Of a stretch of 64,000 nt of DNA, positions 1-64,000 are shown in pieces. The notes under the pieces are model-generated. The model ran no database searches. It was given only the letters and a program-made list of their open reading frames with translations, and was not told where the DNA came from. Numbering within the stretch: the first letter of the stretch is position 1; each line of letters begins with the position of its first letter. The position numbers and the translations under genes are program-made. The DNA is from Sthenelais limicola. Taxonomy: Eukaryota; Annelida; Polychaeta; Phyllodocida; Sigalionidae. The DNA lies in contig OW804099.1 of NCBI GenBank assembly GCA_942159475.1, positions 13,766,162 through 13,830,161 on the forward strand. Direction: 5' to 3'.

Positions 1-2050
1 TCACTGGGGTGTGGAAGCAATACCACCCAGGTTGCGCAGATGTACTTAGGATGCGCAGCCCTTGCACATTCTGAAATAGGAGTCTTATGAACTTGAGGTT
101 CAACTGTAACAACTCCAAAGTAACCTGGACAGGGATGAGAAGTGCAAGGATCACTAACAGTGCATTCTGCCTCTACTGGAGACAATACCATCCTGCTTCT
201 CTATAAAGTCCCTGAGGTTCAACTAAAACAACTCAAGATAAAGACTGACAGATGTTGTACAGCAGTGGCTAAGTGTAACACAGTGATCCATGTTGTGTAA
301 GTAATTCACTTATTAGTCATAGTGTAAAATCATCAAGTGTTCCATCAATGGTCTAAGAGGTAAAGAGACCCATGCACAGGTTGAATGCACACATTCAATC
401 TATTATTGGCAAAATTGGATATTCAATCCTTGATGACTATAATTCTTTTTTTGATGCAAGAACTTCAAGCTACTGAGGAGAACCAAGAATTGAAGTATTG
501 GGATATATTACAATGTACACCAACTATTCAAAGCAGCACTTGTGTCATTTTGTCACACAGGCTGGCATGTAAGTAAAATCTAGAATAGCTTGTAACTAAT
601 AGCAGCAGCACACATGGTGCACAGAGTTCAGACAGCTGTACACAGTGATTTGTAACAAGTACAAGGGTAAGAAACTCACTGAGGTTCAACTATAACAACT
701 CAAGAGTAAATTGGACAGGGATGAGAAGTTGAAGGATCACTAATGTTCTGTCTCTACTGGATGCAATGCACACCACTATACAAGGGCCAGAAACTCACTG
801 AGGTTCAACAACTCAAGAGTAAACTGGACAGGAGTGAGACATGTTCTGCCTGTAGTGCTCTAATAACACAATCACCTGTACACAGTGAGTTGTAACAAGT
901 ACAAGGGTAAGATGTATAAACTAATTGTTGTTAAACCATAACTGTAGAACTGAGTGAGTGGTACACAGGGTCCACAGACCAGCTGTACACAGTGAGTTGT
1001 AACAAGTACAAGGGTAAGAAACTCACTGAGTAACTCACTGCAGGCTATATCTATACACTACAGTGTGCAAGGGTAAGAAACTCACTGAGTAACTCACTGC
1101 AGGTTATATCTACACACTACAGTGTGCAAGGGTAAGAAACTCACTGAGTAACTCACTGCAGGTTATATCTATACACTACAGTGTGCAAGGGTAAGAAACT
1201 CACTGAGTAACTCACTGCAGGTTATATCTACACACTTCAGTGTGCAAGGGTAAGAAACTCACTGAGTAACTCACTGCAGGTTATATCTACACACTTCAGT
1301 GTGCAAGGGTAAGAAACTCACTGAGTAACTCACTGCAGGTTATATCTATACACTTCAGTGTGCAAGGGTAAGAAACTCACTGAGTAACTCACTGCAGGTT
1401 ATATCTATACACTTCAGTGTGCAAGGGTAAGGAACTCACTGAGTAACTCACTGCAGGTTATATCTATACACTTCAGTGTGCAAGGGTAAGAAACTCACTG
1501 AGTAACTCACTGCAGGTTATATCTATTCACTTCAGTGTGCAAGGGTAAGGAACTCACTGAGTAACTCACTGCAGGTTATATCTATACACTTCAGTGTGCA
1601 AGGGTAAGGAACTCACTGAGTAACTCACTGCAGGTTATATCTATACACTTCAGGGTGCAAGGGTAAGAAACTCACTGAGGTTAAAAAATGTTACAGTCCA
1701 AATCTATAGGGATACATTTACAGCTAAGACCATGTCCTGCCTGTACTGGAGGCTATACACACCTGCTTCAGTGTGCAAGGGTAAGAAACTCACTGAGGTT
1801 CAACTGTAACAAGTCAAGAGTAAACTGGACAGGAATGTACTGCCTGTACTACAGGGTCTATCTACAAGCTACAGTGTGCAAGGGTAAGAAACTCACCGAG
1901 GTTCAACTGTAATAACTCAAGAGTGAAACTGGACAGTGATGAGACATGTTCTGCCTGTACTGGAGGCAATATCTACACACTTCAGTGTGCAAGGGTAAGA
2001 CATACACTGAGGTTCAACTGAAACAACTGGAGGGTAAACTGGACGACGAG
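1..2050. repeat. Degenerate dispersed and tandem repeat block
   Basis: The stretch is built from variants of a few modules that recur many times: a 'caagggtaagaaactcact' module, a 'gaggttcaactgtaacaact' module, a 'gagtaaactggacaggga' module and a 'tgcctgtactggagg' module. Copies are imperfect and differently spaced, except for the regular 59-bp core at 1012-1690. More copies lie at 2530-2815. Open frames here (for example 1688-1912) are products of the repeats and I do not call a gene. It looks like an old complex satellite. Confidence 0.8.
1012..1690. repeat. 59-bp tandem satellite, about 11 copies
   Basis: Successive copies are offset by exactly 59 bases and are about 95% alike. Differences are mostly single bases (acacta versus acactt, aagaaactc versus aaggaactc). 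Each unit carries GGGTAAG, which resembles a 5' splice donor, and 'ctcactgagtaactcactg', an internal short duplication. The array degrades on both sides into the wider repeat block. Confidence 0.9.
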
Positions 2051-2420
2051 GCGCCAGTGGCCATCCAAGAGATTGCCTAATTCTCCCCTTTGACCACAGG
2101 ACGCGCCACCGGTACTCGGAGCGGCGAAATTAGACTAGGAAAGTTGGCTACTTCACCCGATTTCGTATGTTTTCGCAGTCGACGGGAAAAAAGAATTACA
2201 GATTTGTCATCCTTAACATGTTTGAGACGGAAAAAATCAGGGTTCATAGTGTCTATATTGTACTGGTCATGCACATAGACTGATTTCCCAATGCATGTCT
2301 ACCAGCTCCCAATGCATAAGCCTTCTTCCACGCACTCGGCCGTACTCGTGTAAACCTGCACTACAAGCGCTGGGTACTGCTGCACTATAGGAGCAGGAGT
2401 ACCCAGCTTTTAACAGTAGG
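2051..2420. other. Unique CpG-containing island inside repeats
   Basis: This stretch interrupts the satellite family and differs from it in composition, with several CpG dinucleotides. Both strands carry short open frames (minus 2077-2274, plus 2090-2278) with no recognisable domain. It could be a remnant exon or simply unrelated sequence; I see no splice pair that decides it. Confidence 0.3.
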
Positions 2421-2457
2421 GTGTGTGTGTGGGGGGGGGGGGGGAGGGGGGGGGGGG
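2421..2457 (+). repeat. (GT)n followed by poly-G tract
   Basis: A short GT run passes into long G runs broken by single A bases. Comparable tracts lie at about 14981-15010, 40477-40516, 41056-41096 and 52060-52090. They have G-quadruplex potential, and their lengths are prone to assembly error. Confidence 0.85.
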
Positions 2458-2815
2458 TAGCGTTATATACTATAAAGCCATTCCCATTCTCATTCCCATC
2501 AAATTGTGACGATAGTCCTACTTGCCACACACACATCTGGACAGGGATGATAAGTTCAAGGACCACTAACACCATGTCCTGCCTCTACAGGAGGATATAT
2601 TCACCTACACTATACAAGGGTAAGACACTTACTGAGGTTCAACAGGAACCACTCAAGAGTAAACTGGACAGGGATGTACTGCCTATACTACAGGCTATAT
2701 CTATACACTACAGTGTGCAAGGGTAAGACACTCACCGAGGTTCAACAGGAACCACTCAAGAGTAAACTGGACAGGGATAAGGAGTTAAAGGAGTGCTAAC
2801 AACCTGTTCTGCCTG

Positions 2816-3777
2816 TACTCCTGAGTTTTACAAAATTTCGACTTTTGAATAGACTTTCAACTTTTGTAACTTTTTCCAGCCTCTAGATACCATAGAACTG
2901 GACTGGGTTGTAGGGGGAAGGCACTGGCTGGAAACGATACATTAATGGGACACTGTAACATGGCAATGCCAGATACGTGTTGTGTAAGTAAGCTATATCT
3001 AAAATAGCTTGTAATTAATGACTCAGTGTAATTCTACAGTAATTGACCATAGGTTAATCAGATAGAAAGATTTTTACAAAATTCATGCGAAACTGGTAAT
3101 CTTGACTCCAACGTAATATTGTAGGATGGATGAAATAATTATTGTCTATGATTGTATTACTGTCACCACCACAGTCCTCCAGGGGGCAGACCCCTTTATG
3201 GATCAGGAGAAGGATGCTGATCCACATGCTCCACAGGAGTGGATCCAAGGACACCTAGACATGCCACTTGCCAGGACCACTTCTGGACCTTCCAGATGAA
3301 GGAACAGGACTGACTAGTCTTGTCTGAAGCTGGCATCTTTATTTCTTGCAGTACAGCAAGGGGTTGTGTCTCTCTTTCCTTCTGTGGACTAACCATCCCA
3401 GAGTATATATTATTTCACCTCTGGAACAGTGTCCTGAGACTTAGTATAGGCTTCTTATTTGCGAGCAAGCAGGAAGAAATATGTTTCATTTGTCCCTAGG
3501 GAAGAAACAGATGAACCAGTTTATCTTTCTACGTTTTCATTGGTTATTCTGAAAGTAGGCCAGTGTTGTCATAGGGACATGTCATGCCATGACGCTACAT
3601 CCTCTGCTAAGCATTGAAACTGTGGTGGCCAACATCAACGTCACAACAACCGTCATAAACACAAGCGCTAAACGGAACCATGCCATGCCCTCGCTGTGTT
3701 TTTCTTGCCATAAGTTACCGTAATTAAAAGCAATCCAGGATTTAAAATCATTTGGAAGAGGTCAAATAAATCTGGAA
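2816..3777. other. Non-coding stretch
   Basis: I see no supported gene, RNA or transposon boundary. Two overlapping minus-strand frames of 66 residues (3054-3396) have no recognisable motif and no convincing splice sites. Confidence 0.5.
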
Positions 3778-3921
3778 CTAACCTTAGTTATGTATTTCTG
3801 ATCGTTCTCCACCTCGTTTCTTGCGTAGAAATCCCTTGGGACTACGTTGCGCTCCAACCCTTGGGATTTCTCCCGCCTCCAACTCGGTGAAGAATGATCG
3901 GAAATACATAACTGCGGTTAG
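3778..3921. mobile_element. Fold-back MITE, about 144 bp
   Basis: The sequence from CTAACC at the left to GGTTAG at the right forms imperfect terminal inverted repeats of about 38 bp. Each arm carries 'agttatgtatttc' followed by a 'gatc.ttct.cacc' segment. The interior also holds an inverted pair around 'ccttgggatttct', so the whole unit can fold. No transposase is encoded. A clear target duplication could not be fixed by eye. Confidence 0.75.
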
Positions 3922-4191
3922 AAGTCAAGTTCTTTTTCAAAGAGAAAATTGCATTCTTTGCGCGGCTGAAAATCATCAATTGGTTGAGATTCACTATGTA
4001 CACAATCGATTTGTTTCATTATGTCTTGTACTTGTAATGGCCAGACTCAGGAGAGGGCATGGGCTGTGGTACAAAGTAATAATGTCCTGGTAGATCACCG
4101 TGAACTGCACCGACTGAGGCTAGGCTCGGGGAATGCCCTATCAGAACTACTTTTGGCGTGACATAACTCAGATATTATGCAATCAAAACAC

Positions 4192-4575
4192 TAGAAACTA
4201 GGTCAACTGTGTATTGCCCACGGGCAATATCACATCAGTTGGGAAAACAATAGAATGTTTTTTCCAAATGATTTTTCTGGCAAGTCAGCAGTCATGGTTC
4301 AACTTAATGTCCTGAATCATAATGTAGAAGGTCTCCTTTGCCCAAAGATGGACAGAAAGCATAAGGACTTCCTCCGGAAAAAGACATCTTTTGTCCTGAT
4401 GTAGTGCTCAAGTTTAGAAAAATCATGGAAGACTACAAAACTCAAACTGAAAGACCAAATGGTGCCAACACTTGAAACATCTGGATGTCTTAGTTTAGAA
4501 AGTAGTGACAGTGAAACTGGACATTTCAAGCCAGAATCTCTTTTGAAAGGAGAAGTGACCCATTTCATTTGTTGA
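4192..4575 (+). pseudogene. Broken reading frame, possible old exon
   Basis: One plus-strand frame stays open for about 70 codons up to a TAG at 4402-4404, then runs another 56 codons to TGA at 4573-4575. The translation is charged and mixed in composition, with lysine-, serine- and leucine-rich stretches, and does not look like a simple repeat. No domain is recognised. It may be a decayed exon or retroposed fragment, or a chance open frame. The antisense open frame at 4317-4598 is judged a shadow of it. Confidence 0.25.
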
Positions 4576-5192
4576 GGGAGAAGACAAGCAGGAGTCAATT
4601 TGATTTTTGTTTTGCAGTATATTTATGTTACATGTTTTCAAAGTATATCTGGATCGGGTATAAATGTTGAAGTTTTGTTTTTAGTAGTGGAATTGATTGT
4701 ATAGCCGAATATTTAAACAGGGGAAGAATGATGGTTACATTGAGATGCCAACTATAAAACTTTCTCAACTCGACCCAAAGGGGGTATCATTAGATTTTTG
4801 CAAATTCCTTGGATTTGAGTTTTTTGCGCTGTTCTCATCCCCATGCGACTACTCACAAGCCCACCTTCAAAAATGAAAACTGGTTGTTTTATTATATTAA
4901 TGAATTCTTCTATGTCTGATCCAACCCCTCTCCAATTTTAAACAGTTTTGTGGTGTAAACTGTTTGTGGTTGAGTGCCTCTGCACCATAGAAATGATATG
5001 TGAAACACTGAATTCATTGAGGAAAAAAAAATTGCGGTAGCCGGAGATATTTTGCAGATTTCACGTTACTTTAGCTAATGAAAGTTATTATAGATCTGCA
5101 TGGTTTTTGAACCGATTCATCACTTAAGATGGTGAGAGGATTGCCTCAGTAAACATTACTGAGACACAGGATTTTTTCAACCCTGATGTTGG

Positions 5193-5280
5193 TGTGTTTT
5201 TGTGACCCCCCCTATCAGAGGGTGTCATGTTTTTGTGACCCCCCCCCATCAGAGGGTGCCATGTTTTTGTGACCCCCCCA
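5193..5280. repeat. Short tandem repeat, three copies
   Basis: Three copies of 'tttttgtgacccccc' alternate with 'atcagagggtg.cat', giving a period of about 35 to 37 bases. Confidence 0.8.
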
Positions 5281-5719
5281 TGAGGTAAATAATGATAGCC
5301 CCCTAAAGAAACATGCTCAACATGCTTTTGAAGCTACTTTTTCTCAGCATTCCCAATTTCTACGTTATACTGATGGATTGGGAAATTGGGGTTTTCAGCC
5401 CAGTTCTACTGACCCATTCAGGCACGCTGATGTGAAAATTCTTTGCTGTCTCGTAGATGTCTCAGCTTACAAATGGATAGCAATATCCATTGCATATTAA
5501 CATTATGCTACATTATTTTAATGCTCTTTTCCTCAGCTTGCCGATGGTGGGTATGAAATATTTGTGTGAATGAGCTGTGACCGATTGAAGATGATCGTAA
5601 TGACTGAAATTGTGTTTGGCGATTGAAGTAGGCCATCGGTAGGCCTACTGTCATCAAATTTCAAAATCAATTTTGATGGATTAACAGTTTTTAGTTTGCT
5701 TTTAAAACGGATCAACCTC

Positions 5720-5746
5720 CTGATGAAGGGCCACATATGCCCGAAA
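5720..5746 (+). ncRNA. Hammerhead-like core in a retroposon relic
   Basis: CTGATGA (5720-5726) is followed by a 4-bp stem GGGC/GCCC (5728-5731 with 5739-5742), a 7-base loop, and GAAA at 5743-5746. This is the order of a hammerhead ribozyme core: CUGAUGA, stem II, GAAA. Flanking stems I and III are not evident, so activity is doubtful. Such motifs are common near the ends of Penelope-like and related retroelements. I read it as a relic. Confidence 0.35.
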
Positions 5747-6932
5747 GCTTGAGAAAACAAAATTAAAATTAACACCATCTTTATTATGTTCTTCATGATT
5801 ATCATCTATTAAATACTTCGGCCACCCCGATATACCATACAGCGAGCTCCCTTCCCTTCGACTGTAGAACGGATTTACGGATAACTTCCTTTGTTAACGT
5901 ACTTTGTACTTCCGTCACTTTTTTAACAACTCTATGAGGAGCAAAAGAGATCTTTAATAGTACAGGGATGCTAGTTAGGTTGTAGGAGAAAGTCTGAACT
6001 ATGAACTATAAGATCCCCAAACAAATCGCGGGTCTCAAAATGGCTATAAGTGCTTGAAACCAGGACAGAGTGAGCAGCCAATCAGAACACTTCTGGCGCC
6101 GATTTTTGACCAATGAGCGGCCAGTAAATATTCTGCCCGGTTTTCTGACTTTCCGCCGCCTGAAAAGCACCTGAGAAAACTCTGACAGTGGGAAGTTTGT
6201 ACATCTGACTGGGATCTGACACTGGGGGAGGAGGGGAGGAATAAGGAGGACGGGAAAACGGTGGAGGAGGGGAGGAATAGGAAGGACTGCAATACCAAAC
6301 TAAAGATTTAGTTGATAAATGATAGTGAAAGTATTGATTTTCTTGGAAATTGATGAAATCGGAAATCAGCTGAAAGTCTGACATTTAGCATCCCTGAATT
6401 AGTAAATTATTATTATCTTGTTCTTATCCAAACCGTGTGTATCAGCTCCTGTCATTAGCTCAAGTAGGCCTATGAAAAGGTAAAAATCCAAAAACAATAA
6501 AACCTGTTCATGCTATCAAGGCAGATAAATATGAACAGAGAAACAATAAAGGAGCATTCAGGATAACTGAAGGAAACATATGCGATGACATTTTATATTG
6601 GTGGATTGTCTGCGATACGGTTAATTGAAGGTGTTAGAGATAGTGTAGTTCGAAGTATTTTGTAATGATATAATGTAAGCTCGTTCATAAAGTAGGCCTA
6701 CCCTATGTAGGCCTAGGCCTAAAGTGTTTTCATAGAAACTATACGGTAATCTTGGAATTTATGGTTGAGGAGATTTGACAGTTTGATGGCAATTTTAACG
6801 TACAAAAATAACTACCGTACAATAGTAAGTTATGCGTAGCCTATTTGTTTAAGTGTGGTATGTGAGATTTAAACATGTCTGCCCAATAGAAATATTTAAA
6901 ATAAATATGTAATGACCCCCGAAAAACTGTCT

Positions 6933-7008
6933 TCCTCAACCGGGAATCGAACCACAGATCTCCCGCTATGCACGCGGTTATGGTCACCATTACACCACCG
7001 AGGTTGAC
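6933..7008 (-). repeat. tRNA-derived SINE-like fragment
   Basis: On the minus strand there is an A-box-like 'ggtggtgtaatggt' and a B-box 'ggttcgattcc'. A 6-bp terminal pairing (TCAACC with GGTTGA) and an anticodon-like stem CCGC/GCGG around a 7-base loop are also visible. The T-stem pairs poorly, so this is not a functional tRNA gene. A tRNA-related SINE head or tRNA pseudogene is the better reading. Confidence 0.55.
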
Positions 7009-7319
7009 TGATTCTCAAAGGCCACCACTGTAACCAGATTCCACACTCTAGGCTACTACAAATATGAAAAAAATGTGTATTAGCGTGTAAAGTAAGGCTA
7101 CCAGGAAGATCTCCTGAGGAGAGGGAGCAATGGCCCTATTCTTTATTGTCATTATGTACATGTATATACTGAATAAAAGTTGTATAATAATAATAATAAA
7201 GTACTAAATACATGAGCAGTAATTGAGATTCTAAATTCTACTTCTCAATATCAAGGCCAGGGAAGCCAACCCAGAACATAGGAGGGAAGGGACGGTTTGA
7301 TTTATTGAGGTTCGTTTAT

Positions 7320-7375
7320 TGGGGTTGTATTGCGACGTTTCGGACTCATTAGCCCTTGTTCAAGGAGGATTTTAA
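7320..7375 (-). mobile_element. Penelope-like terminal fragment (relic)
   Basis: The word 'tgcgacgtttcggactcatt' and its surroundings resemble the terminal region of Penelope-like retroelements. On the minus strand it reads as a degenerate minimal hammerhead: CTAATGA (from 7353), a tiny stem, GAAA and CGTC. No reverse transcriptase frame is nearby. Only a fragment is present. Confidence 0.35.
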
Positions 7376-8273
7376 AATATTAAATTCTAAAATCTAAGTT
7401 CTCAGTGTTTATAGAAAGATATAAGTAATTCATACAGACCACATGTATACAGACCACAATTAAAAGGTTCTACCTAGATAAAAATCAATAATCTGCTTGC
7501 TCGGCCTCTCTCTCTGTCCGTCCGTCCTCTAGAATTGCTTTATTTATATAATAAGGAAATATTCTTTTCATCTTTCATCATTGTCTATTTTTTTCATTTT
7601 TCATATTTTGTCATCCATATGCAGTCAATTTATATACCAGAACATATGTAATCTAACTTGAAACCTTGGCCACTATAGGTCGCCTGACATTGTTCTTAAA
7701 TATGTTTGTCATTTCATATTATATGGTAAATTCTGTCTACATAGATCTTGGCAAATTGCCTTGAAAATCGCCTGAATTCGCTTTTGGGCGAAGTGTTTGT
7801 ATGCAACTTTTCTGTTCAATGTGAAAATAAAATTCTTTAAAAAAAAGAAATACGGGTCACAGTATTTGTGTGAAGTGCATGTGGGTGAATAAATACATGT
7901 AAACAATTCAAGCAGGTAAACACATGTATTGCACCAGTCTCCATGCTCTTGATCATAAAAAAATACCTTTCCTCATACGTCATGGCGAAACTGCTGGTAA
8001 AACTCAGGGCAGACTGCCAGTTAACCTCATGGTTTCACCATCAAATTGTATTTTGCAACAGAAATATTTTCGAGCATTGAAATGTATCACCGATGTGAAA
8101 TTTGTTTCGAAATAAAATCAGTTTAAAAAAAAAATTCACTCGTCCCATATTGTGTCATTTACTGACACCAGACGGCGGCAGTTGTCGCATATGGATGCTG
8201 GGGTCGTCATAACAATGCTATAACTACCCAGTGTTTATATGATAGGTAAACATAATAAATGAACCTGACTTCA

Positions 8274-8305
8274 CCTGAGGAAGACCACTAAACCAGGTCG
8301 ACACG
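8274..8305 (+). other. Hammerhead-like hairpin
   Basis: CTGAGGA is followed by a stem GACC/GGTC enclosing a loop near 'actaaacca', then GACACG. This is the same order as the core at 5720 but with changed core bases, so it is probably inactive. It is likely the end of another old retroposon. Confidence 0.3.
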
Positions 8306-8650
8306 TAGTGTAATATATGTAACAATAGATGACTTAATAAACTAGCAAATACCGAAGTTTGAGGTTGTGGTGTTATTCTTTATAATAATAATTATAAATG
8401 AACGTCAACCTTTTTAAAGCAGCTTAATCATTGAAGAAACATTCATATTAAGGTACTAGGTAGACAAAATGATTCCCAAAATAGAATTTTCATATATCAA
8501 GCACCTCAACGTTTTCGAAATGCCCGCCTCCGTTGACATTTGCCTACAACCAAAGTCGACCAGAAATATGTGTCTTGAACAAATGGCAAAATACCCAAGA
8601 TACCCGTTGATACACCTTAAACTGTAGCACATACATGCTAGAATTCACAC

Positions 8651-8862
8651 ATGGGTCAAGTCGCCAGAAAATGTACAATTTCCTGTCATCAAACCTCTCA
8701 AATAACCCAAATCTTAAAGACAAAATTGAGGTTCAAAATACTGTTTCAAATAACAAACAGATATTTTATCAATGCAATACTTAATATACTCAGTCTAATT
8801 TAGAAAAATTGACTAAATATATAGAGCTGCCAATTGTATATATTCTGACGATCTGACCCATA
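8651..8862. mobile_element. MITE family M1, copy 1
   Basis: The ends read ATGGGTCA...TGACCCAT, with inner inverted words 'gaaaatgtacaatt' and 'caattgtata'. The body matches the copies at 14094, 14505 and 17651. It is more diverged at its left end than the others. Non-autonomous, no coding capacity. Confidence 0.75.
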
Positions 8863-10115
8863 TACTCACAAACAAAGCAATACTGTAAACACATTTACAT
8901 TTGCGCTGTATTTATTTTCGCATACACCCTTTAAAATTAAGTTGTCATTGCTGACATTGGAGGAATTGTTGGTGGGCGAATTTATCTCTGCACGAAAATG
9001 TGAAAAGAGAGCCAATGTGCGAAAATTTAGCTGCGCATAAATAAACAGGTTTACAGAACTTATTGTTACTATACACGTTAGGTGCCTTATGCTTATTGAA
9101 GCAATGGATAGACAAGAAGTCAAGTCTGGTGGTTAGGCCCCCACTCTGTGCCCTTGCGTGCCCCGACTCTGTGCTTTTATGTGCTCCACACACCCCAACT
9201 TGTTCCCAGGTTTTATTTTTTTTAAACAAATTTGATTAGACAAAGTATTCACATTAATTCTGTGATAAGTTTCATTTGTCCAATCCAACCCCAGTAATAA
9301 ATACGTGATTTATTCTAATTAACATCAAGATACTCTATTTTGGTTTTGTCTATTATATGATGAACATGTTATACTATCACTGCTATTAAAGTAGAGGGTC
9401 CTGTTGGACAAAGGGACATGAGACCCATTCTCCACGTAGGCCTTAAGTGTATAAATAATGGAAAATAAAAGTTTCCAGTAATTACTCTATGGAGTAATCA
9501 GTAATTAATCATAATTATAATATATTTCTCCAGGGTTGAACAGGTTGTGGTTGTTACTCGTGGACTACAGAGACACTGTTTATCTTGCATTATTCCACTT
9601 AAAGCTCCACTCTCAGTTAAACTCAACATTTATTACTTCTTGTTCTGTTCTTTTCCATCTAAAAGTAACCAAAATTGTTGGGGGATTTTGTCCAGTTGCT
9701 TGTGCTACAGAGCTATATTAATGTTGACATTATTATTTAGGAGACGAGCCAAGCCTGTAATCATGGCTTCATTATGTGTAGCGTAAAGACAACTGGATGA
9801 ATTCTGCCCTATAAGTCATGATATGAGTCAATTTGGCAAGATATGTTAGGTGTAATAGCTGAGAATGCAGCTTTAATGAGATCAAATTAAGACTTTTTCC
9901 TATTGATATTTTACCAGGGTGTCTAGTTTGACTTCATAAAGAATAATAAACATATATTCACAATGCGTTCATCAATGTGATGTATTAAAGGTTCAAAGAG
10001 TAGCACAGAATCCTGCCCCAAGGGGACCCACTACTACCCACTTCCCCTGCCCTCTCCCACCAGACCACATCAGCACATTATCAACATGTTGCAGCAAGCA
10101 TCATTAGGGTGAAAA
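8863..10115. other. Non-coding stretch
   Basis: I see no gene. Short open frames on both strands (8866-9229 minus, 9536-9786 plus) are not supported by motifs or splice sites. Confidence 0.5.
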
Positions 10116-10189
10116 GTGATTGTCCAGGATTACTTTAGTCGTCCTGTAGAGACCAGACCATGGTGGCATGAACATGTATGCAGGTGGCT

Positions 10190-10410
10190 GTCATCACGGA
10201 GGGGTCAGTCATCACGTAGTTGCCGGTCATCATGGAGGAGCTGGTCATCTCGCGGAGGGGCTGGTCAACGGAGTTGCCAGTCATGGCAGAGGTGTCATCG
10301 AAGAGTTGCCGGTCATCATAGCGGTGTCATCATGGAGTTGCCGGTCATCGTGGAGGTGCCGGGTCATCATGGAAGTGCTGGGTTATCACGGAGGTGCTGG
10401 TCGTCGCTGA
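10190..10410. repeat. Minisatellite with GGTCATC-type units
   Basis: Units of roughly 15-21 bases are built on 'ggtcatcatggaggtgc' and 'agttgccggtcatc'. The overlapping plus-strand frames at 10116-10427 are repeat translations, not genes. Confidence 0.8.
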
Positions 10411-10429
10411 AAATTGTAGACATTTGATT

Positions 10430-11289
10430 GTATTTTGTTGAATAAGAGAATAAAACATCACAACCAGAAGTAGACAACTGTGGGTAGCCGTGGCTGAGTG
10501 AGTGTTTAAATGTAGACCAACGTTTTGCTTCTCATCACAAATGCTCCCCTTACTGGACTGCTCATATACTCTCTGACAAAACTTAGCATATTTCTAAATT
10601 TAGTGGCTTAATCAACCTAAAATCCGGCATGATTACTATAAACATACCATCCTATTATCCTGCCCAGTATGTCCAGAAACGAGCGAGAATTCTTGGAGAG
10701 AAAGGTGGGGTAAGGTGAACACCTACGGTGAGGCATAGGGGCAATGGAGAATTCCCTGTTATATGTTGGCTTCAACTCATTACCACCACTGGAACTGTGG
10801 CGCTGCAGTCAAATTTGTGAAGTGCCCTATTAAATAAAAATATGAAATATCAATGAAAGAGTAACAAGATAATGCTGTCTTTTCAATTCATCCAAGATTA
10901 ATTTTTAACATCTACAAGTATCGGGTGAAATGTGTGATATAATTGATGAACGGACTGTGGATCATGATCGGCCAACCGGAAGTCTAAGCTTCCTTGGTTA
11001 CCGCGGGCTATTTGAAAACCGGGTCTCGGCAGATCGCCACTCGGCATTGAAGCAGCAGCAACGGACCAGAATCACAAGAAGATAATTCTTGGTAGTATTT
11101 ACTTCCTACCTTAGTATAAAATGTCAACATTGATATTGCTAGCTTGGCTAGCTTGTTGTGACTACTAAATATATAGTTATATGTTCACCTCGGGGCGGCC
11201 AGAAAGGGACTACCGGCAGCTAGTTGAACTAACTGGTGATCAGGCCTTTGTGGGCGTCTTCCTTCATGTAGTCCTTGTGCTGTGTCGCA
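10430..11289. other. Non-coding stretch
   Basis: No supported gene. It adjoins the decayed finger tail of the zinc-finger gene and could hold its 3' untranslated region. No clear polyadenylation signal was picked. Confidence 0.4.
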
Positions 11290-11628
11290 TGGGACTATTG
11301 ATGCATTGGTGGGAGTACGTCCCTCCACACAGTATATCTTAGGCTTTTATCAGTTGTGTTTTCATGCGCCACTTCTATAGCCACTGCTGCCCTAAAGTCA
11401 CACACAGTACACATATGTCTCCTGTTGCCCAGCCTGTGCTGACCTATAGTCACACACAGTACATGAGGCGTTTCCCCAGTATGTGTCCTCATGTGAACCC
11501 TCAGTTATTTAGCCCGTGCTACCCCATAGTACCACACAATACATTCATAAGGCAGTATGTGTTCTTGTATGATTCCTCGGTTCTAAAGCCTTTGCTGCCC
11601 TAGAGTCGCACACAGTACATTTATGATG
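11290..11628 (-). pseudogene. Decayed C2H2 fingers downstream of ZNF gene
   Basis: Beyond the stop at 11629 the minus strand still carries finger words in at least two frames. These include CTVCD-type knuckles at about 11605 and 11400, MRTHTGE near 11490, and AHENTTD in place of a His pair. Frameshifts and stops break them up. This is the eroded continuation of the finger array, so the gene once had at least three or four more fingers, or the exon was duplicated and decayed. Plus-strand open frames here are antisense shadows. Confidence 0.75.
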
Positions 11629-13842
11629 CTATTCTGCAGTATGTATTTTCATGTGGGTCATCAGGTGCGCAGCCTTTCTTGTCCTGTAGTCACACAGAGT
11701 ACATTTAATTTCATTAGTATGTGTTCTCATGTGCCTTGTCAAGTCATATAGCCTTTTTGTCCTATAGTCACACACAGTACATTTATGTTGCTTTTCCCCA
11801 GTGTGTGTTCTCATGTGTCTCCTCAGGTGTCCAGCTTTTCTTGTGTTATAGTCACACAGAGTACATTTAATTTCATTAGTATGTGTTCTCATGTGCCTTG
11901 TCAAGTCATATAGCCTTTTTGTCCTATAGTCACACACAGTACATTTATGTTGCTTTTCCCCAGTGTGTGTTCTCATGTGTCTCCTCAGGTGTCCAGCTTT
12001 TCTTGTGTTATAGTCACACAGTGTGCATTTCATTTCATTAGTATGTGTTTTTATGTGTCTTCTCAGATCAAAAGGCTTTGCTGCCCTATAGTCACACACA
12101 GTACATTTATATGGCTTTTCTCCAGTATGTCTTCTCAGGTGATCCATCAGTGTTCCAGCCCGTGCTGCCCTATAGTCACATGCAGTACATTTATATGGCT
12201 TTTCTCTGTGTGTTTTCATGTGATCCCTCAAATTTCTAGCGTTTGTGCCCCAATAGTCACACAAGGTACATTTGTAAGTCTTTTCTCCAGTATGTGTTCT
12301 CATGTGGTCTCTTAGGGTTCCAGCTTGTGCTGCCCTATAGTCACACTCAGTACACTTATAGGGTTTTTCTTCCGGATGCGTTTTCATGTGAACCCTCAGT
12401 TCTCTAGCATGTGTTGCCCCATAGTCACACTCAGTACATTTATAAGGCTTTTCACCAGTGTGTGTTCTCATGTGATCCCTGAGGTGTCCAGCCTGTGTAG
12501 TCCTATAGTCACACACAGTACATTCAATTTCATAAGACTGAACTCCTGGATGTGTTTTCATGTGAGTCCTCAAGGCTCCAGCCTGTGCTGTCCTATGGTT
12601 ACAAAGAATACATTTATATGGCCTTTCTCCAGTATGTGTTCTCATGTGGATCCTCAGATGTGAAGCCTGTCTTGCCCTATAGTCACACACAGTACATTTA
12701 TGAGGCTTTTCTCCTGTGTGTGTTCTCATATGATCTTTTAGGTGCGTCGACTGTGTTGCCCTATAGTCACACACAGTACATTTATAGTTCCTTTCAGCAC
12801 TGTGTGTGTGCAAATGTTCCTCTAAATTACTAGTCTCTGTAAATCCTTTAATACACACACTACACTCATGTAGTTTCCCCCCTGTATGAGTCACACGCTG
12901 ATGCATCATGCCTTCTGACATTAGTAGAGAAGGTGCACTAGTCACACTTGTAGCATTTGCTGTCTGTCCTGTCTCCCCTGTATGAGTCACATTGTGATGC
13001 ATCATGCCTTCTGACATCAGTAGAGAAGGTACACTAGTCACACTAGTAGCATTTGCTGCCTGTCCTGTCTCCACTGTATGAGTCACACTGTGATGCATCA
13101 TGCCTTCTGACATCAGTAGAGAAGGTGCACTAGTCACACTTGTAGCATTTGCTGCCTGTCCTGTCTCCCCTGTATGAGTCACACTGTGATGCACCATGCC
13201 TTCTGACATCTGTAGAGAAGGTACACTAGTCACACTTGTAGCATTTGCTGCCTGTCCTGTCTCCACTGTATGAGTCACACTGTGATGCATCATGCCTTCT
13301 GACATCAGTAGAGAAGGTGCACTAGTCACACTTGTAGCATTTGCTGCCTGTCCTGTCTCCCCTGTATGAGTCACACTGTGATACACCATGCCTTCTGACA
13401 TCAGTAGAGAAGGTACAGTAGTCACACTTGTAGCATTTGCTGCCTGTCCTGTCTCCCCTGTATGAGTCACACTGTGATGCACCATGCCTTCTGACATCAG
13501 TAGAGAAGGTACAGTAGTCACACTTGTAGCATTTGCTGCCTGTCCTGTCTCCCCTGTATGAGTCACACTGTGATACACCATGCCTTCTGACATCAGTAGA
13601 GAAGGTACACTAGTCACACTTGTAGCATTTGCTGCCTGTCCTGTCTCCCCTGTATGAGTCACACTGTGATGCACCATGCCTTCTGACATGAGTAGAGAAG
13701 GTGCACTAGTCACACTTGTAGCATTTGCTGCCTGTCCTGTCTCCCCTGTATGAGTCACACTGTGGTGCATCATGCCTTCTGACATCAGTAGAGAAGGTAC
13801 ACTAGTCACACTTGTAGCATTTGCTGCCTGTCCTGTCTCCAC
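11629..13842 (-). CDS. C2H2 zinc-finger protein with ten 32-aa repeats
   Basis: The N-terminal 320 residues are ten copies of a 32-residue unit ([17 protein letters not shown]..., ending EGMMHHSV). About 15 C2H2 fingers follow, of the form C-x2-C-D-Y-R...L-x2[10 protein letters not shown]. Finger 1 (CSVC...HLHTH) is atypical. Fingers 11-12 and 13-14 are a near-perfect 162-bp tandem duplication. Tandem fingers joined by TGEKP linkers normally bind DNA in the nucleus. No KRAB, BTB or SCAN domain is seen. The exon starts at 13893 after a good acceptor (tttcatttgcag), but all frames reaching the array from there hit stops. The open frame has no ATG before the first repeat: 13842 is a GTG, and the first in-frame ATG is near 13785. 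Family: C2H2 zinc-finger, target unknown. Confidence 0.8.
12883..13842 (-). repeat. 96-bp coding repeat array, 10 copies
   Basis: Ten head-to-tail 96-bp units form the 5' part of the zinc-finger frame. Copies differ at a few positions only (Ala/Val at residue 18 of the unit, Met/Val before the His pair, occasional THTVE for THTGE). None has an indel. The same unit makes the array at 44153-46936. Confidence 0.95.
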
Positions 13843-13893
13843 GGGTATTTTAACGTGCCCATATCAAAGGTTCCAATGGTTAAATCTCAAACC

Positions 13894-14093
13894 CTGCAAA
13901 TGAAAAGAATTGGTCAGTTTTTAATACATGAAACTACATCACAATTTTAACAAGTTTATATACTTTTCATACAGATGTAGAAAGTTTGACCTCTTACTTA
14001 CTCACTAACCAGGTTTGGTCTTGGGGAACTCCGAAGTAAAACCAGACACAAACTCTTAGTATCACAGGCTTTATTCAGCCACACAAAGCATGA
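13894..14093. other. Intron edge upstream of minus-strand ZNF exon
   Basis: The minus-strand sequence 'attcttttcatttgcag' ends at 13894 and is a strong 3' splice site. Sequence upstream of it (higher coordinates) is taken as intron. Earlier exons of the gene were not found. Confidence 0.55.
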
Positions 14094-14330
14094 GGGTCAG
14101 ATTTTCAGAAAATGTACAATTGGCAGCTGTACACATTTAGTAAATTCTGCTAAATTAGGCTGCAATTTGGTTAATACTAGGTAAATTTGAGTATATTCAG
14201 CATTGCATTGATTCTAGCAATCTGTTTGGTTAGGTTGAACTGTATTTTTGAACTTTAATTTTCGTCTGAAATTCGGGTTATTGAGAGGATTGGGGAAGAC
14301 GAATTGTACATTTTCTGAAAATCTGACATG
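14094..14330. mobile_element. MITE family M1, copy 2
   Basis: Terminal inverted repeats of about 28 bp read 'gtcagattttcagaaaatg' on the left, with the reverse complement on the right ending at about 14327. The length is about 235 bp and the copy is in the opposite orientation to the one at 14505. Confidence 0.85.
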
Positions 14331-14504
14331 TCTGGCAATCAATGTTAGACCCAACAAAGGTAACAAGATACAGGTACATCCAAGCAAGAGGTATCTTTGG
14401 TACAGTCAAAGTGGGTGTTGGAGGTACAAACACTTGAGAAGGTTTAATGTGAACACAGGTAGCAGTGGTTTAATGAAGTCAAACGTCTGGAAGAACTCAC
14501 ACAT

Positions 14505-14807
14505 GGGTAAGATTTTCAGAAAATGTACAATTTAACTTTGCCAATCCTCTCAAATAACTCACATTTCAGACGAAAATAAAGTATAAAATGTACAATTCAC
14601 CTTCACCAATCTTCTCAAATAACCCGAATTTCAGAGGAAAATAAAGTTCAAAACACAGTTCAACCTAGCCAAACAGATTGCTAGAATCAATGCAATGCCA
14701 AATATACTTGAATTTACCTAGTATTGACCAGATTGCAGCCTAATTTAGCAGAATTAACTAAATACGTAGAGCTGCCAATTGTACATTTTCTGAAAATCTG
14801 ACCCACA
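14505..14807. mobile_element. MITE family M1, copy 3 with duplicated arm
   Basis: Ends read GGGTAAGATTTTCAG and CTGAAAATCTGACCC. The left subterminal segment (ctcaaataa.cc.atttcaga, then aaaataaagt) occurs twice in tandem at about 14522-14585 and 14586-14650, so this copy is about 65 bp longer than the others. Confidence 0.85.
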
Positions 14808-14980
14808 TAGGTTATGGTAAATAGTACGACTAGATAAGAGTAACCTGTAATATAGGAATTAATGAATACTGCCCGTGTAAGATTGGGCGGGAATCTGACC
14901 AGTCAAGCCAAGGTTAATTGATTAACAAATACTCAAGCCCCAGTTCATTCTTGATTGGTATAACCATATTCACAACACAG

Positions 14981-15012
14981 TGTGTGTGTGTGGGGGGGGG
15001 GGGGGGGGTAGA
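14981..15012 (+). repeat. (GT)n followed by poly-G tract
   Basis: A GT run is followed by at least seventeen G bases. It leads directly into the GA-rich minisatellite. Confidence 0.9.
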
Positions 15013-15017
15013 GAAAT

Positions 15018-15350
15018 GACAGAGAGAGAGGGATGAGGGAGAGAGAGCTGGAGATAGAGGTGAGACAGACAGAGAGAGGGAGGGAGGAGTGGGGGAGAGA
15101 TAGAGGTGAGACAGACAGAGAGAGGGAGGGGTGGGGGAGAGAGGGGGCGATAGAGGTAAGACAGACAGAGAGAGGGAGGGAGGGGTGGGGGAGAGATAGA
15201 GGTGAGACAGACAGAGAGAGGGAGGGGTGGGGGAGAGATAGAGGTGAGACAGACAGGCAGAGAGAGGGAGGGGTGGGGGAGAGAGGGGGAGATAGAGGTG
15301 AGACAGACAGAGAGAGAGAGGGAGGGGTGGGGGAGAGATAGAGTAGGATG
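15018..15350 (+). repeat. Purine-rich minisatellite (GAGACAGACAGAGAGAGG)n
   Basis: Units of about 40-55 bases combine 'gagacagacagagagaggga' with 'ggggtgggggagagatagag'. One strand is almost purely purine, so triplex or slipped structures are possible. The long plus-strand frames 15033-15414 are repeat translations. Confidence 0.9.
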
Positions 15351-15360
15351 GCAGCAGATT

Positions 15361-17650
15361 CCTGTCTCTCCTGTATTTGTTACATTTATGAAACGATCAT
15401 CTATTAGACATTAGGACAAAAGCTCTATCTTGTTTTGGTACAAAGAAATGATGGTATTTCATAATTTAATTGTGTGATTGTCAGTCAGGCGACTTCACAA
15501 TACTTGTTCCCAGAATGGAACTTTTTAATAAAGCGAGGAGAATATATTTCTCTTTTCTGACTGTGCAAATCATTTCCTTGGATACAACAATATGTTTAAA
15601 TTCCACCTCCTACTTCCAGAGAACTCAGACTGTGTCCAATCTGCACATGCTAAAGGCAAACGCTACTATCTAGTGGAAAATGAAAATAACTGTCATTTTT
15701 CTTAAACTTTGGTATTTGATTCTTGAAATATTTCTGGTCATGAAAATGAAAAAAAAATCAATGGGTCACCATACTCATTTTATTACAACACTTCAAAGTT
15801 TGGTACTTCAAAATAGCCAATGAGCACCAAAAAGGGAGCTCATTTTGCAGTACCTCGACTACATAGTTCATATTTGCTATTGATATTCACTAAATTCAAG
15901 TAATCAGTTTTGGAGAAAGTATTATTTGCCCAATAATTCAATCTCATCTCCTCCACCCCGCCCCACACCACCTACAAATATAAAAACAAATTATTATTAT
16001 TTTAAACATGTTCTTGGCGGATATTTTAAATGCAAAATATTAAGTCCGCGTGGAATAAGAGTTTTTAGTCTGGAAATGCATCTTGGATTTTGCATCAGAA
16101 AAAGTCTAGGGCTGACTGTATCTCCTAAATCTAGACTAAGTGTCTTTAGTACTGGATGATGCCGGTTCTGAACAGATTGTTACAGTCCAGATTCATAGGA
16201 ATATATTTGGCAGATTTTCGAAACATATAAATCAAATACTAGAAGGTAATCTGCAATAACAACATGGGAGTTTTCCAGTGCATACATGGTTCTAAATGAT
16301 GTTATTTTGGGTAATTATCTAAAATTCCGATCAGGCTTTAACTGAATACATTCTATGGTTCAAATATTGTTTCTGAGACGAAGGAGGAGAATGTACTATA
16401 GAATATGTAGTGTTATACGATAAAATGTACAATTATCAATGTAAAAGTTAGCTAAACGTAATAATTTTGGTCTATCTTAAGTGCTTCCTGGTGAGAATAG
16501 TGTATGTATATGGCAACGCAGTAACGTATCAACAGGGTTGATGTGCGTTTTTTGTTATTTTCTGTAAATGATTGGCCGTAAAAGTAATAAAAAAAATAAG
16601 TACAGTTTATATAAACACAGATTTCACTTTGGTTTATGGTGTGAGTTGGTGGTTATCAGGGAGACTGGCATCAGGTGACGTGAGAGCACTCCTTGTTTAC
16701 TCTGAGATATTACAGTATGTATTACATGAGACCTGAAGTACCGTTATAATCTAAATCATTTAAACTTATACTTTTAAAATACTTAGGATGTTTAAGGGAA
16801 CATTATATATGCATGATCGAAGGTAATTGTATATTCTTCTAAACATATAGGGAGTTATTTTTCTACTGATAATCTCGTTTTTGTTTTGTTTTTAAAAGTT
16901 TTTATTCAGTCTATCAACAGATTCTTTCTTCATCCTGGGGTCGATCACACGATTTTACATCGTACCCTCTCTTTTCCTGGACATTGGTATTTATTTAAAA
17001 AGGGAGATTGAAAAAAAACCCAGGAACATATTTACTTCATGCGCATGGAAATGACCGTTTTTTTGTTAATAAAAATATGACATGTACAGAGGATGACTTT
17101 TTGGTAACATTCGAGGTTTCTACTGATAATCTCTGTTGTACTGAAACATGAATGTTTTCCTCCTACGGCTCTATCAGTGGAAACAGGTCAAATATGATGG
17201 AGGGGGAAACTTTAGTTTCATGTGGAGCATGTCAAACATATTATATTTCAATTATTACATTTGATTCACTTATCTTGCATACAACCTTCTCATTTTATTT
17301 TCAATGTATATAACCTATTACCTTACATAATTTTCGTTTAACTCCTTAATCCATACACTTGATTTAGTCAATGTATGCGGAGTTATATGTGTTAACAGGT
17401 TCCTTTATTTCCCCAGTCTAGGCCCAAACTTGAGAGAGTCCCTTCAAATGAAGGGAAAGCCTCTCGCCTCATTCAAACCGCAAAGAGTCATTATAATTAA
17501 GACTGCAACATGTCCTTATATTCCCATTAAAACGCCGAGTTCTAGGACAAGAAACCGACTAGCGAGGTAGGCTGACATACCATTCTTATCTGATCTGAGG
17601 GTTTGGGCCTAGAGTGTGACCATGTGATTTGTGTAAGCAACACGGGTATA
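15361..17650. other. Non-coding stretch
   Basis: AT-rich, with no supported gene. Short open frames at 15470-15673 and 15926-16159 have no recognisable motif. Confidence 0.5.
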
Positions 17651-17887
17651 TGGGTAAGATTTTCAGAAAATGTACAATTAGCAGCTCTACACATTTGGGA
17701 AATTCTCCTAAATTAAGCTGAAAAATTATGAATACCGGAAATATTTGAGTGTAGTTGGTATCGCATTGATTTAAACTATCAGTTCTGTTATGCTAAACTG
17801 CATTTTGAAGCTAATTTTTTCTTAAATGTGGGTTATTTGAGGGGATCGGTGAAGAGGAATTGTATATTTTCTGAAAATCTGACCCAT
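17651..17887. mobile_element. MITE family M1, copy 4
   Basis: Ends read TGGGTAAGATTTTCAGAAAA and TTTTCTGAAAATCTGACCCA, with a body matching the copy at 14094. The length is about 237 bp. The flanks (tata / atat) allow a short AT target duplication, but this is not certain. Confidence 0.85.
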
Positions 17888-19185
17888 ATGTGACGTTGTT
17901 GCTTCTACCAAGGTCAGGGCTCTACCGACTAAAGTCTACCGAGGCCTAAATAAATAAAATAGGTGTGTTCCGATTCCCCCCCCCCCCCCCCAAACACCGC
18001 CCCTACCTAGAAAAACCTTCCCCTACCTAAACATTTTTTTACCATACCTGATTTTTGTTTTACCATACTTTACTTGTTTTGGATTTTTTAACCAAAAAGC
18101 TAATAAAAGCAGGAAAACATGTTTTCCTAACCTGGAACTGTCAGAAAGCACATTTCCCTTGTTTAAAACAACTATTGTTATAAAATAGACATCTTTTTCA
18201 GTGCCTGGGAGGTGGTTTCCTAATGAAAAATAAATGAAAAAAGAAGGCTCCCACCCCGTACCTAGTTTTCAGCTAGATAAATCGGAAACACACGTATTAG
18301 TTTTTGCCCTATTTGTGACTCTCTGCCGCTCAGTGGTTATACTAGTAAAACCATAGAACCGTGGTAAAACCTTAATATTCGATCATGGGAAAGGCCCAGA
18401 TGAGGTGTGTGACGTCAGCACACTGCCCATGCCATGGCGACACCTGCTGGACTGCGGTCCTTGACCGTTGAAAGACATGAACTGAAGTTTCAATGGTCCC
18501 ACTGTCGGACCAGTGAAAAATGTGTATAAAACGTTGGAGAATCCTTGGGAGGACTAGTGAAACCTTTGGAGGACCGGTGAAAGTTCCTTTTCACCGGTCC
18601 TCTTGTCCGATGAATGTTCTAAAGTTTTTGCCATGTCAACGGGCATTACATCAGGTAGTATATAGTTCTGAAGATAAATATTAAATATGAATAATATAAG
18701 AGGCAAATACTTGAGCCTCAGTCTATTAAATCATCGAAAGGGGGCGGCAGACACAAACATAACAAACGTTATATATCAAAGAAATGCAAAATGAATCCCC
18801 CATTGAGCTAAAACATGGTCTTTTTCCTGTCAGCAGTTCAAATTAGTTTCTCTGATACACACACAAAATAAAATGCAACGTCCCCCTTTAATTTGCCAGG
18901 AGAGACCTGAAAAGGTACCCTTTTTGTAAACTTTCAAGGACCTTGAATGTTCCTGAAAAAAACACTTCGTTCTCCTTGAAATTGGATTTTCATAGCCGCC
19001 ATTTTGAATTGTGATTCGCATGTACAGTCTAAAATCTATAGTGCCATGTCCACAGTCCAGCATGGACTATTTACCAATGCAGAATGCTCTATTGTCAATA
19101 TGCATGTGTTATAGATGTTTCCATAAAAGAAGCCTCCGTATTTCCCATCATGGATTTAGTTTTCATAGATCATTTATACAACAAG
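17888..19185. other. Non-coding stretch up to the giant element
   Basis: It contains a poly-C tract (about 17976-17991) and a perfect inverted repeat at 18569-18602. No supported gene. The sequence immediately left of the giant element is 'caag' (19182-19185). Confidence 0.5.
18569..18602. repeat. Perfect 14-bp hairpin
   Basis: Arms 18569-18582 and 18589-18602 are exact reverse complements around a 6-base loop (gttcct). Related direct words (ggaccagtga, ggactagtga) lie just upstream, so it probably grew from a short local repeat. Confidence 0.8.
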
Positions 19186-19916
19186 TGTTGCGCGCGTAGC
19201 TTCGGATCTTTATGCTATTGGGCGGTGCATCGGGCCAGGGTGAATATATCTAGCTAGTATTCATATGCATTCGAATATACTCGGACTTCGGGGTATTGCC
19301 TCTCATGATGTTTAATATAGAACGTGATATTGTAGGAGACGATAGGCGATATTGAATAGAGAGTCATGGTGATATATAGTAGCTGTAGGTTTCCGGTATG
19401 AACAACACAACACGATGAGTTTTAGTACGCCACTACTTGTATATTGTATCTTATCCTGTACATAGATGCTAGGTTGATGTTAGTGTAGACATTGAATCAT
19501 ATGAGATCTTATGAGTCTCCTTCCCTGTATTCTTACGGTTGTTACTGCATGACAATCCGAGATCAGTGTGATATAATATATTGGTTCTAGCGCACACAGT
19601 GCGTCTAGTACCTCTTGGTATCTACTGCATATCTCTCTATATCCCAGTCTATATGAATGTCCCAAGTCTCTCCCGTTCTATGTATATATATGTTCTTCTG
19701 TATATATCTCTATGTTCTTCTTTATATCCCAGTATTCCCCGTATATATACCCAGGGGGGTGAGTGTCGGGCATCCGTATTGGTGGACCCTTTATCCTATG
19801 ATACCTTTCCCTCCCTCTAGCCCCTCCCCTTCCCTTAGCGCATGCCTTAGTAAAAGAAACATATCCTACCCTACTACCCACCCTACTGCCCTCTCGTGTT
19901 AACCACGGTTACTACA
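19186..19916 (-). repeat. 3' LTR of giant element, 731 bp
   Basis: Matches 38646-39376 line by line. In the sense direction it starts TGTAGTAACC and ends CGCAACA. It contains TATA-like words (for example 'gatataaagaagaa') but no plain AATAAA that I can find. Open frames inside are duplicated in both LTRs and are not genes. Confidence 0.95.
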
Positions 19917-19932
19917 CTACCCTTTTACTCGA
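19917..19932 (-). other. Polypurine-like tract of giant element
   Basis: Immediately before the 3' LTR the sense strand reads 'gagtaaaagggtag', a mostly purine run. It sits where second-strand DNA priming would occur. It is short and interrupted by T, so the call rests on position. Confidence 0.6.
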
Positions 19933-21085
19933 TAAGCAAGAAAAATTCCCCTAAAAAAAAATTTCTTCACATTATTCTCCCTGTATTCGTCCCGACACTC
20001 GATAAATATAGCCATGAATACACATAACAATTCTAGGAGGTACACATCTTTTCTCCCTTAACAATTAGAATCGCTTACGCGCACGCAAAATCCAAGATAC
20101 ATGGTAGCTCATAAATACAATACATTCTCTTGCTTTTTGTAGTACATTTTTCTCGTCATCTTAACAATAAAATCGCCTACGCGCTCGTGTACAAATCTGA
20201 ACGTACAAACTTGGCAACTAGGTAGGGGTAACTATGGGGTATGGGTTAAATTGGGCCTATTTTGTACCAAAAAGCCATAAGCAATAGTAATATAAGATGT
20301 AAGTCAGGGCAGGAAATTTGGGATTTTGCAGAAACTATGGACACACCATGAGAATAGACCATAGGAATACCAACCACCCCAATGCCTATACACCAACATT
20401 GGACTCATACCCTATGCTTGTATCATCTAGCAGCATACACACACCCTAATCTTAAGTCAATCACCAGTAGTTAAATGGGAGAAACACTGTCCTAGATGGG
20501 AGGAGAATTAGAGTAATTATTCTGAAGTAATTTATCATTTATTGATTTCGTAAAGAGATCCTACGTGGACCCACCAGAACCACCCCTGTGATCCGAGCCA
20601 AACACTTGAAGGTGATTGATCTGCACTCAAAAACAATCAAAGCTTCACAAGAAACTCCTTGTGACATTGACGAAGCCCATTCCGGCCTTTAGAGTAGGAA
20701 AAGGGATATATGGCACCAGCATTCACTCTACATTGGATTCTATATTCAATATACTAATAGAAGGGGGAATTCCCATATATCACGAACATACACCTGACAC
20801 TCTCCACTCCAAGTATATATGACATGATTGTAGACGAGAGAAGACAGAATGTGGAGGGGTGTGTGGCCTTAGGGCTGTGCACCCAGCTGTTGGCAATACA
20901 GGAGCAATGACATGGCTACCTCTGCAACACTGTATGGCTACTACATTGCCGACCGCCTGGCCTCAATCTACAATGCTAATATAACATCTAGCTATTGATA
21001 TTTCCCCATACCCGAATCACCACCAATCATAAGGCATTTCATCTCTTTACCCCATATTCCCTCCCCAAGGTCTGGCACAAAAACA

Positions 21086-21436
21086 ATGCCGATTCCAATG
21101 TGGCAATATGATTTTATCAGACCGAATGCAGGAATGTGTCTGAGCGTCATGAGGGCCGTCAGACCAACAACAGTGCTGGAAGAGAGAATGCGTGATTACA
21201 TGATGAGCCGCATCCCGGCTAGATGGCAGACTTCATCCCAAGATGAGCCCGCACATCCCGTAAGATTAAAGACCTATGCCCACTCGTGGGTGTCATCCTT
21301 ACCCCTCTTTTGTTCTACCAGCCATGCCCAGGCACCTATATCCCTTAATTCCACATCCAGCGATAGGCTTGACCGCCTGGCTAAGACTAAGCTAATAAGA
21401 ACATTCTTGACAGTGGTTGACAACTATTGCCAGTAA
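21086..21436 (+). CDS. Candidate antisense ORF in giant element tail
   Basis: A 116-residue frame starts with ATG on the strand opposite to gag-pol-env, in the 3-kb tail. Its composition is ordinary (basic, mixed) and it is not a repeat translation. A segment with RMRDYMM is loosely like the second motif of the accessory family, but this is too weak to claim homology. No promoter was identified. It may be a real antisense gene, a decayed accessory copy or chance. Confidence 0.2.
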   Translation: MPIPMWQYDFIRPNAGMCLSVMRAVRPTTVLEERMRDYMMSRIPARWQTSSQDEPAHPVRLKTYAHSWVSSLPLFCSTSHAQAPISLNSTSSDRLDRLAKTKLIRTFLTVVDNYCQ

Positions 21437-21646
21437 AAACATTTGAACATTAATAATGGACATTGTCAAACCTTGTATGTGATTAGCAAAGATTAGCAGA
21501 TAGTACCAGCATTCATGGAAATATCATTGGAAATCAGCCCCCTCCTGAATATTGTGACTTGCCACCGCAATGGTGAAGCATGCGCTACCCCCTCCCTCCC
21601 CCCCCCCCATTATGAAAGGAAAACAACCCAGCATGAATAGCCATGC

Positions 21647-21964
21647 ATGAGGTATATATATTTAGCACCTTGGGGTGGAACTGACAGGTGGCCCCATGCA
21701 GCCTTATTCAGATCACATGAACAATTTATGGGTAATGCCACAAGGATACCTGCAGTGGGCGAGAAAACTCAATTAATTAAAACCATAACTTTACTAATTC
21801 GAATGTGTCTGGAAAGGGGACCGGGTAGGGCTGGATACCTGGGTATTATCTATATGTCTATATATAGGATAGGGAGACACGTTGGGGATAAATGGTGTTA
21901 CAATATAAGGAACCAGCTTCATGCTGCAAATATTTGCATGGTTGCTCGCTCAAACAGTAAATAA
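21647..21964 (+). CDS. Candidate antisense ORF, weakly like accessory B
   Basis: A 105-residue frame on the strand opposite to gag-pol-env. It carries GEKTQLIKTI followed by a hydrophobic LLIRMCL segment. Accessory frame B carries GEKTEVIQVIRLARLYL at its N-terminus, so the similarity covers about 20 residues. The conserved P-x2-R-Y and R-L-x2-E motifs are not clearly present after it. It could be an inverted, degenerate family member or a coincidence. Confidence 0.2.
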   Translation: MRYIYLAPWGGTDRWPHAALFRSHEQFMGNATRIPAVGEKTQLIKTITLLIRMCLERGPGRAGYLGIIYMSIYRIGRHVGDKWCYNIRNQLHAANICMVARSNSK

Positions 21965-22854
21965 AATCCAAATATAAGATAGCACAAGAAGAAGCATAAC
22001 AAGCAAATCAAAGAGACAACAATATAGCAATAATGATAATCCTGATCACACAAATATATATAGCACTAGTGATATCAATTGGTTAACTATCATGAGTATA
22101 TTGAGTACATATTAGCTAACTTTTTAATGAGTATCCCATCATGTATACTAAGTATCGATAAATTAAGTTAAAGTTCCGCCACGTTGGGATGAGCGTAGTA
22201 GTATATGTAAACTAGGTTGTAGCGTCAGGCGAGGCGAAGTAGTGGCGCGTGGTCTGTTAAGCATATGGAAAGTTCTTTTTATCCAAACGGACCGCCCCGT
22301 TTGCCGGATGGAGAGAGCCCACGTGGGGGCGAACGGACAACATGGCATTTCTTTTTCGTCCGGGAATCGTCACGTGGTGTCTGCTTGCTTGAAGATTAAT
22401 GCAAAATGTCTTTTTACCGACTCACGCTTGGAGTGTTACCGGCCATGTGGTCCAACGGGCCTTGGTCGTTCTCCTCCTGTAATGAGTCATAAATGGGAGG
22501 ATTTAGACACCGTATACATCTCTTTACAGGTCATACACAGACTTATATTACCAACACTGATTATCCCATTACGCGATGCTTCATTCACTCTCCTTCAGTC
22601 ATACATATGTTAAAGATCAGGGGAGGTTACAACCATTAATTTGTTGTTTTTATGATATATTTACATGCAGTATTATTACTTTTCATTAGTCCCTAGAGGG
22701 GCTTTTTGTTCTGCCTATGGCACCCATGCATTATTCAATATTCCACCAATAGTTATAGTTTTTTCTGTCTTAATTAAAGAAAATCTGTACGATACCAACT
22801 TGAAGAAGTTGTGCAGGTCCCTTCGCATGCGCAACACCCTACCTACTTACGTTT

Positions 22855-25266
22855 TTATAGTTTTGAACCAACAGCTGCTTCATTTCCATGGAGATTAGTG
22901 GCTACCAGGAGTCGGCTGTTGGAAGTGGAGTTAAGAAGCTCGATCTTTTCTGCAGGTCTTAGTGACCAGAATACTATTTCTTCTGGCAACTCGACCGTTT
23001 CTGCTGAACCAGCATTTTCTACTTCTAGGCCCCCAAGCCACCTAAGTCGAACAACTGTCCTGAACGAGCAGCAAACCTGTTTCGCTACCATTCCCGTGAC
23101 GACAGGTGGCGTGGCCGATCTGAGTACCTCCACTGGATATACCAATTTACATAGGAAAAGAGCATACCGCTTCTCTCCCTCCTGTACACGGAGGCTAAGT
23201 ATTGTGTGTCCTGCCGTGTTATGGCCTCGAGCTTTTCTACATCCACACCCATTACAGATCCGTCGTATTAGTTGTCCCAACACGTATACTACTACTAGTC
23301 CTGCCAGCATCGTACCATATGACGGCCATTCCCCAGACTTGCCTGCTTCAAGTGAATCTGAGTTCAGGGCGGGGCCTTGTGTTCCCCATTCGATCTTGCC
23401 CCAACTATCTTCTGGAAATAGTTCCAGAGTTGAGCCGATCTTCCCTGCCAACGCCCCTTTTAACGATCCAATGATCGCGAGCATTCTGAAAATTCTATAG
23501 CAAAGATAAATGGTTATTAATACATGTATCATTTCTATCAGCCAGAATACCAGTGGTACCTGCGGCGTTACAGTTAGATCTGTTAGATCTCGCCATGCCT
23601 TATATTGCCATGCTTCACCCTGCTCCATGTTACTCTTAATTTCTCTCGCAACCTTATTTACCTCCATTCCTTTTGCAAACTGCTGGGGGGACATTGCTGT
23701 TAGCATTTTCCCTAGTTCCTTACCTGTTGGCAAATTTAAATGTACTAAGAAATTAGTGAGGCTTTCTCCCGAAAAGTTTCCCACCGGTATACCAAAACTT
23801 CTTGCAAATGCCAAATTAAACCCATGCGCCACAGAAACCTCTACCCCGCTTAATTCTCTACACGTCAGCTCCTTTGGTGCCAATCTATGGTGGTCAATCT
23901 GCAGGGTGCATCCGCAGGACACCTCGAACACAGTGATCCCCACGATATTGACCTGCCTTGTACTATTTTTGCATGTCAGTAACCCCTTGGGTCCCTTATT
24001 TATAAGCAAGTACGTTGACCCCTCCACATTTTTAACAATGTCTGGCGCCCTTTTCTTCAAGTACATGTCAAACATGCAATACCTAAGAATATTGGCACTA
24101 TGGTCATTAAATAAAGCGATCATGCAGTCCTCATCCTTTCCTGAATTATCTATGAAGGTGAATGGACATATATAGCTCCCTTTTTTAGTACATTGCATTA
24201 ATTCAATGGCGTCTACCTCCATTAATTCCCCTGAGCCGCGTTGGGCCAACATGCGTTGTGTGGCCGATCTCAATCGTGTGCATCCATCCTGAGATTCCCT
24301 GTGCACATGCAATGGCGTATCAAACACCTCCATTTCATACAACTGAAGGGGCTCCGAATCGTTTGCTAGGGAAATTGGTACCAGTACGTTGATCGTATTG
24401 TTAGGCCCCATCTGTACCCCAACGTTAGTATTCCAGTCGATATAATCCCCTAAAATGTTCAAAGTGCTGTTATCTCCTAATACCTGTCTCACTCTCTCTT
24501 CCCACTGACTTTCCATAAATACCTTGGCAAGTGACTCATGTATTTTTCCCTCTCTTAATGTTTCCAAGACATCACCCACTATCGTTATATCTTCAATGTA
24601 ATTTCTTATCGCCAGGCATTTCAAAATTGAGCCTTGGAGCTGCTGTTGGATTCTCCCCTGTGAGTCCACTTCCTCGTGCATTATGTCCGATAATTGAGCC
24701 GTCTTATTCGCAAAGCGTAGCCATTTATCTTCTAATTCATCCATGGCGCTTATTGATTCGTTTACATGCGATCTTAAGAACCTAAATATGATATTGGAAT
24801 TGGCCACTAACTTCATGAGAGCCTCGTCCCTCAGGTGTGGGTTTCTTATTATCCCTGGTGCAAGCCTATGAATAATGTGTCTTTCTACGTTTCTTAAGTC
24901 AGAGTTAGTTGATAGATCGAGAATCCCAGCCACAATTTTCCCAAACGGGGCCAGATAATTTCTTTTTAATCGTTTAGGGCGCTGCAAAATATTTCTCAAG
25001 TGATTTGCACGCTCATACTCCCTTGCGGCCCTCGAATGTAACTCCCTGATATACTTGTCTAAAGACTCCCCCACCATTTCATAACCTTTTGGCCATTCTC
25101 CCTTAACTATCTGGATCGGCTGTGGAGGTATAATATTTAGCTCAGAACGGAAGCCTAAACTCAAAGTTTCCACCCCTGTTATCAATGTACCACGGTCAGT
25201 GAATACCACTCCATAGTTGTGCCTTAGAACCGTTGTAGCCATGCAACTATATTGCATGCACATCAT
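22855..25266 (-). CDS. env: Envelope glycoprotein, errantivirus/baculovirus-F-like
   Basis: The 803-residue frame has the layout of insect errantivirus Env and baculovirus F. A short N-terminal part ends in a furin-type site RPKRLKR (96-102), followed by a fusion-peptide-like segment (103-118) and a long ectodomain. Cysteine-rich stretches at about 329-470 include a CGCTLQI motif near 451-457. Membrane segments lie at about 570-593 and 652-666, and a tail of about 135 residues follows. Such proteins mediate membrane fusion and can make an element infectious. No clear signal peptide follows the first Met; it may come from an upstream exon or be unusual. The start is supported by a splice acceptor just before it (exon begins at 25270). 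It lies downstream of the accessory block. It appears unbroken. The plus-strand frames here are shadows. Confidence 0.8.
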   Translation of the reverse strand: MMCMQYSCMATTVLRHNYGVVFTDRGTLITGVETLSLGFRSELNIIPPQPIQIVKGEWPKGYEMVGESLDKYIRELHSRAAREYERANHLRNILQRPKRLKRNYLAPFGKIVAGILDLSTNSDLRNVERHIIHRLAPGIIRNPHLRDEALMKLVANSNIIFRFLRSHVNESISAMDELEDKWLRFANKTAQLSDIMHEEVDSQGRIQQQLQGSILKCLAIRNYIEDITIVGDVLETLREGKIHESLAKVFMESQWEERVRQVLGDNSTLNILGDYIDWNTNVGVQMGPNNTINVLVPISLANDSEPLQLYEMEVFDTPLHVHRESQDGCTRLRSATQRMLAQRGSGELMEVDAIELMQCTKKGSYICPFTFIDNSGKDEDCMIALFNDHSANILRYCMFDMYLKKRAPDIVKNVEGSTYLLINKGPKGLLTCKNSTRQVNIVGITVFEVSCGCTLQIDHHRLAPKELTCRELSGVEVSVAHGFNLAFARSFGIPVGNFSGESLTNFLVHLNLPTGKELGKMLTAMSPQQFAKGMEVNKVAREIKSNMEQGEAWQYKAWRDLTDLTVTPQVPLVFWLIEMIHVLITIYLCYRIFRMLAIIGSLKGALAGKIGSTLELFPEDSWGKIEWGTQGPALNSDSLEAGKSGEWPSYGTMLAGLVVVYVLGQLIRRICNGCGCRKARGHNTAGHTILSLRVQEGEKRYALFLCKLVYPVEVLRSATPPVVTGMVAKQVCCSFRTVVRLRWLGGLEVENAGSAETVELPEEIVFWSLRPAEKIELLNSTSNSRLLVATNLHGNEAAVGSKL

Positions 25267-25269
25267 GAT

Positions 25270-25290
25270 CCTAAAAACAAGAAGTTAGCA
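25270..25290 (-). promoter_or_regulatory. Splice acceptor of env mRNA
   Basis: The sense strand reads 'tgctaacttcttgtttttag', with a branch-point-like TGCTAAC, a T-rich tract and AG at 25272-25271. The env ATG lies four bases into the exon. This is what a subgenomic env mRNA needs. The leader donor at 38602 is the natural partner. Confidence 0.75.
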
Positions 25291-26129
25291 AATAATAAAA
25301 AACGGCTTAATGCTGAGAAATCCACATTAGCCTTCACTGGCCTATGTAAAAGTGATATTCTCCTAGTAAACTCACCCTATTATGAGTCCGAACATCTTGC
25401 GATCCTAGTCCTGTAGCAAGATACTAGTCCCCGTTCTTTCTATATGCAAGTTCGTTCCTGATCCCTGTACAAAAGTCAAGTGATGCTCCCCCTCTGGCTG
25501 TGCTGAGCTTATATCTAAGACCAGACCAGTCCAAGACCTATTGGGCTTGCTCCTTCCCTCCTCCCTCTCAAGCATACGACACATCCCCATATCAAGTTAG
25601 GGTACGGGTGTCCCAGCTCATGACCTTCCTCTGCTAGATGAAATACTGCATAATGACACCTAGCCACTTATCGTGTATGAGGCCTGTCTTGCAATTTATA
25701 GAACAACCCCCCCCCAACCGCTTGCAAGCTACTTATGGGTTTCGACTGCTTGAGCCCAATTGCTGTGTCTAATTTTAACTGTCTTGCCTCCCAAGCTCCA
25801 CTTTTCATACGTTCCAGCCCCCATCAAAGTACACCAATAATCCCACCATTTCAGGTTACTGGCTCCATTTACCCCAACCTGCACAGTACATTACACTCAA
25901 TCAAAAGACTAAATGCGCCTTCAATTCGTTTCAATTTTTCTTACACGAATTTAAATTTGCATCTCCTCACAACCCCGACACCCCAATGAGTTGCACGTAG
26001 GCATCTTATACCTCCATAATTCTTACATGTATACCATGTCACCATGGATCCAACAGAGCCCCAAACTTATCATAAAGGCTAATATACCCTCATAACATAA
26101 CCCTGCAAATTTAGATATGTATTGTGTAC
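25291..26129. other. Spacer between env and accessory E
   Basis: No convincing frame on either strand. The 84-residue plus frame at 25735-25989 and the 61-residue minus frame at 25405-25590 lack motifs. In the spliced model this is intron. Confidence 0.45.
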
Positions 26130-26699
26130 CTATGGGTTCAACTGTCCAGAACTCACCTTCAAGCCCACGGGCATCCATGACAGAGGCAATCTTAACTCGA
26201 TTTGATATACATCCACCGGTAACGACAGGTGATGTCTGATAGTTGCCTCAGACATTTCTGTTAGCTTGTCCAGGAATTTTACCGCTTGCTCCATATTTTC
26301 AGGGAATATCCCCCTCACCCTTGGACGAAACATGTTTAAAATTTCATATGTTAAATCCGAGATAATGCATACCGTATCCTGTAGCCTCCTTAATGGGGTG
26401 AGAGTATGTCTCTGCGAGATATCAATCGTCAAGGACCGAATAGGCTCATAACGTAGGCCTCTTAAAAAATCAAATGCCGCTTTTCTCAAGCGAACGATAT
26501 GCGTCTCCTTTTGCAGCCGTCTAATGGGCTCAAACTCCGGATATCTCTGAGATGGAGACAGCATGAAGAATTTCAATATTTCGAGCATTAACCAATTAGC
26601 CCTGACCTGTTGATTCAAGATGGCTGCCATTCTGGCAGCCCTATCTGTTCTCCTAATAATTTCCGCATTAATCATCTCACTCCCCCTTCTTGTATCCAT
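26130..26699 (-). CDS. Accessory protein E (five-member element family)
   Basis: A 189-residue basic, probably helical frame starting ATG at 26699. It shows the family motifs in order: a hydrophobic/basic helix ending P-x2-R-Y (LEILKFFMLSPSQRY), seven residues on R-L-x2-E-x-H-I (RRLQKETHI), and near the end LTEMSEATIRHHLSLPVDV then LPLSW. After residue 181 there is an excellent phase-0 splice donor (AAG|GTGAGT, exon end 26157), so the last eight codons are probably read only in unspliced RNA. A TATA-like word lies upstream on the sense strand at about 26795. No known domain, signal peptide or membrane segment is recognised. Function unknown. Confidence 0.65.
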   Translation of the reverse strand: MDTRRGSEMINAEIIRRTDRAARMAAILNQQVRANWLMLEILKFFMLSPSQRYPEFEPIRRLQKETHIVRLRKAAFDFLRGLRYEPIRSLTIDISQRHTLTPLRRLQDTVCIISDLTYEILNMFRPRVRGIFPENMEQAVKFLDKLTEMSEATIRHHLSLPVDVYQIELRLPLSWMPVGLKVSSGQLNP

Positions 26700-26908
26700 C
26701 TTTCATTACAGTGATGCAAACCCTATTATACCAGGTCTATCTCCAGTGACAATACTATATATCCCTGGTCCCCCTCCCCCCTCCCACCGGCATGCTTTAT
26801 ATACCCCAGGTCCATCTTCACCTACCCATTATAGTCTTGTTTTTTCCCACTCCCTAGCAACTGGTGACGTTTTACCAATCGACCACGACAAATATAGACA
26901 GTATATGC

Positions 26909-27598
26909 TTACACGGGGATGCCCCCATCTTCCACTAATTTGTGAGACTCCATGTAACTCACCTTTCTTGTCATTATGTCCGGCAAATACTCTTCTGGTA
27001 ATACGTCACCCAGGGTCGCAAAGTCAATATCCGATTCCAAGTTAGCGACTATAAGTTTTCTCGCCAGGCCTGTGCGCTTCTGTAGATAGGGAATCAATCT
27101 GTGTTGTCGTTTATCTTCTATACATTCCAATCTGAATTCCTCAGCACAATACACGCCCAAGATGTTTAGCAACATTTCGCCCACCGCCTTTGTCAAATGT
27201 AATATTTTATCGGACACAGTTACTGCTTTCTGGGCTTCGAAGACACTTCTCATTCTTCCGCCCTTTGTCGTGAGTCGTTCTATTGCCAGAAAACCCCTGC
27301 TTTCAACATAGATTCTGCAACGTTCCTTCATAATATATATATACGTATCCCTTTCCAATCGTTCTCTAGTGGAAATTCGTGCGGATCCACCTCTATTCAC
27401 AGGGTTCACAAGGAAATACCTAGTGGCCCTGACCAGCAATATCCCCAAGTTTCTCTTCTGATTTTTCAAGATCTTCAGCTCGTCTGCACCCAATCTAGCT
27501 TTTTCCAAACGACACATTTGTCTCTGTTCCAGCTCCATCGTATTCAAAGTTGAGGACCACCGCCACATCAGGACACCAGTGCAGACACTAAACTCCAA
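26909..27598 (-). CDS. Accessory protein D (five-member element family)
   Basis: A 229-residue frame. A downstream Met at residue 21 has a good context (acgATGG) and may be the true start. Family motifs are VRATRYFLVNPVNRG, then nine residues on RERLERDTYI. The C-terminal block is YLQKRTGLARKLIVANLES followed by acidic residues and LPEEYL. It is the longest member. After residue 212 there is a phase-0 donor AAG|GTGAGT (exon end 26963), in the same relative place as in A and E. It lies in sense orientation with gag-pol, between C and E. No known family recognised. Role unknown. Confidence 0.65.
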   Translation of the reverse strand: MEFSVCTGVLMWRWSSTLNTMELEQRQMCRLEKARLGADELKILKNQKRNLGILLVRATRYFLVNPVNRGGSARISTRERLERDTYIYIMKERCRIYVESRGFLAIERLTTKGGRMRSVFEAQKAVTVSDKILHLTKAVGEMLLNILGVYCAEEFRLECIEDKRQHRLIPYLQKRTGLARKLIVANLESDIDFATLGDVLPEEYLPDIMTRKVSYMESHKLVEDGGIPV

Positions 27599-28713
27599 AT
27601 ACCAAACTCCAGACCCTAAACTTCAGAACCCCTTTCAAGATCCGCGTGTATTTGTTATTTTCTTCTTCCCATCATCCTTTATTACCTTCCAACTTCCTCT
27701 GCCAAGCTTTATTACCCATATTTACCACCCCTGACTCCTACTCATAATTAATGTTTTGAGTTAATACTTCCTGCGCCCGCGACTTATGTTGCGCCACTCG
27801 CCCCGCCAGACACGACACATTCAGTTTTGCGTATGTTCCATTACTCATTTTCAAGCCACAAAATATGACATAAACATCTTACAGTAATACACACGCGCTG
27901 AGTGTCATCACCCCACAAGCCCACCCCCATCATATTCTGAGGAGAGATTATTGTTTTCTCATTGGGTACAAAAAAAAATTCGCATTCCACAAGCTGTATA
28001 TACCATCAACAGATATTAAACCAAACGTCCCAAGCTCACGCAACATCTAGTCACACATACCCCCAGATCCCAGGCTTATCAATCCCCAGTGAGTTCCTTG
28101 TAGACACTCACCGAATCACCAAATAATAGCCCAAATTTCGTCTTCAAGATAAAGACCAGTTGCAGTAACCTTCACCCTCACTCCCTTCATAACACAAAAT
28201 CATTGCGCTCCATACCTAAAAATGATTCATTTATTCCTACTCTGAAACAACCATTCTAGCAGCGACAATTATATATGACATACACTTATTATTATGTCTT
28301 ACTCATAGTTTGTAGCCCAAGGGCCTCTCAAGAATTTATTTCCCTGCTACACCCGAAAACGACCACCACGGCGTGTTTTAACAGAAACCATACCTTCATT
28401 AATTCTATCTGAAATGTATGCTTTTCAGAACGTTATCTTCACGAGTCAAATTCATCACAACATGTCACCTTTACACGACCATATTAAGATAACGCCTCGT
28501 TGTATCACACGTTGTCTCGCTCAATCATCATTAGGCGTCTCCTTTCATTAAACGATTTTAAGAACAATCATTCTGCATTCCATTCATTCAAACCGAATCC
28601 TCGAATTACAAAATGATATATGTCACTTTCCATATTTGCCGGCTAGCCCGTGACGTCACCCCTCTCCCTATCTGATTCAAATGTATCAACTTTCTCCTTC
28701 CCCAAGATTGTCA
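27599..28713. other. Spacer between accessory D and C
   Basis: About 1.1 kb inside the element without a convincing frame on either strand. It is AT-rich. It may be intron or hold RNA signals. I see no repeat boundary in it. Confidence 0.45.
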
Positions 28714-29229
28714 CTACAGACAGAAAATGAAAACTTGACCCACCGCCTGCAGCAACCAATCTCCATTAATCCATTCGATTGGTGACATGACGTTGACCGT
28801 CCCTTGAAGCAATTCCTGCACTTTTGTTTTAGATAAACCTGACAATGCCATGAACCGCTTGGTGTCCGCCTTCTTGTGATTTTTTCTCTGGCAACAGCGC
28901 TTTCTTAAATAATCCGTTGAGTATAATTTCAATAATACATCCAAAATCCTATAGACCTGATGCAAGATCGCACTCATTCTGTCTTTATCATTCATTACCC
29001 GCAAACGCTTGGTAGAGTACCATTTTCCTGGTCTAACTTTCAGGGATCGTAGGTGCTTATCACATTTTTCGTATAAAGATAGCAAGTACCATTCTACTTC
29101 CAATCGATAATTAGGTAACTGCCTAGGATATCTAATCCGGGGAGCTAGAAGCCAAAATGAATACACTTTAATACACAAGATCGACGCGTTCCTAATATTT
29201 ATTTTACTATGCTCCAGCATTGTCACCAA
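28714..29229 (-). CDS. Accessory protein C (five-member element family)
   Basis: A 171-residue, strongly basic frame starting at 29229. The first motif is IKVYSFWLLAPRIRY, and seven residues on comes YRLEVEWYLLSLY. A middle basic stretch contains KRCCQRKNHKKAD. The C-terminal block is LSGLSKTKVQELLQGTVNV followed by a Trp near the end. After residue 162 a weaker donor (GCG|GTGGGT, exon end 28744) is again in phase 0. The basic patch could serve RNA binding or nuclear import, but that is only inference. No known domain. Confidence 0.62.
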   Translation of the reverse strand: MVTMLEHSKINIRNASILCIKVYSFWLLAPRIRYPRQLPNYRLEVEWYLLSLYEKCDKHLRSLKVRPGKWYSTKRLRVMNDKDRMSAILHQVYRILDVLLKLYSTDYLRKRCCQRKNHKKADTKRFMALSGLSKTKVQELLQGTVNVMSPIEWINGDWLLQAVGQVFIFCL

Positions 29230-29469
29230 ATTGCAAAGCCGAGCAAAGCTTCAGAAATGGCTTGTCATTCTGCAGCGCCCTTCCTCTCCTGATAATCTCA
29301 ACTGTCTATTTCATGCCCAGGGTTTAGGTGGATTATTTTCCTCATATTTTTATTGTCATTAAATTATGCATCAGTATATCCTAGCCTACTAGGTCGCTGC
29401 CGGCCCGTGCTCCCTTCATCTATATAAATCAGTCTGCGTTGCCATAGTCACCTCACCTGCCTGTTTTAT

Positions 29470-29757
29470 ATGGCATCGTTTTTCCCCGGAGACGCTGGTA
29501 TGCTCACCTCATGTTATTTTTATACTAATCCACCCCTGGACCACTCCTGCTATTCTCATATACCGAAAAAGAATCTAGACAATACCATGAACCCTTACCT
29601 GAATATTCCGAGACTCAGTTTACTCTGTCCTAACTATAGTCATCTTTGTCTCCCCAATTTCTATCAACACGTTATTTTATGTAAACATTGGATTCTCAAA
29701 TCAGCCGACGAACAACATACACGAACCCCCACGTTCCCACGAAATTCATATCTGTAA
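29470..29757 (+). CDS. Candidate antisense ORF with TATA box
   Basis: A 95-residue frame on the strand opposite to the element's main genes, ATG at 29470 with G after it. A TATATAAAT word lies about 45 bases upstream (near 29422), a spacing that would place a transcript start just before the ATG. The product is rich in Pro, Tyr, His and Cys and has no recognised motif. It lies in the spacer between accessory C and B. It could be an antisense gene of the element or chance. Confidence 0.25.
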   Translation: MASFFPGDAGMLTSCYFYTNPPLDHSCYSHIPKKNLDNTMNPYLNIPRLSLLCPNYSHLCLPNFYQHVILCKHWILKSADEQHTRTPTFPRNSYL

Positions 29758-30823
29758 AACTTATTACGACAAGCGTTTCTCAGCGTTTTTTATATGCCCA
29801 CCTGTCACCCAGTGATTGAAACTTTCTGGTTTTCGTTGACTTTCACACCCAATCTGCCTTTGTCTTATCAGTGACTCATCAACTATACACCGCTCTAATC
29901 TTCATTCAATTATATGGTTTTCAATTCATGGATTCTAAAAAAAGTTCTCTCATTATTCCCTCGCTCCTTATCTCTATGAGTGTCATGGTGTCATGATCTT
30001 ATGACCCGATCATGACTCGATCCCCGGTGCCTCCCCTTCTGTTTTTTATTTTATTTATTACGTCAATCAAATCTTTTTAGCCAATTGGCGTGTCCCTACA
30101 ATGATATCAGAGTGGTTCCTTTGATTAGGCAAATTCCCCCTTTGGTATCCTGTAGACACCATTTCCAGCTTAACTTCTCGCAGCAGCACCCGATTTTCGC
30201 CGACCCCTAGACCAGCTTTCTATCTCCTATATATATTCTCCCGATCTTTAAACCTTTTTGGAAACCATGGCAGGCCGAGAAATTCACCTGGCCATTGACA
30301 ATGACATTGTCATTGTCCAAACCAGAGACGTATGGAGCCTGAGCGATTTAGCTCGGCTCCTCGTTTATGGCCTGTCCTTGAAGGCAACTCGGTGGTTTTA
30401 TGGGCGGGCGTGTGCTCTTGTTTTCAGGGCATACCGCCGCTGGGCTAACGAGTAGCATATTTTTTATATATTCCAGTAGATTTTAGTTATAGCAGTTACG
30501 TATTATGTTTTTAGTTTTTCTTATTCTTTTATAATAACCCATATTATTCATCATATATTATCATACTCAAGAAACCCCATATTCTACTCTCTTTTACCCC
30601 TTCCCCTCCTTGCACCCCTTCCGCTTCTGCACCACAACCATCCTTCCCCACACCTCGCACTGGTAAGTTGCTTTATATACCTTTTTATTTCATTCTAATT
30701 TATTTTTCCCCGCTTATAAACCTGTCCTTGTCTTAGAAACTGCTCCACTGGGAATAACTGCCCACTGTAACATCTCAAAGACCCCGTATTCTAGTTATAC
30801 ATAACATGATCGAGTCAGATATA
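29758..30823. other. Spacer between accessory C and B
   Basis: No sense-strand frame. It holds the small antisense candidate at 30267-30455. A 'ctggtaagt' donor-like word on the plus strand near 30659 could belong to such an antisense unit. Confidence 0.4.
30267..30455 (+). CDS. Candidate small antisense ORF (62 aa)
   Basis: ATG at 30267 sits in a near-ideal context (gaaaccATGG), about 35 bases after a TATATATA word at about 30229, a compact promoter-like arrangement. The 62-residue product begins acidic and hydrophobic (AIDNDIVIVQTRD) and ends in amphipathic, Arg/Trp-rich helices. No match to known families is recognised. It is antisense to the element's main genes. Confidence 0.35.
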   Translation: MAGREIHLAIDNDIVIVQTRDVWSLSDLARLLVYGLSLKATRWFYGRACALVFRAYRRWANE

Positions 30824-31279
30824 TTACCTACCCTCAGACAGGGGAATCCATTTTTCCAATGGTTTCTCAATCCAGCTCCATCGTTCACACGCCAGTTTTT
30901 CCAAGTCACTAACTGTCATCCCAGTGTTACATGCTAACAACTTAATTATAATGTCTCTTGGGTAGTTGCAACATCCTATTTTTAACATCGTGCCGACGAA
31001 ATAACTTTTTAACATCGACAGGTATATATACTGCTGCTTTCGTGACCGATCCTCCCAGCTCATGTGATTGACGGCTATTCTCTCCCTCCTATCTGGCATC
31101 TCTCTAATCAAGAAACGAGAGGCTCCCCACCAGATATTTTTTAAGTGTGTTTCCATTTCAATTCGCCTCCTAGCGTTAGCCCCTCTGAATCTCAGGTGTG
31201 GTTTCTGCAAATACAGACGAGCCAATCGAATCACCTGTATTACCTCTGTCTTCTCTCCCCTGGTTATAGGTCTACACAT
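30824..31279 (-). CDS. Accessory protein B (five-member element family)
   Basis: A 151-residue frame. An in-frame stop lies five codons upstream, so ATG at 31279 is the only good start. Motifs: IRLARLYLQKPHLRF, then seven residues on RRRIEMETHLKNIW, a middle helix with QQYIYLSMLKSYFVGTML, and a C-terminal NTGMTVSDLEKLACERW. It is the shortest member. Donor-like GT words lie at its end (GAGG|GTAGGT and TAG|GTAATA near 30832-30828), but unlike A, C, D and E they are not in phase 0. It follows A closely. Function unknown. Confidence 0.62.
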   Translation of the reverse strand: MCRPITRGEKTEVIQVIRLARLYLQKPHLRFRGANARRRIEMETHLKNIWWGASRFLIREMPDRRERIAVNHMSWEDRSRKQQYIYLSMLKSYFVGTMLKIGCCNYPRDIIIKLLACNTGMTVSDLEKLACERWSWIEKPLEKWIPLSEGR

Positions 31280-31305
31280 TCTCCTCGATAGTCAGTATTC
31301 AATGC

Positions 31306-31854
31306 TCACAGGCCTATAAAACTGTATACTGTGTCCCCACCCATTTCAAAAATACCTTCTCGCTGCTTATAAGTGAATACACTTACCTTGACTTTCGCCC
31401 ATGCGCTTGGACACAACTCCTTAATGTTTAGCAGGTCCACTTCCTCCGTGAAAACTGCGTTAATTTTTTCTGCTGGGATGAAGGTTAGACCACTTATATA
31501 TTGATAAAGAACCACTCTATCACATTGTTCGTACGCCAATCGTTTCTGCTCTGCTTCTAGCGATAAAATATTGCATATTACCCGACGTATTAATACGTGG
31601 GCAATATATTTATGCTGCTGGTATTTTGTCCTTGCCAATGGGAATACATCTGTGATGCTTTTAACCTCGTTGTCTGGCAATCTCAGATCAGCAAACATGT
31701 GCCACAGGTACCACTCGTTTGTCAACCTTTTCTCGGGACATCCTCCGTACCTGTGAGCTGGATGTATGGTAAATATTCTTATCAATCGTATAATCAGGCG
31801 TTCTATGTCGTACATATCCTGTACCCCTAACGCTGTACCAGGCAACTTGTTCAT
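31306..31854 (-). CDS. Accessory protein A (five-member element family)
   Basis: A 182-residue frame, the first accessory gene downstream of pol. Motifs: IRLIRIFTIHPAHRY, six residues on KRLTNEWYLWHMF, a middle helix with HKYIAHVLIRRVICNIL, and a C-terminal ISGLTFIPAEKINAVFTEEVDL followed by CPSAW. After residue 156 there is a consensus donor AAG|GTAAGT (exon end 31387) in phase 0. The sequence beyond it looks unlike the other members, which fits an intron. No known domain. By position it resembles the accessory genes of complex retroviruses, but there is no sequence evidence for a shared role. Confidence 0.67.
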   Translation of the reverse strand: MNKLPGTALGVQDMYDIERLIIRLIRIFTIHPAHRYGGCPEKRLTNEWYLWHMFADLRLPDNEVKSITDVFPLARTKYQQHKYIAHVLIRRVICNILSLEAEQKRLAYEQCDRVVLYQYISGLTFIPAEKINAVFTEEVDLLNIKELCPSAWAKVKVSVFTYKQREGIFEMGGDTVYSFIGL

Positions 31855-32835
31855 CTTTCGACATCAACGGCGATGGGCGTTCCTTCCTCTCCACTATAGT
31901 GCCACCGGGCAGCCCTTATTCCCCATCTTATTTTTAATTGCTCAACCCCTACCTTCTTCCGGGGCAGCTGACACTCTGGCACTATCCCATAAGTCATCTC
32001 CAAGCTTGACTTACTGGAGCAGCTTACCTTGCTGCTACCATTTGCCTCTCATATCTCACTCACCCTATTATGCGTATTCCGGCCATACCCTTTTAACTTC
32101 GTGATACATTATTTCTCCTGTTTTACGTATCTGCTACGCCTGAGCTTGTCATATTAGCCGAGCATTGTTGTCACAAGAATGTCACCCATAGTTAGTCGAC
32201 AAGCGACTTCATTCTACCTTATTTCACCCGCATTTGCCTTCCTCACTTACTATTCATTATACAAGTCCTTTATTTACCCAATGAGAACTGTCAGTGACAA
32301 TTAACTTTGCTTACCCTTTTTCTCGGATAAGCAAAGCTTTCCTAGACCTTTATATAATATTAACTCACCCAGGAAATCAATATGGCACATACTAGGGTAT
32401 TCTCCCATGTCAGACTAAAGCTACGGCACTAGATTCTCTCCCTCCTTCCATCTGAACCCGCACAGGAGCTGTTTAGTTTGTTTTTTGTTTTCTTTTTGTT
32501 GTGTCTTTCTTTTTCTACCCTCAATTCCAACCCAACCTCCCTTTTTTATTCACTCGTGATTAAACCCCATTTCGCTGGGATAACTCCTCACACCAGGCGC
32601 GGCTCACTCCCATCCACTTCCTCGTATTACTTTCACATAAAAACCACTGTTGCTGGCTTGCAGCTCTCGCCTCGTGGTTACAATTCTATAACCACCACAG
32701 CTGTTCGAGAATGTAAACACCGCGTCTCGCCCAAGCTCCCATGCCATATATATATTGTTAATGCGCCCTTGCCAAGGTACTACGTACTACACTTATTTCA
32801 TCCATTCTATCAACGTTCTACAGGATCTGGAGAAT
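31855..32835. other. Spacer between pol and accessory A
   Basis: About 1 kb without a supported sense frame. The plus-strand frames at 31766-32104 and 32478-33005 are Pro/Ser/Tyr-rich shadows of pyrimidine-rich sequence. In a leader-spliced model an acceptor for A should lie here; I could not pick a clear one. Confidence 0.4.
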
Positions 32836-35800
32836 CTACTGTGTATCCTCTATCTCATTCTTATCCTTCTCTCCCTCCTCTTCAGGCCAATTGCAGCCTA
32901 TTTCCTCTGTGCAGGCTATATCCTGCCATCCCTTCTCATCCAGCGGGCCCTTCTCTTCATACTCGTGCAAAGGTAGTAAATCTGGTGAGAGCAGTCTTTC
33001 CATAAAGTGACTGGTCTTGGATACACTAACCGGTTTCAAATGAGATACATGCACTGGTTTAGGCAGTGTTGCTCCCGTATCCATCCTCCTTAGTCTGGCT
33101 GTGCACCCTGTAGGTCTTGCACAGATGACAAAGGGGCCACAGAAATTCTTTTGCAACTTATATGCAGTTCCAGGTTGTAGTAGGCGATTCACCTTCATAT
33201 ATACCAACGATCCTGACCTCAACCTGTGTGCATTCGCCTGCCTATCATAATATTCCTTCATTTTCGCCTGTGACGTCAGTAATGCTTCCCGAGCTAGGTC
33301 CCCATAGATCTCTTGTTTTTCGACGATCTTGCCTAGCTGCTCCAGAAGGGGCCTCATTTCTCCCTCGTATTCTTTTAAGACATTTTCGTGAGGAAGTCGT
33401 GGGAATCTTCCATACATTAGCAGGTATGCTGGGTAGTTTGTTGCGCTTGAATCCGACGCATTCATTGCAAATACAATCGGGGCCACAAATTGACACCAAT
33501 TTTTCTGATCTTTATTTACATATGCCCTCAGGGCCGTCTTCAGGCTACGATTAAATCTCTCGATCTGACCCTGGCTCTGAGGATAGTAGCTCGATCCCAG
33601 GACCTGCCTAATCCCCATTACTGTGCAGAAATTTCTGAACAATTTGCTAGTAAATGAAGAACCGTTATCGCTGAAAAGAGTGCACGGCACCCCCAAGATA
33701 GACACCACGTGCTCAAAGAACTCAGGTATTAAGGTTTCAGATTTTATGTCTTTTGTTGGCCAAGCTACACAGAACCTTGTGGCTACATCACAGACCGTGT
33801 GCACATATTTATAGCCTCTGCTCGATTCAGGCAGTGGACCTATGGTATCAATCTCGATAGCGTCCCATGGCACCTGTGACAGTTCCTTAACGGTCATAGG
33901 TACCTTAATAGGATTAGGATTCGGCTTCACCTCCAGACATTTCTGACAAGACCCAATATACTCACCTATGTCTCTAGCCATTGATGGCCAGTAGTACCGC
34001 GGTGAAGCAATGCTAAGCATCTTCTTTATACCCATATGTGCGCCCAAACCGACGTCATGTATTTGATTCAATAATTTTTCTACCATAGATTGTGGGACCA
34101 CTAACTGCGCTCTCTCTTCTATCTGTGCCTTTCTCGTCCTTGGAGGTACCCTGTACAGGATGCCGCCTGATAGCAAGAAACAGTCGTGTTGCAGCAAAAC
34201 TCCCCTTGCTCTTGTGTTATCCTTCGGGAGCTTTTCCCTCTCAATGTAATTTGTCATATCGCTGCAAAACTCGTCAGTTATTTGCTCCTTCTCGAACACC
34301 TCTCTCGTGCCTAAGGTCCCATACTCAGTGATGAGCCTTTCATAGAACGCCGTATCTGTGATTTGCACTTCTCTAGCCCTTACTCCCTTTCGTCTTTTCT
34401 CTCTTTGATACTTACCAACCAGTGACGGGACTCCCAAAGTCTTCCTTCGTCTTGACACTCCTCTGTGGATTAGGTCTGTCCCCTCTGGTGTCTCTTCCTC
34501 AGCCTCTGTCTCCTCCTCTCGTGCTGGTGTGTCATGGTTGCCAGTATCAGACTGACTATCCCCCTCTTCTGAGTCTTTCCCCCCTAATTTCCCTGCCTTG
34601 TCTCTTTCCTCTATATATAGCGCCATCCTTTCTGTCACAGGCGGGTTTTTTCTAGTAACCATCATTATTTGCTCCCCTGGCGTGCCCAGGCGTGTCACCA
34701 CCGTGCCATCGACTCTTGGGAAGTCCCTACTATCATCCTCGATAGGTGCTGTGTCTTGCTCTGGTTCTGGTGCACCTACCTGGATAATTGGCGTGTCATC
34801 CTTCTCATCTCGCCTCTTATTTCTGAGACGTCCATTTTTTAAGATTGACGGTCTCCTATACTTTCTGATGGGCGATGCTCCCAGTACCTCCTCCTTATCA
34901 AAAAATCGGATGTGATTCACCGCCTTGAATCTTACCTGCCTCTGCTGCGGTCCCTGCTCCTCCTTTGCTGTAATGCCATCCCCAAAATATGGCATTCTTG
35001 ATAAAATATCGGCTGTGATGTTGCATTTCCCTTTGATGTGCCGCAAGGTGAAATCAAAATTACTGAACCAGTCGATCCAACGAGCCATTCTTCCTGTAAG
35101 ATCCTGTTTAGCGTTCAAGGCTAATAATGCCGCATGATCAGTGTATACCTCAAAGTGGCTGCCCAGAACGTAATGCTTAAACTTTTCCAAGCCATACCGG
35201 ACCGCCACCAATTCTTTTTCTGTCGCCGAGAAATTTTGTTCAGCAGAAGACAGGCTTCTTCCTGCAAACGCAACCGGCCTATGGAAGCAATTATCATGAA
35301 GCTGAGTCAACACGATGCCAATCCCAATTCGAGAAGCATCACACCAGATAGTAAACCCTTTAGAATAATCAGGGTATCTTAGAACGACATCTTCGCACAT
35401 TGACCGCTTTACTGCCTTAAACGCTCTATCTGCCTCCGTATTCCACTGAAAACGCTCTCTTCTACCAAGCTTCTTCGTCAGCTGGTACAAGGGGACCATT
35501 TTATCTGCAAACCCTGGAATGAATGTCCTATAGTAATTTGCCAGACCGTTAAAGGCCCTCATTTCCCTGACAGTTTTTGGTATTGGATATGAACGAATTA
35601 TACGAACCTTCTCTGGGTCCGGCTGCAACCCATCTTTCGTTACTACAAACCCCAGAAATTGCATTATTTCATACCCAAACGCACATTTCTCCGCCCTGAA
35701 CTTAAGCTTCGCCACTTGGAATGCTTGCAATACCTCTTCCACGTGCTGCAGATGCTCCTCCCATGTTTGTGATGCTATAATTACATCATCCATGTAGGGC

Positions 35801-37557
35801 AGTGCATTTGGCACATACTTTAAAACGCTCTCAATCACCGAATGAAACGCTTTTGGCGAAGTCTTGAGCCCCATAGGCATGACCTTGTACTGGAACACCC
35901 CTCTGGGTGTGACAAAACTAGTCTTGGGCTTGTCTTCTGGCCTTAGAGGCACTTGAAAAAATCCTGAATGGCAATCCAATTTTGAGAAAAATCTTCCCCC
36001 CAGTCCCCCGACGTTTTCCAACGTCTCGTCAGCTGAGGGGAAGACCCTACATTCGTTCTTTATACATTTATTAATTTTTCTGTAATCTATGACAATTCTA
36101 TATTTTTTGTCCTGTCTTGCAGCTGCTTTCCCTTTCTCCACTAGAAAGCATGGCGCAGCAAATTCAGACTCGCCATTCGTTCGTTCAATAATGCCCAAAC
36201 GCATCTGCTCTTCCAGCATTGTTTCCAGTACCCTTGTCATATGAGGGTTTGTACGGTATGGACTTCGGATAGGGGCCACATAGTCTTCTTTCAACTCTAT
36301 TTTATGTGCAAAAATGTCAGTTGTCGATATCGGCGAATCTTTTGTGGCGAAGACCGCGCGGTAACGCTGTAGCAAACTTGCCATACTTAGTTTCTGCTCC
36401 GCCGACAGATTCTCGCCCAGGGTGTAATCAACCCTAGTCTCACTGCATTTTGTGCTACCTACCTCCTCGATCGGTCGCTCAGACTGACCGGGAACCCCAG
36501 CTTTTACATAATCATCTTCATTGACCACTGAAAATGCTGCCAAAACCGAACCCTTTCCCAATTTTATTGGCGTGTTAGCAGCGTTAAATACGGTAACCGG
36601 TATATTGTTTCCCCCCCGCTGTGGCCTCACGAGGGCTCTTTTGACCGCAAATGGGACCTGCACACATCTTTTCAAATTGTCAACTACTCCTACTGCATGA
36701 TTTAAATTTTGATGCGCTGAAACCACTGCCATGCAAGTAAATTCTGATTTCGGAGGTATTAATTTAGGCTTAGTTATTCTAACGGTGTAATGGTCAGGCT
36801 CTTGGATTTGGAAGTCAATCTTGGCCTTTCTTGCTTTCAAGAAATCGACACCTATGATACACTGAAGGGATAAACCCTTCACAACATAAAACCATGCGTT
36901 AGTGTGAACTTTTCCAATGTTAATAGACAACAACACCCTTTCATTCGACTTGTGGCGCCCCCCATCGGCTGTGTAAATAACCAAATATGTCTGTACACGG
37001 CGGAGCAGCGCCCCTTTTTCCTGCACTACTTGGTTTAACGTATCCGTCGAAATACAACTGATACTAGCTCCCGTGTCCACCAGGCACCTAATTTTTGCTG
37101 AGCCAACTGTGCAAATTGTTCTGCAGTCTTCCAGTTGGACTGTCACTTTCCTCGCGTCACTGTCCTGTAACACCAGGCGTGAGGAACGATCATCGCCCTC
37201 CTTACTATTAATTATACTGTTTTGTGTCACCTCTTTATGTTTACTTAAGGACATCAACCCATTGTCCTTTTTCTTCTGAAGTTTCAATTCCTGCTCCGCT
37301 CTATTATTTTCACGCTGTTCTTTTTTCTTCTCCTGTAATTTCCATCTTCTCCTCTTCTGGTTCCACCTCTTTCTTATTGCTTTTTTCACCTCCTTTTCTC
37401 GAAAGGCCATCTCCTGCACCTCCTGAGTTCCTTTCTCTTGACTCATACTTATGTCACTGTCATCTATTGAAACTGAACTTCCGCTTTCATCCTCTCCATC
37501 TTCCTCAGATCGATTCTCCCTCTCTGCCGGTATGGCTGGCAACATTCCAACCGGCAT
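32836..37557 (-). CDS. pol: Pol polyprotein: protease, RT, RNase H, integrase
   Basis: The 1573-residue frame is complete. Residues 1-130 are highly charged. The aspartic protease has DTGA at 161-164. RT spans about 430-620 with YMDD at 588-591. RNase H spans about 730-855 (D740, TDHA around 807). An acidic, low-complexity linker covers about 860-1090. Integrase has zinc-binding H1167, H1174, C1204, C1207 and catalytic D1237, D1297, E1333. Order PR-RT-RH-IN is Ty3/gypsy (Metaviridae). Pol is in the -1 frame relative to gag, and its frame is already open upstream within gag. A GAAAAAC heptamer (37587-37593 on plus) lies ten codons before the gag stop, so -1 frameshifting is likely; re-initiation at the ATG just past the gag stop is the alternative. 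No frame break seen. Confidence 0.93.
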   Translation of the reverse strand: MPVGMLPAIPAERENRSEEDGEDESGSSVSIDDSDISMSQEKGTQEVQEMAFREKEVKKAIRKRWNQKRRRWKLQEKKKEQRENNRAEQELKLQKKKDNGLMSLSKHKEVTQNSIINSKEGDDRSSRLVLQDSDARKVTVQLEDCRTICTVGSAKIRCLVDTGASISCISTDTLNQVVQEKGALLRRVQTYLVIYTADGGRHKSNERVLLSINIGKVHTNAWFYVVKGLSLQCIIGVDFLKARKAKIDFQIQEPDHYTVRITKPKLIPPKSEFTCMAVVSAHQNLNHAVGVVDNLKRCVQVPFAVKRALVRPQRGGNNIPVTVFNAANTPIKLGKGSVLAAFSVVNEDDYVKAGVPGQSERPIEEVGSTKCSETRVDYTLGENLSAEQKLSMASLLQRYRAVFATKDSPISTTDIFAHKIELKEDYVAPIRSPYRTNPHMTRVLETMLEEQMRLGIIERTNGESEFAAPCFLVEKGKAAARQDKKYRIVIDYRKINKCIKNECRVFPSADETLENVGGLGGRFFSKLDCHSGFFQVPLRPEDKPKTSFVTPRGVFQYKVMPMGLKTSPKAFHSVIESVLKYVPNALPYMDDVIIASQTWEEHLQHVEEVLQAFQVAKLKFRAEKCAFGYEIMQFLGFVVTKDGLQPDPEKVRIIRSYPIPKTVREMRAFNGLANYYRTFIPGFADKMVPLYQLTKKLGRRERFQWNTEADRAFKAVKRSMCEDVVLRYPDYSKGFTIWCDASRIGIGIVLTQLHDNCFHRPVAFAGRSLSSAEQNFSATEKELVAVRYGLEKFKHYVLGSHFEVYTDHAALLALNAKQDLTGRMARWIDWFSNFDFTLRHIKGKCNITADILSRMPYFGDGITAKEEQGPQQRQVRFKAVNHIRFFDKEEVLGASPIRKYRRPSILKNGRLRNKRRDEKDDTPIIQVGAPEPEQDTAPIEDDSRDFPRVDGTVVTRLGTPGEQIMMVTRKNPPVTERMALYIEERDKAGKLGGKDSEEGDSQSDTGNHDTPAREEETEAEEETPEGTDLIHRGVSRRRKTLGVPSLVGKYQREKRRKGVRAREVQITDTAFYERLITEYGTLGTREVFEKEQITDEFCSDMTNYIEREKLPKDNTRARGVLLQHDCFLLSGGILYRVPPRTRKAQIEERAQLVVPQSMVEKLLNQIHDVGLGAHMGIKKMLSIASPRYYWPSMARDIGEYIGSCQKCLEVKPNPNPIKVPMTVKELSQVPWDAIEIDTIGPLPESSRGYKYVHTVCDVATRFCVAWPTKDIKSETLIPEFFEHVVSILGVPCTLFSDNGSSFTSKLFRNFCTVMGIRQVLGSSYYPQSQGQIERFNRSLKTALRAYVNKDQKNWCQFVAPIVFAMNASDSSATNYPAYLLMYGRFPRLPHENVLKEYEGEMRPLLEQLGKIVEKQEIYGDLAREALLTSQAKMKEYYDRQANAHRLRSGSLVYMKVNRLLQPGTAYKLQKNFCGPFVICARPTGCTARLRRMDTGATLPKPVHVSHLKPVSVSKTSHFMERLLSPDLLPLHEYEEKGPLDEKGWQDIACTEEIGCNWPEEEGEKDKNEIEDTQ

Positions 37558-37559
37558 AT

Positions 37560-38471
37560 CTACTGAAAATTCTGCCGATACACTCCGTTTTTCACCACCC
37601 CAGTTGTTTTTGGTGACTGAACGCTTGATCTCTTATTCTTATCTTTCTCCTGGCGTCTCTCTCCCTCACCTCTTCTAGGGGTCCATTCTCTTTCCTGGCT
37701 TCTCTCTTCCTCACCTCTTCTAGGAGTCCATTCTCCTTTCTCCTCTACTGGTAGGCTTCTAGCAGGACCGGGGTGTGATCTGACATCACTGGGAGTAACG
37801 TCATAACCCTTCATTGCCAGAGAAGCTATCATTGATTGAGTAGAACCCACTAGGTGAAGTCTCAGTGCTTTTTCATTTTGCTCGTCTGACAACTCATGTT
37901 TTCTGGCCGCTCTTCTAGCCTCTTCACAAGTGCGAGGAGCCTCTGTCAGGACCCTCTCCGCTAATCCATCCTTTAAACCTGCTATAAAAGCCTTCAGTTT
38001 CTCATCCTCGTGCAGTGATGTCCTTGCCAGCAATACCAGCATGGCGTCTGCATATGTCTCCACACTCTCACCTGTCTCCTGTCGTCGCCGGGAATAATCA
38101 TCCTTCACCTCACTATACGGCATTTCCTGAAACTTGGTCAAGAATTTACTTTTGATATCTGAGTACGACAGTGTACCCCGTTTTCTAGCTGCAACTGATG
38201 CGACTTGTTGGTAATATGCTTTAGCTGATCCCTCCAATCTACCACCCAGCCCCTGCAGCCAATACATCTCAGGTATGCCCAAGGCGCTTGCATAGTCCTC
38301 ATATTCTGTCAGGAATTCAGACACATTTCTGGTCGCCGTCGAATGTCGAAAATTTTCAGGCCCCCTAATGAAGTGTCTCATTGCCGCTCCTCCCCCTTCG
38401 TTAGACTTATCTGACCATCTTCCTGTTTGTGCAGGGGTAAACGCTGGGAGCACATTAGGTAGCCTATACAT
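37560..38471 (-). CDS. gag: Gag capsid polyprotein
   Basis: The frame opens near 38579 but the first ATG is at 38471, giving 303 residues; only a TTG exists upstream. The core at about residues 60-215 has the pattern of the Ty3/gypsy retrotransposon Gag domain: WLQGLGGRLEGSAKAYYQQV, a downstream helix with FLTKFQEM, and ETVETYAD-like spacing. The C-terminus is basic with repeated 'EWTPRRGE' words. There is no CCHC zinc knuckle, which is unusual for a Gag of this group; the basic repeats may replace it. The stop lies two bases before the pol ATG. Gag would build the particle that packages element RNA. Confidence 0.85.
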   Translation of the reverse strand: MYRLPNVLPAFTPAQTGRWSDKSNEGGGAAMRHFIRGPENFRHSTATRNVSEFLTEYEDYASALGIPEMYWLQGLGGRLEGSAKAYYQQVASVAARKRGTLSYSDIKSKFLTKFQEMPYSEVKDDYSRRRQETGESVETYADAMLVLLARTSLHEDEKLKAFIAGLKDGLAERVLTEAPRTCEEARRAARKHELSDEQNEKALRLHLVGSTQSMIASLAMKGYDVTPSDVRSHPGPARSLPVEEKGEWTPRRGEEERSQEREWTPRRGEGERRQEKDKNKRSSVQSPKTTGVVKNGVYRQNFQ

Positions 38472-38601
38472 CTCGGTTATATCCCCGGAATCTTCTGAGC
38501 AAATTGTGCTACTAACACCTATTTTCGTTGCTTGCTGGTTTGCTCTCTGGGGTGTCCATAGTTTCTGCAAAATCCCAAATTAAAAAAAACCAAATACTTA
38601 C

Positions 38602-38610
38602 CCTCCCCTC
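38602..38610 (-). promoter_or_regulatory. Leader splice donor
   Basis: The sense strand reads GGAGG|GTAAGTA, a near-perfect donor, 20 bases past the primer-binding site and upstream of gag (exon end 38602). It matches the place of the major splice donor in complex retroviruses and would create subgenomic mRNAs for env and the accessory frames. A 'tttgcag' occurs about 35 bases on, too close to be its usual partner. Confidence 0.75.
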
Positions 38611-38620
38611 TGCACACAAT

Positions 38621-38644
38621 CTCCAATCCCGTGGTTCTCCACCA
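38621..38644 (-). other. Primer-binding site of giant element
   Basis: One base after the 5' LTR the sense strand reads TGGTGGAGAACCACGGGA. TGG complements the tRNA CCA end. The implied tRNA 3' sequence has a plausible 7-base acceptor half and T-arm. It shares the first nine bases with the 3' end of animal tRNA-Ala but then differs, so the primer tRNA is unresolved. Confidence 0.75.
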
Positions 38645-38645
38645 G

Positions 38646-39376
38646 TGTTGCGCGCGTAGCTTCGGATCTTTATGCTATTGGGCGGTGCATCGGGCCAGGG
38701 TGAATATATCTAGCTAGTATTCATATGCATTCGAATATACTCGGACTTCGGGGTATTGCCTCTCATGATGTTTAATATAGAACGTGATATTGTAGGAGAC
38801 GATAGGCGATATTGAATAGAGAGTCATGGTGATATATAGTAGCTGTAGGTTTCCGGTATGAACAACACAACACGATGAGTTTTAGTACGCCACTACTTGT
38901 ATATTGTATCTTATCCTGTACATAGATGCTAGGTTGATGTTAGTGTAGACATTGAATCATATGAGATCTTATGAGTCTCCTTCCCTGTATTCTTACGGTT
39001 GTTACTGCATGACAATCCGAGATCAGTGTGATATAATATATTGGTTCTAGCGCACACAGTGCGTCTAGTACCTCTTGGTATCTACTGCATATCTCTCTAT
39101 ATCCCAGTCTATATGAATGTCCCAAGTCTCTCCCGTTCTATGTATATATATGTTCTTCTGTATATATCTCTATGTTCTTCTTTATATCCCAGTATTCCCC
39201 GTATATATACCCAGGGGGGTGAGTGTCGGGCATCCGTATTGGTGGACCCTTTATCCTATGATACCTTTCCCTCCCTCTAGCCCCTCCCCTTCCCTTAGCG
39301 CATGCCTTAGTAAAAGAAACATATCCTACCCTACTACCCACCCTACTGCCCTCTCGTGTTAACCACGGTTACTACA
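38646..39376 (-). repeat. 5' LTR of giant element, 731 bp
   Basis: The LTR copy next to gag matches 19186-19916 line by line. The base after it on the window plus strand begins 'ctag', compared with 'caag' at the other end of the element. Confidence 0.95.
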
Positions 39377-41112
39377 CTAGCTATGATATTGGGGAAAACA
39401 TTCTTGCAATTTTCGATAAAAATGTTGCTTAATATTTGTATGTTAGATTTCAACAGAATCCATCCGAGGATGCACTGTAACAGACATGCAAAGCCCCTAT
39501 TGATATATTGATATAAGGGGTATGTCCAAATATCACTATCCTAATGTTACTTAGACCTCGCCCACCACTAGTAGGCACTACCCTACCCTACCCTACCTAG
39601 CCTGTTGAACTGGCTCGGTAGTGGACCCAGGACGAATTCTCTGTCTATACCCTACCGTGCCGGTACTTAGGCCTACTAGATAGTCTGCCTATCTCAACAA
39701 CCGTATACAGTAGCATAGCACTAGTATCGGTCAGCAAGTGCCTGACTAAGGCCTACTGACTTAGTCTAAGTCTCTGTCTATACCCTACCGTGCCGGTACT
39801 TAGGCGTTTAAGTAGGGGCGCTAACCACCCTTAGGTCTACTGACTTAGTCTAAGTCTTAGGCACAAAACAAGACATGTAAAAGGGCAGAGATTTTACCTG
39901 ATTTCTATCTGGAAGAGACCCTAACGATTGGGTGTGAAGACAAGCCCATGTATTTCCTCATCACAAACTATAGTCGGCCATGTTTGTCCCGCGCACACTA
40001 CAGCGCTAAGTGTGCTGACGGTGCAACAGCTTTCCGACCTTTGAGCCCAGATTTGACAAAATGGAGTGAGCGATAATATGGGTCGAGAAGTGGAACCTGC
40101 TTACCTCGCAGAACAGATGCTTTCATTACCATTAATATCTTTTTGATATAAATACAAAGCTTAAAGTATTTTATTAAATGGCTTTAATTAAGTCCTTAAT
40201 AAGTTCTAAGTATTCCGCCTGTTTTGGTCACATGACTTCGCACGCGAGGTACGCAGCTCACCAAGGTCAAGGACGTTTGAAGACTGAAGCCAAAGCCTAA
40301 ATTTACCATTTTCACCTACAATCTATGAGGTAAGTAACTCAGTCAGGGCCACGCATCCTATGATACCGATTCGTAGTAAATCGGTGTAACTAAAAGATGC
40401 ATGCCCCTGAACGAACCTACATGAACCTGCATGCCCCTCTCATGTGACTAAAAGGTGCATGAACCTGCATGCCTGGTGTGTGTGTAGCGGGGGGGCGGGG
40501 GGGGGGGGGGGCGGGGGTAGGGGCTTTCATTGGTAGGTGTCATCATTTGGGGTCATCAGAAAATCACATCTTACTAAATTTTTGGTCGGCGAAGGTAGGG
40601 TGGGGGTGGGGGGATAGGGGTGTCATTGGTAGGTGGGGTAAGAGTCAGTTTCTAGTGACACATTAAACAGGAGGGTGGGGAGGTGGGAGGGAGGGAAGAA
40701 ATTGAACACTGATGGGGAGTGGGGGGGGGGGGGGAGAAAATCTATGAACACTTATCCCTTGTGTTTGTATACCATAGAGCACACAACCCCGTCTATTGGC
40801 AGCTCTGGGTTTGCAAAAACAGTAATTTGGTTATCAAAACTATGTTTCATTGTATCTTCTACAGAAAACGATTGCAATCTCGAGGGCATAACTTCACCAT
40901 AAGTGTTGTACAACAGAATGCGCGGGGGTGACACTCTCAGTGATTGTGTATGTGCGGGGTGGGGGATTTTACACGGAAAACCCGCATTTTACACTATTTT
41001 TGTGTATTCTATCTTATATTATATTATTTCATATTCTAAGTTGGGGAGTGTCGTGGGGGGGGGGGGGGGGGTGTCTGGTGGTGTGAGGGGGGGGGGTTTC
41101 ATGTTTTACACA
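39377..41112. other. Non-coding stretch with poly-G tracts
   Basis: No supported gene. The 33-base word around 'ctgtctataccctaccgtgc' occurs twice (about 39640 and 39773). Poly-G tracts lie at about 40489-40516, 40720-40735 and 41056-41096. The open frames at 40469-40934 run through these tracts and are not called. Confidence 0.5.
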
Positions 41113-41795
41113 CACTAGTGAATGTATATGTGTATTCATCCTGGGTCAGTCAATACACATTAGTGAATATACATGTGTATTCATGCTGGGTCAGTCAATA
41201 CACATTAGTGAATATATATGTGTATTCATGCTGGGTCAGTCAATACACACTAGTGAATATACATGTGTATTCATCCTGGGTCAGTCAATACACACTAGTG
41301 AATATACATGTGTCTTCATCCTGGGTCAGTCAATACACACTAGTGAATATACATGTGTATTCATCCTGGGTCAGTCAATACACACTAGTGAATATACATG
41401 TGTATTCATGCTGGGTCAGTCAATACACACTAGTGAATATATATGTGTATTCATCCTGGGTCAGTCAATACACACTAGTGAATATATATGTGTCTTCAAT
41501 CTATTCATGCTGGCTCTGTCAATACACACTAGTGTCTTAGAATCTTACAATATACATGTGTATTCATGCTGGCTCAGTCAATACACACTAGTGAATATAT
41601 ACATGTGTATTCATGCTGGCTCTGTCAATACACACTAGTGTCTTAGAATCTTACAATATACATGTGTATTCATGCTGGCTCAGTCAATACACACTAGTGA
41701 ATATATACATGTGTATTCATGCTGGCTCAGTCAATACACACAAGTGAATATGTGTATTCATACTGAGTCAGTCAATACACACTAGTGAATACATT
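41113..41795. repeat. 45-bp minisatellite, about 14 copies
   Basis: The unit is 'gaatatacatgtgtattcat' plus 'gctgggtcagtcaatacaca' plus 'ctagt'. The first part is nearly palindromic (atacatgtgtat). Copies near the right end carry a 12-base insertion (cttagaatctta) in a two-unit higher-order repeat. Because 45 is divisible by three the array yields open frames, such as 41118-41638, which are not genes. Confidence 0.9.
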
Positions 41796-41814
41796 TTCTG
41801 AATGCCTTTCAAGT

Positions 41815-41955
41815 GAGAAACCTTTGGGAGGCACCCAGGATGAAAACTCACTCTACTCGGCACCGGCCTGGGATTGAACCCCAGACCTCCCGCTCACAGG
41901 GCGTCATTGCTGAGAGAGAGTCCCACGCTCTCCCAACTAGGCCACCACCGCGGAT
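41815..41955 (-). repeat. tRNA-derived SINE fragment
   Basis: On the minus strand an A-box-like 'tggcctagttgggagagc' is followed about 50 bases later by a B-box 'ggggttcaatccca', then 'gaaactcactt'-type body sequence. The spacing between the boxes is longer than in a normal tRNA. The 79-residue plus frame across it is a shadow. Confidence 0.6.
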
Positions 41956-42350
41956 AAGATATGCATCCCACAGGCTTTGGCAGATCAAATGTACACATTA
42001 TGCACATTCTGTGAGAGAGAGTAATTACGGTACAGCTTTGTTTACATCATGACGTTCCCTCTGACAATGCGTCACTGACGGCCGTCACGGAATGCGAATG
42101 CGTCATTGGTACTTGCGTAACAGCTGCGCTGTATGAGATTATTTTGGTCTGGCAGACCAATATAATTTTAAACAGGAAGATTCGGAAAATACCTCACTAA
42201 TATGGATTTATATGATCAAATCCAGTAAGCCATGGGTAAAGGGGGTTCTATTGTATTCAATTTATATATATTTGACCAAACTCTCATTAACAAAATCTGA
42301 GAGCGGCAAGTGCCACTTTAAATTCCCCCAAAATTTCCATTCGCCCACAA

Positions 42351-42801
42351 GGTCGGTTTCGAGTGAAACACCTAGTGAGGCTCTAGGTGAAGGGGAAGAC
42401 CCCAACACACATGCGCCATCCACCAGTCACTCGAACGCAAGTTGGTGCACTGAGTCTCACCGAGCGGATATCAAAACATTGGAGGCATGACATGTGTCCC
42501 ATATTTAAGATGTGTCATGACCACGATCACATTTAATATTGAAAACACACTTAAAATACATGATTTGGTACGATATTAATGTAAGATTCATGTTATATTC
42601 TGGTTAGATAAGTATTGTATTGAGCGATAATATATCCCCGCCAAGTTGTTGTTATGAAGTGCGCATGCGTGACCAGTTCACCAGCACTCCCCAGCCAACA
42701 CACCCGAGTGGGCTCTGGGTGCACCAGCGAGTGCACTAGAACATGTTCGCTTCCTCACCTAGAGACACCTAGTGCACTAGGTGTTTCACTCGAAACCGAC
42801 C
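42351..42801. mobile_element. 451-bp element with perfect 27-bp inverted ends
   Basis: The left end 42351-42377 (GGTCGGTTTCGAGTGAAACA then CCTAGTG) is the exact reverse complement of 42775-42801. Sub-terminal words (ctctaggtga / tcacctagag) extend the inversion imperfectly. There is no transposase. Flanks (cccacaa and caggatg) show no clear target duplication, so the superfamily cannot be named. Confidence 0.8.
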
Positions 42802-44122
42802 CAGGATGAGTGGCCAGGTAGGATCTACTAGTCCTTACTAAATCCTCAAGTCTTCCTAACCAGAAAAATCTTAAAATGTACATTTCTCATGTTTAAAACA
42901 ACTAAGTACTGAAAACAGATTTTTTTCAGTTCCATTTTCTTTGCCTCATACATATGCTTGTTATGCCCTACCACATCATCGTTGTGACATAGTCTTGGAG
43001 CTTTTAGTGTTTATTCCATAATTGGGCCGTGCGAAATCATGACTCTGCACTCCAAGGTTAATATGTTAGGTGTTAAGTGTAATCCTTTATCATTATTTAT
43101 TGAGCAAGGGAGAGTTAGGAAGAGCTCTGCGGGGTATAACATTAAGTTTATTAATTAATTAATTGTGTTATTGACTTGAATATATATCAGTGATCAAAAT
43201 AAGAGCTTGCCCGAGCCATTTGGCAAGTAAAAATTGCGGCGGTCAAGCTGTTTTGGCCATGAGCTTGCCCGCCCACTTTATCTCAACAATAGGGCAGTTT
43301 ACAAATTGACAGCAGCGCCATACAGAGAGCGGCGGAAAACGGCCCAAACTATGAGCTAGGTGGGCAGGCTCACAGAAACCTTATGTATTAACCATAGGCT
43401 TCTAACTTTCTCCTTTTTCTCCCAGAATTTGAGTTATTGTATAATACTATCAGCTATCCAATATTATTAAATGACATGTTAAGATTGGTCATGCTTAATA
43501 GAGGACATTTTATCTGCTAGATTTTAGTATATGGCAACTTTTGTAACAGTGTATCAACAAAAACAAGTAAACGTAGGTGTACGGGCTGCAGGGGGTCAGC
43601 GGCCGTATGGTCCGAGGGACACACACACCTCTGCACGTCCACCGGGAGCCCGGGTGGAGGGTGCACAGTTTGGCCCGCATAGCCAGGTAGGTCAGCTGGA
43701 CTGGGCATGCGTACAGTGGTAAAAGTTAATCCCGCAGTCACTGGTATGCACTGGTGACGGAATTTGTAAAGTGGGCTATTGTGGCATTACTCAGGGCAAT
43801 CAGAAATTCTGGTGGGCAACCTGATTTTGTCAGTAGCTTGCCCTATATTTACCCCATATTTCAACCACTGTATATATTTACCAATATTTACTGTAAAGAC
43901 AAAGATCATCTTGTTAAGGTTAGATGTCTAGTTCGTGTATCAGTGATTTTACCTTACATCAAACTACGGCACAGAAGAGACAGAAACTCGGAGATAAGCA
44001 TATTGTTTATACTGTTATTGATTAATCTGACAAATTAATTGTCAGAATAAAAATCTCATATGTGTTTATATAAATTGTCAGGTGCAGTTTGATGTGAACT
44101 GATTAACTCTATATATTTGCAG
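42802..44122. other. Non-coding stretch and presumed ZNF intron
   Basis: No supported exon. A G/C-richer patch at 43570-43740 carries open frames on both strands without motifs. The right end is the intron boundary: 'tatatatttgcag' ends at 44122, a good acceptor for the zinc-finger exon. Confidence 0.45.
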
Positions 44123-44152
44123 GGTTCCAGGTCCTGAAGACAGGTTCCCAAT

Positions 44153-46936
44153 GTGACTCATACAGGGGAGACAGGACAGGCAGCAAATGCTACAAGTGTG
44201 ACTAGTGCAACTTCTCTACTGATGTCAGAAGGCATGATGCATCACAGTGTGACTCATACAGGGGAGACAGGACAGGCAGCAAATGCTACAAGTGTGACTA
44301 GTGCACCTTCTCTACTGATGTCAGAAGGCATGATGCACCACTATGTGCCTCATACAGGAGAGACAGGACAGGCAGCAAATGCTACAAGTGTGACTAGTGC
44401 AACTTCTCTACTGATGTCAGAAGGCATGATGCATCACAGTGTGACTCATACAGGGGAGACAGGACAGGCAGCAAATGCTACAAGTGTGACTAGTGCACCT
44501 TCTCTACTGATGTCAGAAGGCATGATGCATCACAGTGTGACTCATACAGGGGGGACAGGACAGGCAGCAAATGCTACAAGTGTGACTAGTGTACCTTCTC
44601 TACTGATGTCAGAAGGCATGATGCATCACAGTGTGACTCATACAGGGGAGACAGGACAGGCAGCAAATGCTACAAGTGTGACTAGTGCACCTTCTCTACT
44701 GATGTCAGAAGGCATGATGCATCACAGTGTGACTCATACAGGGGAGACAGGACAGGCAGCAAATGCTACAAGTGTGACTAGTGCACCTTCTCTACTGATG
44801 TCAGAAGGCATGATGCATCACAGTGTGACTCATACAGGGGAGACAGGGCAGGCAGCTAATGCTACAAGTGTGACTAGTGCACCTTCTCTACTGATGTCAG
44901 AAGGCATGATGCATCACAGTGTGACTCATACAGGGGAGACAGAACAGGCAGCAAATGCTACAAGTGTGACTAGTGTACCTTCTCTACTGATGTCAGAAGG
45001 CATGATGCATCACAGTGTGACTCATACAGGGGAGACAGGACTGGCAGCAAATGCTACAAGTGTGACTAGTGCACCTTCTCTACTGATGTCAGAAGGCATG
45101 ATGCATCACAGTGTGACTCATACAGGGGAGACAGGACAGGCAGCAAATGCTACAAGTGTGACTAGTGCACCTTCTCTACTGATGTCAGAAGGCATGTTGC
45201 ATCACAGTGTGACTCATACAGGGGAGACAGGACAGGCAGCAAATGCTACAAGTGTGACTAGTGCACCTTCTCTACTGAAGTCAGAAGGTATGATGCATCA
45301 CAGTGTGACTCATACAGGGGAGACAGGACAGGCAGCAAATGCTACAAGTGTGACTAGTGTACCTTCTCTACTGATGTCAGAAGGTATGATGCATCACAGT
45401 GTGACTCATACAGGGGAGACAGGACAGGCAGCAAATGCTACAAGTGTGACTAGTGAACCTTCTCTACTGAAGTCAGAAGGTATGATGCATCACAGTGTGA
45501 CTCATACAGGGGAGACAGGACAGGCAGCAAATGCTACAAGTGTGACTAGTGAACCTTCTCTACTGATGTCAGAAGGTATGATGCATCACAGTGTGACTCA
45601 TACAGGGGAGACAGGACAGGCAGCAAATGCTACAAGTGTGACTAGTGCACCTTCTCTACTGAAGTCAGAAGGTATGATGCATCACAGTGTGACTCATACA
45701 GGGGAGACAGGACAGGCAGCAAATGCTACAAGTGTGACTAGTGTACCTTCTCTACTGATGTCAGAAGGTATGATGCATCACAGTGTGACTCATACAGGGG
45801 AGACAGGACAGACAGCAAATGCTACAAGTGTGACTAGTGCACCTTCTCTACTGATGTCAGAAGGCATGATGCATCACAGTGTGACTCATACAGGGGAGAC
45901 AGGACAGGCATCAAATGCTACAAGTGTGACTAGTGCACCTTCTCTACTGATGTCAGAAGGCATGATGCATCACAGTGTGACTCATACAGGGGAGACAGGA
46001 CTGGCAGCAATTGCTACAAGTGTGACTAGTGAACCTTCTCTACTGATGTCAGAAGGCATGATGCATCACAGTATGACTCATACAGGGGAGACAGGACAGA
46101 CAGCAAATGCTACAAGTGTGACTAGTGCACCTTCTCTACTGATGTCAGAAGGCATGGTGCATCACAGTGTGACTCATACAGGGGAGACAGGAGAGGCAGC
46201 AAATGCTACAAGTGTGACTAGTGCACCTTCTCTACTGATGTCAGAAGGCATGATGCATCACAGTGTGACTCATACAGGGGAGACAGGACAGACAGCAAAT
46301 GCTACAAGTGTGACTAGTGTACCTTCTCTACTGATGTCAGAAGGCATGGTGCATCACAGTGTGACTCATACAGGGGAGACAGGACAGGCAGCACATGCTA
46401 CAAGTGTGACTAGTGCACCTTCTCTACTGATGTCAGAAGGCATGGTGCATCACAGTGTGACTCATACAGGGGAGACAGGACGGGCAGCAAATGCTACAAG
46501 TATGACTAGTGCACCTTCTCTACTGATGTCAGAAGGCATGGTGCATCACAGTGTGACTCATACAGGGGAGACAGGACAGGCAGCAAATGCTACAAGTGTG
46601 ACTAGTGTACCTTCTCTACTGATGTCAGAAGGCATGATGCATCACAGTGTGACTCATACAGGGGAGACAGGACAGGCATCAAATGCTACAAGTGTGACTA
46701 GTACACCTTCTCTACTGATGTCAGAAGGCATGATGCATCACAGTGTGACTCATACAGGGGAGACAGGACAGGCAGCAAATGCTACAAGTGTGATTAGTGT
46801 ACCTTCTCTACTGATGTCAGAAGGCATGATGCATCACAGTGTGACTCATACAGGGGAGACAGGACAGGCAGCAAATGCTACAAGTGTGATTAGTGTACCT
46901 TCTCTACTGATGTCAGAAGGCATGATGCATCACATT
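44153..46936 (+). repeat. 96-bp coding repeat array, 29 copies
   Basis: Twenty-nine 96-bp units without a single indel. Variation is confined to a few codons: GCA/GTA/GAA at unit residue 18, ATG/AAG at residue 23, ATG/GTG before the His pair, and GCA/ACA/TCA in QAAN. Neighbouring units share variants (GGT for GGC in units 12-17), as expected from local unequal exchange. Confidence 0.95.
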
Positions 46937-48646
46937 GTGACTCATACACGGGAGAGACTACGTGAGTGTAGTGTGTGTGTTAAAGGGTTTACAGAGCGCA
47001 GTAGGTTAGAGGAACATTTGCTTACACACAGAGCTGAGGGGAAATATAAGTGTACTGTGTGTGACCATAGGGCAGCAAATACTGGAAACCTGAGGCATCA
47101 CATGAGAACCCACACTGGAGAAAAGCCTTATCAATGTATTCTGTGTGACTATAGGACAACACAGGCTGGACACCTGAAAATGCACATGAGAACACATTCT
47201 GGAGAAAAACCTCATAAATGTACTGTGTGTGACTATAGGGCAGCACGAGCTGCTTCCCTGCAGGATCACATGAGAAAACATACTGGAGAAAAGCCTCATA
47301 AATGTACTGAGTGTGACTATAGGACAGGACTGGCTTTTAGCCTACAGGTTCACATGAGAATACATAGTTTGGAAAAGCCACATGAATGTACAGTGTGTGA
47401 CTATAGGACAGCACGAACTGGACACCTAAAGAGGCACATGAGAACACATACTGGGGAAAAGCCTTATAGATGTACTGTATGTGACTATAGGGCAGCCGTG
47501 CCTGCTTCCCTGAGGGATCACATGAGGACACATACTGGAGAGAAACCTTATAAATGTACTGTGTGTGACTATAGGACTGGACTGTCTCAAAACCTAAGGA
47601 GTCACATGAAAACACATAGTGGGGAAAGGCCTTATGAATGTACTGTGTGTCCATACAGGGCAGCACAGCCAGGAACTCTGATGAAACACATGAGAACACA
47701 TAGTGTGGAAAAGCCTCATAAGTGTACTGTGTGCGACTTTAGGGCAGCAAATGCTGAAAACCTAACGGATCATATGAGAACACATACTGTGGAAAAGCCT
47801 CATAAGTGTACTGTGTGCAACTATAGGGCAGCAAATGCTGAAAACCTGACAGATCATATGAGAACACATACTGTGGAAAAGCCTCTTAAGTGTACTGTGT
47901 GCGACTTTAGGGCAGCAACTGCAGGAAACCTGATGCAACACATGAGAACACATACTGTGGAAAAGCCTCATAAGTGTACTGTGTGCGACTTTAGGGCAGC
48001 AGATAATGGAAACTTGATGCAACACATGGGAACACATACTGTGGAAAAGCCTCATTCATATAAGTGCACTGTGTGTGACCATAGGGCAGCGAATGCTGGA
48101 AACCTGACACATCACATGAGAACACATACTGGGGAAAAGCCTCATAAGTGTACTGAGTGTGACTATAGGGCAGCGAATGCTGGAAACCTGAGGCATCACA
48201 TAAGAACACATACTGGGGAAAAGCCTCATAAGTGTACTGAGTGTGACTATAGGGCAGCACAGGCTGGAAACCTGACACAACACATGAAAACACATAGTGT
48301 GGAAAAGCTTCACAAATGTACTGAGTGTGACTTTAGAACATATCATGCTGGAAACCTAATGTATCATATGAGAACACATACTGTGGAAAAGCCTCTTAAG
48401 TGTACTGTGTGTGACTTTAGGACAAGCCATGCTGGAAACCTGATGAAGCACATGGGAACACACAGTGGCGCTAAATCTCAGAAAGCCCGTTGTCTTGTGT
48501 GTGACAATAGTGCTACACTGGCTGAAAAGAAGGACAGACACATGAGAACACATACTGAAGGAAAGCCTGATGAATGTACTGAGTGTGACTATTGGGCAGC
48601 ATGGGCTGAAACTCTGAGGAAGCACATGAGAACACACACTAACTAA
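44153..48646 (+). CDS. C2H2 zinc-finger protein with twenty-nine 32-aa repeats
   Basis: About 928 residues are 29 copies of the 32-residue unit, then 20 C2H2 fingers of the C-x2-C-[DN]-[YFH]-R...L-x2-H-M-[RK]-T-H type run to the stop at 48646. Finger 1 (CSVCVKGF...HLLTH) is atypical, as in the minus-strand paralogue. Finger 19 (CLVCDNSATLAEKKDRH) lacks the hydrophobic Leu. Linkers are TGEKPHK or TVEKPHK. Such arrays usually bind DNA in the nucleus. The exon begins at 44123 after an acceptor. The array frame has a TGA a few codons before the array and no ATG ahead of it (44153 is GTG), so translation would start at an internal Met, the first near 44213. It is inverted with respect to its paralogue at 11.6-13.8 kb. 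No effector domain visible. Confidence 0.82.
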   Translation: MTHTGETGQAANATSVTSATSLLMSEGMMHHSVTHTGETGQAANATSVTSAPSLLMSEGMMHHYVPHTGETGQAANATSVTSATSLLMSEGMMHHSVTHTGETGQAANATSVTSAPSLLMSEGMMHHSVTHTGGTGQAANATSVTSVPSLLMSEGMMHHSVTHTGETGQAANATSVTSAPSLLMSEGMMHHSVTHTGETGQAANATSVTSAPSLLMSEGMMHHSVTHTGETGQAANATSVTSAPSLLMSEGMMHHSVTHTGETEQAANATSVTSVPSLLMSEGMMHHSVTHTGETGLAANATSVTSAPSLLMSEGMMHHSVTHTGETGQAANATSVTSAPSLLMSEGMLHHSVTHTGETGQAANATSVTSAPSLLKSEGMMHHSVTHTGETGQAANATSVTSVPSLLMSEGMMHHSVTHTGETGQAANATSVTSEPSLLKSEGMMHHSVTHTGETGQAANATSVTSEPSLLMSEGMMHHSVTHTGETGQAANATSVTSAPSLLKSEGMMHHSVTHTGETGQAANATSVTSVPSLLMSEGMMHHSVTHTGETGQTANATSVTSAPSLLMSEGMMHHSVTHTGETGQASNATSVTSAPSLLMSEGMMHHSVTHTGETGLAAIATSVTSEPSLLMSEGMMHHSMTHTGETGQTANATSVTSAPSLLMSEGMVHHSVTHTGETGEAANATSVTSAPSLLMSEGMMHHSVTHTGETGQTANATSVTSVPSLLMSEGMVHHSVTHTGETGQAAHATSVTSAPSLLMSEGMVHHSVTHTGETGRAANATSMTSAPSLLMSEGMVHHSVTHTGETGQAANATSVTSVPSLLMSEGMMHHSVTHTGETGQASNATSVTSTPSLLMSEGMMHHSVTHTGETGQAANATSVISVPSLLMSEGMMHHSVTHTGETGQAANATSVISVPSLLMSEGMMHHIVTHTRERLRECSVCVKGFTERSRLEEHLLTHRAEGKYKCTVCDHRAANTGNLRHHMRTHTGEKPYQCILCDYRTTQAGHLKMHMRTHSGEKPHKCTVCDYRAARAASLQDHMRKHTGEKPHKCTECDYRTGLAFSLQVHMRIHSLEKPHECTVCDYRTARTGHLKRHMRTHTGEKPYRCTVCDYRAAVPASLRDHMRTHTGEKPYKCTVCDYRTGLSQNLRSHMKTHSGERPYECTVCPYRAAQPGTLMKHMRTHSVEKPHKCTVCDFRAANAENLTDHMRTHTVEKPHKCTVCNYRAANAENLTDHMRTHTVEKPLKCTVCDFRAATAGNLMQHMRTHTVEKPHKCTVCDFRAADNGNLMQHMGTHTVEKPHSYKCTVCDHRAANAGNLTHHMRTHTGEKPHKCTECDYRAANAGNLRHHIRTHTGEKPHKCTECDYRAAQAGNLTQHMKTHSVEKLHKCTECDFRTYHAGNLMYHMRTHTVEKPLKCTVCDFRTSHAGNLMKHMGTHSGAKSQKARCLVCDNSATLAEKKDRHMRTHTEGKPDECTECDYWAAWAETLRKHMRTHTN

Positions 48647-49109
48647 CATAAACACTAAAATGTGAAAGTTGCTTTGCCGCATTTCAGAAAAGTAAAGAAC
48701 ATCAATATTGTTTATAGGTTTGGATGAAATAGAGTGGCTAGACGTAGATAACGTCATCCTCTATTTAGTGGTACTACTATAGGCTGCAGAGCAGCATTAT
48801 AAATTGCCCAGGTTGATTCCCATAACTATCAATATAGCTCTATTACTTGCAGAAATTATATCCTGTCCTGGTGAAATATGTGAAAAAAATTATACCTATC
48901 TATAGATATACATGTATGAAATACATAGCTGAAGAATGACACCTGCCAAGGCATATATATGAATGACCTTACAGAAAAAAATAATATTAAATGAGATGTA
49001 AAAACAGTGAATCCTGGCTTTGTGTTAAAATAGGGTTTATATTTCAATCTATATCATAAGATCCTGGTTTACTTTAAGAGTCATACAAAGGTTTTCGATC
49101 TTTTTCTAG
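48647..49109. other. Likely 3' untranslated and flanking DNA of ZNF gene
   Basis: It follows the stop codon. No clear AATAAA was found close to the gene. No other feature seen. Confidence 0.4.
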
Positions 49110-49111
49110 TA

Positions 49112-49541
49112 CCGTATATACCTGTGTATAAGCCAGACCCCGTTGATAAGCCCACCCCGTTTATAAGCTGGGGGTTTAGCACCTCCTAACGTTAATATAA
49201 GCCGGGCCCCGTTTATAAGCCGGGTGCCTGTACTCTCATCTGAAGAGATCATCCAGAACAAGCTTCTATTCAGGATAGTTTGAATATAGAACTCAGTTGT
49301 CGTTGGTTGATTGTGAACTGTCAACAATTCTAGTAGTTTTTTTTGTTAAATTGGACTTGAAAACATGAAAACAAGAGTAATGAATGAAGATAATAATAAA
49401 CATGAGTTTCAGTTATACCTACTGGTTTCAATTATTGTAATATAAGCCGGGCCCCGAATATAAGCCCACCCCGAATATAAGCCGGGTCAATTCACCATTT
49501 GAAATTAATATAAGCCGGGGCTTATACACGGGTATATATGG
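49112..49541. mobile_element. TA-flanked MITE with 'tataagccggg' repeats
   Basis: Imperfect terminal inverted repeats of about 25-30 bp run CCGTATATACCTGTGTATAA on the left and its near reverse complement on the right. They are bounded by TA at 49110-49111 and 49542-49543, as in Tc1/mariner-type insertions. The interior has several copies of 'tataagccgggccccg' clustered near both ends. No coding capacity. Confidence 0.8.
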
Positions 49542-50355
49542 TATTTGTACATTAATTAATGGTTTCTCGTTTATACTGTTTATGAGAGTCGCGATTCTTT
49601 GTTAGCTTGGATGGGAAAAGGTAGCCGATGGTACAAAGGATTTTTTATAATGAAATTTTATTTGTGTTCAGGCTTAGGTAAACCTAATATTCCTCTGATA
49701 CACAATCAAAAATATGACTAGGAGTACCCGTATGAACAATTTAAAATTCCTTTGTTTATTGTACTTACTTATGATGCATGCTGGGATAATTATACTGCAT
49801 GATGGTGTAAAATTCGGGACTCCTCTTTGAGTTGTCTTGAAACTTTATTTTGAGTTTTTTATTCAGAAATACCTGCCACGCCCCCTACCGGCTCAGAGGC
49901 CTAACCACCTTTCTTCCCGCACAAACTCATGAACTTCTTTTCATCCTTAAAAACAAACACCTGGTGTAAATTTTATGTCACCGTTATCTTAAATTCTTAT
50001 CACGTGTGAGGGAGAGGGAAGAGTCAGGCACCCTACTCTCAGGAGTCATTGCTTGCCTGATATTACTTTGAACTGAATACACAGCTATATACTACCAGCT
50101 ATTGACTTGACTTCATCATTTCATCTTTACTTTTTGACTATTTCTTTCAACCTGATATTTAGAATCAATTTAGCACATGGGTATTTACCATATAAAGAGG
50201 TCAAAGAATCAATAATGTGTAACAAGTAAAACTCAGTGAAACAGATTTAAAGTTAAACAAGTAGAAATATTAGGATACAGTTTCTAAGAGGACAAGTTTT
50301 GAGCTGAGGGGAGGGAGGGCCAGTTGTTTTGGTAATTAGTCCTGCCAACCTTGTA

Positions 50356-50440
50356 TGCCTCACCGCCTCTGGGGTTGTGCCTCACCGCCTCTGGGGTTGT
50401 GCCTCACTGCCTCTGGGGTTGTGCCTCACCGCCTCTCTTG
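50356..50440. repeat. 22-bp tandem repeat, four copies
   Basis: The unit 'tgcctcaccgcctctggggt' plus 'tg' occurs four times with one substitution; the last copy is truncated. Confidence 0.9.
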
Positions 50441-52053
50441 TACTTTAAGTTTCCTCTGCTGACCCCAGTGGTAACTCTGTGAAATGCTCTTGTAAGAAAG
50501 TGGATTTCTTATACATTAATTATAATTTAACCTGTAAGTTGGACACATTCTTCTCACCATGAGGGATGCAACCTCCCTCATCCTCAGCCAATCATAGCAA
50601 GGGGGGAGGGGGGAGTTGGTCAGTACAATGTATTGTGGGTAATATCATCACGTATAAAATGAAGTGCATGTATAAAATATAATCTTGGGACAGACACTCT
50701 TCTTCCTGAGCTTGAACTGCAGACATACCTCCAGCCTTCATCTTCACTCATTTCACCTCGAACCTCTGGGCAAAAGCCCCTTGGTAAACTTCACTCTAAT
50801 AATATGAAAGGCAAAGGGACAATAGCAATAGCAATAAATTTGATAAACTACTATTCGTCCATTGGATTGAGTTCTAGTTTATGTCAATATTTTTCACAAG
50901 GAATATCAAGTATTGTTCATACATTGCAGTCGCTTGTTCCATTTTGCCGACATTTGTGTATAATTTAAGGAATCGAGGGGGAAAGTTGGGGATTTCTTTT
51001 TCTTGTTTGCTATGGTCGTGAAGGGCTGGAGTCCCCCATGGCCCGGCCCACTCCCCAGCAGTGGGGTGAAAGTAAACAATTGGTGAAATCTCAACATTAC
51101 TGTATATTTTAGGCAATAAATGTTTGAGGACTTTGATCGTCATCATTTATATTTATGCGTGTGCTTAGCTGTATTATTTATGTCAGAAAATCCACAAAGC
51201 CTTCATCATTGGCATTTATACCATTAATCCCCATATCCTTAAAAATGTTATTTAAATTATTACTTAAAACATAATAACAGGAAAAAAGAAATCCAGGAAT
51301 ACGTTGTGGGGAAGAATCCTTAGTGAACTAGAAGGGGATGGGGAGTAAAAGTCTCATCGGTGTATACAAGGAACCCTACATCTATGTTTAATGGTAGTCG
51401 AAAGACCCTTTTTCACTTATGTTGATTGGAGAAGTGTTATAAATCCAATATTGTTAAGGGTGTGAACGAAAATCAAGAAAATACCAAAAAAACTACAAAA
51501 CACAAAGGTACAACAAGGAAGTCATTTTAGAGTTGTAAGAGCCACGATGGCAGACTATGTTGAATAAAAACCTTTTAAAAACAAAAACAAAATTATTACT
51601 TGCATCAAGACCTTTTCAAGCATTGTCCCACTGTTGTATAATAATATAAATCCCTCTATCTCTTAATATTTATCACTCATCATTTGCAGGGGCCAAAAGT
51701 GAATTCATTAGAATAATATAAATAATTTGAAGGATTATAAAATGGATCCTAAGAAATGCCGGCAATATAATTCACAGCAAAGGTATGCCTAATAGGAGTT
51801 ATCCGAATTCGAATTTATTTGACGACTAGTGGAGAGGGGCCAAAGCAGAGGGTCATGGGTATATTTGACTGGAACTGGGGCCAAGCCATCTGTGTTTACA
51901 TTATGTGGGTGCAAGTTCCAATGGACGCAGACAGGGACCCTTGATACAAATCATTTTAGAGGCAGAAAAAGATCTAATATTGCCACAAAACTTGAGGATA
52001 TATGAGACAACACTATGCCCTATCTGCATATTAATTTATTTTCCGTAGGTATG

Positions 52054-52090
52054 TGAGTGTGTGTGTGTGGGGGGGGGGGGGGGCGGGGGG
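52054..52090 (+). repeat. (GT)n followed by poly-G tract
   Basis: A GT run precedes at least sixteen G bases, one C and further G bases. Confidence 0.9.
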
Positions 52091-52234
52091 ACAATTTTTT
52101 TGCACCAACTCTGAAGGGTAGCTCCATTTATGCTTGCGTAAACCTTACAGAAACCTGTATCATGAAATTATAAAATGCTCTGCATGCTTTCTTTAATTCT
52201 ATCCATCAAAGCAACTGTTTTCTAACGCAGTCAC

Positions 52235-52387
52235 TGTAGTATTCTTAAGCTAGTTTTACAGAGAGTTGAAGAAACTTGTCAGACACAGCCATTGTTGTTA
52301 ATCAGGAACCTTTATTTCCGGTTTGTATTACAATACATGGCGATTACGGGATTCACCGAAATGGTCAATGTGTATACCAACACTACA
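52235..52387 (-). repeat. 3' LTR of compact gypsy element, 153 bp
   Basis: Identical to 57065-57217. The sense strand contains 'ggaaataaaggttcc' with an AATAAA polyadenylation signal. Confidence 0.96.
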
Positions 52388-52403
52388 TCTCTCTTTTTCC
52401 TTG
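52388..52403 (-). other. Polypurine tract of compact gypsy element
   Basis: The sense strand reads 'aaggaaaaagagaga' directly before the 3' LTR, a clean plus-strand primer site. Confidence 0.9.
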
Positions 52404-52631
52404 ATTCAAACTCCATATAAGATTATGTAATAATGATGGATAAACATGACTTAGATCACGGACTAGATTGATTGATTCTTTGTTCCATACATCAGCACCA
52501 TATCATTTATCAGTTTCAAGTTAACACCTTATTTTTCTAGCAACTCAATGCTTAATACTTTCAACCTTAAACTTGTAACATTATGTTATAGTAGCACCTG
52601 AGAGAGCATGATGAAAGACGATGATGAACTT

Positions 52632-55600
52632 TCACTTCATCACATAATCTTTTAAATAGTTGGGGGGTTTTGTCATGCGCTTAGGTCTTAGGCATGTGGG
52701 AGAGTTAGGCCTACTCCCAGTTAACACACTGCTTGGCTTTCCAGGCGATCTTTGTATGTTGGTCTGTTTTGGAGGCACAATAGGTTCTGCTTGCGGAAGG
52801 TCCGGGATGGCTTGTGGTTGTACAGCAAGTTCTGGAGTGGCTCTGAATTCACGATTCTGCTCAGGAAATCTCTCAAGGTATTCTGTCTCATGATCACTTA
52901 TTCTTTCTTGTGCTTTTCTCTGCTGATAGCCTTCCAGTGTAGTTGTATCTAAGTTTATCTTCCTCTGTGTTTCTTTGCGGTTGTACTTCTTCACATGGCT
53001 CAAGTTTCTCTTATAGGTCACACCATCTGGTGTCTCTACAGATACTTGTGTGCCCTTCCTACCTATGACTCGAGCAGGTGTTGTGCAGAAATTGGGTGTC
53101 AGCTTATTCTCTCTTTCCTTCCTGAGGAGCACCATATCTCCTACAGCTATGACCTCGGATTCCTGTCTCCCTGTGTTAGCATAATCCTTGATCTTCAATT
53201 TGTTCTCTCTGTCCTGGTCTCTGAGCTCCCCATCTTGTTCAGGGAACCTCAGTGTGGGTAGATTGGTACGTAACTTTCTCCCAAACATCAATTCTGCAGG
53301 GCTCTTACCTGTGACTGTGTGTGGAGTTGTGCGATAGGCCCTTAGAAAGTATCTGAGCTCTTTCCTCCAGTCTTTCCCTTCTGTATGTGCTATCCGCATG
53401 GCCTTTAGTATAGTCCGATTCTGACGTTCCACCTCGCCGTTGGCTTGTGCCCATCTGGGGGTTGTTCTCCTGTGACGCACATCTAGGCAGGCAAGATAAT
53501 CCTCAAACTCTTTCGACACAAATTGTGGTCCATTGTCTGTAGTTACTGAGTAAGGAATGCCACATATGTCAATCGTTTCATCAAGCGCTGCTATAAGCTT
53601 GTCAGTGGTGGTTGTTTTCATAACTTTGATGAAAAAATATCTTGAGTAGTAGTCTACTATCACTAGTATTTGCTCACCTGTGGGGAATGGACCCACAAAG
53701 TCTAGAGCCAACTCTTGCCATGGTCCTTCGGGTAGCTGTGTCATCTCTATCGGTTCAGGCCTGCTTGGTTGAGATACCACTTGGCAACCATGACACTCCT
53801 TGCAGTACTTCTCGGCTTGGCGATCGATCCCTGGCCACCAGACCTTCTCCCGGAGTCTTGCCTTTGTCTTGACTATTCCTTGATGGCCTTGGTGGGCTAA
53901 CTCTAGAACTCGGTCTCGCAGTGCTTGAGGCAGCACTATTCGAGTTTGCCGAAGCACTACATAGCCTATTGAGGTCAGCTCATCTTTCACTGCTCTATAA
54001 GAAATGTCACATTTTGAGAAATCCCCTGAACTGATACAGTCTCTTATCAGCTCCAATTCCTCATCATTCTTTGATGCTGCTTCCACTTCGCGTGCAGTCA
54101 TCGTTCGTGGCACAGACTCTTGGGTAATGTTTTTAACATAGTCTTCAATGAAGTCTTCTCCTTTCCCAATTTTCCCAAAGTTTGACAGTCTTGATAACAC
54201 ATCTGCAATGTTCTGCTTTCCTGGGATGTGTCTCACCTTGAATGTAAATGGTTGGAGTCGCAGGACCCACCTTTCAATGCGTGCTGAAGGTCTAGAATTG
54301 GGGCCATAGATAACCTCTAGCGGCTTATGATCGGTGAGAAGTTCAAATTCCAAGCCCATTAAATAGATGCGGAATCTCTCACATGCCCATACTAAGCTCA
54401 GGGCCTCTTTCTCTGTCTGAGAATACCTCCGTTCAGTGGCTGTCAACGCCTTTGCGGCATAGTACACCGGCCGATAGTTCCCATCTTTCTGCTGCTGCAC
54501 CAACACTGCACCTAATCCTACCGGTGAAGCATCTGCAATGACCTGTGTATGTGCCTCTTTGTTGAAGTAGGCCAGCACAGTTGATGAGCTCAAACAGCTC
54601 TTGAGTTTCGTGAATGCTTTTTCCTGCTCATCAGTCCATGTGAAAGGTGTGTTTTTCCTTGTAAGGCGTCGCAGTGGCTCTGCAGTTGTTTCGAAATCTG
54701 GGATGTACCTTGAGCAGTATGTTGCTAGTCCCAGGAAACTCCTGATTTCTGATGCATCTTTTGGAGTTTTTGCTTCATTGATAGCTTCCACTTTTGCTTG
54801 TTCTGCCTCAATGCCGTGACCACTAAGCACATGACCCATGAATGTGAGCTTATTCATTCGGAACTGGCATTTTTCCTTATTTACCGTTAGCTTCCTTTCA
54901 GAGAGGACCTGTAGTACTTTCTCTAGCCTTGCATCATGCTCCCCTGTGGTGCAACCATATACTAGAATATCATCTGATATGTTTACAGCACCGTCACAAC
55001 CACTAAGTACCTGGCTTATTGCATTCTGATAGATTTCAGGAGCAGCTGATATACCAAACATTAACCTTTTGTACCTGAACAACCCTTTGTGTGTGTTGAA
55101 CGTAGTGATACCCTTTGACTGTTCGTCGAGTTCAATCTGGTGATACCCCATTCTCAGATCTATCTTGGAAAATACAGCACTCTGATTTAGATCAACCATT
55201 ATCTCATCTATGGTAGGTATTGGATACCTTACTCTTACAACTGCTTCATTGGCCCTCCTCATGTCAACACATATTCTTACATCTCCATTTGGTTTTGGGA
55301 CAATGACCATTGGTGATACCCACTCGGTTGGTGTTTCTTGAACAGGCTCAATTATATCTAGCATTTCTAGCTCTTGCAGTTTCTTCTCTACTTTATCTCT
55401 TAATGCGAATGGTATTTTACGGGACTTCTGAACAACTGGTTTGACACTATTGTCGATATGCACCTTTGCTTTAAAACTGGTTAGCTTACCAAACCCTTTA
55501 AACACCTCAGGGTACTTACTTTCTACAACATCACGAATTGATCTGACATACTTCACAACACCTAATTTCAGGGATAAATCTTCAGACAAAATATTGCAAA

Positions 55601-56777
55601 CTCGCGGACCTTTTACAACCAGAATTTCTGCAAGCACCACCTTGTCTTTAGTTTCAACATCAGTTGTAAAAACCCCTTCAACCTTGATCTTATCGTTAGT
55701 GCCAAACGGATAAAGTTTACTTTGATGTCTTGATAACTTGGGTTTTCCCAGTTTCTCATATGTTGCCCTGTCAATAACATTAACACTTGACCCTGTGTCA
55801 ATAATTGTTTCGACCTTTACATTTGCCATTTTGACACATAATTTACCTTTGGGCTCATTTATGGCATTGATAGAATCATGTAAGACAAAAACACTTTCAT
55901 CCTCACTGGTTTGACCTTGGTCAGTTTCTGACTCACCATTACCTTCATCAAGGTATTGTACACTTCTAAGTTTGCTTTTGCATACTCTCCCATAATGACC
56001 TATTTTTGAACATTTATTGCACCTCCTTTTCTTGGCAGGGCACTCTTCATCACTCCCATGCCGTTTACCCCCACAAGTAAAACACATGCTTTTTCTGTCT
56101 TTAGAGTCATCTTTCTTTGCTTTGGACCACTGCTGTTTCTTCTTCCCTTGTACATGTTGCACACTCTCTCCACTGGCAAAACCTTCAGATGCTCCCATCC
56201 GCTTGCTCATGGCAGTCGTATCCTCCTTCAGTTTGATTTTGTCCAGCACCCGGTCTAGTTCCAACTCTTCTTGAAGCAGGCTTAGGCGCAGTTCCTCATC
56301 TTTCATGTGACCGATGATGAGACACTTTATCATTTTGTCTGCGGACCAGTTATTGAAGTCACATTTTACCGCCGATCTCCGTAGTCTGGCTGCGAAATCT
56401 ACCATGCTCTCATCTTTTTGTGGCTTCTGGGTCACTAACTCACATAACGCAAAATCGTTTGATTTCTTTGGCAAGAATCGTGCATTTAGTTTAGCTTTAG
56501 ATTTTGCATAAGCAGTCCAGTTAGCATTTGTTACCCCTGCTGGTTTTTCCACATCAGCCAGGGTGTCATGTATGTCCTCAACTGCCGTCCCAGCGTAAAT
56601 CAGAAGTGCCATCTGACAAACAGCACTGTTTGCTGCATCACTTGCTTCCACACCATTGTAGAGTAGGTCCCTCTCAAATCTCTCAATCCACCTTGACCAT
56701 GCCTGTCCTAGAGAGAGTCTATCCCCTGTGACATCAAAGGGTTGAATTTTGAGTTTTGGGCCTTTAGCAGCTGCCAT
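52632..56777 (-). CDS. gag-pol: Gag-Pol polyprotein of compact gypsy element
   Basis: I start the frame at ATG 56777 (caccATGGCA context, protein MAAAKGPKLK...), giving 1381 residues; it stays open to an earlier ATG at 56927. Gag occupies about 1-230. Two CCHC-type knuckles lie at about 232-266 (C-x2-C-x4-H-x5-C and C-x2-C-x4-H-x4-C). Protease DTGS is at 327-330. RT spans about 470-650, with the active site SDD at 601-603 in an NISDDILVYG context rather than YxDD. RNase H spans about 745-860. Integrase has HHCC (962, 965, 995, 998) and D1026, D1081, E1117. No frameshift separates gag and pol. No env. All catalytic residues are present, so the copy could be active. Confidence 0.95.
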   Translation of the reverse strand: MAAAKGPKLKIQPFDVTGDRLSLGQAWSRWIERFERDLLYNGVEASDAANSAVCQMALLIYAGTAVEDIHDTLADVEKPAGVTNANWTAYAKSKAKLNARFLPKKSNDFALCELVTQKPQKDESMVDFAARLRRSAVKCDFNNWSADKMIKCLIIGHMKDEELRLSLLQEELELDRVLDKIKLKEDTTAMSKRMGASEGFASGESVQHVQGKKKQQWSKAKKDDSKDRKSMCFTCGGKRHGSDEECPAKKRRCNKCSKIGHYGRVCKSKLRSVQYLDEGNGESETDQGQTSEDESVFVLHDSINAINEPKGKLCVKMANVKVETIIDTGSSVNVIDRATYEKLGKPKLSRHQSKLYPFGTNDKIKVEGVFTTDVETKDKVVLAEILVVKGPRVCNILSEDLSLKLGVVKYVRSIRDVVESKYPEVFKGFGKLTSFKAKVHIDNSVKPVVQKSRKIPFALRDKVEKKLQELEMLDIIEPVQETPTEWVSPMVIVPKPNGDVRICVDMRRANEAVVRVRYPIPTIDEIMVDLNQSAVFSKIDLRMGYHQIELDEQSKGITTFNTHKGLFRYKRLMFGISAAPEIYQNAISQVLSGCDGAVNISDDILVYGCTTGEHDARLEKVLQVLSERKLTVNKEKCQFRMNKLTFMGHVLSGHGIEAEQAKVEAINEAKTPKDASEIRSFLGLATYCSRYIPDFETTAEPLRRLTRKNTPFTWTDEQEKAFTKLKSCLSSSTVLAYFNKEAHTQVIADASPVGLGAVLVQQQKDGNYRPVYYAAKALTATERRYSQTEKEALSLVWACERFRIYLMGLEFELLTDHKPLEVIYGPNSRPSARIERWVLRLQPFTFKVRHIPGKQNIADVLSRLSNFGKIGKGEDFIEDYVKNITQESVPRTMTAREVEAASKNDEELELIRDCISSGDFSKCDISYRAVKDELTSIGYVVLRQTRIVLPQALRDRVLELAHQGHQGIVKTKARLREKVWWPGIDRQAEKYCKECHGCQVVSQPSRPEPIEMTQLPEGPWQELALDFVGPFPTGEQILVIVDYYSRYFFIKVMKTTTTDKLIAALDETIDICGIPYSVTTDNGPQFVSKEFEDYLACLDVRHRRTTPRWAQANGEVERQNRTILKAMRIAHTEGKDWRKELRYFLRAYRTTPHTVTGKSPAELMFGRKLRTNLPTLRFPEQDGELRDQDRENKLKIKDYANTGRQESEVIAVGDMVLLRKERENKLTPNFCTTPARVIGRKGTQVSVETPDGVTYKRNLSHVKKYNRKETQRKINLDTTTLEGYQQRKAQERISDHETEYLERFPEQNREFRATPELAVQPQAIPDLPQAEPIVPPKQTNIQRSPGKPSSVLTGSRPNSPTCLRPKRMTKPPNYLKDYVMK

Positions 56778-57047
56778 GGTGACATATAGGAGACACAATA
56801 GTTTGGTAACTAACAGGAATATGGACCAAAACACAATCAGAACTGTCACTGCACTCAATCTTTTTAGTTTTAACACTTGCCACAGTCCTTGGGTCACACT
56901 AGGCCTTGTGTAGACAGTGACAAACACTGGTGACTGAATTCACTCACTTTCACCACACCATTAAGTACATTTCACTCACTGTCACAAGTCCGATCTGCTT
57001 GGTCCAGTTTCCTTAGGTTGTAAGGTTCTCCTCCTCCAAATATGAAG

Positions 57048-57063
57048 GCAATCCTCGTCGCCA
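57048..57063 (-). other. Primer-binding site, tRNA-Ser(GCU)-like
   Basis: One base after the 5' LTR the sense strand reads TGGCGACGAGGAT, complementary to the 3' end of animal tRNA-Ser(GCU) for about 13 bases, then diverging. Confidence 0.75.
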
Positions 57064-57064
57064 A

Positions 57065-57217
57065 TGTAGTATTCTTAAGCTAGTTTTACAGAGAGTTGAA
57101 GAAACTTGTCAGACACAGCCATTGTTGTTAATCAGGAACCTTTATTTCCGGTTTGTATTACAATACATGGCGATTACGGGATTCACCGAAATGGTCAATG
57201 TGTATACCAACACTACA
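57065..57217 (-). repeat. 5' LTR of compact gypsy element, 153 bp
   Basis: Identical to the copy at 52235-52387 and followed outside by the target duplication GTCAC. Confidence 0.96.
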
Positions 57218-59059
57218 GTCACTGTCACTGAGTCAGCGAGCATCTGACCGGTCTGGAAGTATGGAGAGTTGTGGTTTGTAGAAACTGTCAAAATCTGTTT
57301 CATATAATTCTCTCTGAATGAAAGTTGGGATTCAAAATTAGGAGGAAAGTGACTAATCTTCACGGCCAATGTAAGACACATTGAGCTGCTATATTGAGTC
57401 ACACAGCGCGCACTTGTCATACTCTCGCTAGGCTCTGTTGCATGCAGCACGCACTCGTAACACGAACAGCTAACAATGTCTCTCTGCACAGTTGTGTAAC
57501 TTGAGATTTACCGGGAATATATTGAACAAACAGCAATTATTGTGCACACACATTCATCCCAGTACCAAATTCAAGAGGGATGAAGGACCAAAGGTGGGCT
57601 GATGTCCTTATTTCTCATCTGTTTGCATGAAAATACTTTTCTCCCTATTATCGCTCACTCTCTTACCCGAGTGTTAAAAGTAAAACTAGGGATCAAAATG
57701 TCACTTTTTTATTTCGACATATTCAATTTTGTTTAACAGAGTACAACTAGAATGCAAATGACCATAATAATTTCAGTTTCAAGAAGAGCACTTTTCATGA
57801 GGAGTAGGACTCTTAAGAGGAAATAAAATTTGGGTCCCAGATGTGGATGTTACTGTTGAATTGAATCGAATTGAAAAACATTTTATTCAGTTCTTGTAGC
57901 GGGGTCTCCAGCAAATGGGAGGTATTCTTTCCCCTCAAGTGGCCTCTTTTTACATGTAGGCGGGTCATTTTAAAATCGCCATCTCTCAGTATTTTCAAAT
58001 TCTTCAGGAATCATGGTTGGAAAAATTGCTTCAAAAAGATATCTTTTCTTTGTCTTTTTTGTTAAAAATAATCTATTTGGGGTTTGTGATAATAGTCAGA
58101 AAGGTCTAGATATAGATGTGAAGGCAACAACTGTTTCAAGCTGGTGACGTTTATTCAGTAAGGATGGTTAGTGCTACCCCAAGCCCCCAGGTGGTAGTGG
58201 TGTAGTGTGAAATATCAATGGCAATTTGCCCAGAGATTCAGTGTTCTATGTATAAAATGATGAAGTCAGAGAAGTCGGATGATAGTAGTCTTCGGCCAGG
58301 CAGCAAGGTGTCTAAAGCATACCATGGCTTTGGCTTGGCCTTTATTTATAGTCAAACATGTAAACCAATTCATCAGTAACAATGGTCCTAGCAATGCTTT
58401 CCCTGGCGCGTACCCTCATGATTGGCTGAGAGGGATCCCTCCATCCCATGAACTTGACCTCCCAGCTCTCTCCCATGCCAAGGCCATGCACTGTTCACAT
58501 GATAGTTGGTCCCCTTGCTCTCAGCCCCCCCTCCCCTCCCACTACCCTTGACCCAAGCATGAAGCGTCCCCTCCCTCCCCCAGTCCCTTCCCCCCACCCA
58601 CTAATGAGTTAGCACAGAGAACACTAGGTAATTCTATTTCTGGTTGCTAGACAATCAAGCATGTATACACACAACAACAGGTGGCCAGCATTACCTCCCT
58701 CCCCCCTCTCCACCCAGGTCATGCGTGGCGGCCAAGGCCCAGGCAGAGGGGAGGGGGGGAGAGGGAGGGGGCGGGGACGGCCATTTAGCTGGTAAAACTA
58801 ACCCAAAAGAATTCCAATTCTTTACATTCGTCCATATTTTTTTCTTTTGATTGAAATATATAAATTTTCAAACAAAACCCTACAAATTATTAGTTGACTG
58901 ACCGACCCTGCCAACCAAAAATAAGAAATAGTAAAATTATTACATAAGGTTACACAATTACAGAAATCAACGGTAAGAGGTAGCCTATCAAACTAAAATG
59001 CTCCGTGGACCAACTGGCCTGGAGAACTATAAAAATGACTCAATTCAAAAGAATGTTCA
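57218..59059. other. Non-coding stretch
   Basis: No supported gene. It includes a C-rich/G-rich low-complexity zone at about 58500-58780. The minus frame at 57142-57489 overlaps the LTR and is not called. Confidence 0.5.
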
Positions 59060-59665
59060 TTAACGTGAATCCATTATTCGGCTACTAAAAAGTCTTTTAG
59101 TGAAGCAAGTTGAAAAAGTCCTTGTGTGGAGGTGTGCCTCTGAACACCCGTTGAATGTCTTAACCTCTCGCAGGAAATTTAATACACAAAGGTCCTTGTG
59201 TACGGTCGTCACCGTTTCCTCCTCTGTCTGCCCGGCCAGCCGAGGCCCCCGCTGGACCTCGTCGCTGACCGACAAGACACCTGTCTCGCCCCGTTTTCCT
59301 AGGTGTTGGAGCAAGCACAGGTTGGTAGTCAACACTACCGTATTTCCATAATAATGTGAACAATAACAGACCACAAGTCGACATTTCTGCATTGTTTCAC
59401 CACCTCCTTCCTGTATGGACAATACTTCGGTCAAAGCAGCAGTTGAGAGTAGACAAGAAGCACTGGTCCTGTGGTGCTTTTTGCAGGCCTCTCTATCTCG
59501 AACTAACTGTTTGATAAAACAACGTCTCATAAAGAGAGTTGGATAAGATAACCATTGGGCTGGATCCTTGTCCACGGATTCCACCATTGTCTCCAAAACG
59601 GGGAAATGGATTTTACCCAAGGTATGGATATTTGTTTGTTCATACACGTACATCTCTTCTCGCAC
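59060..59665 (-). CDS. Hypothetical 201-residue ORF
   Basis: The longest frame outside the zinc-finger genes and retroelements: 201 residues, ATG at 59665. It has Cys-rich segments (CRLVVCYCSHYYG and others), an acidic middle and a basic C-terminus. There is no recognised domain, signal peptide or membrane segment. The frame overlaps a CpG-richer patch, which lowers stop frequency and could make it spurious. It may be a single-exon gene, a fragment of an old transposon protein, or chance. Confidence 0.25.
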   Translation of the reverse strand: MREEMYVYEQTNIHTLGKIHFPVLETMVESVDKDPAQWLSYPTLFMRRCFIKQLVRDREACKKHHRTSASCLLSTAALTEVLSIQEGGGETMQKCRLVVCYCSHYYGNTVVLTTNLCLLQHLGKRGETGVLSVSDEVQRGPRLAGQTEEETVTTVHKDLCVLNFLREVKTFNGCSEAHLHTRTFSTCFTKRLFSSRIMDSR

Positions 59666-62220
59666 CCGAGGAGATTACAGAACAAATACTTACAAAACAA
59701 TATCTAAAAGTGTATAGGAAAAATACAACATACGAGTTTATAAAGTGATTGCGTCAAACATAGAGAAACCAATAAATCTTAAAACTTATTACGTCATCCT
59801 GGTCAGTCTGGATCTGGCAGTGCGGTAGGGTGAGGAAAAAGGGGTGGCACGGGATGGGAATTCAAGAGAGCAGGAGGTGGCCACTCCCACACTCTCCCTT
59901 TCCCAAGATTGGAGGGGTGGGTTTTCGGGGGCAGAGTTGGGGTGGGGGGGGGGGGGGGGCGGCAGGGTCTCCAAGGGAGAGATCTTTCCTTTTATAGGCC
60001 TTTAAACAACACTGACAAGGGTAGCTAATCCCCAGATAAAGTCTTTAGGCCATGGAATAAAGGAAATAACTGCAGGGAAAATCTTACCATAAGTTAAGTT
60101 AAACCGTCAGGGGCATAACTTCAGGGGCAGGATGGTTATATGGGACTTATGGCCTGGCACGCCAATCCTTTCAGACCAGGGGACAACTGCCTTCTATTAT
60201 TATTGTAGCAGATTTTAAAATAAAGACATACATAAGGACAAACGTCCAAGCGGTTCTCAGTCATAAAAAGTCTCGTTTTGATCTTAAGTAAATGTAAAAT
60301 ACTCTCTCTAAGTTATTGAACTAACAGGGGACCACCTCTAACTGCCAAGGGCACTTACTACAGATACTGTGAGTGTTAACCCTCTTCCCTGGCTCGTCTC
60401 TAAGAGAACATATACAATAATAAGAAAGTCATAAAATCCTAATACACCCAAACATCGTTCGTTTCAAAGTTAAAAATACACCAATGAACAGGGAGCTGGC
60501 TTCTTCCCTTGTTGGCAAGTTCATGGTGATGAATGGAAGCCGTTCCGATTGAAGATAGGTTCCCCTCTGTGTCCTATGTGTTCGTTCCCATTGCTACCTC
60601 GTCCAGGCCCATGCTGGAGAGTACCTCGTCAATGGGTAGAATAGTCAGGCTTCCAATCGTCCTTCGGCTGTAAGGGAGTTAGGGGGACCAGATGGCGGTT
60701 GTATCCCTCTCGAGTTGTGTGGGATCCCACAGCCGACCTAACTGCACGTTTACCTGGTTTTGCTGCAACAGATGGTGCAGCAGCAGATGGGATGAGCTGC
60801 AACTGATCGTCTAGCAGCACATGTGGAAGCAGCTGGCAAGAGCAGCAACTAGAGCGGTAACTGGGCTTGCAGTAGCAGATGTCACAGCAGATGTCAGCAG
60901 TGACCGGTCGTCCAGCTGCAGATGTCACCGCAGATGGCATGAGTAGCAACCAGAGTGGTAACTGGGGTTGTAGTAGCAGATGTCACAGCAGATGTTGCAG
61001 CAGATGTTGGAGCAACTGGCAAGAGTACCAACCACAGTGGCAACTGGTGTTGTAATACAGATGGGCACCAGCCACACAGCAGATGGTATAACATGCCCCT
61101 CTGCTCCTGCTGTGGAAGAATTACATGCACACACAATCCATCTGCTTTGCAGGACAAAAATAGAATAGGGGTTGTCCATTATATATAGAGTTATAGTGTA
61201 AGGGGAGTGGGAGTGCTAGTAGGACGGGGAAATGGCTTGTAGAACTAGGTATCAGATTAATCAACTTACCCACTAGTAGAATACAAATTGATACTGGGGA
61301 AAATAAGTGTAGGATAATCCCTGATTTAGCCAGGCTCCTGGGGCCTTCCCTCCATCTGTCTATGCCCATCCCACCCACCCACACCACACCCTCCCCTCCT
61401 AGGATAACTAATACTCAGGTTTGAAAAAGAACAGAAAAATAAGTAAACCAACAGATGTTAATGGTTGAAAATGTTACATAAAGACGCATCCCACAATCTT
61501 GACCTTTTTCCCCAGACCAGATCCCAGATCTGAAGTTAATTTACTGAGGCCAATAATATATTGATGCTGGCTCGGATGGGAATGTGTTCGTATACAGTCA
61601 TATAGTCGTGTTCCAAAAGTATAAAACTAGCGTTCCAATCAAAACTATATGACCCCATTGCATCATCCCCATCCCACCATTTTGCAGGTCAATTCATTGG
61701 AGGTACTGAAAGTGGTGGTCAGTAACTATTTTCCATTACTGCCAGAATACAAATTAATCAAGATCCCTCCCAACACTAGAAGCAATTCCCAGGTAATTTA
61801 CCAAAATATATACCCCTGCAATCAACTAAACCCATTCCACAGTAGAGGCTGTGCCTCCCACAAAACCAATAAAGAAAAAAAAAGAATAGGGGTTGTTTAT
61901 CATAGTCATATAGTCGTGTTCCAAAAGTATAAAACTAGCGTTCCAATCAAAACTATATGACCCCGTTGCATCATCTCCCAACACTAGAAGCAAATCCCAG
62001 GTAATTTACCAAAAATATACCCCTTCAATCAATTAAACCCATTCCACAGTAGACAAAGAAAAGGGGTTGTTTATCATAGGGTTATAGGGTAAGGGGAATG
62101 GGAGTGCCCGGAGGATGGGGAAATGCCTTGCAGCACTAGGTATCAGATCTCCTAACTTACCCACAAGTAGAATACCAATCAATACCGGGGAAAATAAGTG
62201 TAGGATAATGCCTAAGTTAG
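59666..62220. other. Non-coding, repeat-rich stretch
   Basis: It holds a poly-G tract (about 59940-59958), the GCAGATG-rich repeat at 60750-61080 and locally duplicated segments at 61164-62250. Open frames across these are repeat translations. Confidence 0.5.
60750..61080. repeat. GCAGATG-rich degenerate minisatellite
   Basis: Words 'gcagatgtcacagcagatg', 'agcagcaactagagcggtaa' and 'gtaactgggcttgcagtagc' recur with a spacing of about 100 bases (for example about 60847 and 60948). Open frames on both strands (60629-61179) arise from this. Confidence 0.7.
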
Positions 62221-62250
62221 CTAGGCTCTTGTGGCCTTCCCTCCATCAGT
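61164..62250. repeat. Locally duplicated segments
   Basis: Segment 61164-61360 recurs at about 62054-62250 at roughly 85% identity. A second pair, 61598-61668 and 61904-61975 (tcatatagtcgtgttccaaa ... aactatatga), is nearly identical and has inverted ends TCATATAG/CTATATGA. A third pair is about 61773-61845 and 61980-62053. Together they look like two rounds of tandem segmental duplication around a short fold-back sequence. Confidence 0.75.
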
Positions 62251-62340
62251 AGTAGTACTCACCACCGTCAACCCGGGATTTTGTGAGTAATGGTAGGAAA
62301 TGGTAGAGATTTTGGTCGATTTGATTGACAGGTTACTCAT

Positions 62341-62440
62341 TTTCTCGCGCGACGCGCGGCGCGGCAGGTAGCGTGCGGTAGACGCGGTGAGAGGGCGCGC
62401 GGTAGACGCAGTAGAGACGCGTGGGCGCGCGTAGCGCGTT
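62341..62440. promoter_or_regulatory. CpG-dense patch upstream of small gene
   Basis: About 100 bases of 'gcgcg' and 'gtagacgcg' words stand out in an otherwise AT-rich region, about 0.6 kb upstream of the first exon inferred for the gene at 63.26 kb. It could be a promoter-associated CpG island or a short CG-rich repeat. No TATA box was picked. The minus frame 62221-62541 (repeats of STASTARPL) is a by-product. Confidence 0.3.
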
Positions 62441-63259
62441 GGTAGGGGGATATGGGTGGGGGAGGAGTGAGAGAGGAGTGAGTTGCGCTGTATAGAGCTG
62501 TGTATAGAGCTGTGTATAGCGGTTATCCGCTGGTTCCCCATTTCCCTATACTACTTACAGTATCTTGAGTCGCGATGATATGAGGGGGATCGGAGAGATG
62601 GTTTGAAAAAAAGCATGAAGAATAATTTTAGAGGGGGATTATTTATATGGGATAGAGGGGGAGGAGAAAAGATGGACTGGGGTGGTGTGGGAAAGTTCCT
62701 AGGTCGGTGCGCTGGGGTGATCCAGGTGTTTCATTTCCACTGCCTTGACCCGATGAGGTGGTGGCCTGTTCTCCCGTGTTGAAGTCGTTGCTCGCGTTGA
62801 CACCGTCCGAGGGCGCTTGAGCGCTACCTTTGCCGGCTCGAGCCTTATCTTTCGGGGTGCGATTGAGAGAGGAAATTAACTTGGAGGCAGATATTGCTGC
62901 ATTTGAAAGCTAAAAATAGCTTAGGTTCGCCATCTTGAGACTTTTTTTAACAACAGCCGAGGATAGCCTTTACTTTACTCCCAGATTCATAACCGAAGAA
63001 ACTCAAGTAAGTGTTGATTAGCATGTTTAATTTGTGTTGATACATGTTTATGAATATACCAAGAATACTAAGGGAGTTGCTTTAGTGGCTTGTATGCGCT
63101 TGATTTGAGCTGAGATTCATGTGAAATATTTGTGAGATTCGCGTGAGATATGGTTTTGAAATCGAGCTATGGCCGCCGGCGGGGGGGCAGGCTCGGTGAG
63201 ATAGCGTTGGTCGCTGGTTGATACCTATTGATGCCTATTGAATTTATTTTTTTTGCAGA

Positions 63260-63586
63260 ATGGTATACCTGTCGTACGTAACGGAAGATGGTTACAGAAT
63301 TGACATTTACCATGACATGAACGCCGCGTTCGATGGTGTGGATGTTGTTGTTCGAGTGTTTCATCAGGGTGTGCTGATAGGCGAAACCGATGTCCCCTAC
63401 GTGACGGCAGGGTGGACATATACGCTTCATCACGGAGCCGTTGATTGGTTATTTGGTTTTTTGGTCGGAGGCACAGTCATTTACTGTGAAAGGAGGGAGC
63501 AGGGCGATATTGTATCGTTATTTCTCCTGAGGCCGGAGTGTGAGTTGAGACTTTGTCACTTCATCTTGTATTGTTATTATACTTGA
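63260..63586 (+). CDS. Small spliced gene of unknown function
   Basis: ATG at 63260 lies one base after a strong acceptor (ttttttttgcag, exon start 63259). A matching donor TCAA|GTAAGT ends an upstream, apparently untranslated exon at 63006. The frame encodes a compact, beta-rich-looking protein with no membrane helix longer than a short VDWLFGFLVGG stretch. At 63539 there is a donor (GGAGT|GTGAGT, phase 1), and an acceptor after a long T tract begins an exon at 63722. Using it, the protein would have 94 residues and end in Trp before TAA at 63724-63726; unspliced it has 108. The matching phases support a real gene. No family recognised. The word 'acggaagatggttac' in the frame recurs at 63915-63955. 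Confidence 0.55.
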   Translation: MVYLSYVTEDGYRIDIYHDMNAAFDGVDVVVRVFHQGVLIGETDVPYVTAGWTYTLHHGAVDWLFGFLVGGTVIYCERREQGDIVSLFLLRPECELRLCHFILYCYYT

Positions 63587-64000
63587 CTTGAGTCTTTGTC
63601 ACTTCATATTGTATCGTTATTACACTTGACTTAAGATTGCATTGACATAACACATAACACCATAAAGTATTTATGAAAAAAGTTTGTGGTGTATTTTACA
63701 AAAAAAATTTTTTTTTAACAGGGTAAGGATGCTGAGGATCGGATGGCTGAGGATCGGATGCCACTAGGATGGCGCTGAGGATTCCCTCGCTAGGATACCC
63801 TGATACCGCTAGGAACCCTGATACTTGCTGTAAAAATGTGCTTTTGTGATAGACTATGTCTATGTCTATATTATTAGACTATGATGTGTGATATGACTAT
63901 GTCAAACTGGACTATACGGAAGATGGTTACCGGACTATACGGAAGATGGTTACCACGCGCCTATATACCTTCTACTTATATGATTATTATTATATCCTGA
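63587..64000. other. Intron, short repeats and window end
   Basis: A 43-base unit (gagtctttgtcacttcat...) is duplicated at about 63545-63632. 'ggatcggatg' repeats lie at about 63735-63760, and 'actatacggaagatggttac' occurs twice at 63911-63955. The sequence is cut by the window end. Confidence 0.5.

Follow-up and report, generated by a model that had tools for sequence, protein, structure and literature searches.

The window, i.e., the whole 64,000-nucleotide stretch of Sthenelais limicola DNA that was analyzed, contains a 20.2 kb, env-bearing Ty3/gypsy-type, retrovirus-like element. Between its pol and env genes, on the minus strand, lie five open frames (A–E) that, judging from their comparison, are diverged paralogues of one family, each apparently bounded at its end by a splice donor that most diverged copies retain. 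The presence of two LTRs, gag and a pol gene of the order PR-RT-RH-IN places the element in the Ty3/gypsy (Metaviridae-type) group, an assignment made from domain order alone. The two LTR repeats detected by BLAST differ at 1 of 739 bases (99.865% identity), and the sequences flanking the element, CTAG and CTTG, are alike at three of four bases when inspected by eye for a target-site duplication. An in-frame ATG is present in gag at 38559. The main components of the element are as follows:

38646–39376, minus strand: 5' LTR, TG...CA bounds set by eye (BLAST repeat 38641–39379)
37560–38570, minus strand: gag (Retrotrans_gag, E 7.5e-9)
32836–37557, minus strand: pol, with domain matches to protease, RT, RNase H and integrase
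19186–19916, minus strand: 3' LTR (BLAST repeat 19181–19919)

The minus strand of the pol-env interval contains five stop-free segments of at least 150 codons, and only 5/500 first-order Markov simulations produced even one. All five frames are located where the original prediction had put them, and their extents had to be revised: as read, they overrun the coding parts because each paralogue ends at a kept splice donor. These donors had been overlooked, and the true starts of C and D are probably the ATG codons at 29220 and 27538, respectively. The minus-strand coding signal drops away at the donors (nine copies compared), leaving 26 (A), 2 (B), 9 (C), 17 (D) and 8 (E) residues of the frames without coding conservation. 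The revised features are:

31387–31854, minus strand: A coding part, 156 aa, ends at donor
31381–31386, minus strand: donor of A, AAG/GTAAGT, phase 0; GTRAGT in 20/20 copies
30832–31279, minus strand: B coding part, 149 aa, ends at donor, phase 1
30826–30831, minus strand: donor of B, GTAGGT; one site in 12/18 rows
28744–29220, minus strand: C coding part, 159 aa; UBA-like C-terminal module in orthologues
28738–28743, minus strand: donor of C, GTGGGT in the window; GTRRGT in 9/9 rows
26963–27538, minus strand: D coding part, 192 aa, ends at donor
26957–26962, minus strand: donor of D, AAG/GTGAGT, phase 0; GTRAGT in 10/11 covered copies, GCAAGT in one
26157–26699, minus strand: E coding part, 181 aa, ends at donor
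26151–26156, minus strand: donor of E, AAG/GTGAGT, phase 0; GTRAGT in 7/9 rows

For B, four of the six remaining rows have GTRAGT 12 nt further on in the same phase. The exceptions for E are GTGAGA in copy L012 and the unalignable copy L017; a second count gave 6/6 covered copies. The sense strand of the element contains four AG/GTRAGT sites, three of which lie where A, D and E end at homologous positions, and about 1.8% of 90-nt windows contain this motif. The donors of B and C score far lower in the window (3.6 and 2.7) than those of A, D and E (8.3–8.5). The C donor reads GTAAGT or GTGAGT in two copies.

That A–E are diverged members of one family, as originally proposed, was borne out by leave-one-out HMM profiles, for which six-frame translation of the window supplied 2,123 segments as targets. 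Each left-out paralogue was the best unseen frame (E-values of 2.1e-5 for A, 2e-3 for B, 4.7e-10 for C, 3.1e-8 for D and 4.1e-9 for E), the best unrelated segment scoring between 0.1 and 5.1. In all ten pairs the local score was above at least 275/300 shuffles, and BLASTP between pairs (word size 2) gave E-values from 7.5e-7 (C-E) up to 0.12 (B-D), with identity among the paralogues falling to about 20%. The claimed motifs also recur in the claimed order and spacing: P-x2-R, then R-[LI]-x2-[ED] 6–9 residues on, and, towards the C-terminus, a [TS]-x-[LMI] block; in B the script pattern caught an earlier PITRG, and PHLRF with its spacing of 7 was counted by eye. Among kept orthologues, R-[LIV]-x2-[ED] is present in 71/71 and P-x2-R-[YFGHC] in 20/21 (A), 12/18 (B), 7/10 (C), 12/12 (D) and 10/10 (E). 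A lack of any significant pairwise profile score had been named beforehand as counter-evidence, and on this point hhalign of orthologue profiles weakens the case, giving probabilities above 50% for only two of ten pairs (C-E 92.5, A-C 61.3) and 0.2 to 8.9 for the other eight. Shuffled-column controls (n = 200) reached a maximum of 1.42, and B-D (0.2) and A-E (1.06) were not higher. These low profile scores, together with the non-significant BLASTP result for B-D, would suit a convergent likeness of basic helices without common descent. Such an origin is already made unlikely, to the point of being scarcely credible, by the recovery of all five paralogues, by their common motif spacing and donor position, and by the models of C and E, whose predicted helices follow one another in the same order, although both were built from the same five sequences.

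At least 150 matches to A were found in the 1.13 Gb genome. Further copies of the element carry A–E: 10/20 copies examined have the full set in the same order, with identities as low as about 60% in A and 43% in C. In the tree every paralogue forms its own clade (support 0.77 for A, 0.98–1.0 for the others), and with midpoint rooting neighbours pair (A-B 0.98, D-E 0.93), the placement of C having a support of 0.33. The clades and the pairing of neighbours support the proposed repeated duplication inside one element. All five paralogues are, by pairwise dN/dS (pairs with dS 0.05–1.2), under purifying selection: the medians are 0.19 (A), 0.13 (B), 0.21 (C), 0.16 (D) and 0.08 (E), with no pair above 0.53, and E is more constrained than env (0.11–0.15, seven copies). 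The ordered presence of A–E, their separate clades and purifying selection fit an old duplication within the element and speak against an arms race; the host conflict assumed in the original prediction thus found no support. Because each copy is ancient, kept and protected by selection, the five paralogues probably serve the element in five distinct functions.

The absence of a known family held in the searches run, with the exception of a UBA-like module at the C-terminus of C-type members. Protein searches found no relative with alignment A1 at E<=1 (1,678 candidates), with alignment A3 (36 members) at E<=10 (1,447 candidates) or with env at E<=1 (7,998 candidates scored); these negatives apply to the collection searched, in which animal elements may or may not be well represented. 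Scanning IMG/VR with the E, pol and env proteins gave no confirmed relative and says little, because pol, which surely has relatives, found none either. Phage records gave two matches to E at the chance level (E 0.3). Weak Pfam matches to DUF2753 in three D members (best E 0.017) were below the cut-off and were rejected. The UBA model (PF00627) scored just past its cut-off in one C orthologue, at 22.8 bits against 22.4, rising to 25.4 bits for its C-terminal piece; it reached the cut-off in 1/36 full-length members, gave any match in 3/18 C-terminal pieces and was not matched in Pfam by the window's own A–E. The structural models reached pLDDT values of 65.5 (E) and 68.8 (C), a low to middling confidence. 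When checked for the three helices of UBA, the low-confidence E model has helices at 133–147, 151–159 and 164–170, and in the C model, equally of low confidence, the third is a single turn (147–150). A fold search with the models gave no significant match.

The UBA match among C-type members and the divergence of the duplicates to about 20% identity could indicate Vif/Vpx-like counter-defence adaptors, with variable N-terminal helices seizing host factors and the UBA-like end leading to the ubiquitin machinery. Apoptosis and ubiquitination domains are described in planarian Burro elements as well (PMC6431247). This role is rather unlikely: purifying selection acts on all five paralogues, most strongly on E, and Vpx is described as recruiting an E3 ligase. 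Neither Vpx nor Vif is known to have a UBA domain of its own. A structural role in particle assembly, as matrix-like, capsid- or Env-associated proteins forming a hetero-oligomer, would agree with the keeping together of five basic helical paralogues, whose hydrophobic/basic helix at the N-terminus might associate with a membrane. However, A–E match no gag or matrix family and nothing in this analysis places them in particles; this role appears improbable.

No convincing acceptor was found within 350 nt upstream of the A–E start codons, where the best scores are -3.1 (A), 2.3 (B), -1.5 (C), -3.3 (D) and -3.1 (E), compared with 5.1 and 5.5 for the env exon acceptors. Scanning of the gaps and of the 3' regions of copies revealed no long conserved second exon: conserved stretches in the 3' regions span only about 14–32 codons, several stops interrupting some of them in other copies, and tails read past candidate acceptors are short or variable. 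None of the acceptors proposed for a second exon was convincing; 25464, 25270 and 21749 stay candidates. A TATA motif is located about 100 nt upstream of E and is kept in 7/7 alignable copies (3/10 unalignable), and A and D have none within 300 nt. Among the candidates for internal promoters of the foamy-virus type, E alone has a TATA motif whose retention was demonstrated; the whole element contains 35 TATA-like strings. Such strings also occur upstream of B and C in the window.

The env gene appears to be split, with its signal peptide starting in an upstream mini-exon:

25376–25464, minus strand: env exon 1, 5' noncoding part and signal-peptide start, ATG at 25395
25375 (donor) and before 25464 (acceptor), minus strand: splice sites of env exon 1
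22855–25270, minus strand: env main exon, acceptor before 25270
22850, minus strand: env 3' donor GTAAGT, directly after the env stop, kept

The signal-peptide start is in frame through the mini-exon in the window and in 8/8 copies covering it. Env matched no Pfam family at E up to 1, including F-like (Baculo_F/gypsy) envelopes, and with the threshold relaxed to E 10 four env copies gave weak matches to other families only. A, C, D and E have phase-0 donors at homologous positions, and at 23181 env contains an acceptor-like site, also of phase 0, whose AG is kept in 8/8 copies; A–E could accordingly serve as alternative first exons, coding for the N-terminus of a single larger protein, e.g., Env. 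Against this, the signal peptide of Env comes from a separate phase-2 exon, and joining the phase-0 paralogues A, C, D and E, or B in phase 1, to 25464 or 25270 leads to a stop within 2–19 codons in the window; this arrangement is most improbable.

A role of A–E as spliced or internally started, subfunctionalised regulators or adaptors managing the element's expression is predicted with a confidence slightly short of even. Sequence comparison establishes the homology and order of the paralogues, their purifying selection, the conservation of their donors and the split structure of env. Each gene would correspond to about one coding exon, with its own ATG followed by a basic helical core (149–192 residues, pI 8.7–10.1) ending in a small UBA-like module, and the kept donor would join it to a downstream exon of a spliced or internally started mRNA. 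The products may steer expression of the element, e.g., export or processing of intron-containing RNA in the manner of Rev, Rex and CERV, the C-terminal module being the predicted partner-binding part and each paralogue taking a non-redundant share of the work. No RNA-binding motif was identified in A–E.

One further gene lies within the array:

30267–30455, plus strand: antisense gene of 62 aa, located between B and C, under purifying selection

Its window version has no Pfam match, and the TATA before it is not kept in copies. Plus-strand open frames overlapping A, B, D and E were interpreted as shadow frames of the genes opposite them; the one facing A is open in 9/9 distant copies. Antisense ORFs are also present in plant Retand elements (TRP28) and in HTLV-1 (HBZ), whereas the one described here has 62 codons, is located between two accessory genes and lacks a Pfam match.

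LTR retroelements with additional ORFs are already known, and lentiviruses carry small genes (vif, vpr, vpx, tat, rev) between pol and env. The first coding exons of tat and rev end in a splice donor. A–E resemble these genes in size and location, and tat and rev in their donor-delimited ends, and no sequence match to lentiviral accessory or regulatory proteins was found in the searches run. Paralogues number five here and two in lentiviruses, where Vpr and Vpx are termed related proteins (PMC7764263), and the antisense gene lies inside the array. In Cer1, an LTR retrotransposon of C. elegans, export of the genomic RNA is reported to need CERV, which is made from a spliced mRNA and like A–E is an accessory protein without similarity to known retroviral proteins (PMC10309623). 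CERV is, however, a single large multi-domain protein and not a set of five small paralogues. A spliced mRNA may also encode each of A–E, which have conserved donors and no convincing upstream acceptor. Burro elements are giant, gypsy-like and have env homology and extra coding capacity, but in the sections consulted their extra domains are of known types, mostly within one huge polyprotein, and no paralogue array is described (PMC6431247). In the open-access literature searched no LTR element was found with five co-kept paralogues of an unknown family plus an antisense gene. The apparently new features are the donor-bounded paralogues, the env signal-peptide mini-exon with a donor past the stop, and the antisense gene.

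A more tentative, wider proposal is that the element represents an undescribed, complex retrovirus-like lineage among animal Ty3/gypsy elements, with a six-gene accessory module, comprising five UBA-ended, donor-delimited paralogues and an antisense microprotein gene. The paralogues would form a predicted hetero-oligomeric, subfunctionalised regulator of RNA and protein output, and, on the same reading, lentivirus-like regulatory complexity would have arisen independently by exon duplication. Since the many genome copies of the element span all stages of divergence, its selection, splice sites and gene content are directly testable. The element thus offers a case, outside vertebrate retroviruses, of a simple gag-pol-env element becoming genetically complex.

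The accessory frames A to E, located on the minus strand between pol and env of the Ty3/gypsy-type element, evidently form one protein family, as judged from their sequences. BLASTP comparisons between pairs of them gave E-values from 7.5e-7 to 0.12. The original prediction described the five frames as diverged paralogues sharing motifs at similar spacing; both motifs and spacing are present in the sequences, and paralogy was borne out by leave-one-out profiles, which placed each left-out frame at the top among the frames outside the profile. Profile-profile comparison agreed for part of the set: 2 of 10 pairs scored strongly, and the pairs B/D and A/E did not rise above the highest score of the 200 shuffled controls, so that the coherence of the family is partly due to transitivity through C. 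The predicted models of E and C, both derived from the same five window sequences, contain helices in the same order, at low to middling confidence.

A Pfam search with the window proteins A to E yielded no match at E-values up to 1, and PDB sequence searches for the family returned chance-level matches only. The UBA profile (PF00627) was run on 36 family members, of which one, a C orthologue from another genomic copy (L014), has a match above the cut-off, located in the conserved C-terminal block (22.8 bits, E 8e-5); the C-terminal piece of this protein scores 25.4 bits (E 1.2e-5). Among 18 C-terminal pieces, three match UBA and one matches UBA_4, and two HTH models have one weak match each. 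The block is here called UBA-like rather than a UBA domain.

The coding part of each frame is closed by a putative splice donor (31381..31386 in A and 26151..26156 in E). In a consensus scan of the 20-kb element, the donors that close A, D, and E have the three highest scores (8.5, 8.3, and 8.3), and those of B and C score 3.6 and 2.7. The string AG/GTRAGT occurs four times on the sense strand of the element, three of these being the A, D, and E donors. In a first alignment of genomic copies the donor is kept in 20/20 copies for A, 8/8 for D, 9/9 for C (seven GTGGGT, one GTAAGT, and one GTGAGT) and 7/9 for E (GTGAGA in L012; L017 not alignable). The B donor occupies one site in 12/18 copies, and four of the six remaining rows carry GTRAGT exactly 12 nt further, with the phase preserved. 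A second alignment gave 13/13 for A, 11/11 for B and 9/9 for C (both as GTRRGT), 10/11 for D, with a GC variant in the remaining copy, and 6/6 covered copies for E. The six bases of the A donor are invariant in 13 copies, while its flanks differ at 12–20%. Three-base periodicity and a codon-substitution score reveal a coding signal up to the donors that fades beyond them; the 182-codon frame of A contains a stop in several copies, and A up to its donor is stop-free in all 20 fetched copies. The coding parts are thus taken to be the stretches up to the donors, of 156 (A), 149 (B), 159 (C), 192 (D), and 181 (E) residues. Upstream of A, at 31901–32020, three-base periodicity occurs without an open sense frame, overlapped by a weak plus-strand signal.

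The 1.13-Gb host genome contains at least 150 scored matches each to A (of 205 candidates) and E (of 441 candidates), and 134 of the 150 E matches scored have no internal stop. The genome size, the zinc-finger-like frames in the window and the type of element suggest that the host is an animal. All of the first eight A matches listed are followed by a same-strand E match 5.1–5.2 kb downstream. From these copies 20 accessory regions were chosen to span the identity range. The full set, arranged A, B, C, D, E, occurs in 10 of them, the distant L009, L012, and L017 included. In the remaining 10, A and B come first and are followed by inserted sequence, gaps or the limit of the piece. In L011 a partial D leads directly to env, without E. 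In a midpoint-rooted tree every paralogue is monophyletic, A at just 0.77, so the duplications are older than the dispersal of the present copies. The pairs A-B and D-E, neighbors in the element, group together, and the placement of C lacks resolution.

For selection analysis of the 20 regions and the window, stop-free matches with at least 85% length and at least 35% identity were kept (A 20, B 17, C 9, D 11, and E 9 of 20 loci); those missing from the piece, interrupted or carrying stops were left out beforehand. For pairs with dS 0.05–1.2, the median Nei-Gojobori dN/dS was 0.19 for A (95 pairs), 0.13 for B (79), 0.21 for C (24), 0.16 for D (36), and 0.08 for E (25), values biased toward constraint by the exclusion of stop-bearing copies and based on non-independent pairs. 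The main rival explanation of the family, counter-defence via ubiquitin, is made less likely by this selection pattern. Constraint on all five proteins, together with their basic charge, the pol-env location and donor-ended exons, fits regulators or adaptors, each of which would be produced from a separate mRNA.

The B-C region also carries a gene on the opposite strand:

30267–30455, plus strand, antisense gene: 62-codon frame between B and C

Its protein was found, likewise antisense in the B-C region, in 16/20 accessory pieces at E < 1e-4 and in L009 as the 17th (E 2.4e-4), with identity down to 28% overall; the match is weak in L011 (E 0.008), with none in L010 and L015. Against the window, dN/dS is 0.14–0.17 in six diverged copies and 0.31 in L020 at low divergence, and L022 is without change; by these ratios the gene is under purifying selection. 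The frame is stop-free over at least 40 residues in 4/9 distant and 9/9 mid-range copies, being shortened in the distant L012 and L017 and having a different start in L023. The window protein has no Pfam match, no known family and only a chance-level PDB match.

The element itself, on the minus strand, contains gag and pol between LTRs of 739 bp that are 99.865% identical, which suggests recent insertion; a candidate 4-bp target duplication is inexact, with 3/4 bases agreeing between the flanks. Elsewhere in the window, a second, shorter gag-pol-like frame (52632–56927) was noted by eye between direct repeats of 156 bp (at 52232 and 57062, 99.4% identical), as was an inverted pair of C2H2 zinc-finger-like frames (11629–13842 and 44153–48646), accompanied by long arrays in which a 96-bp unit is repeated in tandem.

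The 803-codon minus-strand env-like frame lacks a Pfam match; a basic cleavage-type motif with a hydrophobic stretch after it and late membrane-spanning-like stretches, all seen by eye, and a signal-peptide-like exon suggest an envelope protein. The signal peptide (25264–25464) is encoded partly in an upstream mini-exon and partly in the main exon, with about 105 bases of intron between them. The mini-exon, with a short hydrophobic start, can be read in frame both in the window and in 8/8 covering copies, including the distant L012; among three further pieces, L029, which continues the L012 copy, gave no reading, and the exact acceptor string is absent in L034 and L038. The acceptor tract of the main exon is identical in 7/7 alignable copies (two further pieces could not be aligned), and two of these seven copies lack the ATG at 25266. 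This structure supports a role for splicing in the element. Four of the 12 3' pieces were excluded from the analyses of this end, the env match being absent in L039 and L040 and partial in L034 and L038. In the window GTAAGT is present at 22850, four bases after the env stop, and recurs in 8/8 copies, with a one-base shift in two. Donors are thus located at or near the ends of A to E and env, as if each of the six joined a shared 3' exon. The acceptor-like site with the highest score in the element is at 21749, in the 3' region, its AG being kept in 6/7 aligned copies (L029 not alignable); it may point to such an exon. The dN/dS of env against the window is 0.11–0.15 (seven copies). Constraint is stronger in its last part, 22858–23193 (dN 0–0.03 vs. 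dS 0.10–1.0), which is unexpected for a cytoplasmic tail.

A simple matrix scan found no good acceptor before the start codons of A to E. A TATA motif before E is kept in 7/7 alignable copies; TATA-like strings were read in the window before B and C, with none before A and D. Transcription may thus begin at internal promoters, or the mRNAs may rely on weak acceptors missed by the matrix.

LTR elements with extra ORFs are a known kind. The literature and database searches turned up neither the A–E family nor its conserved five-fold array, its donor-ended exons or the antisense companion, the protein database being of uncertain coverage for animal elements. Cer1, an LTR retrotransposon of C. elegans, shows that such an element can depend on an accessory protein of its own, CERV, made from a spliced mRNA, for export of genomic RNA (PMC10309623). 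By analogy, the A–E proteins may do the same and would then be needed for export of the genomic RNA of their element.
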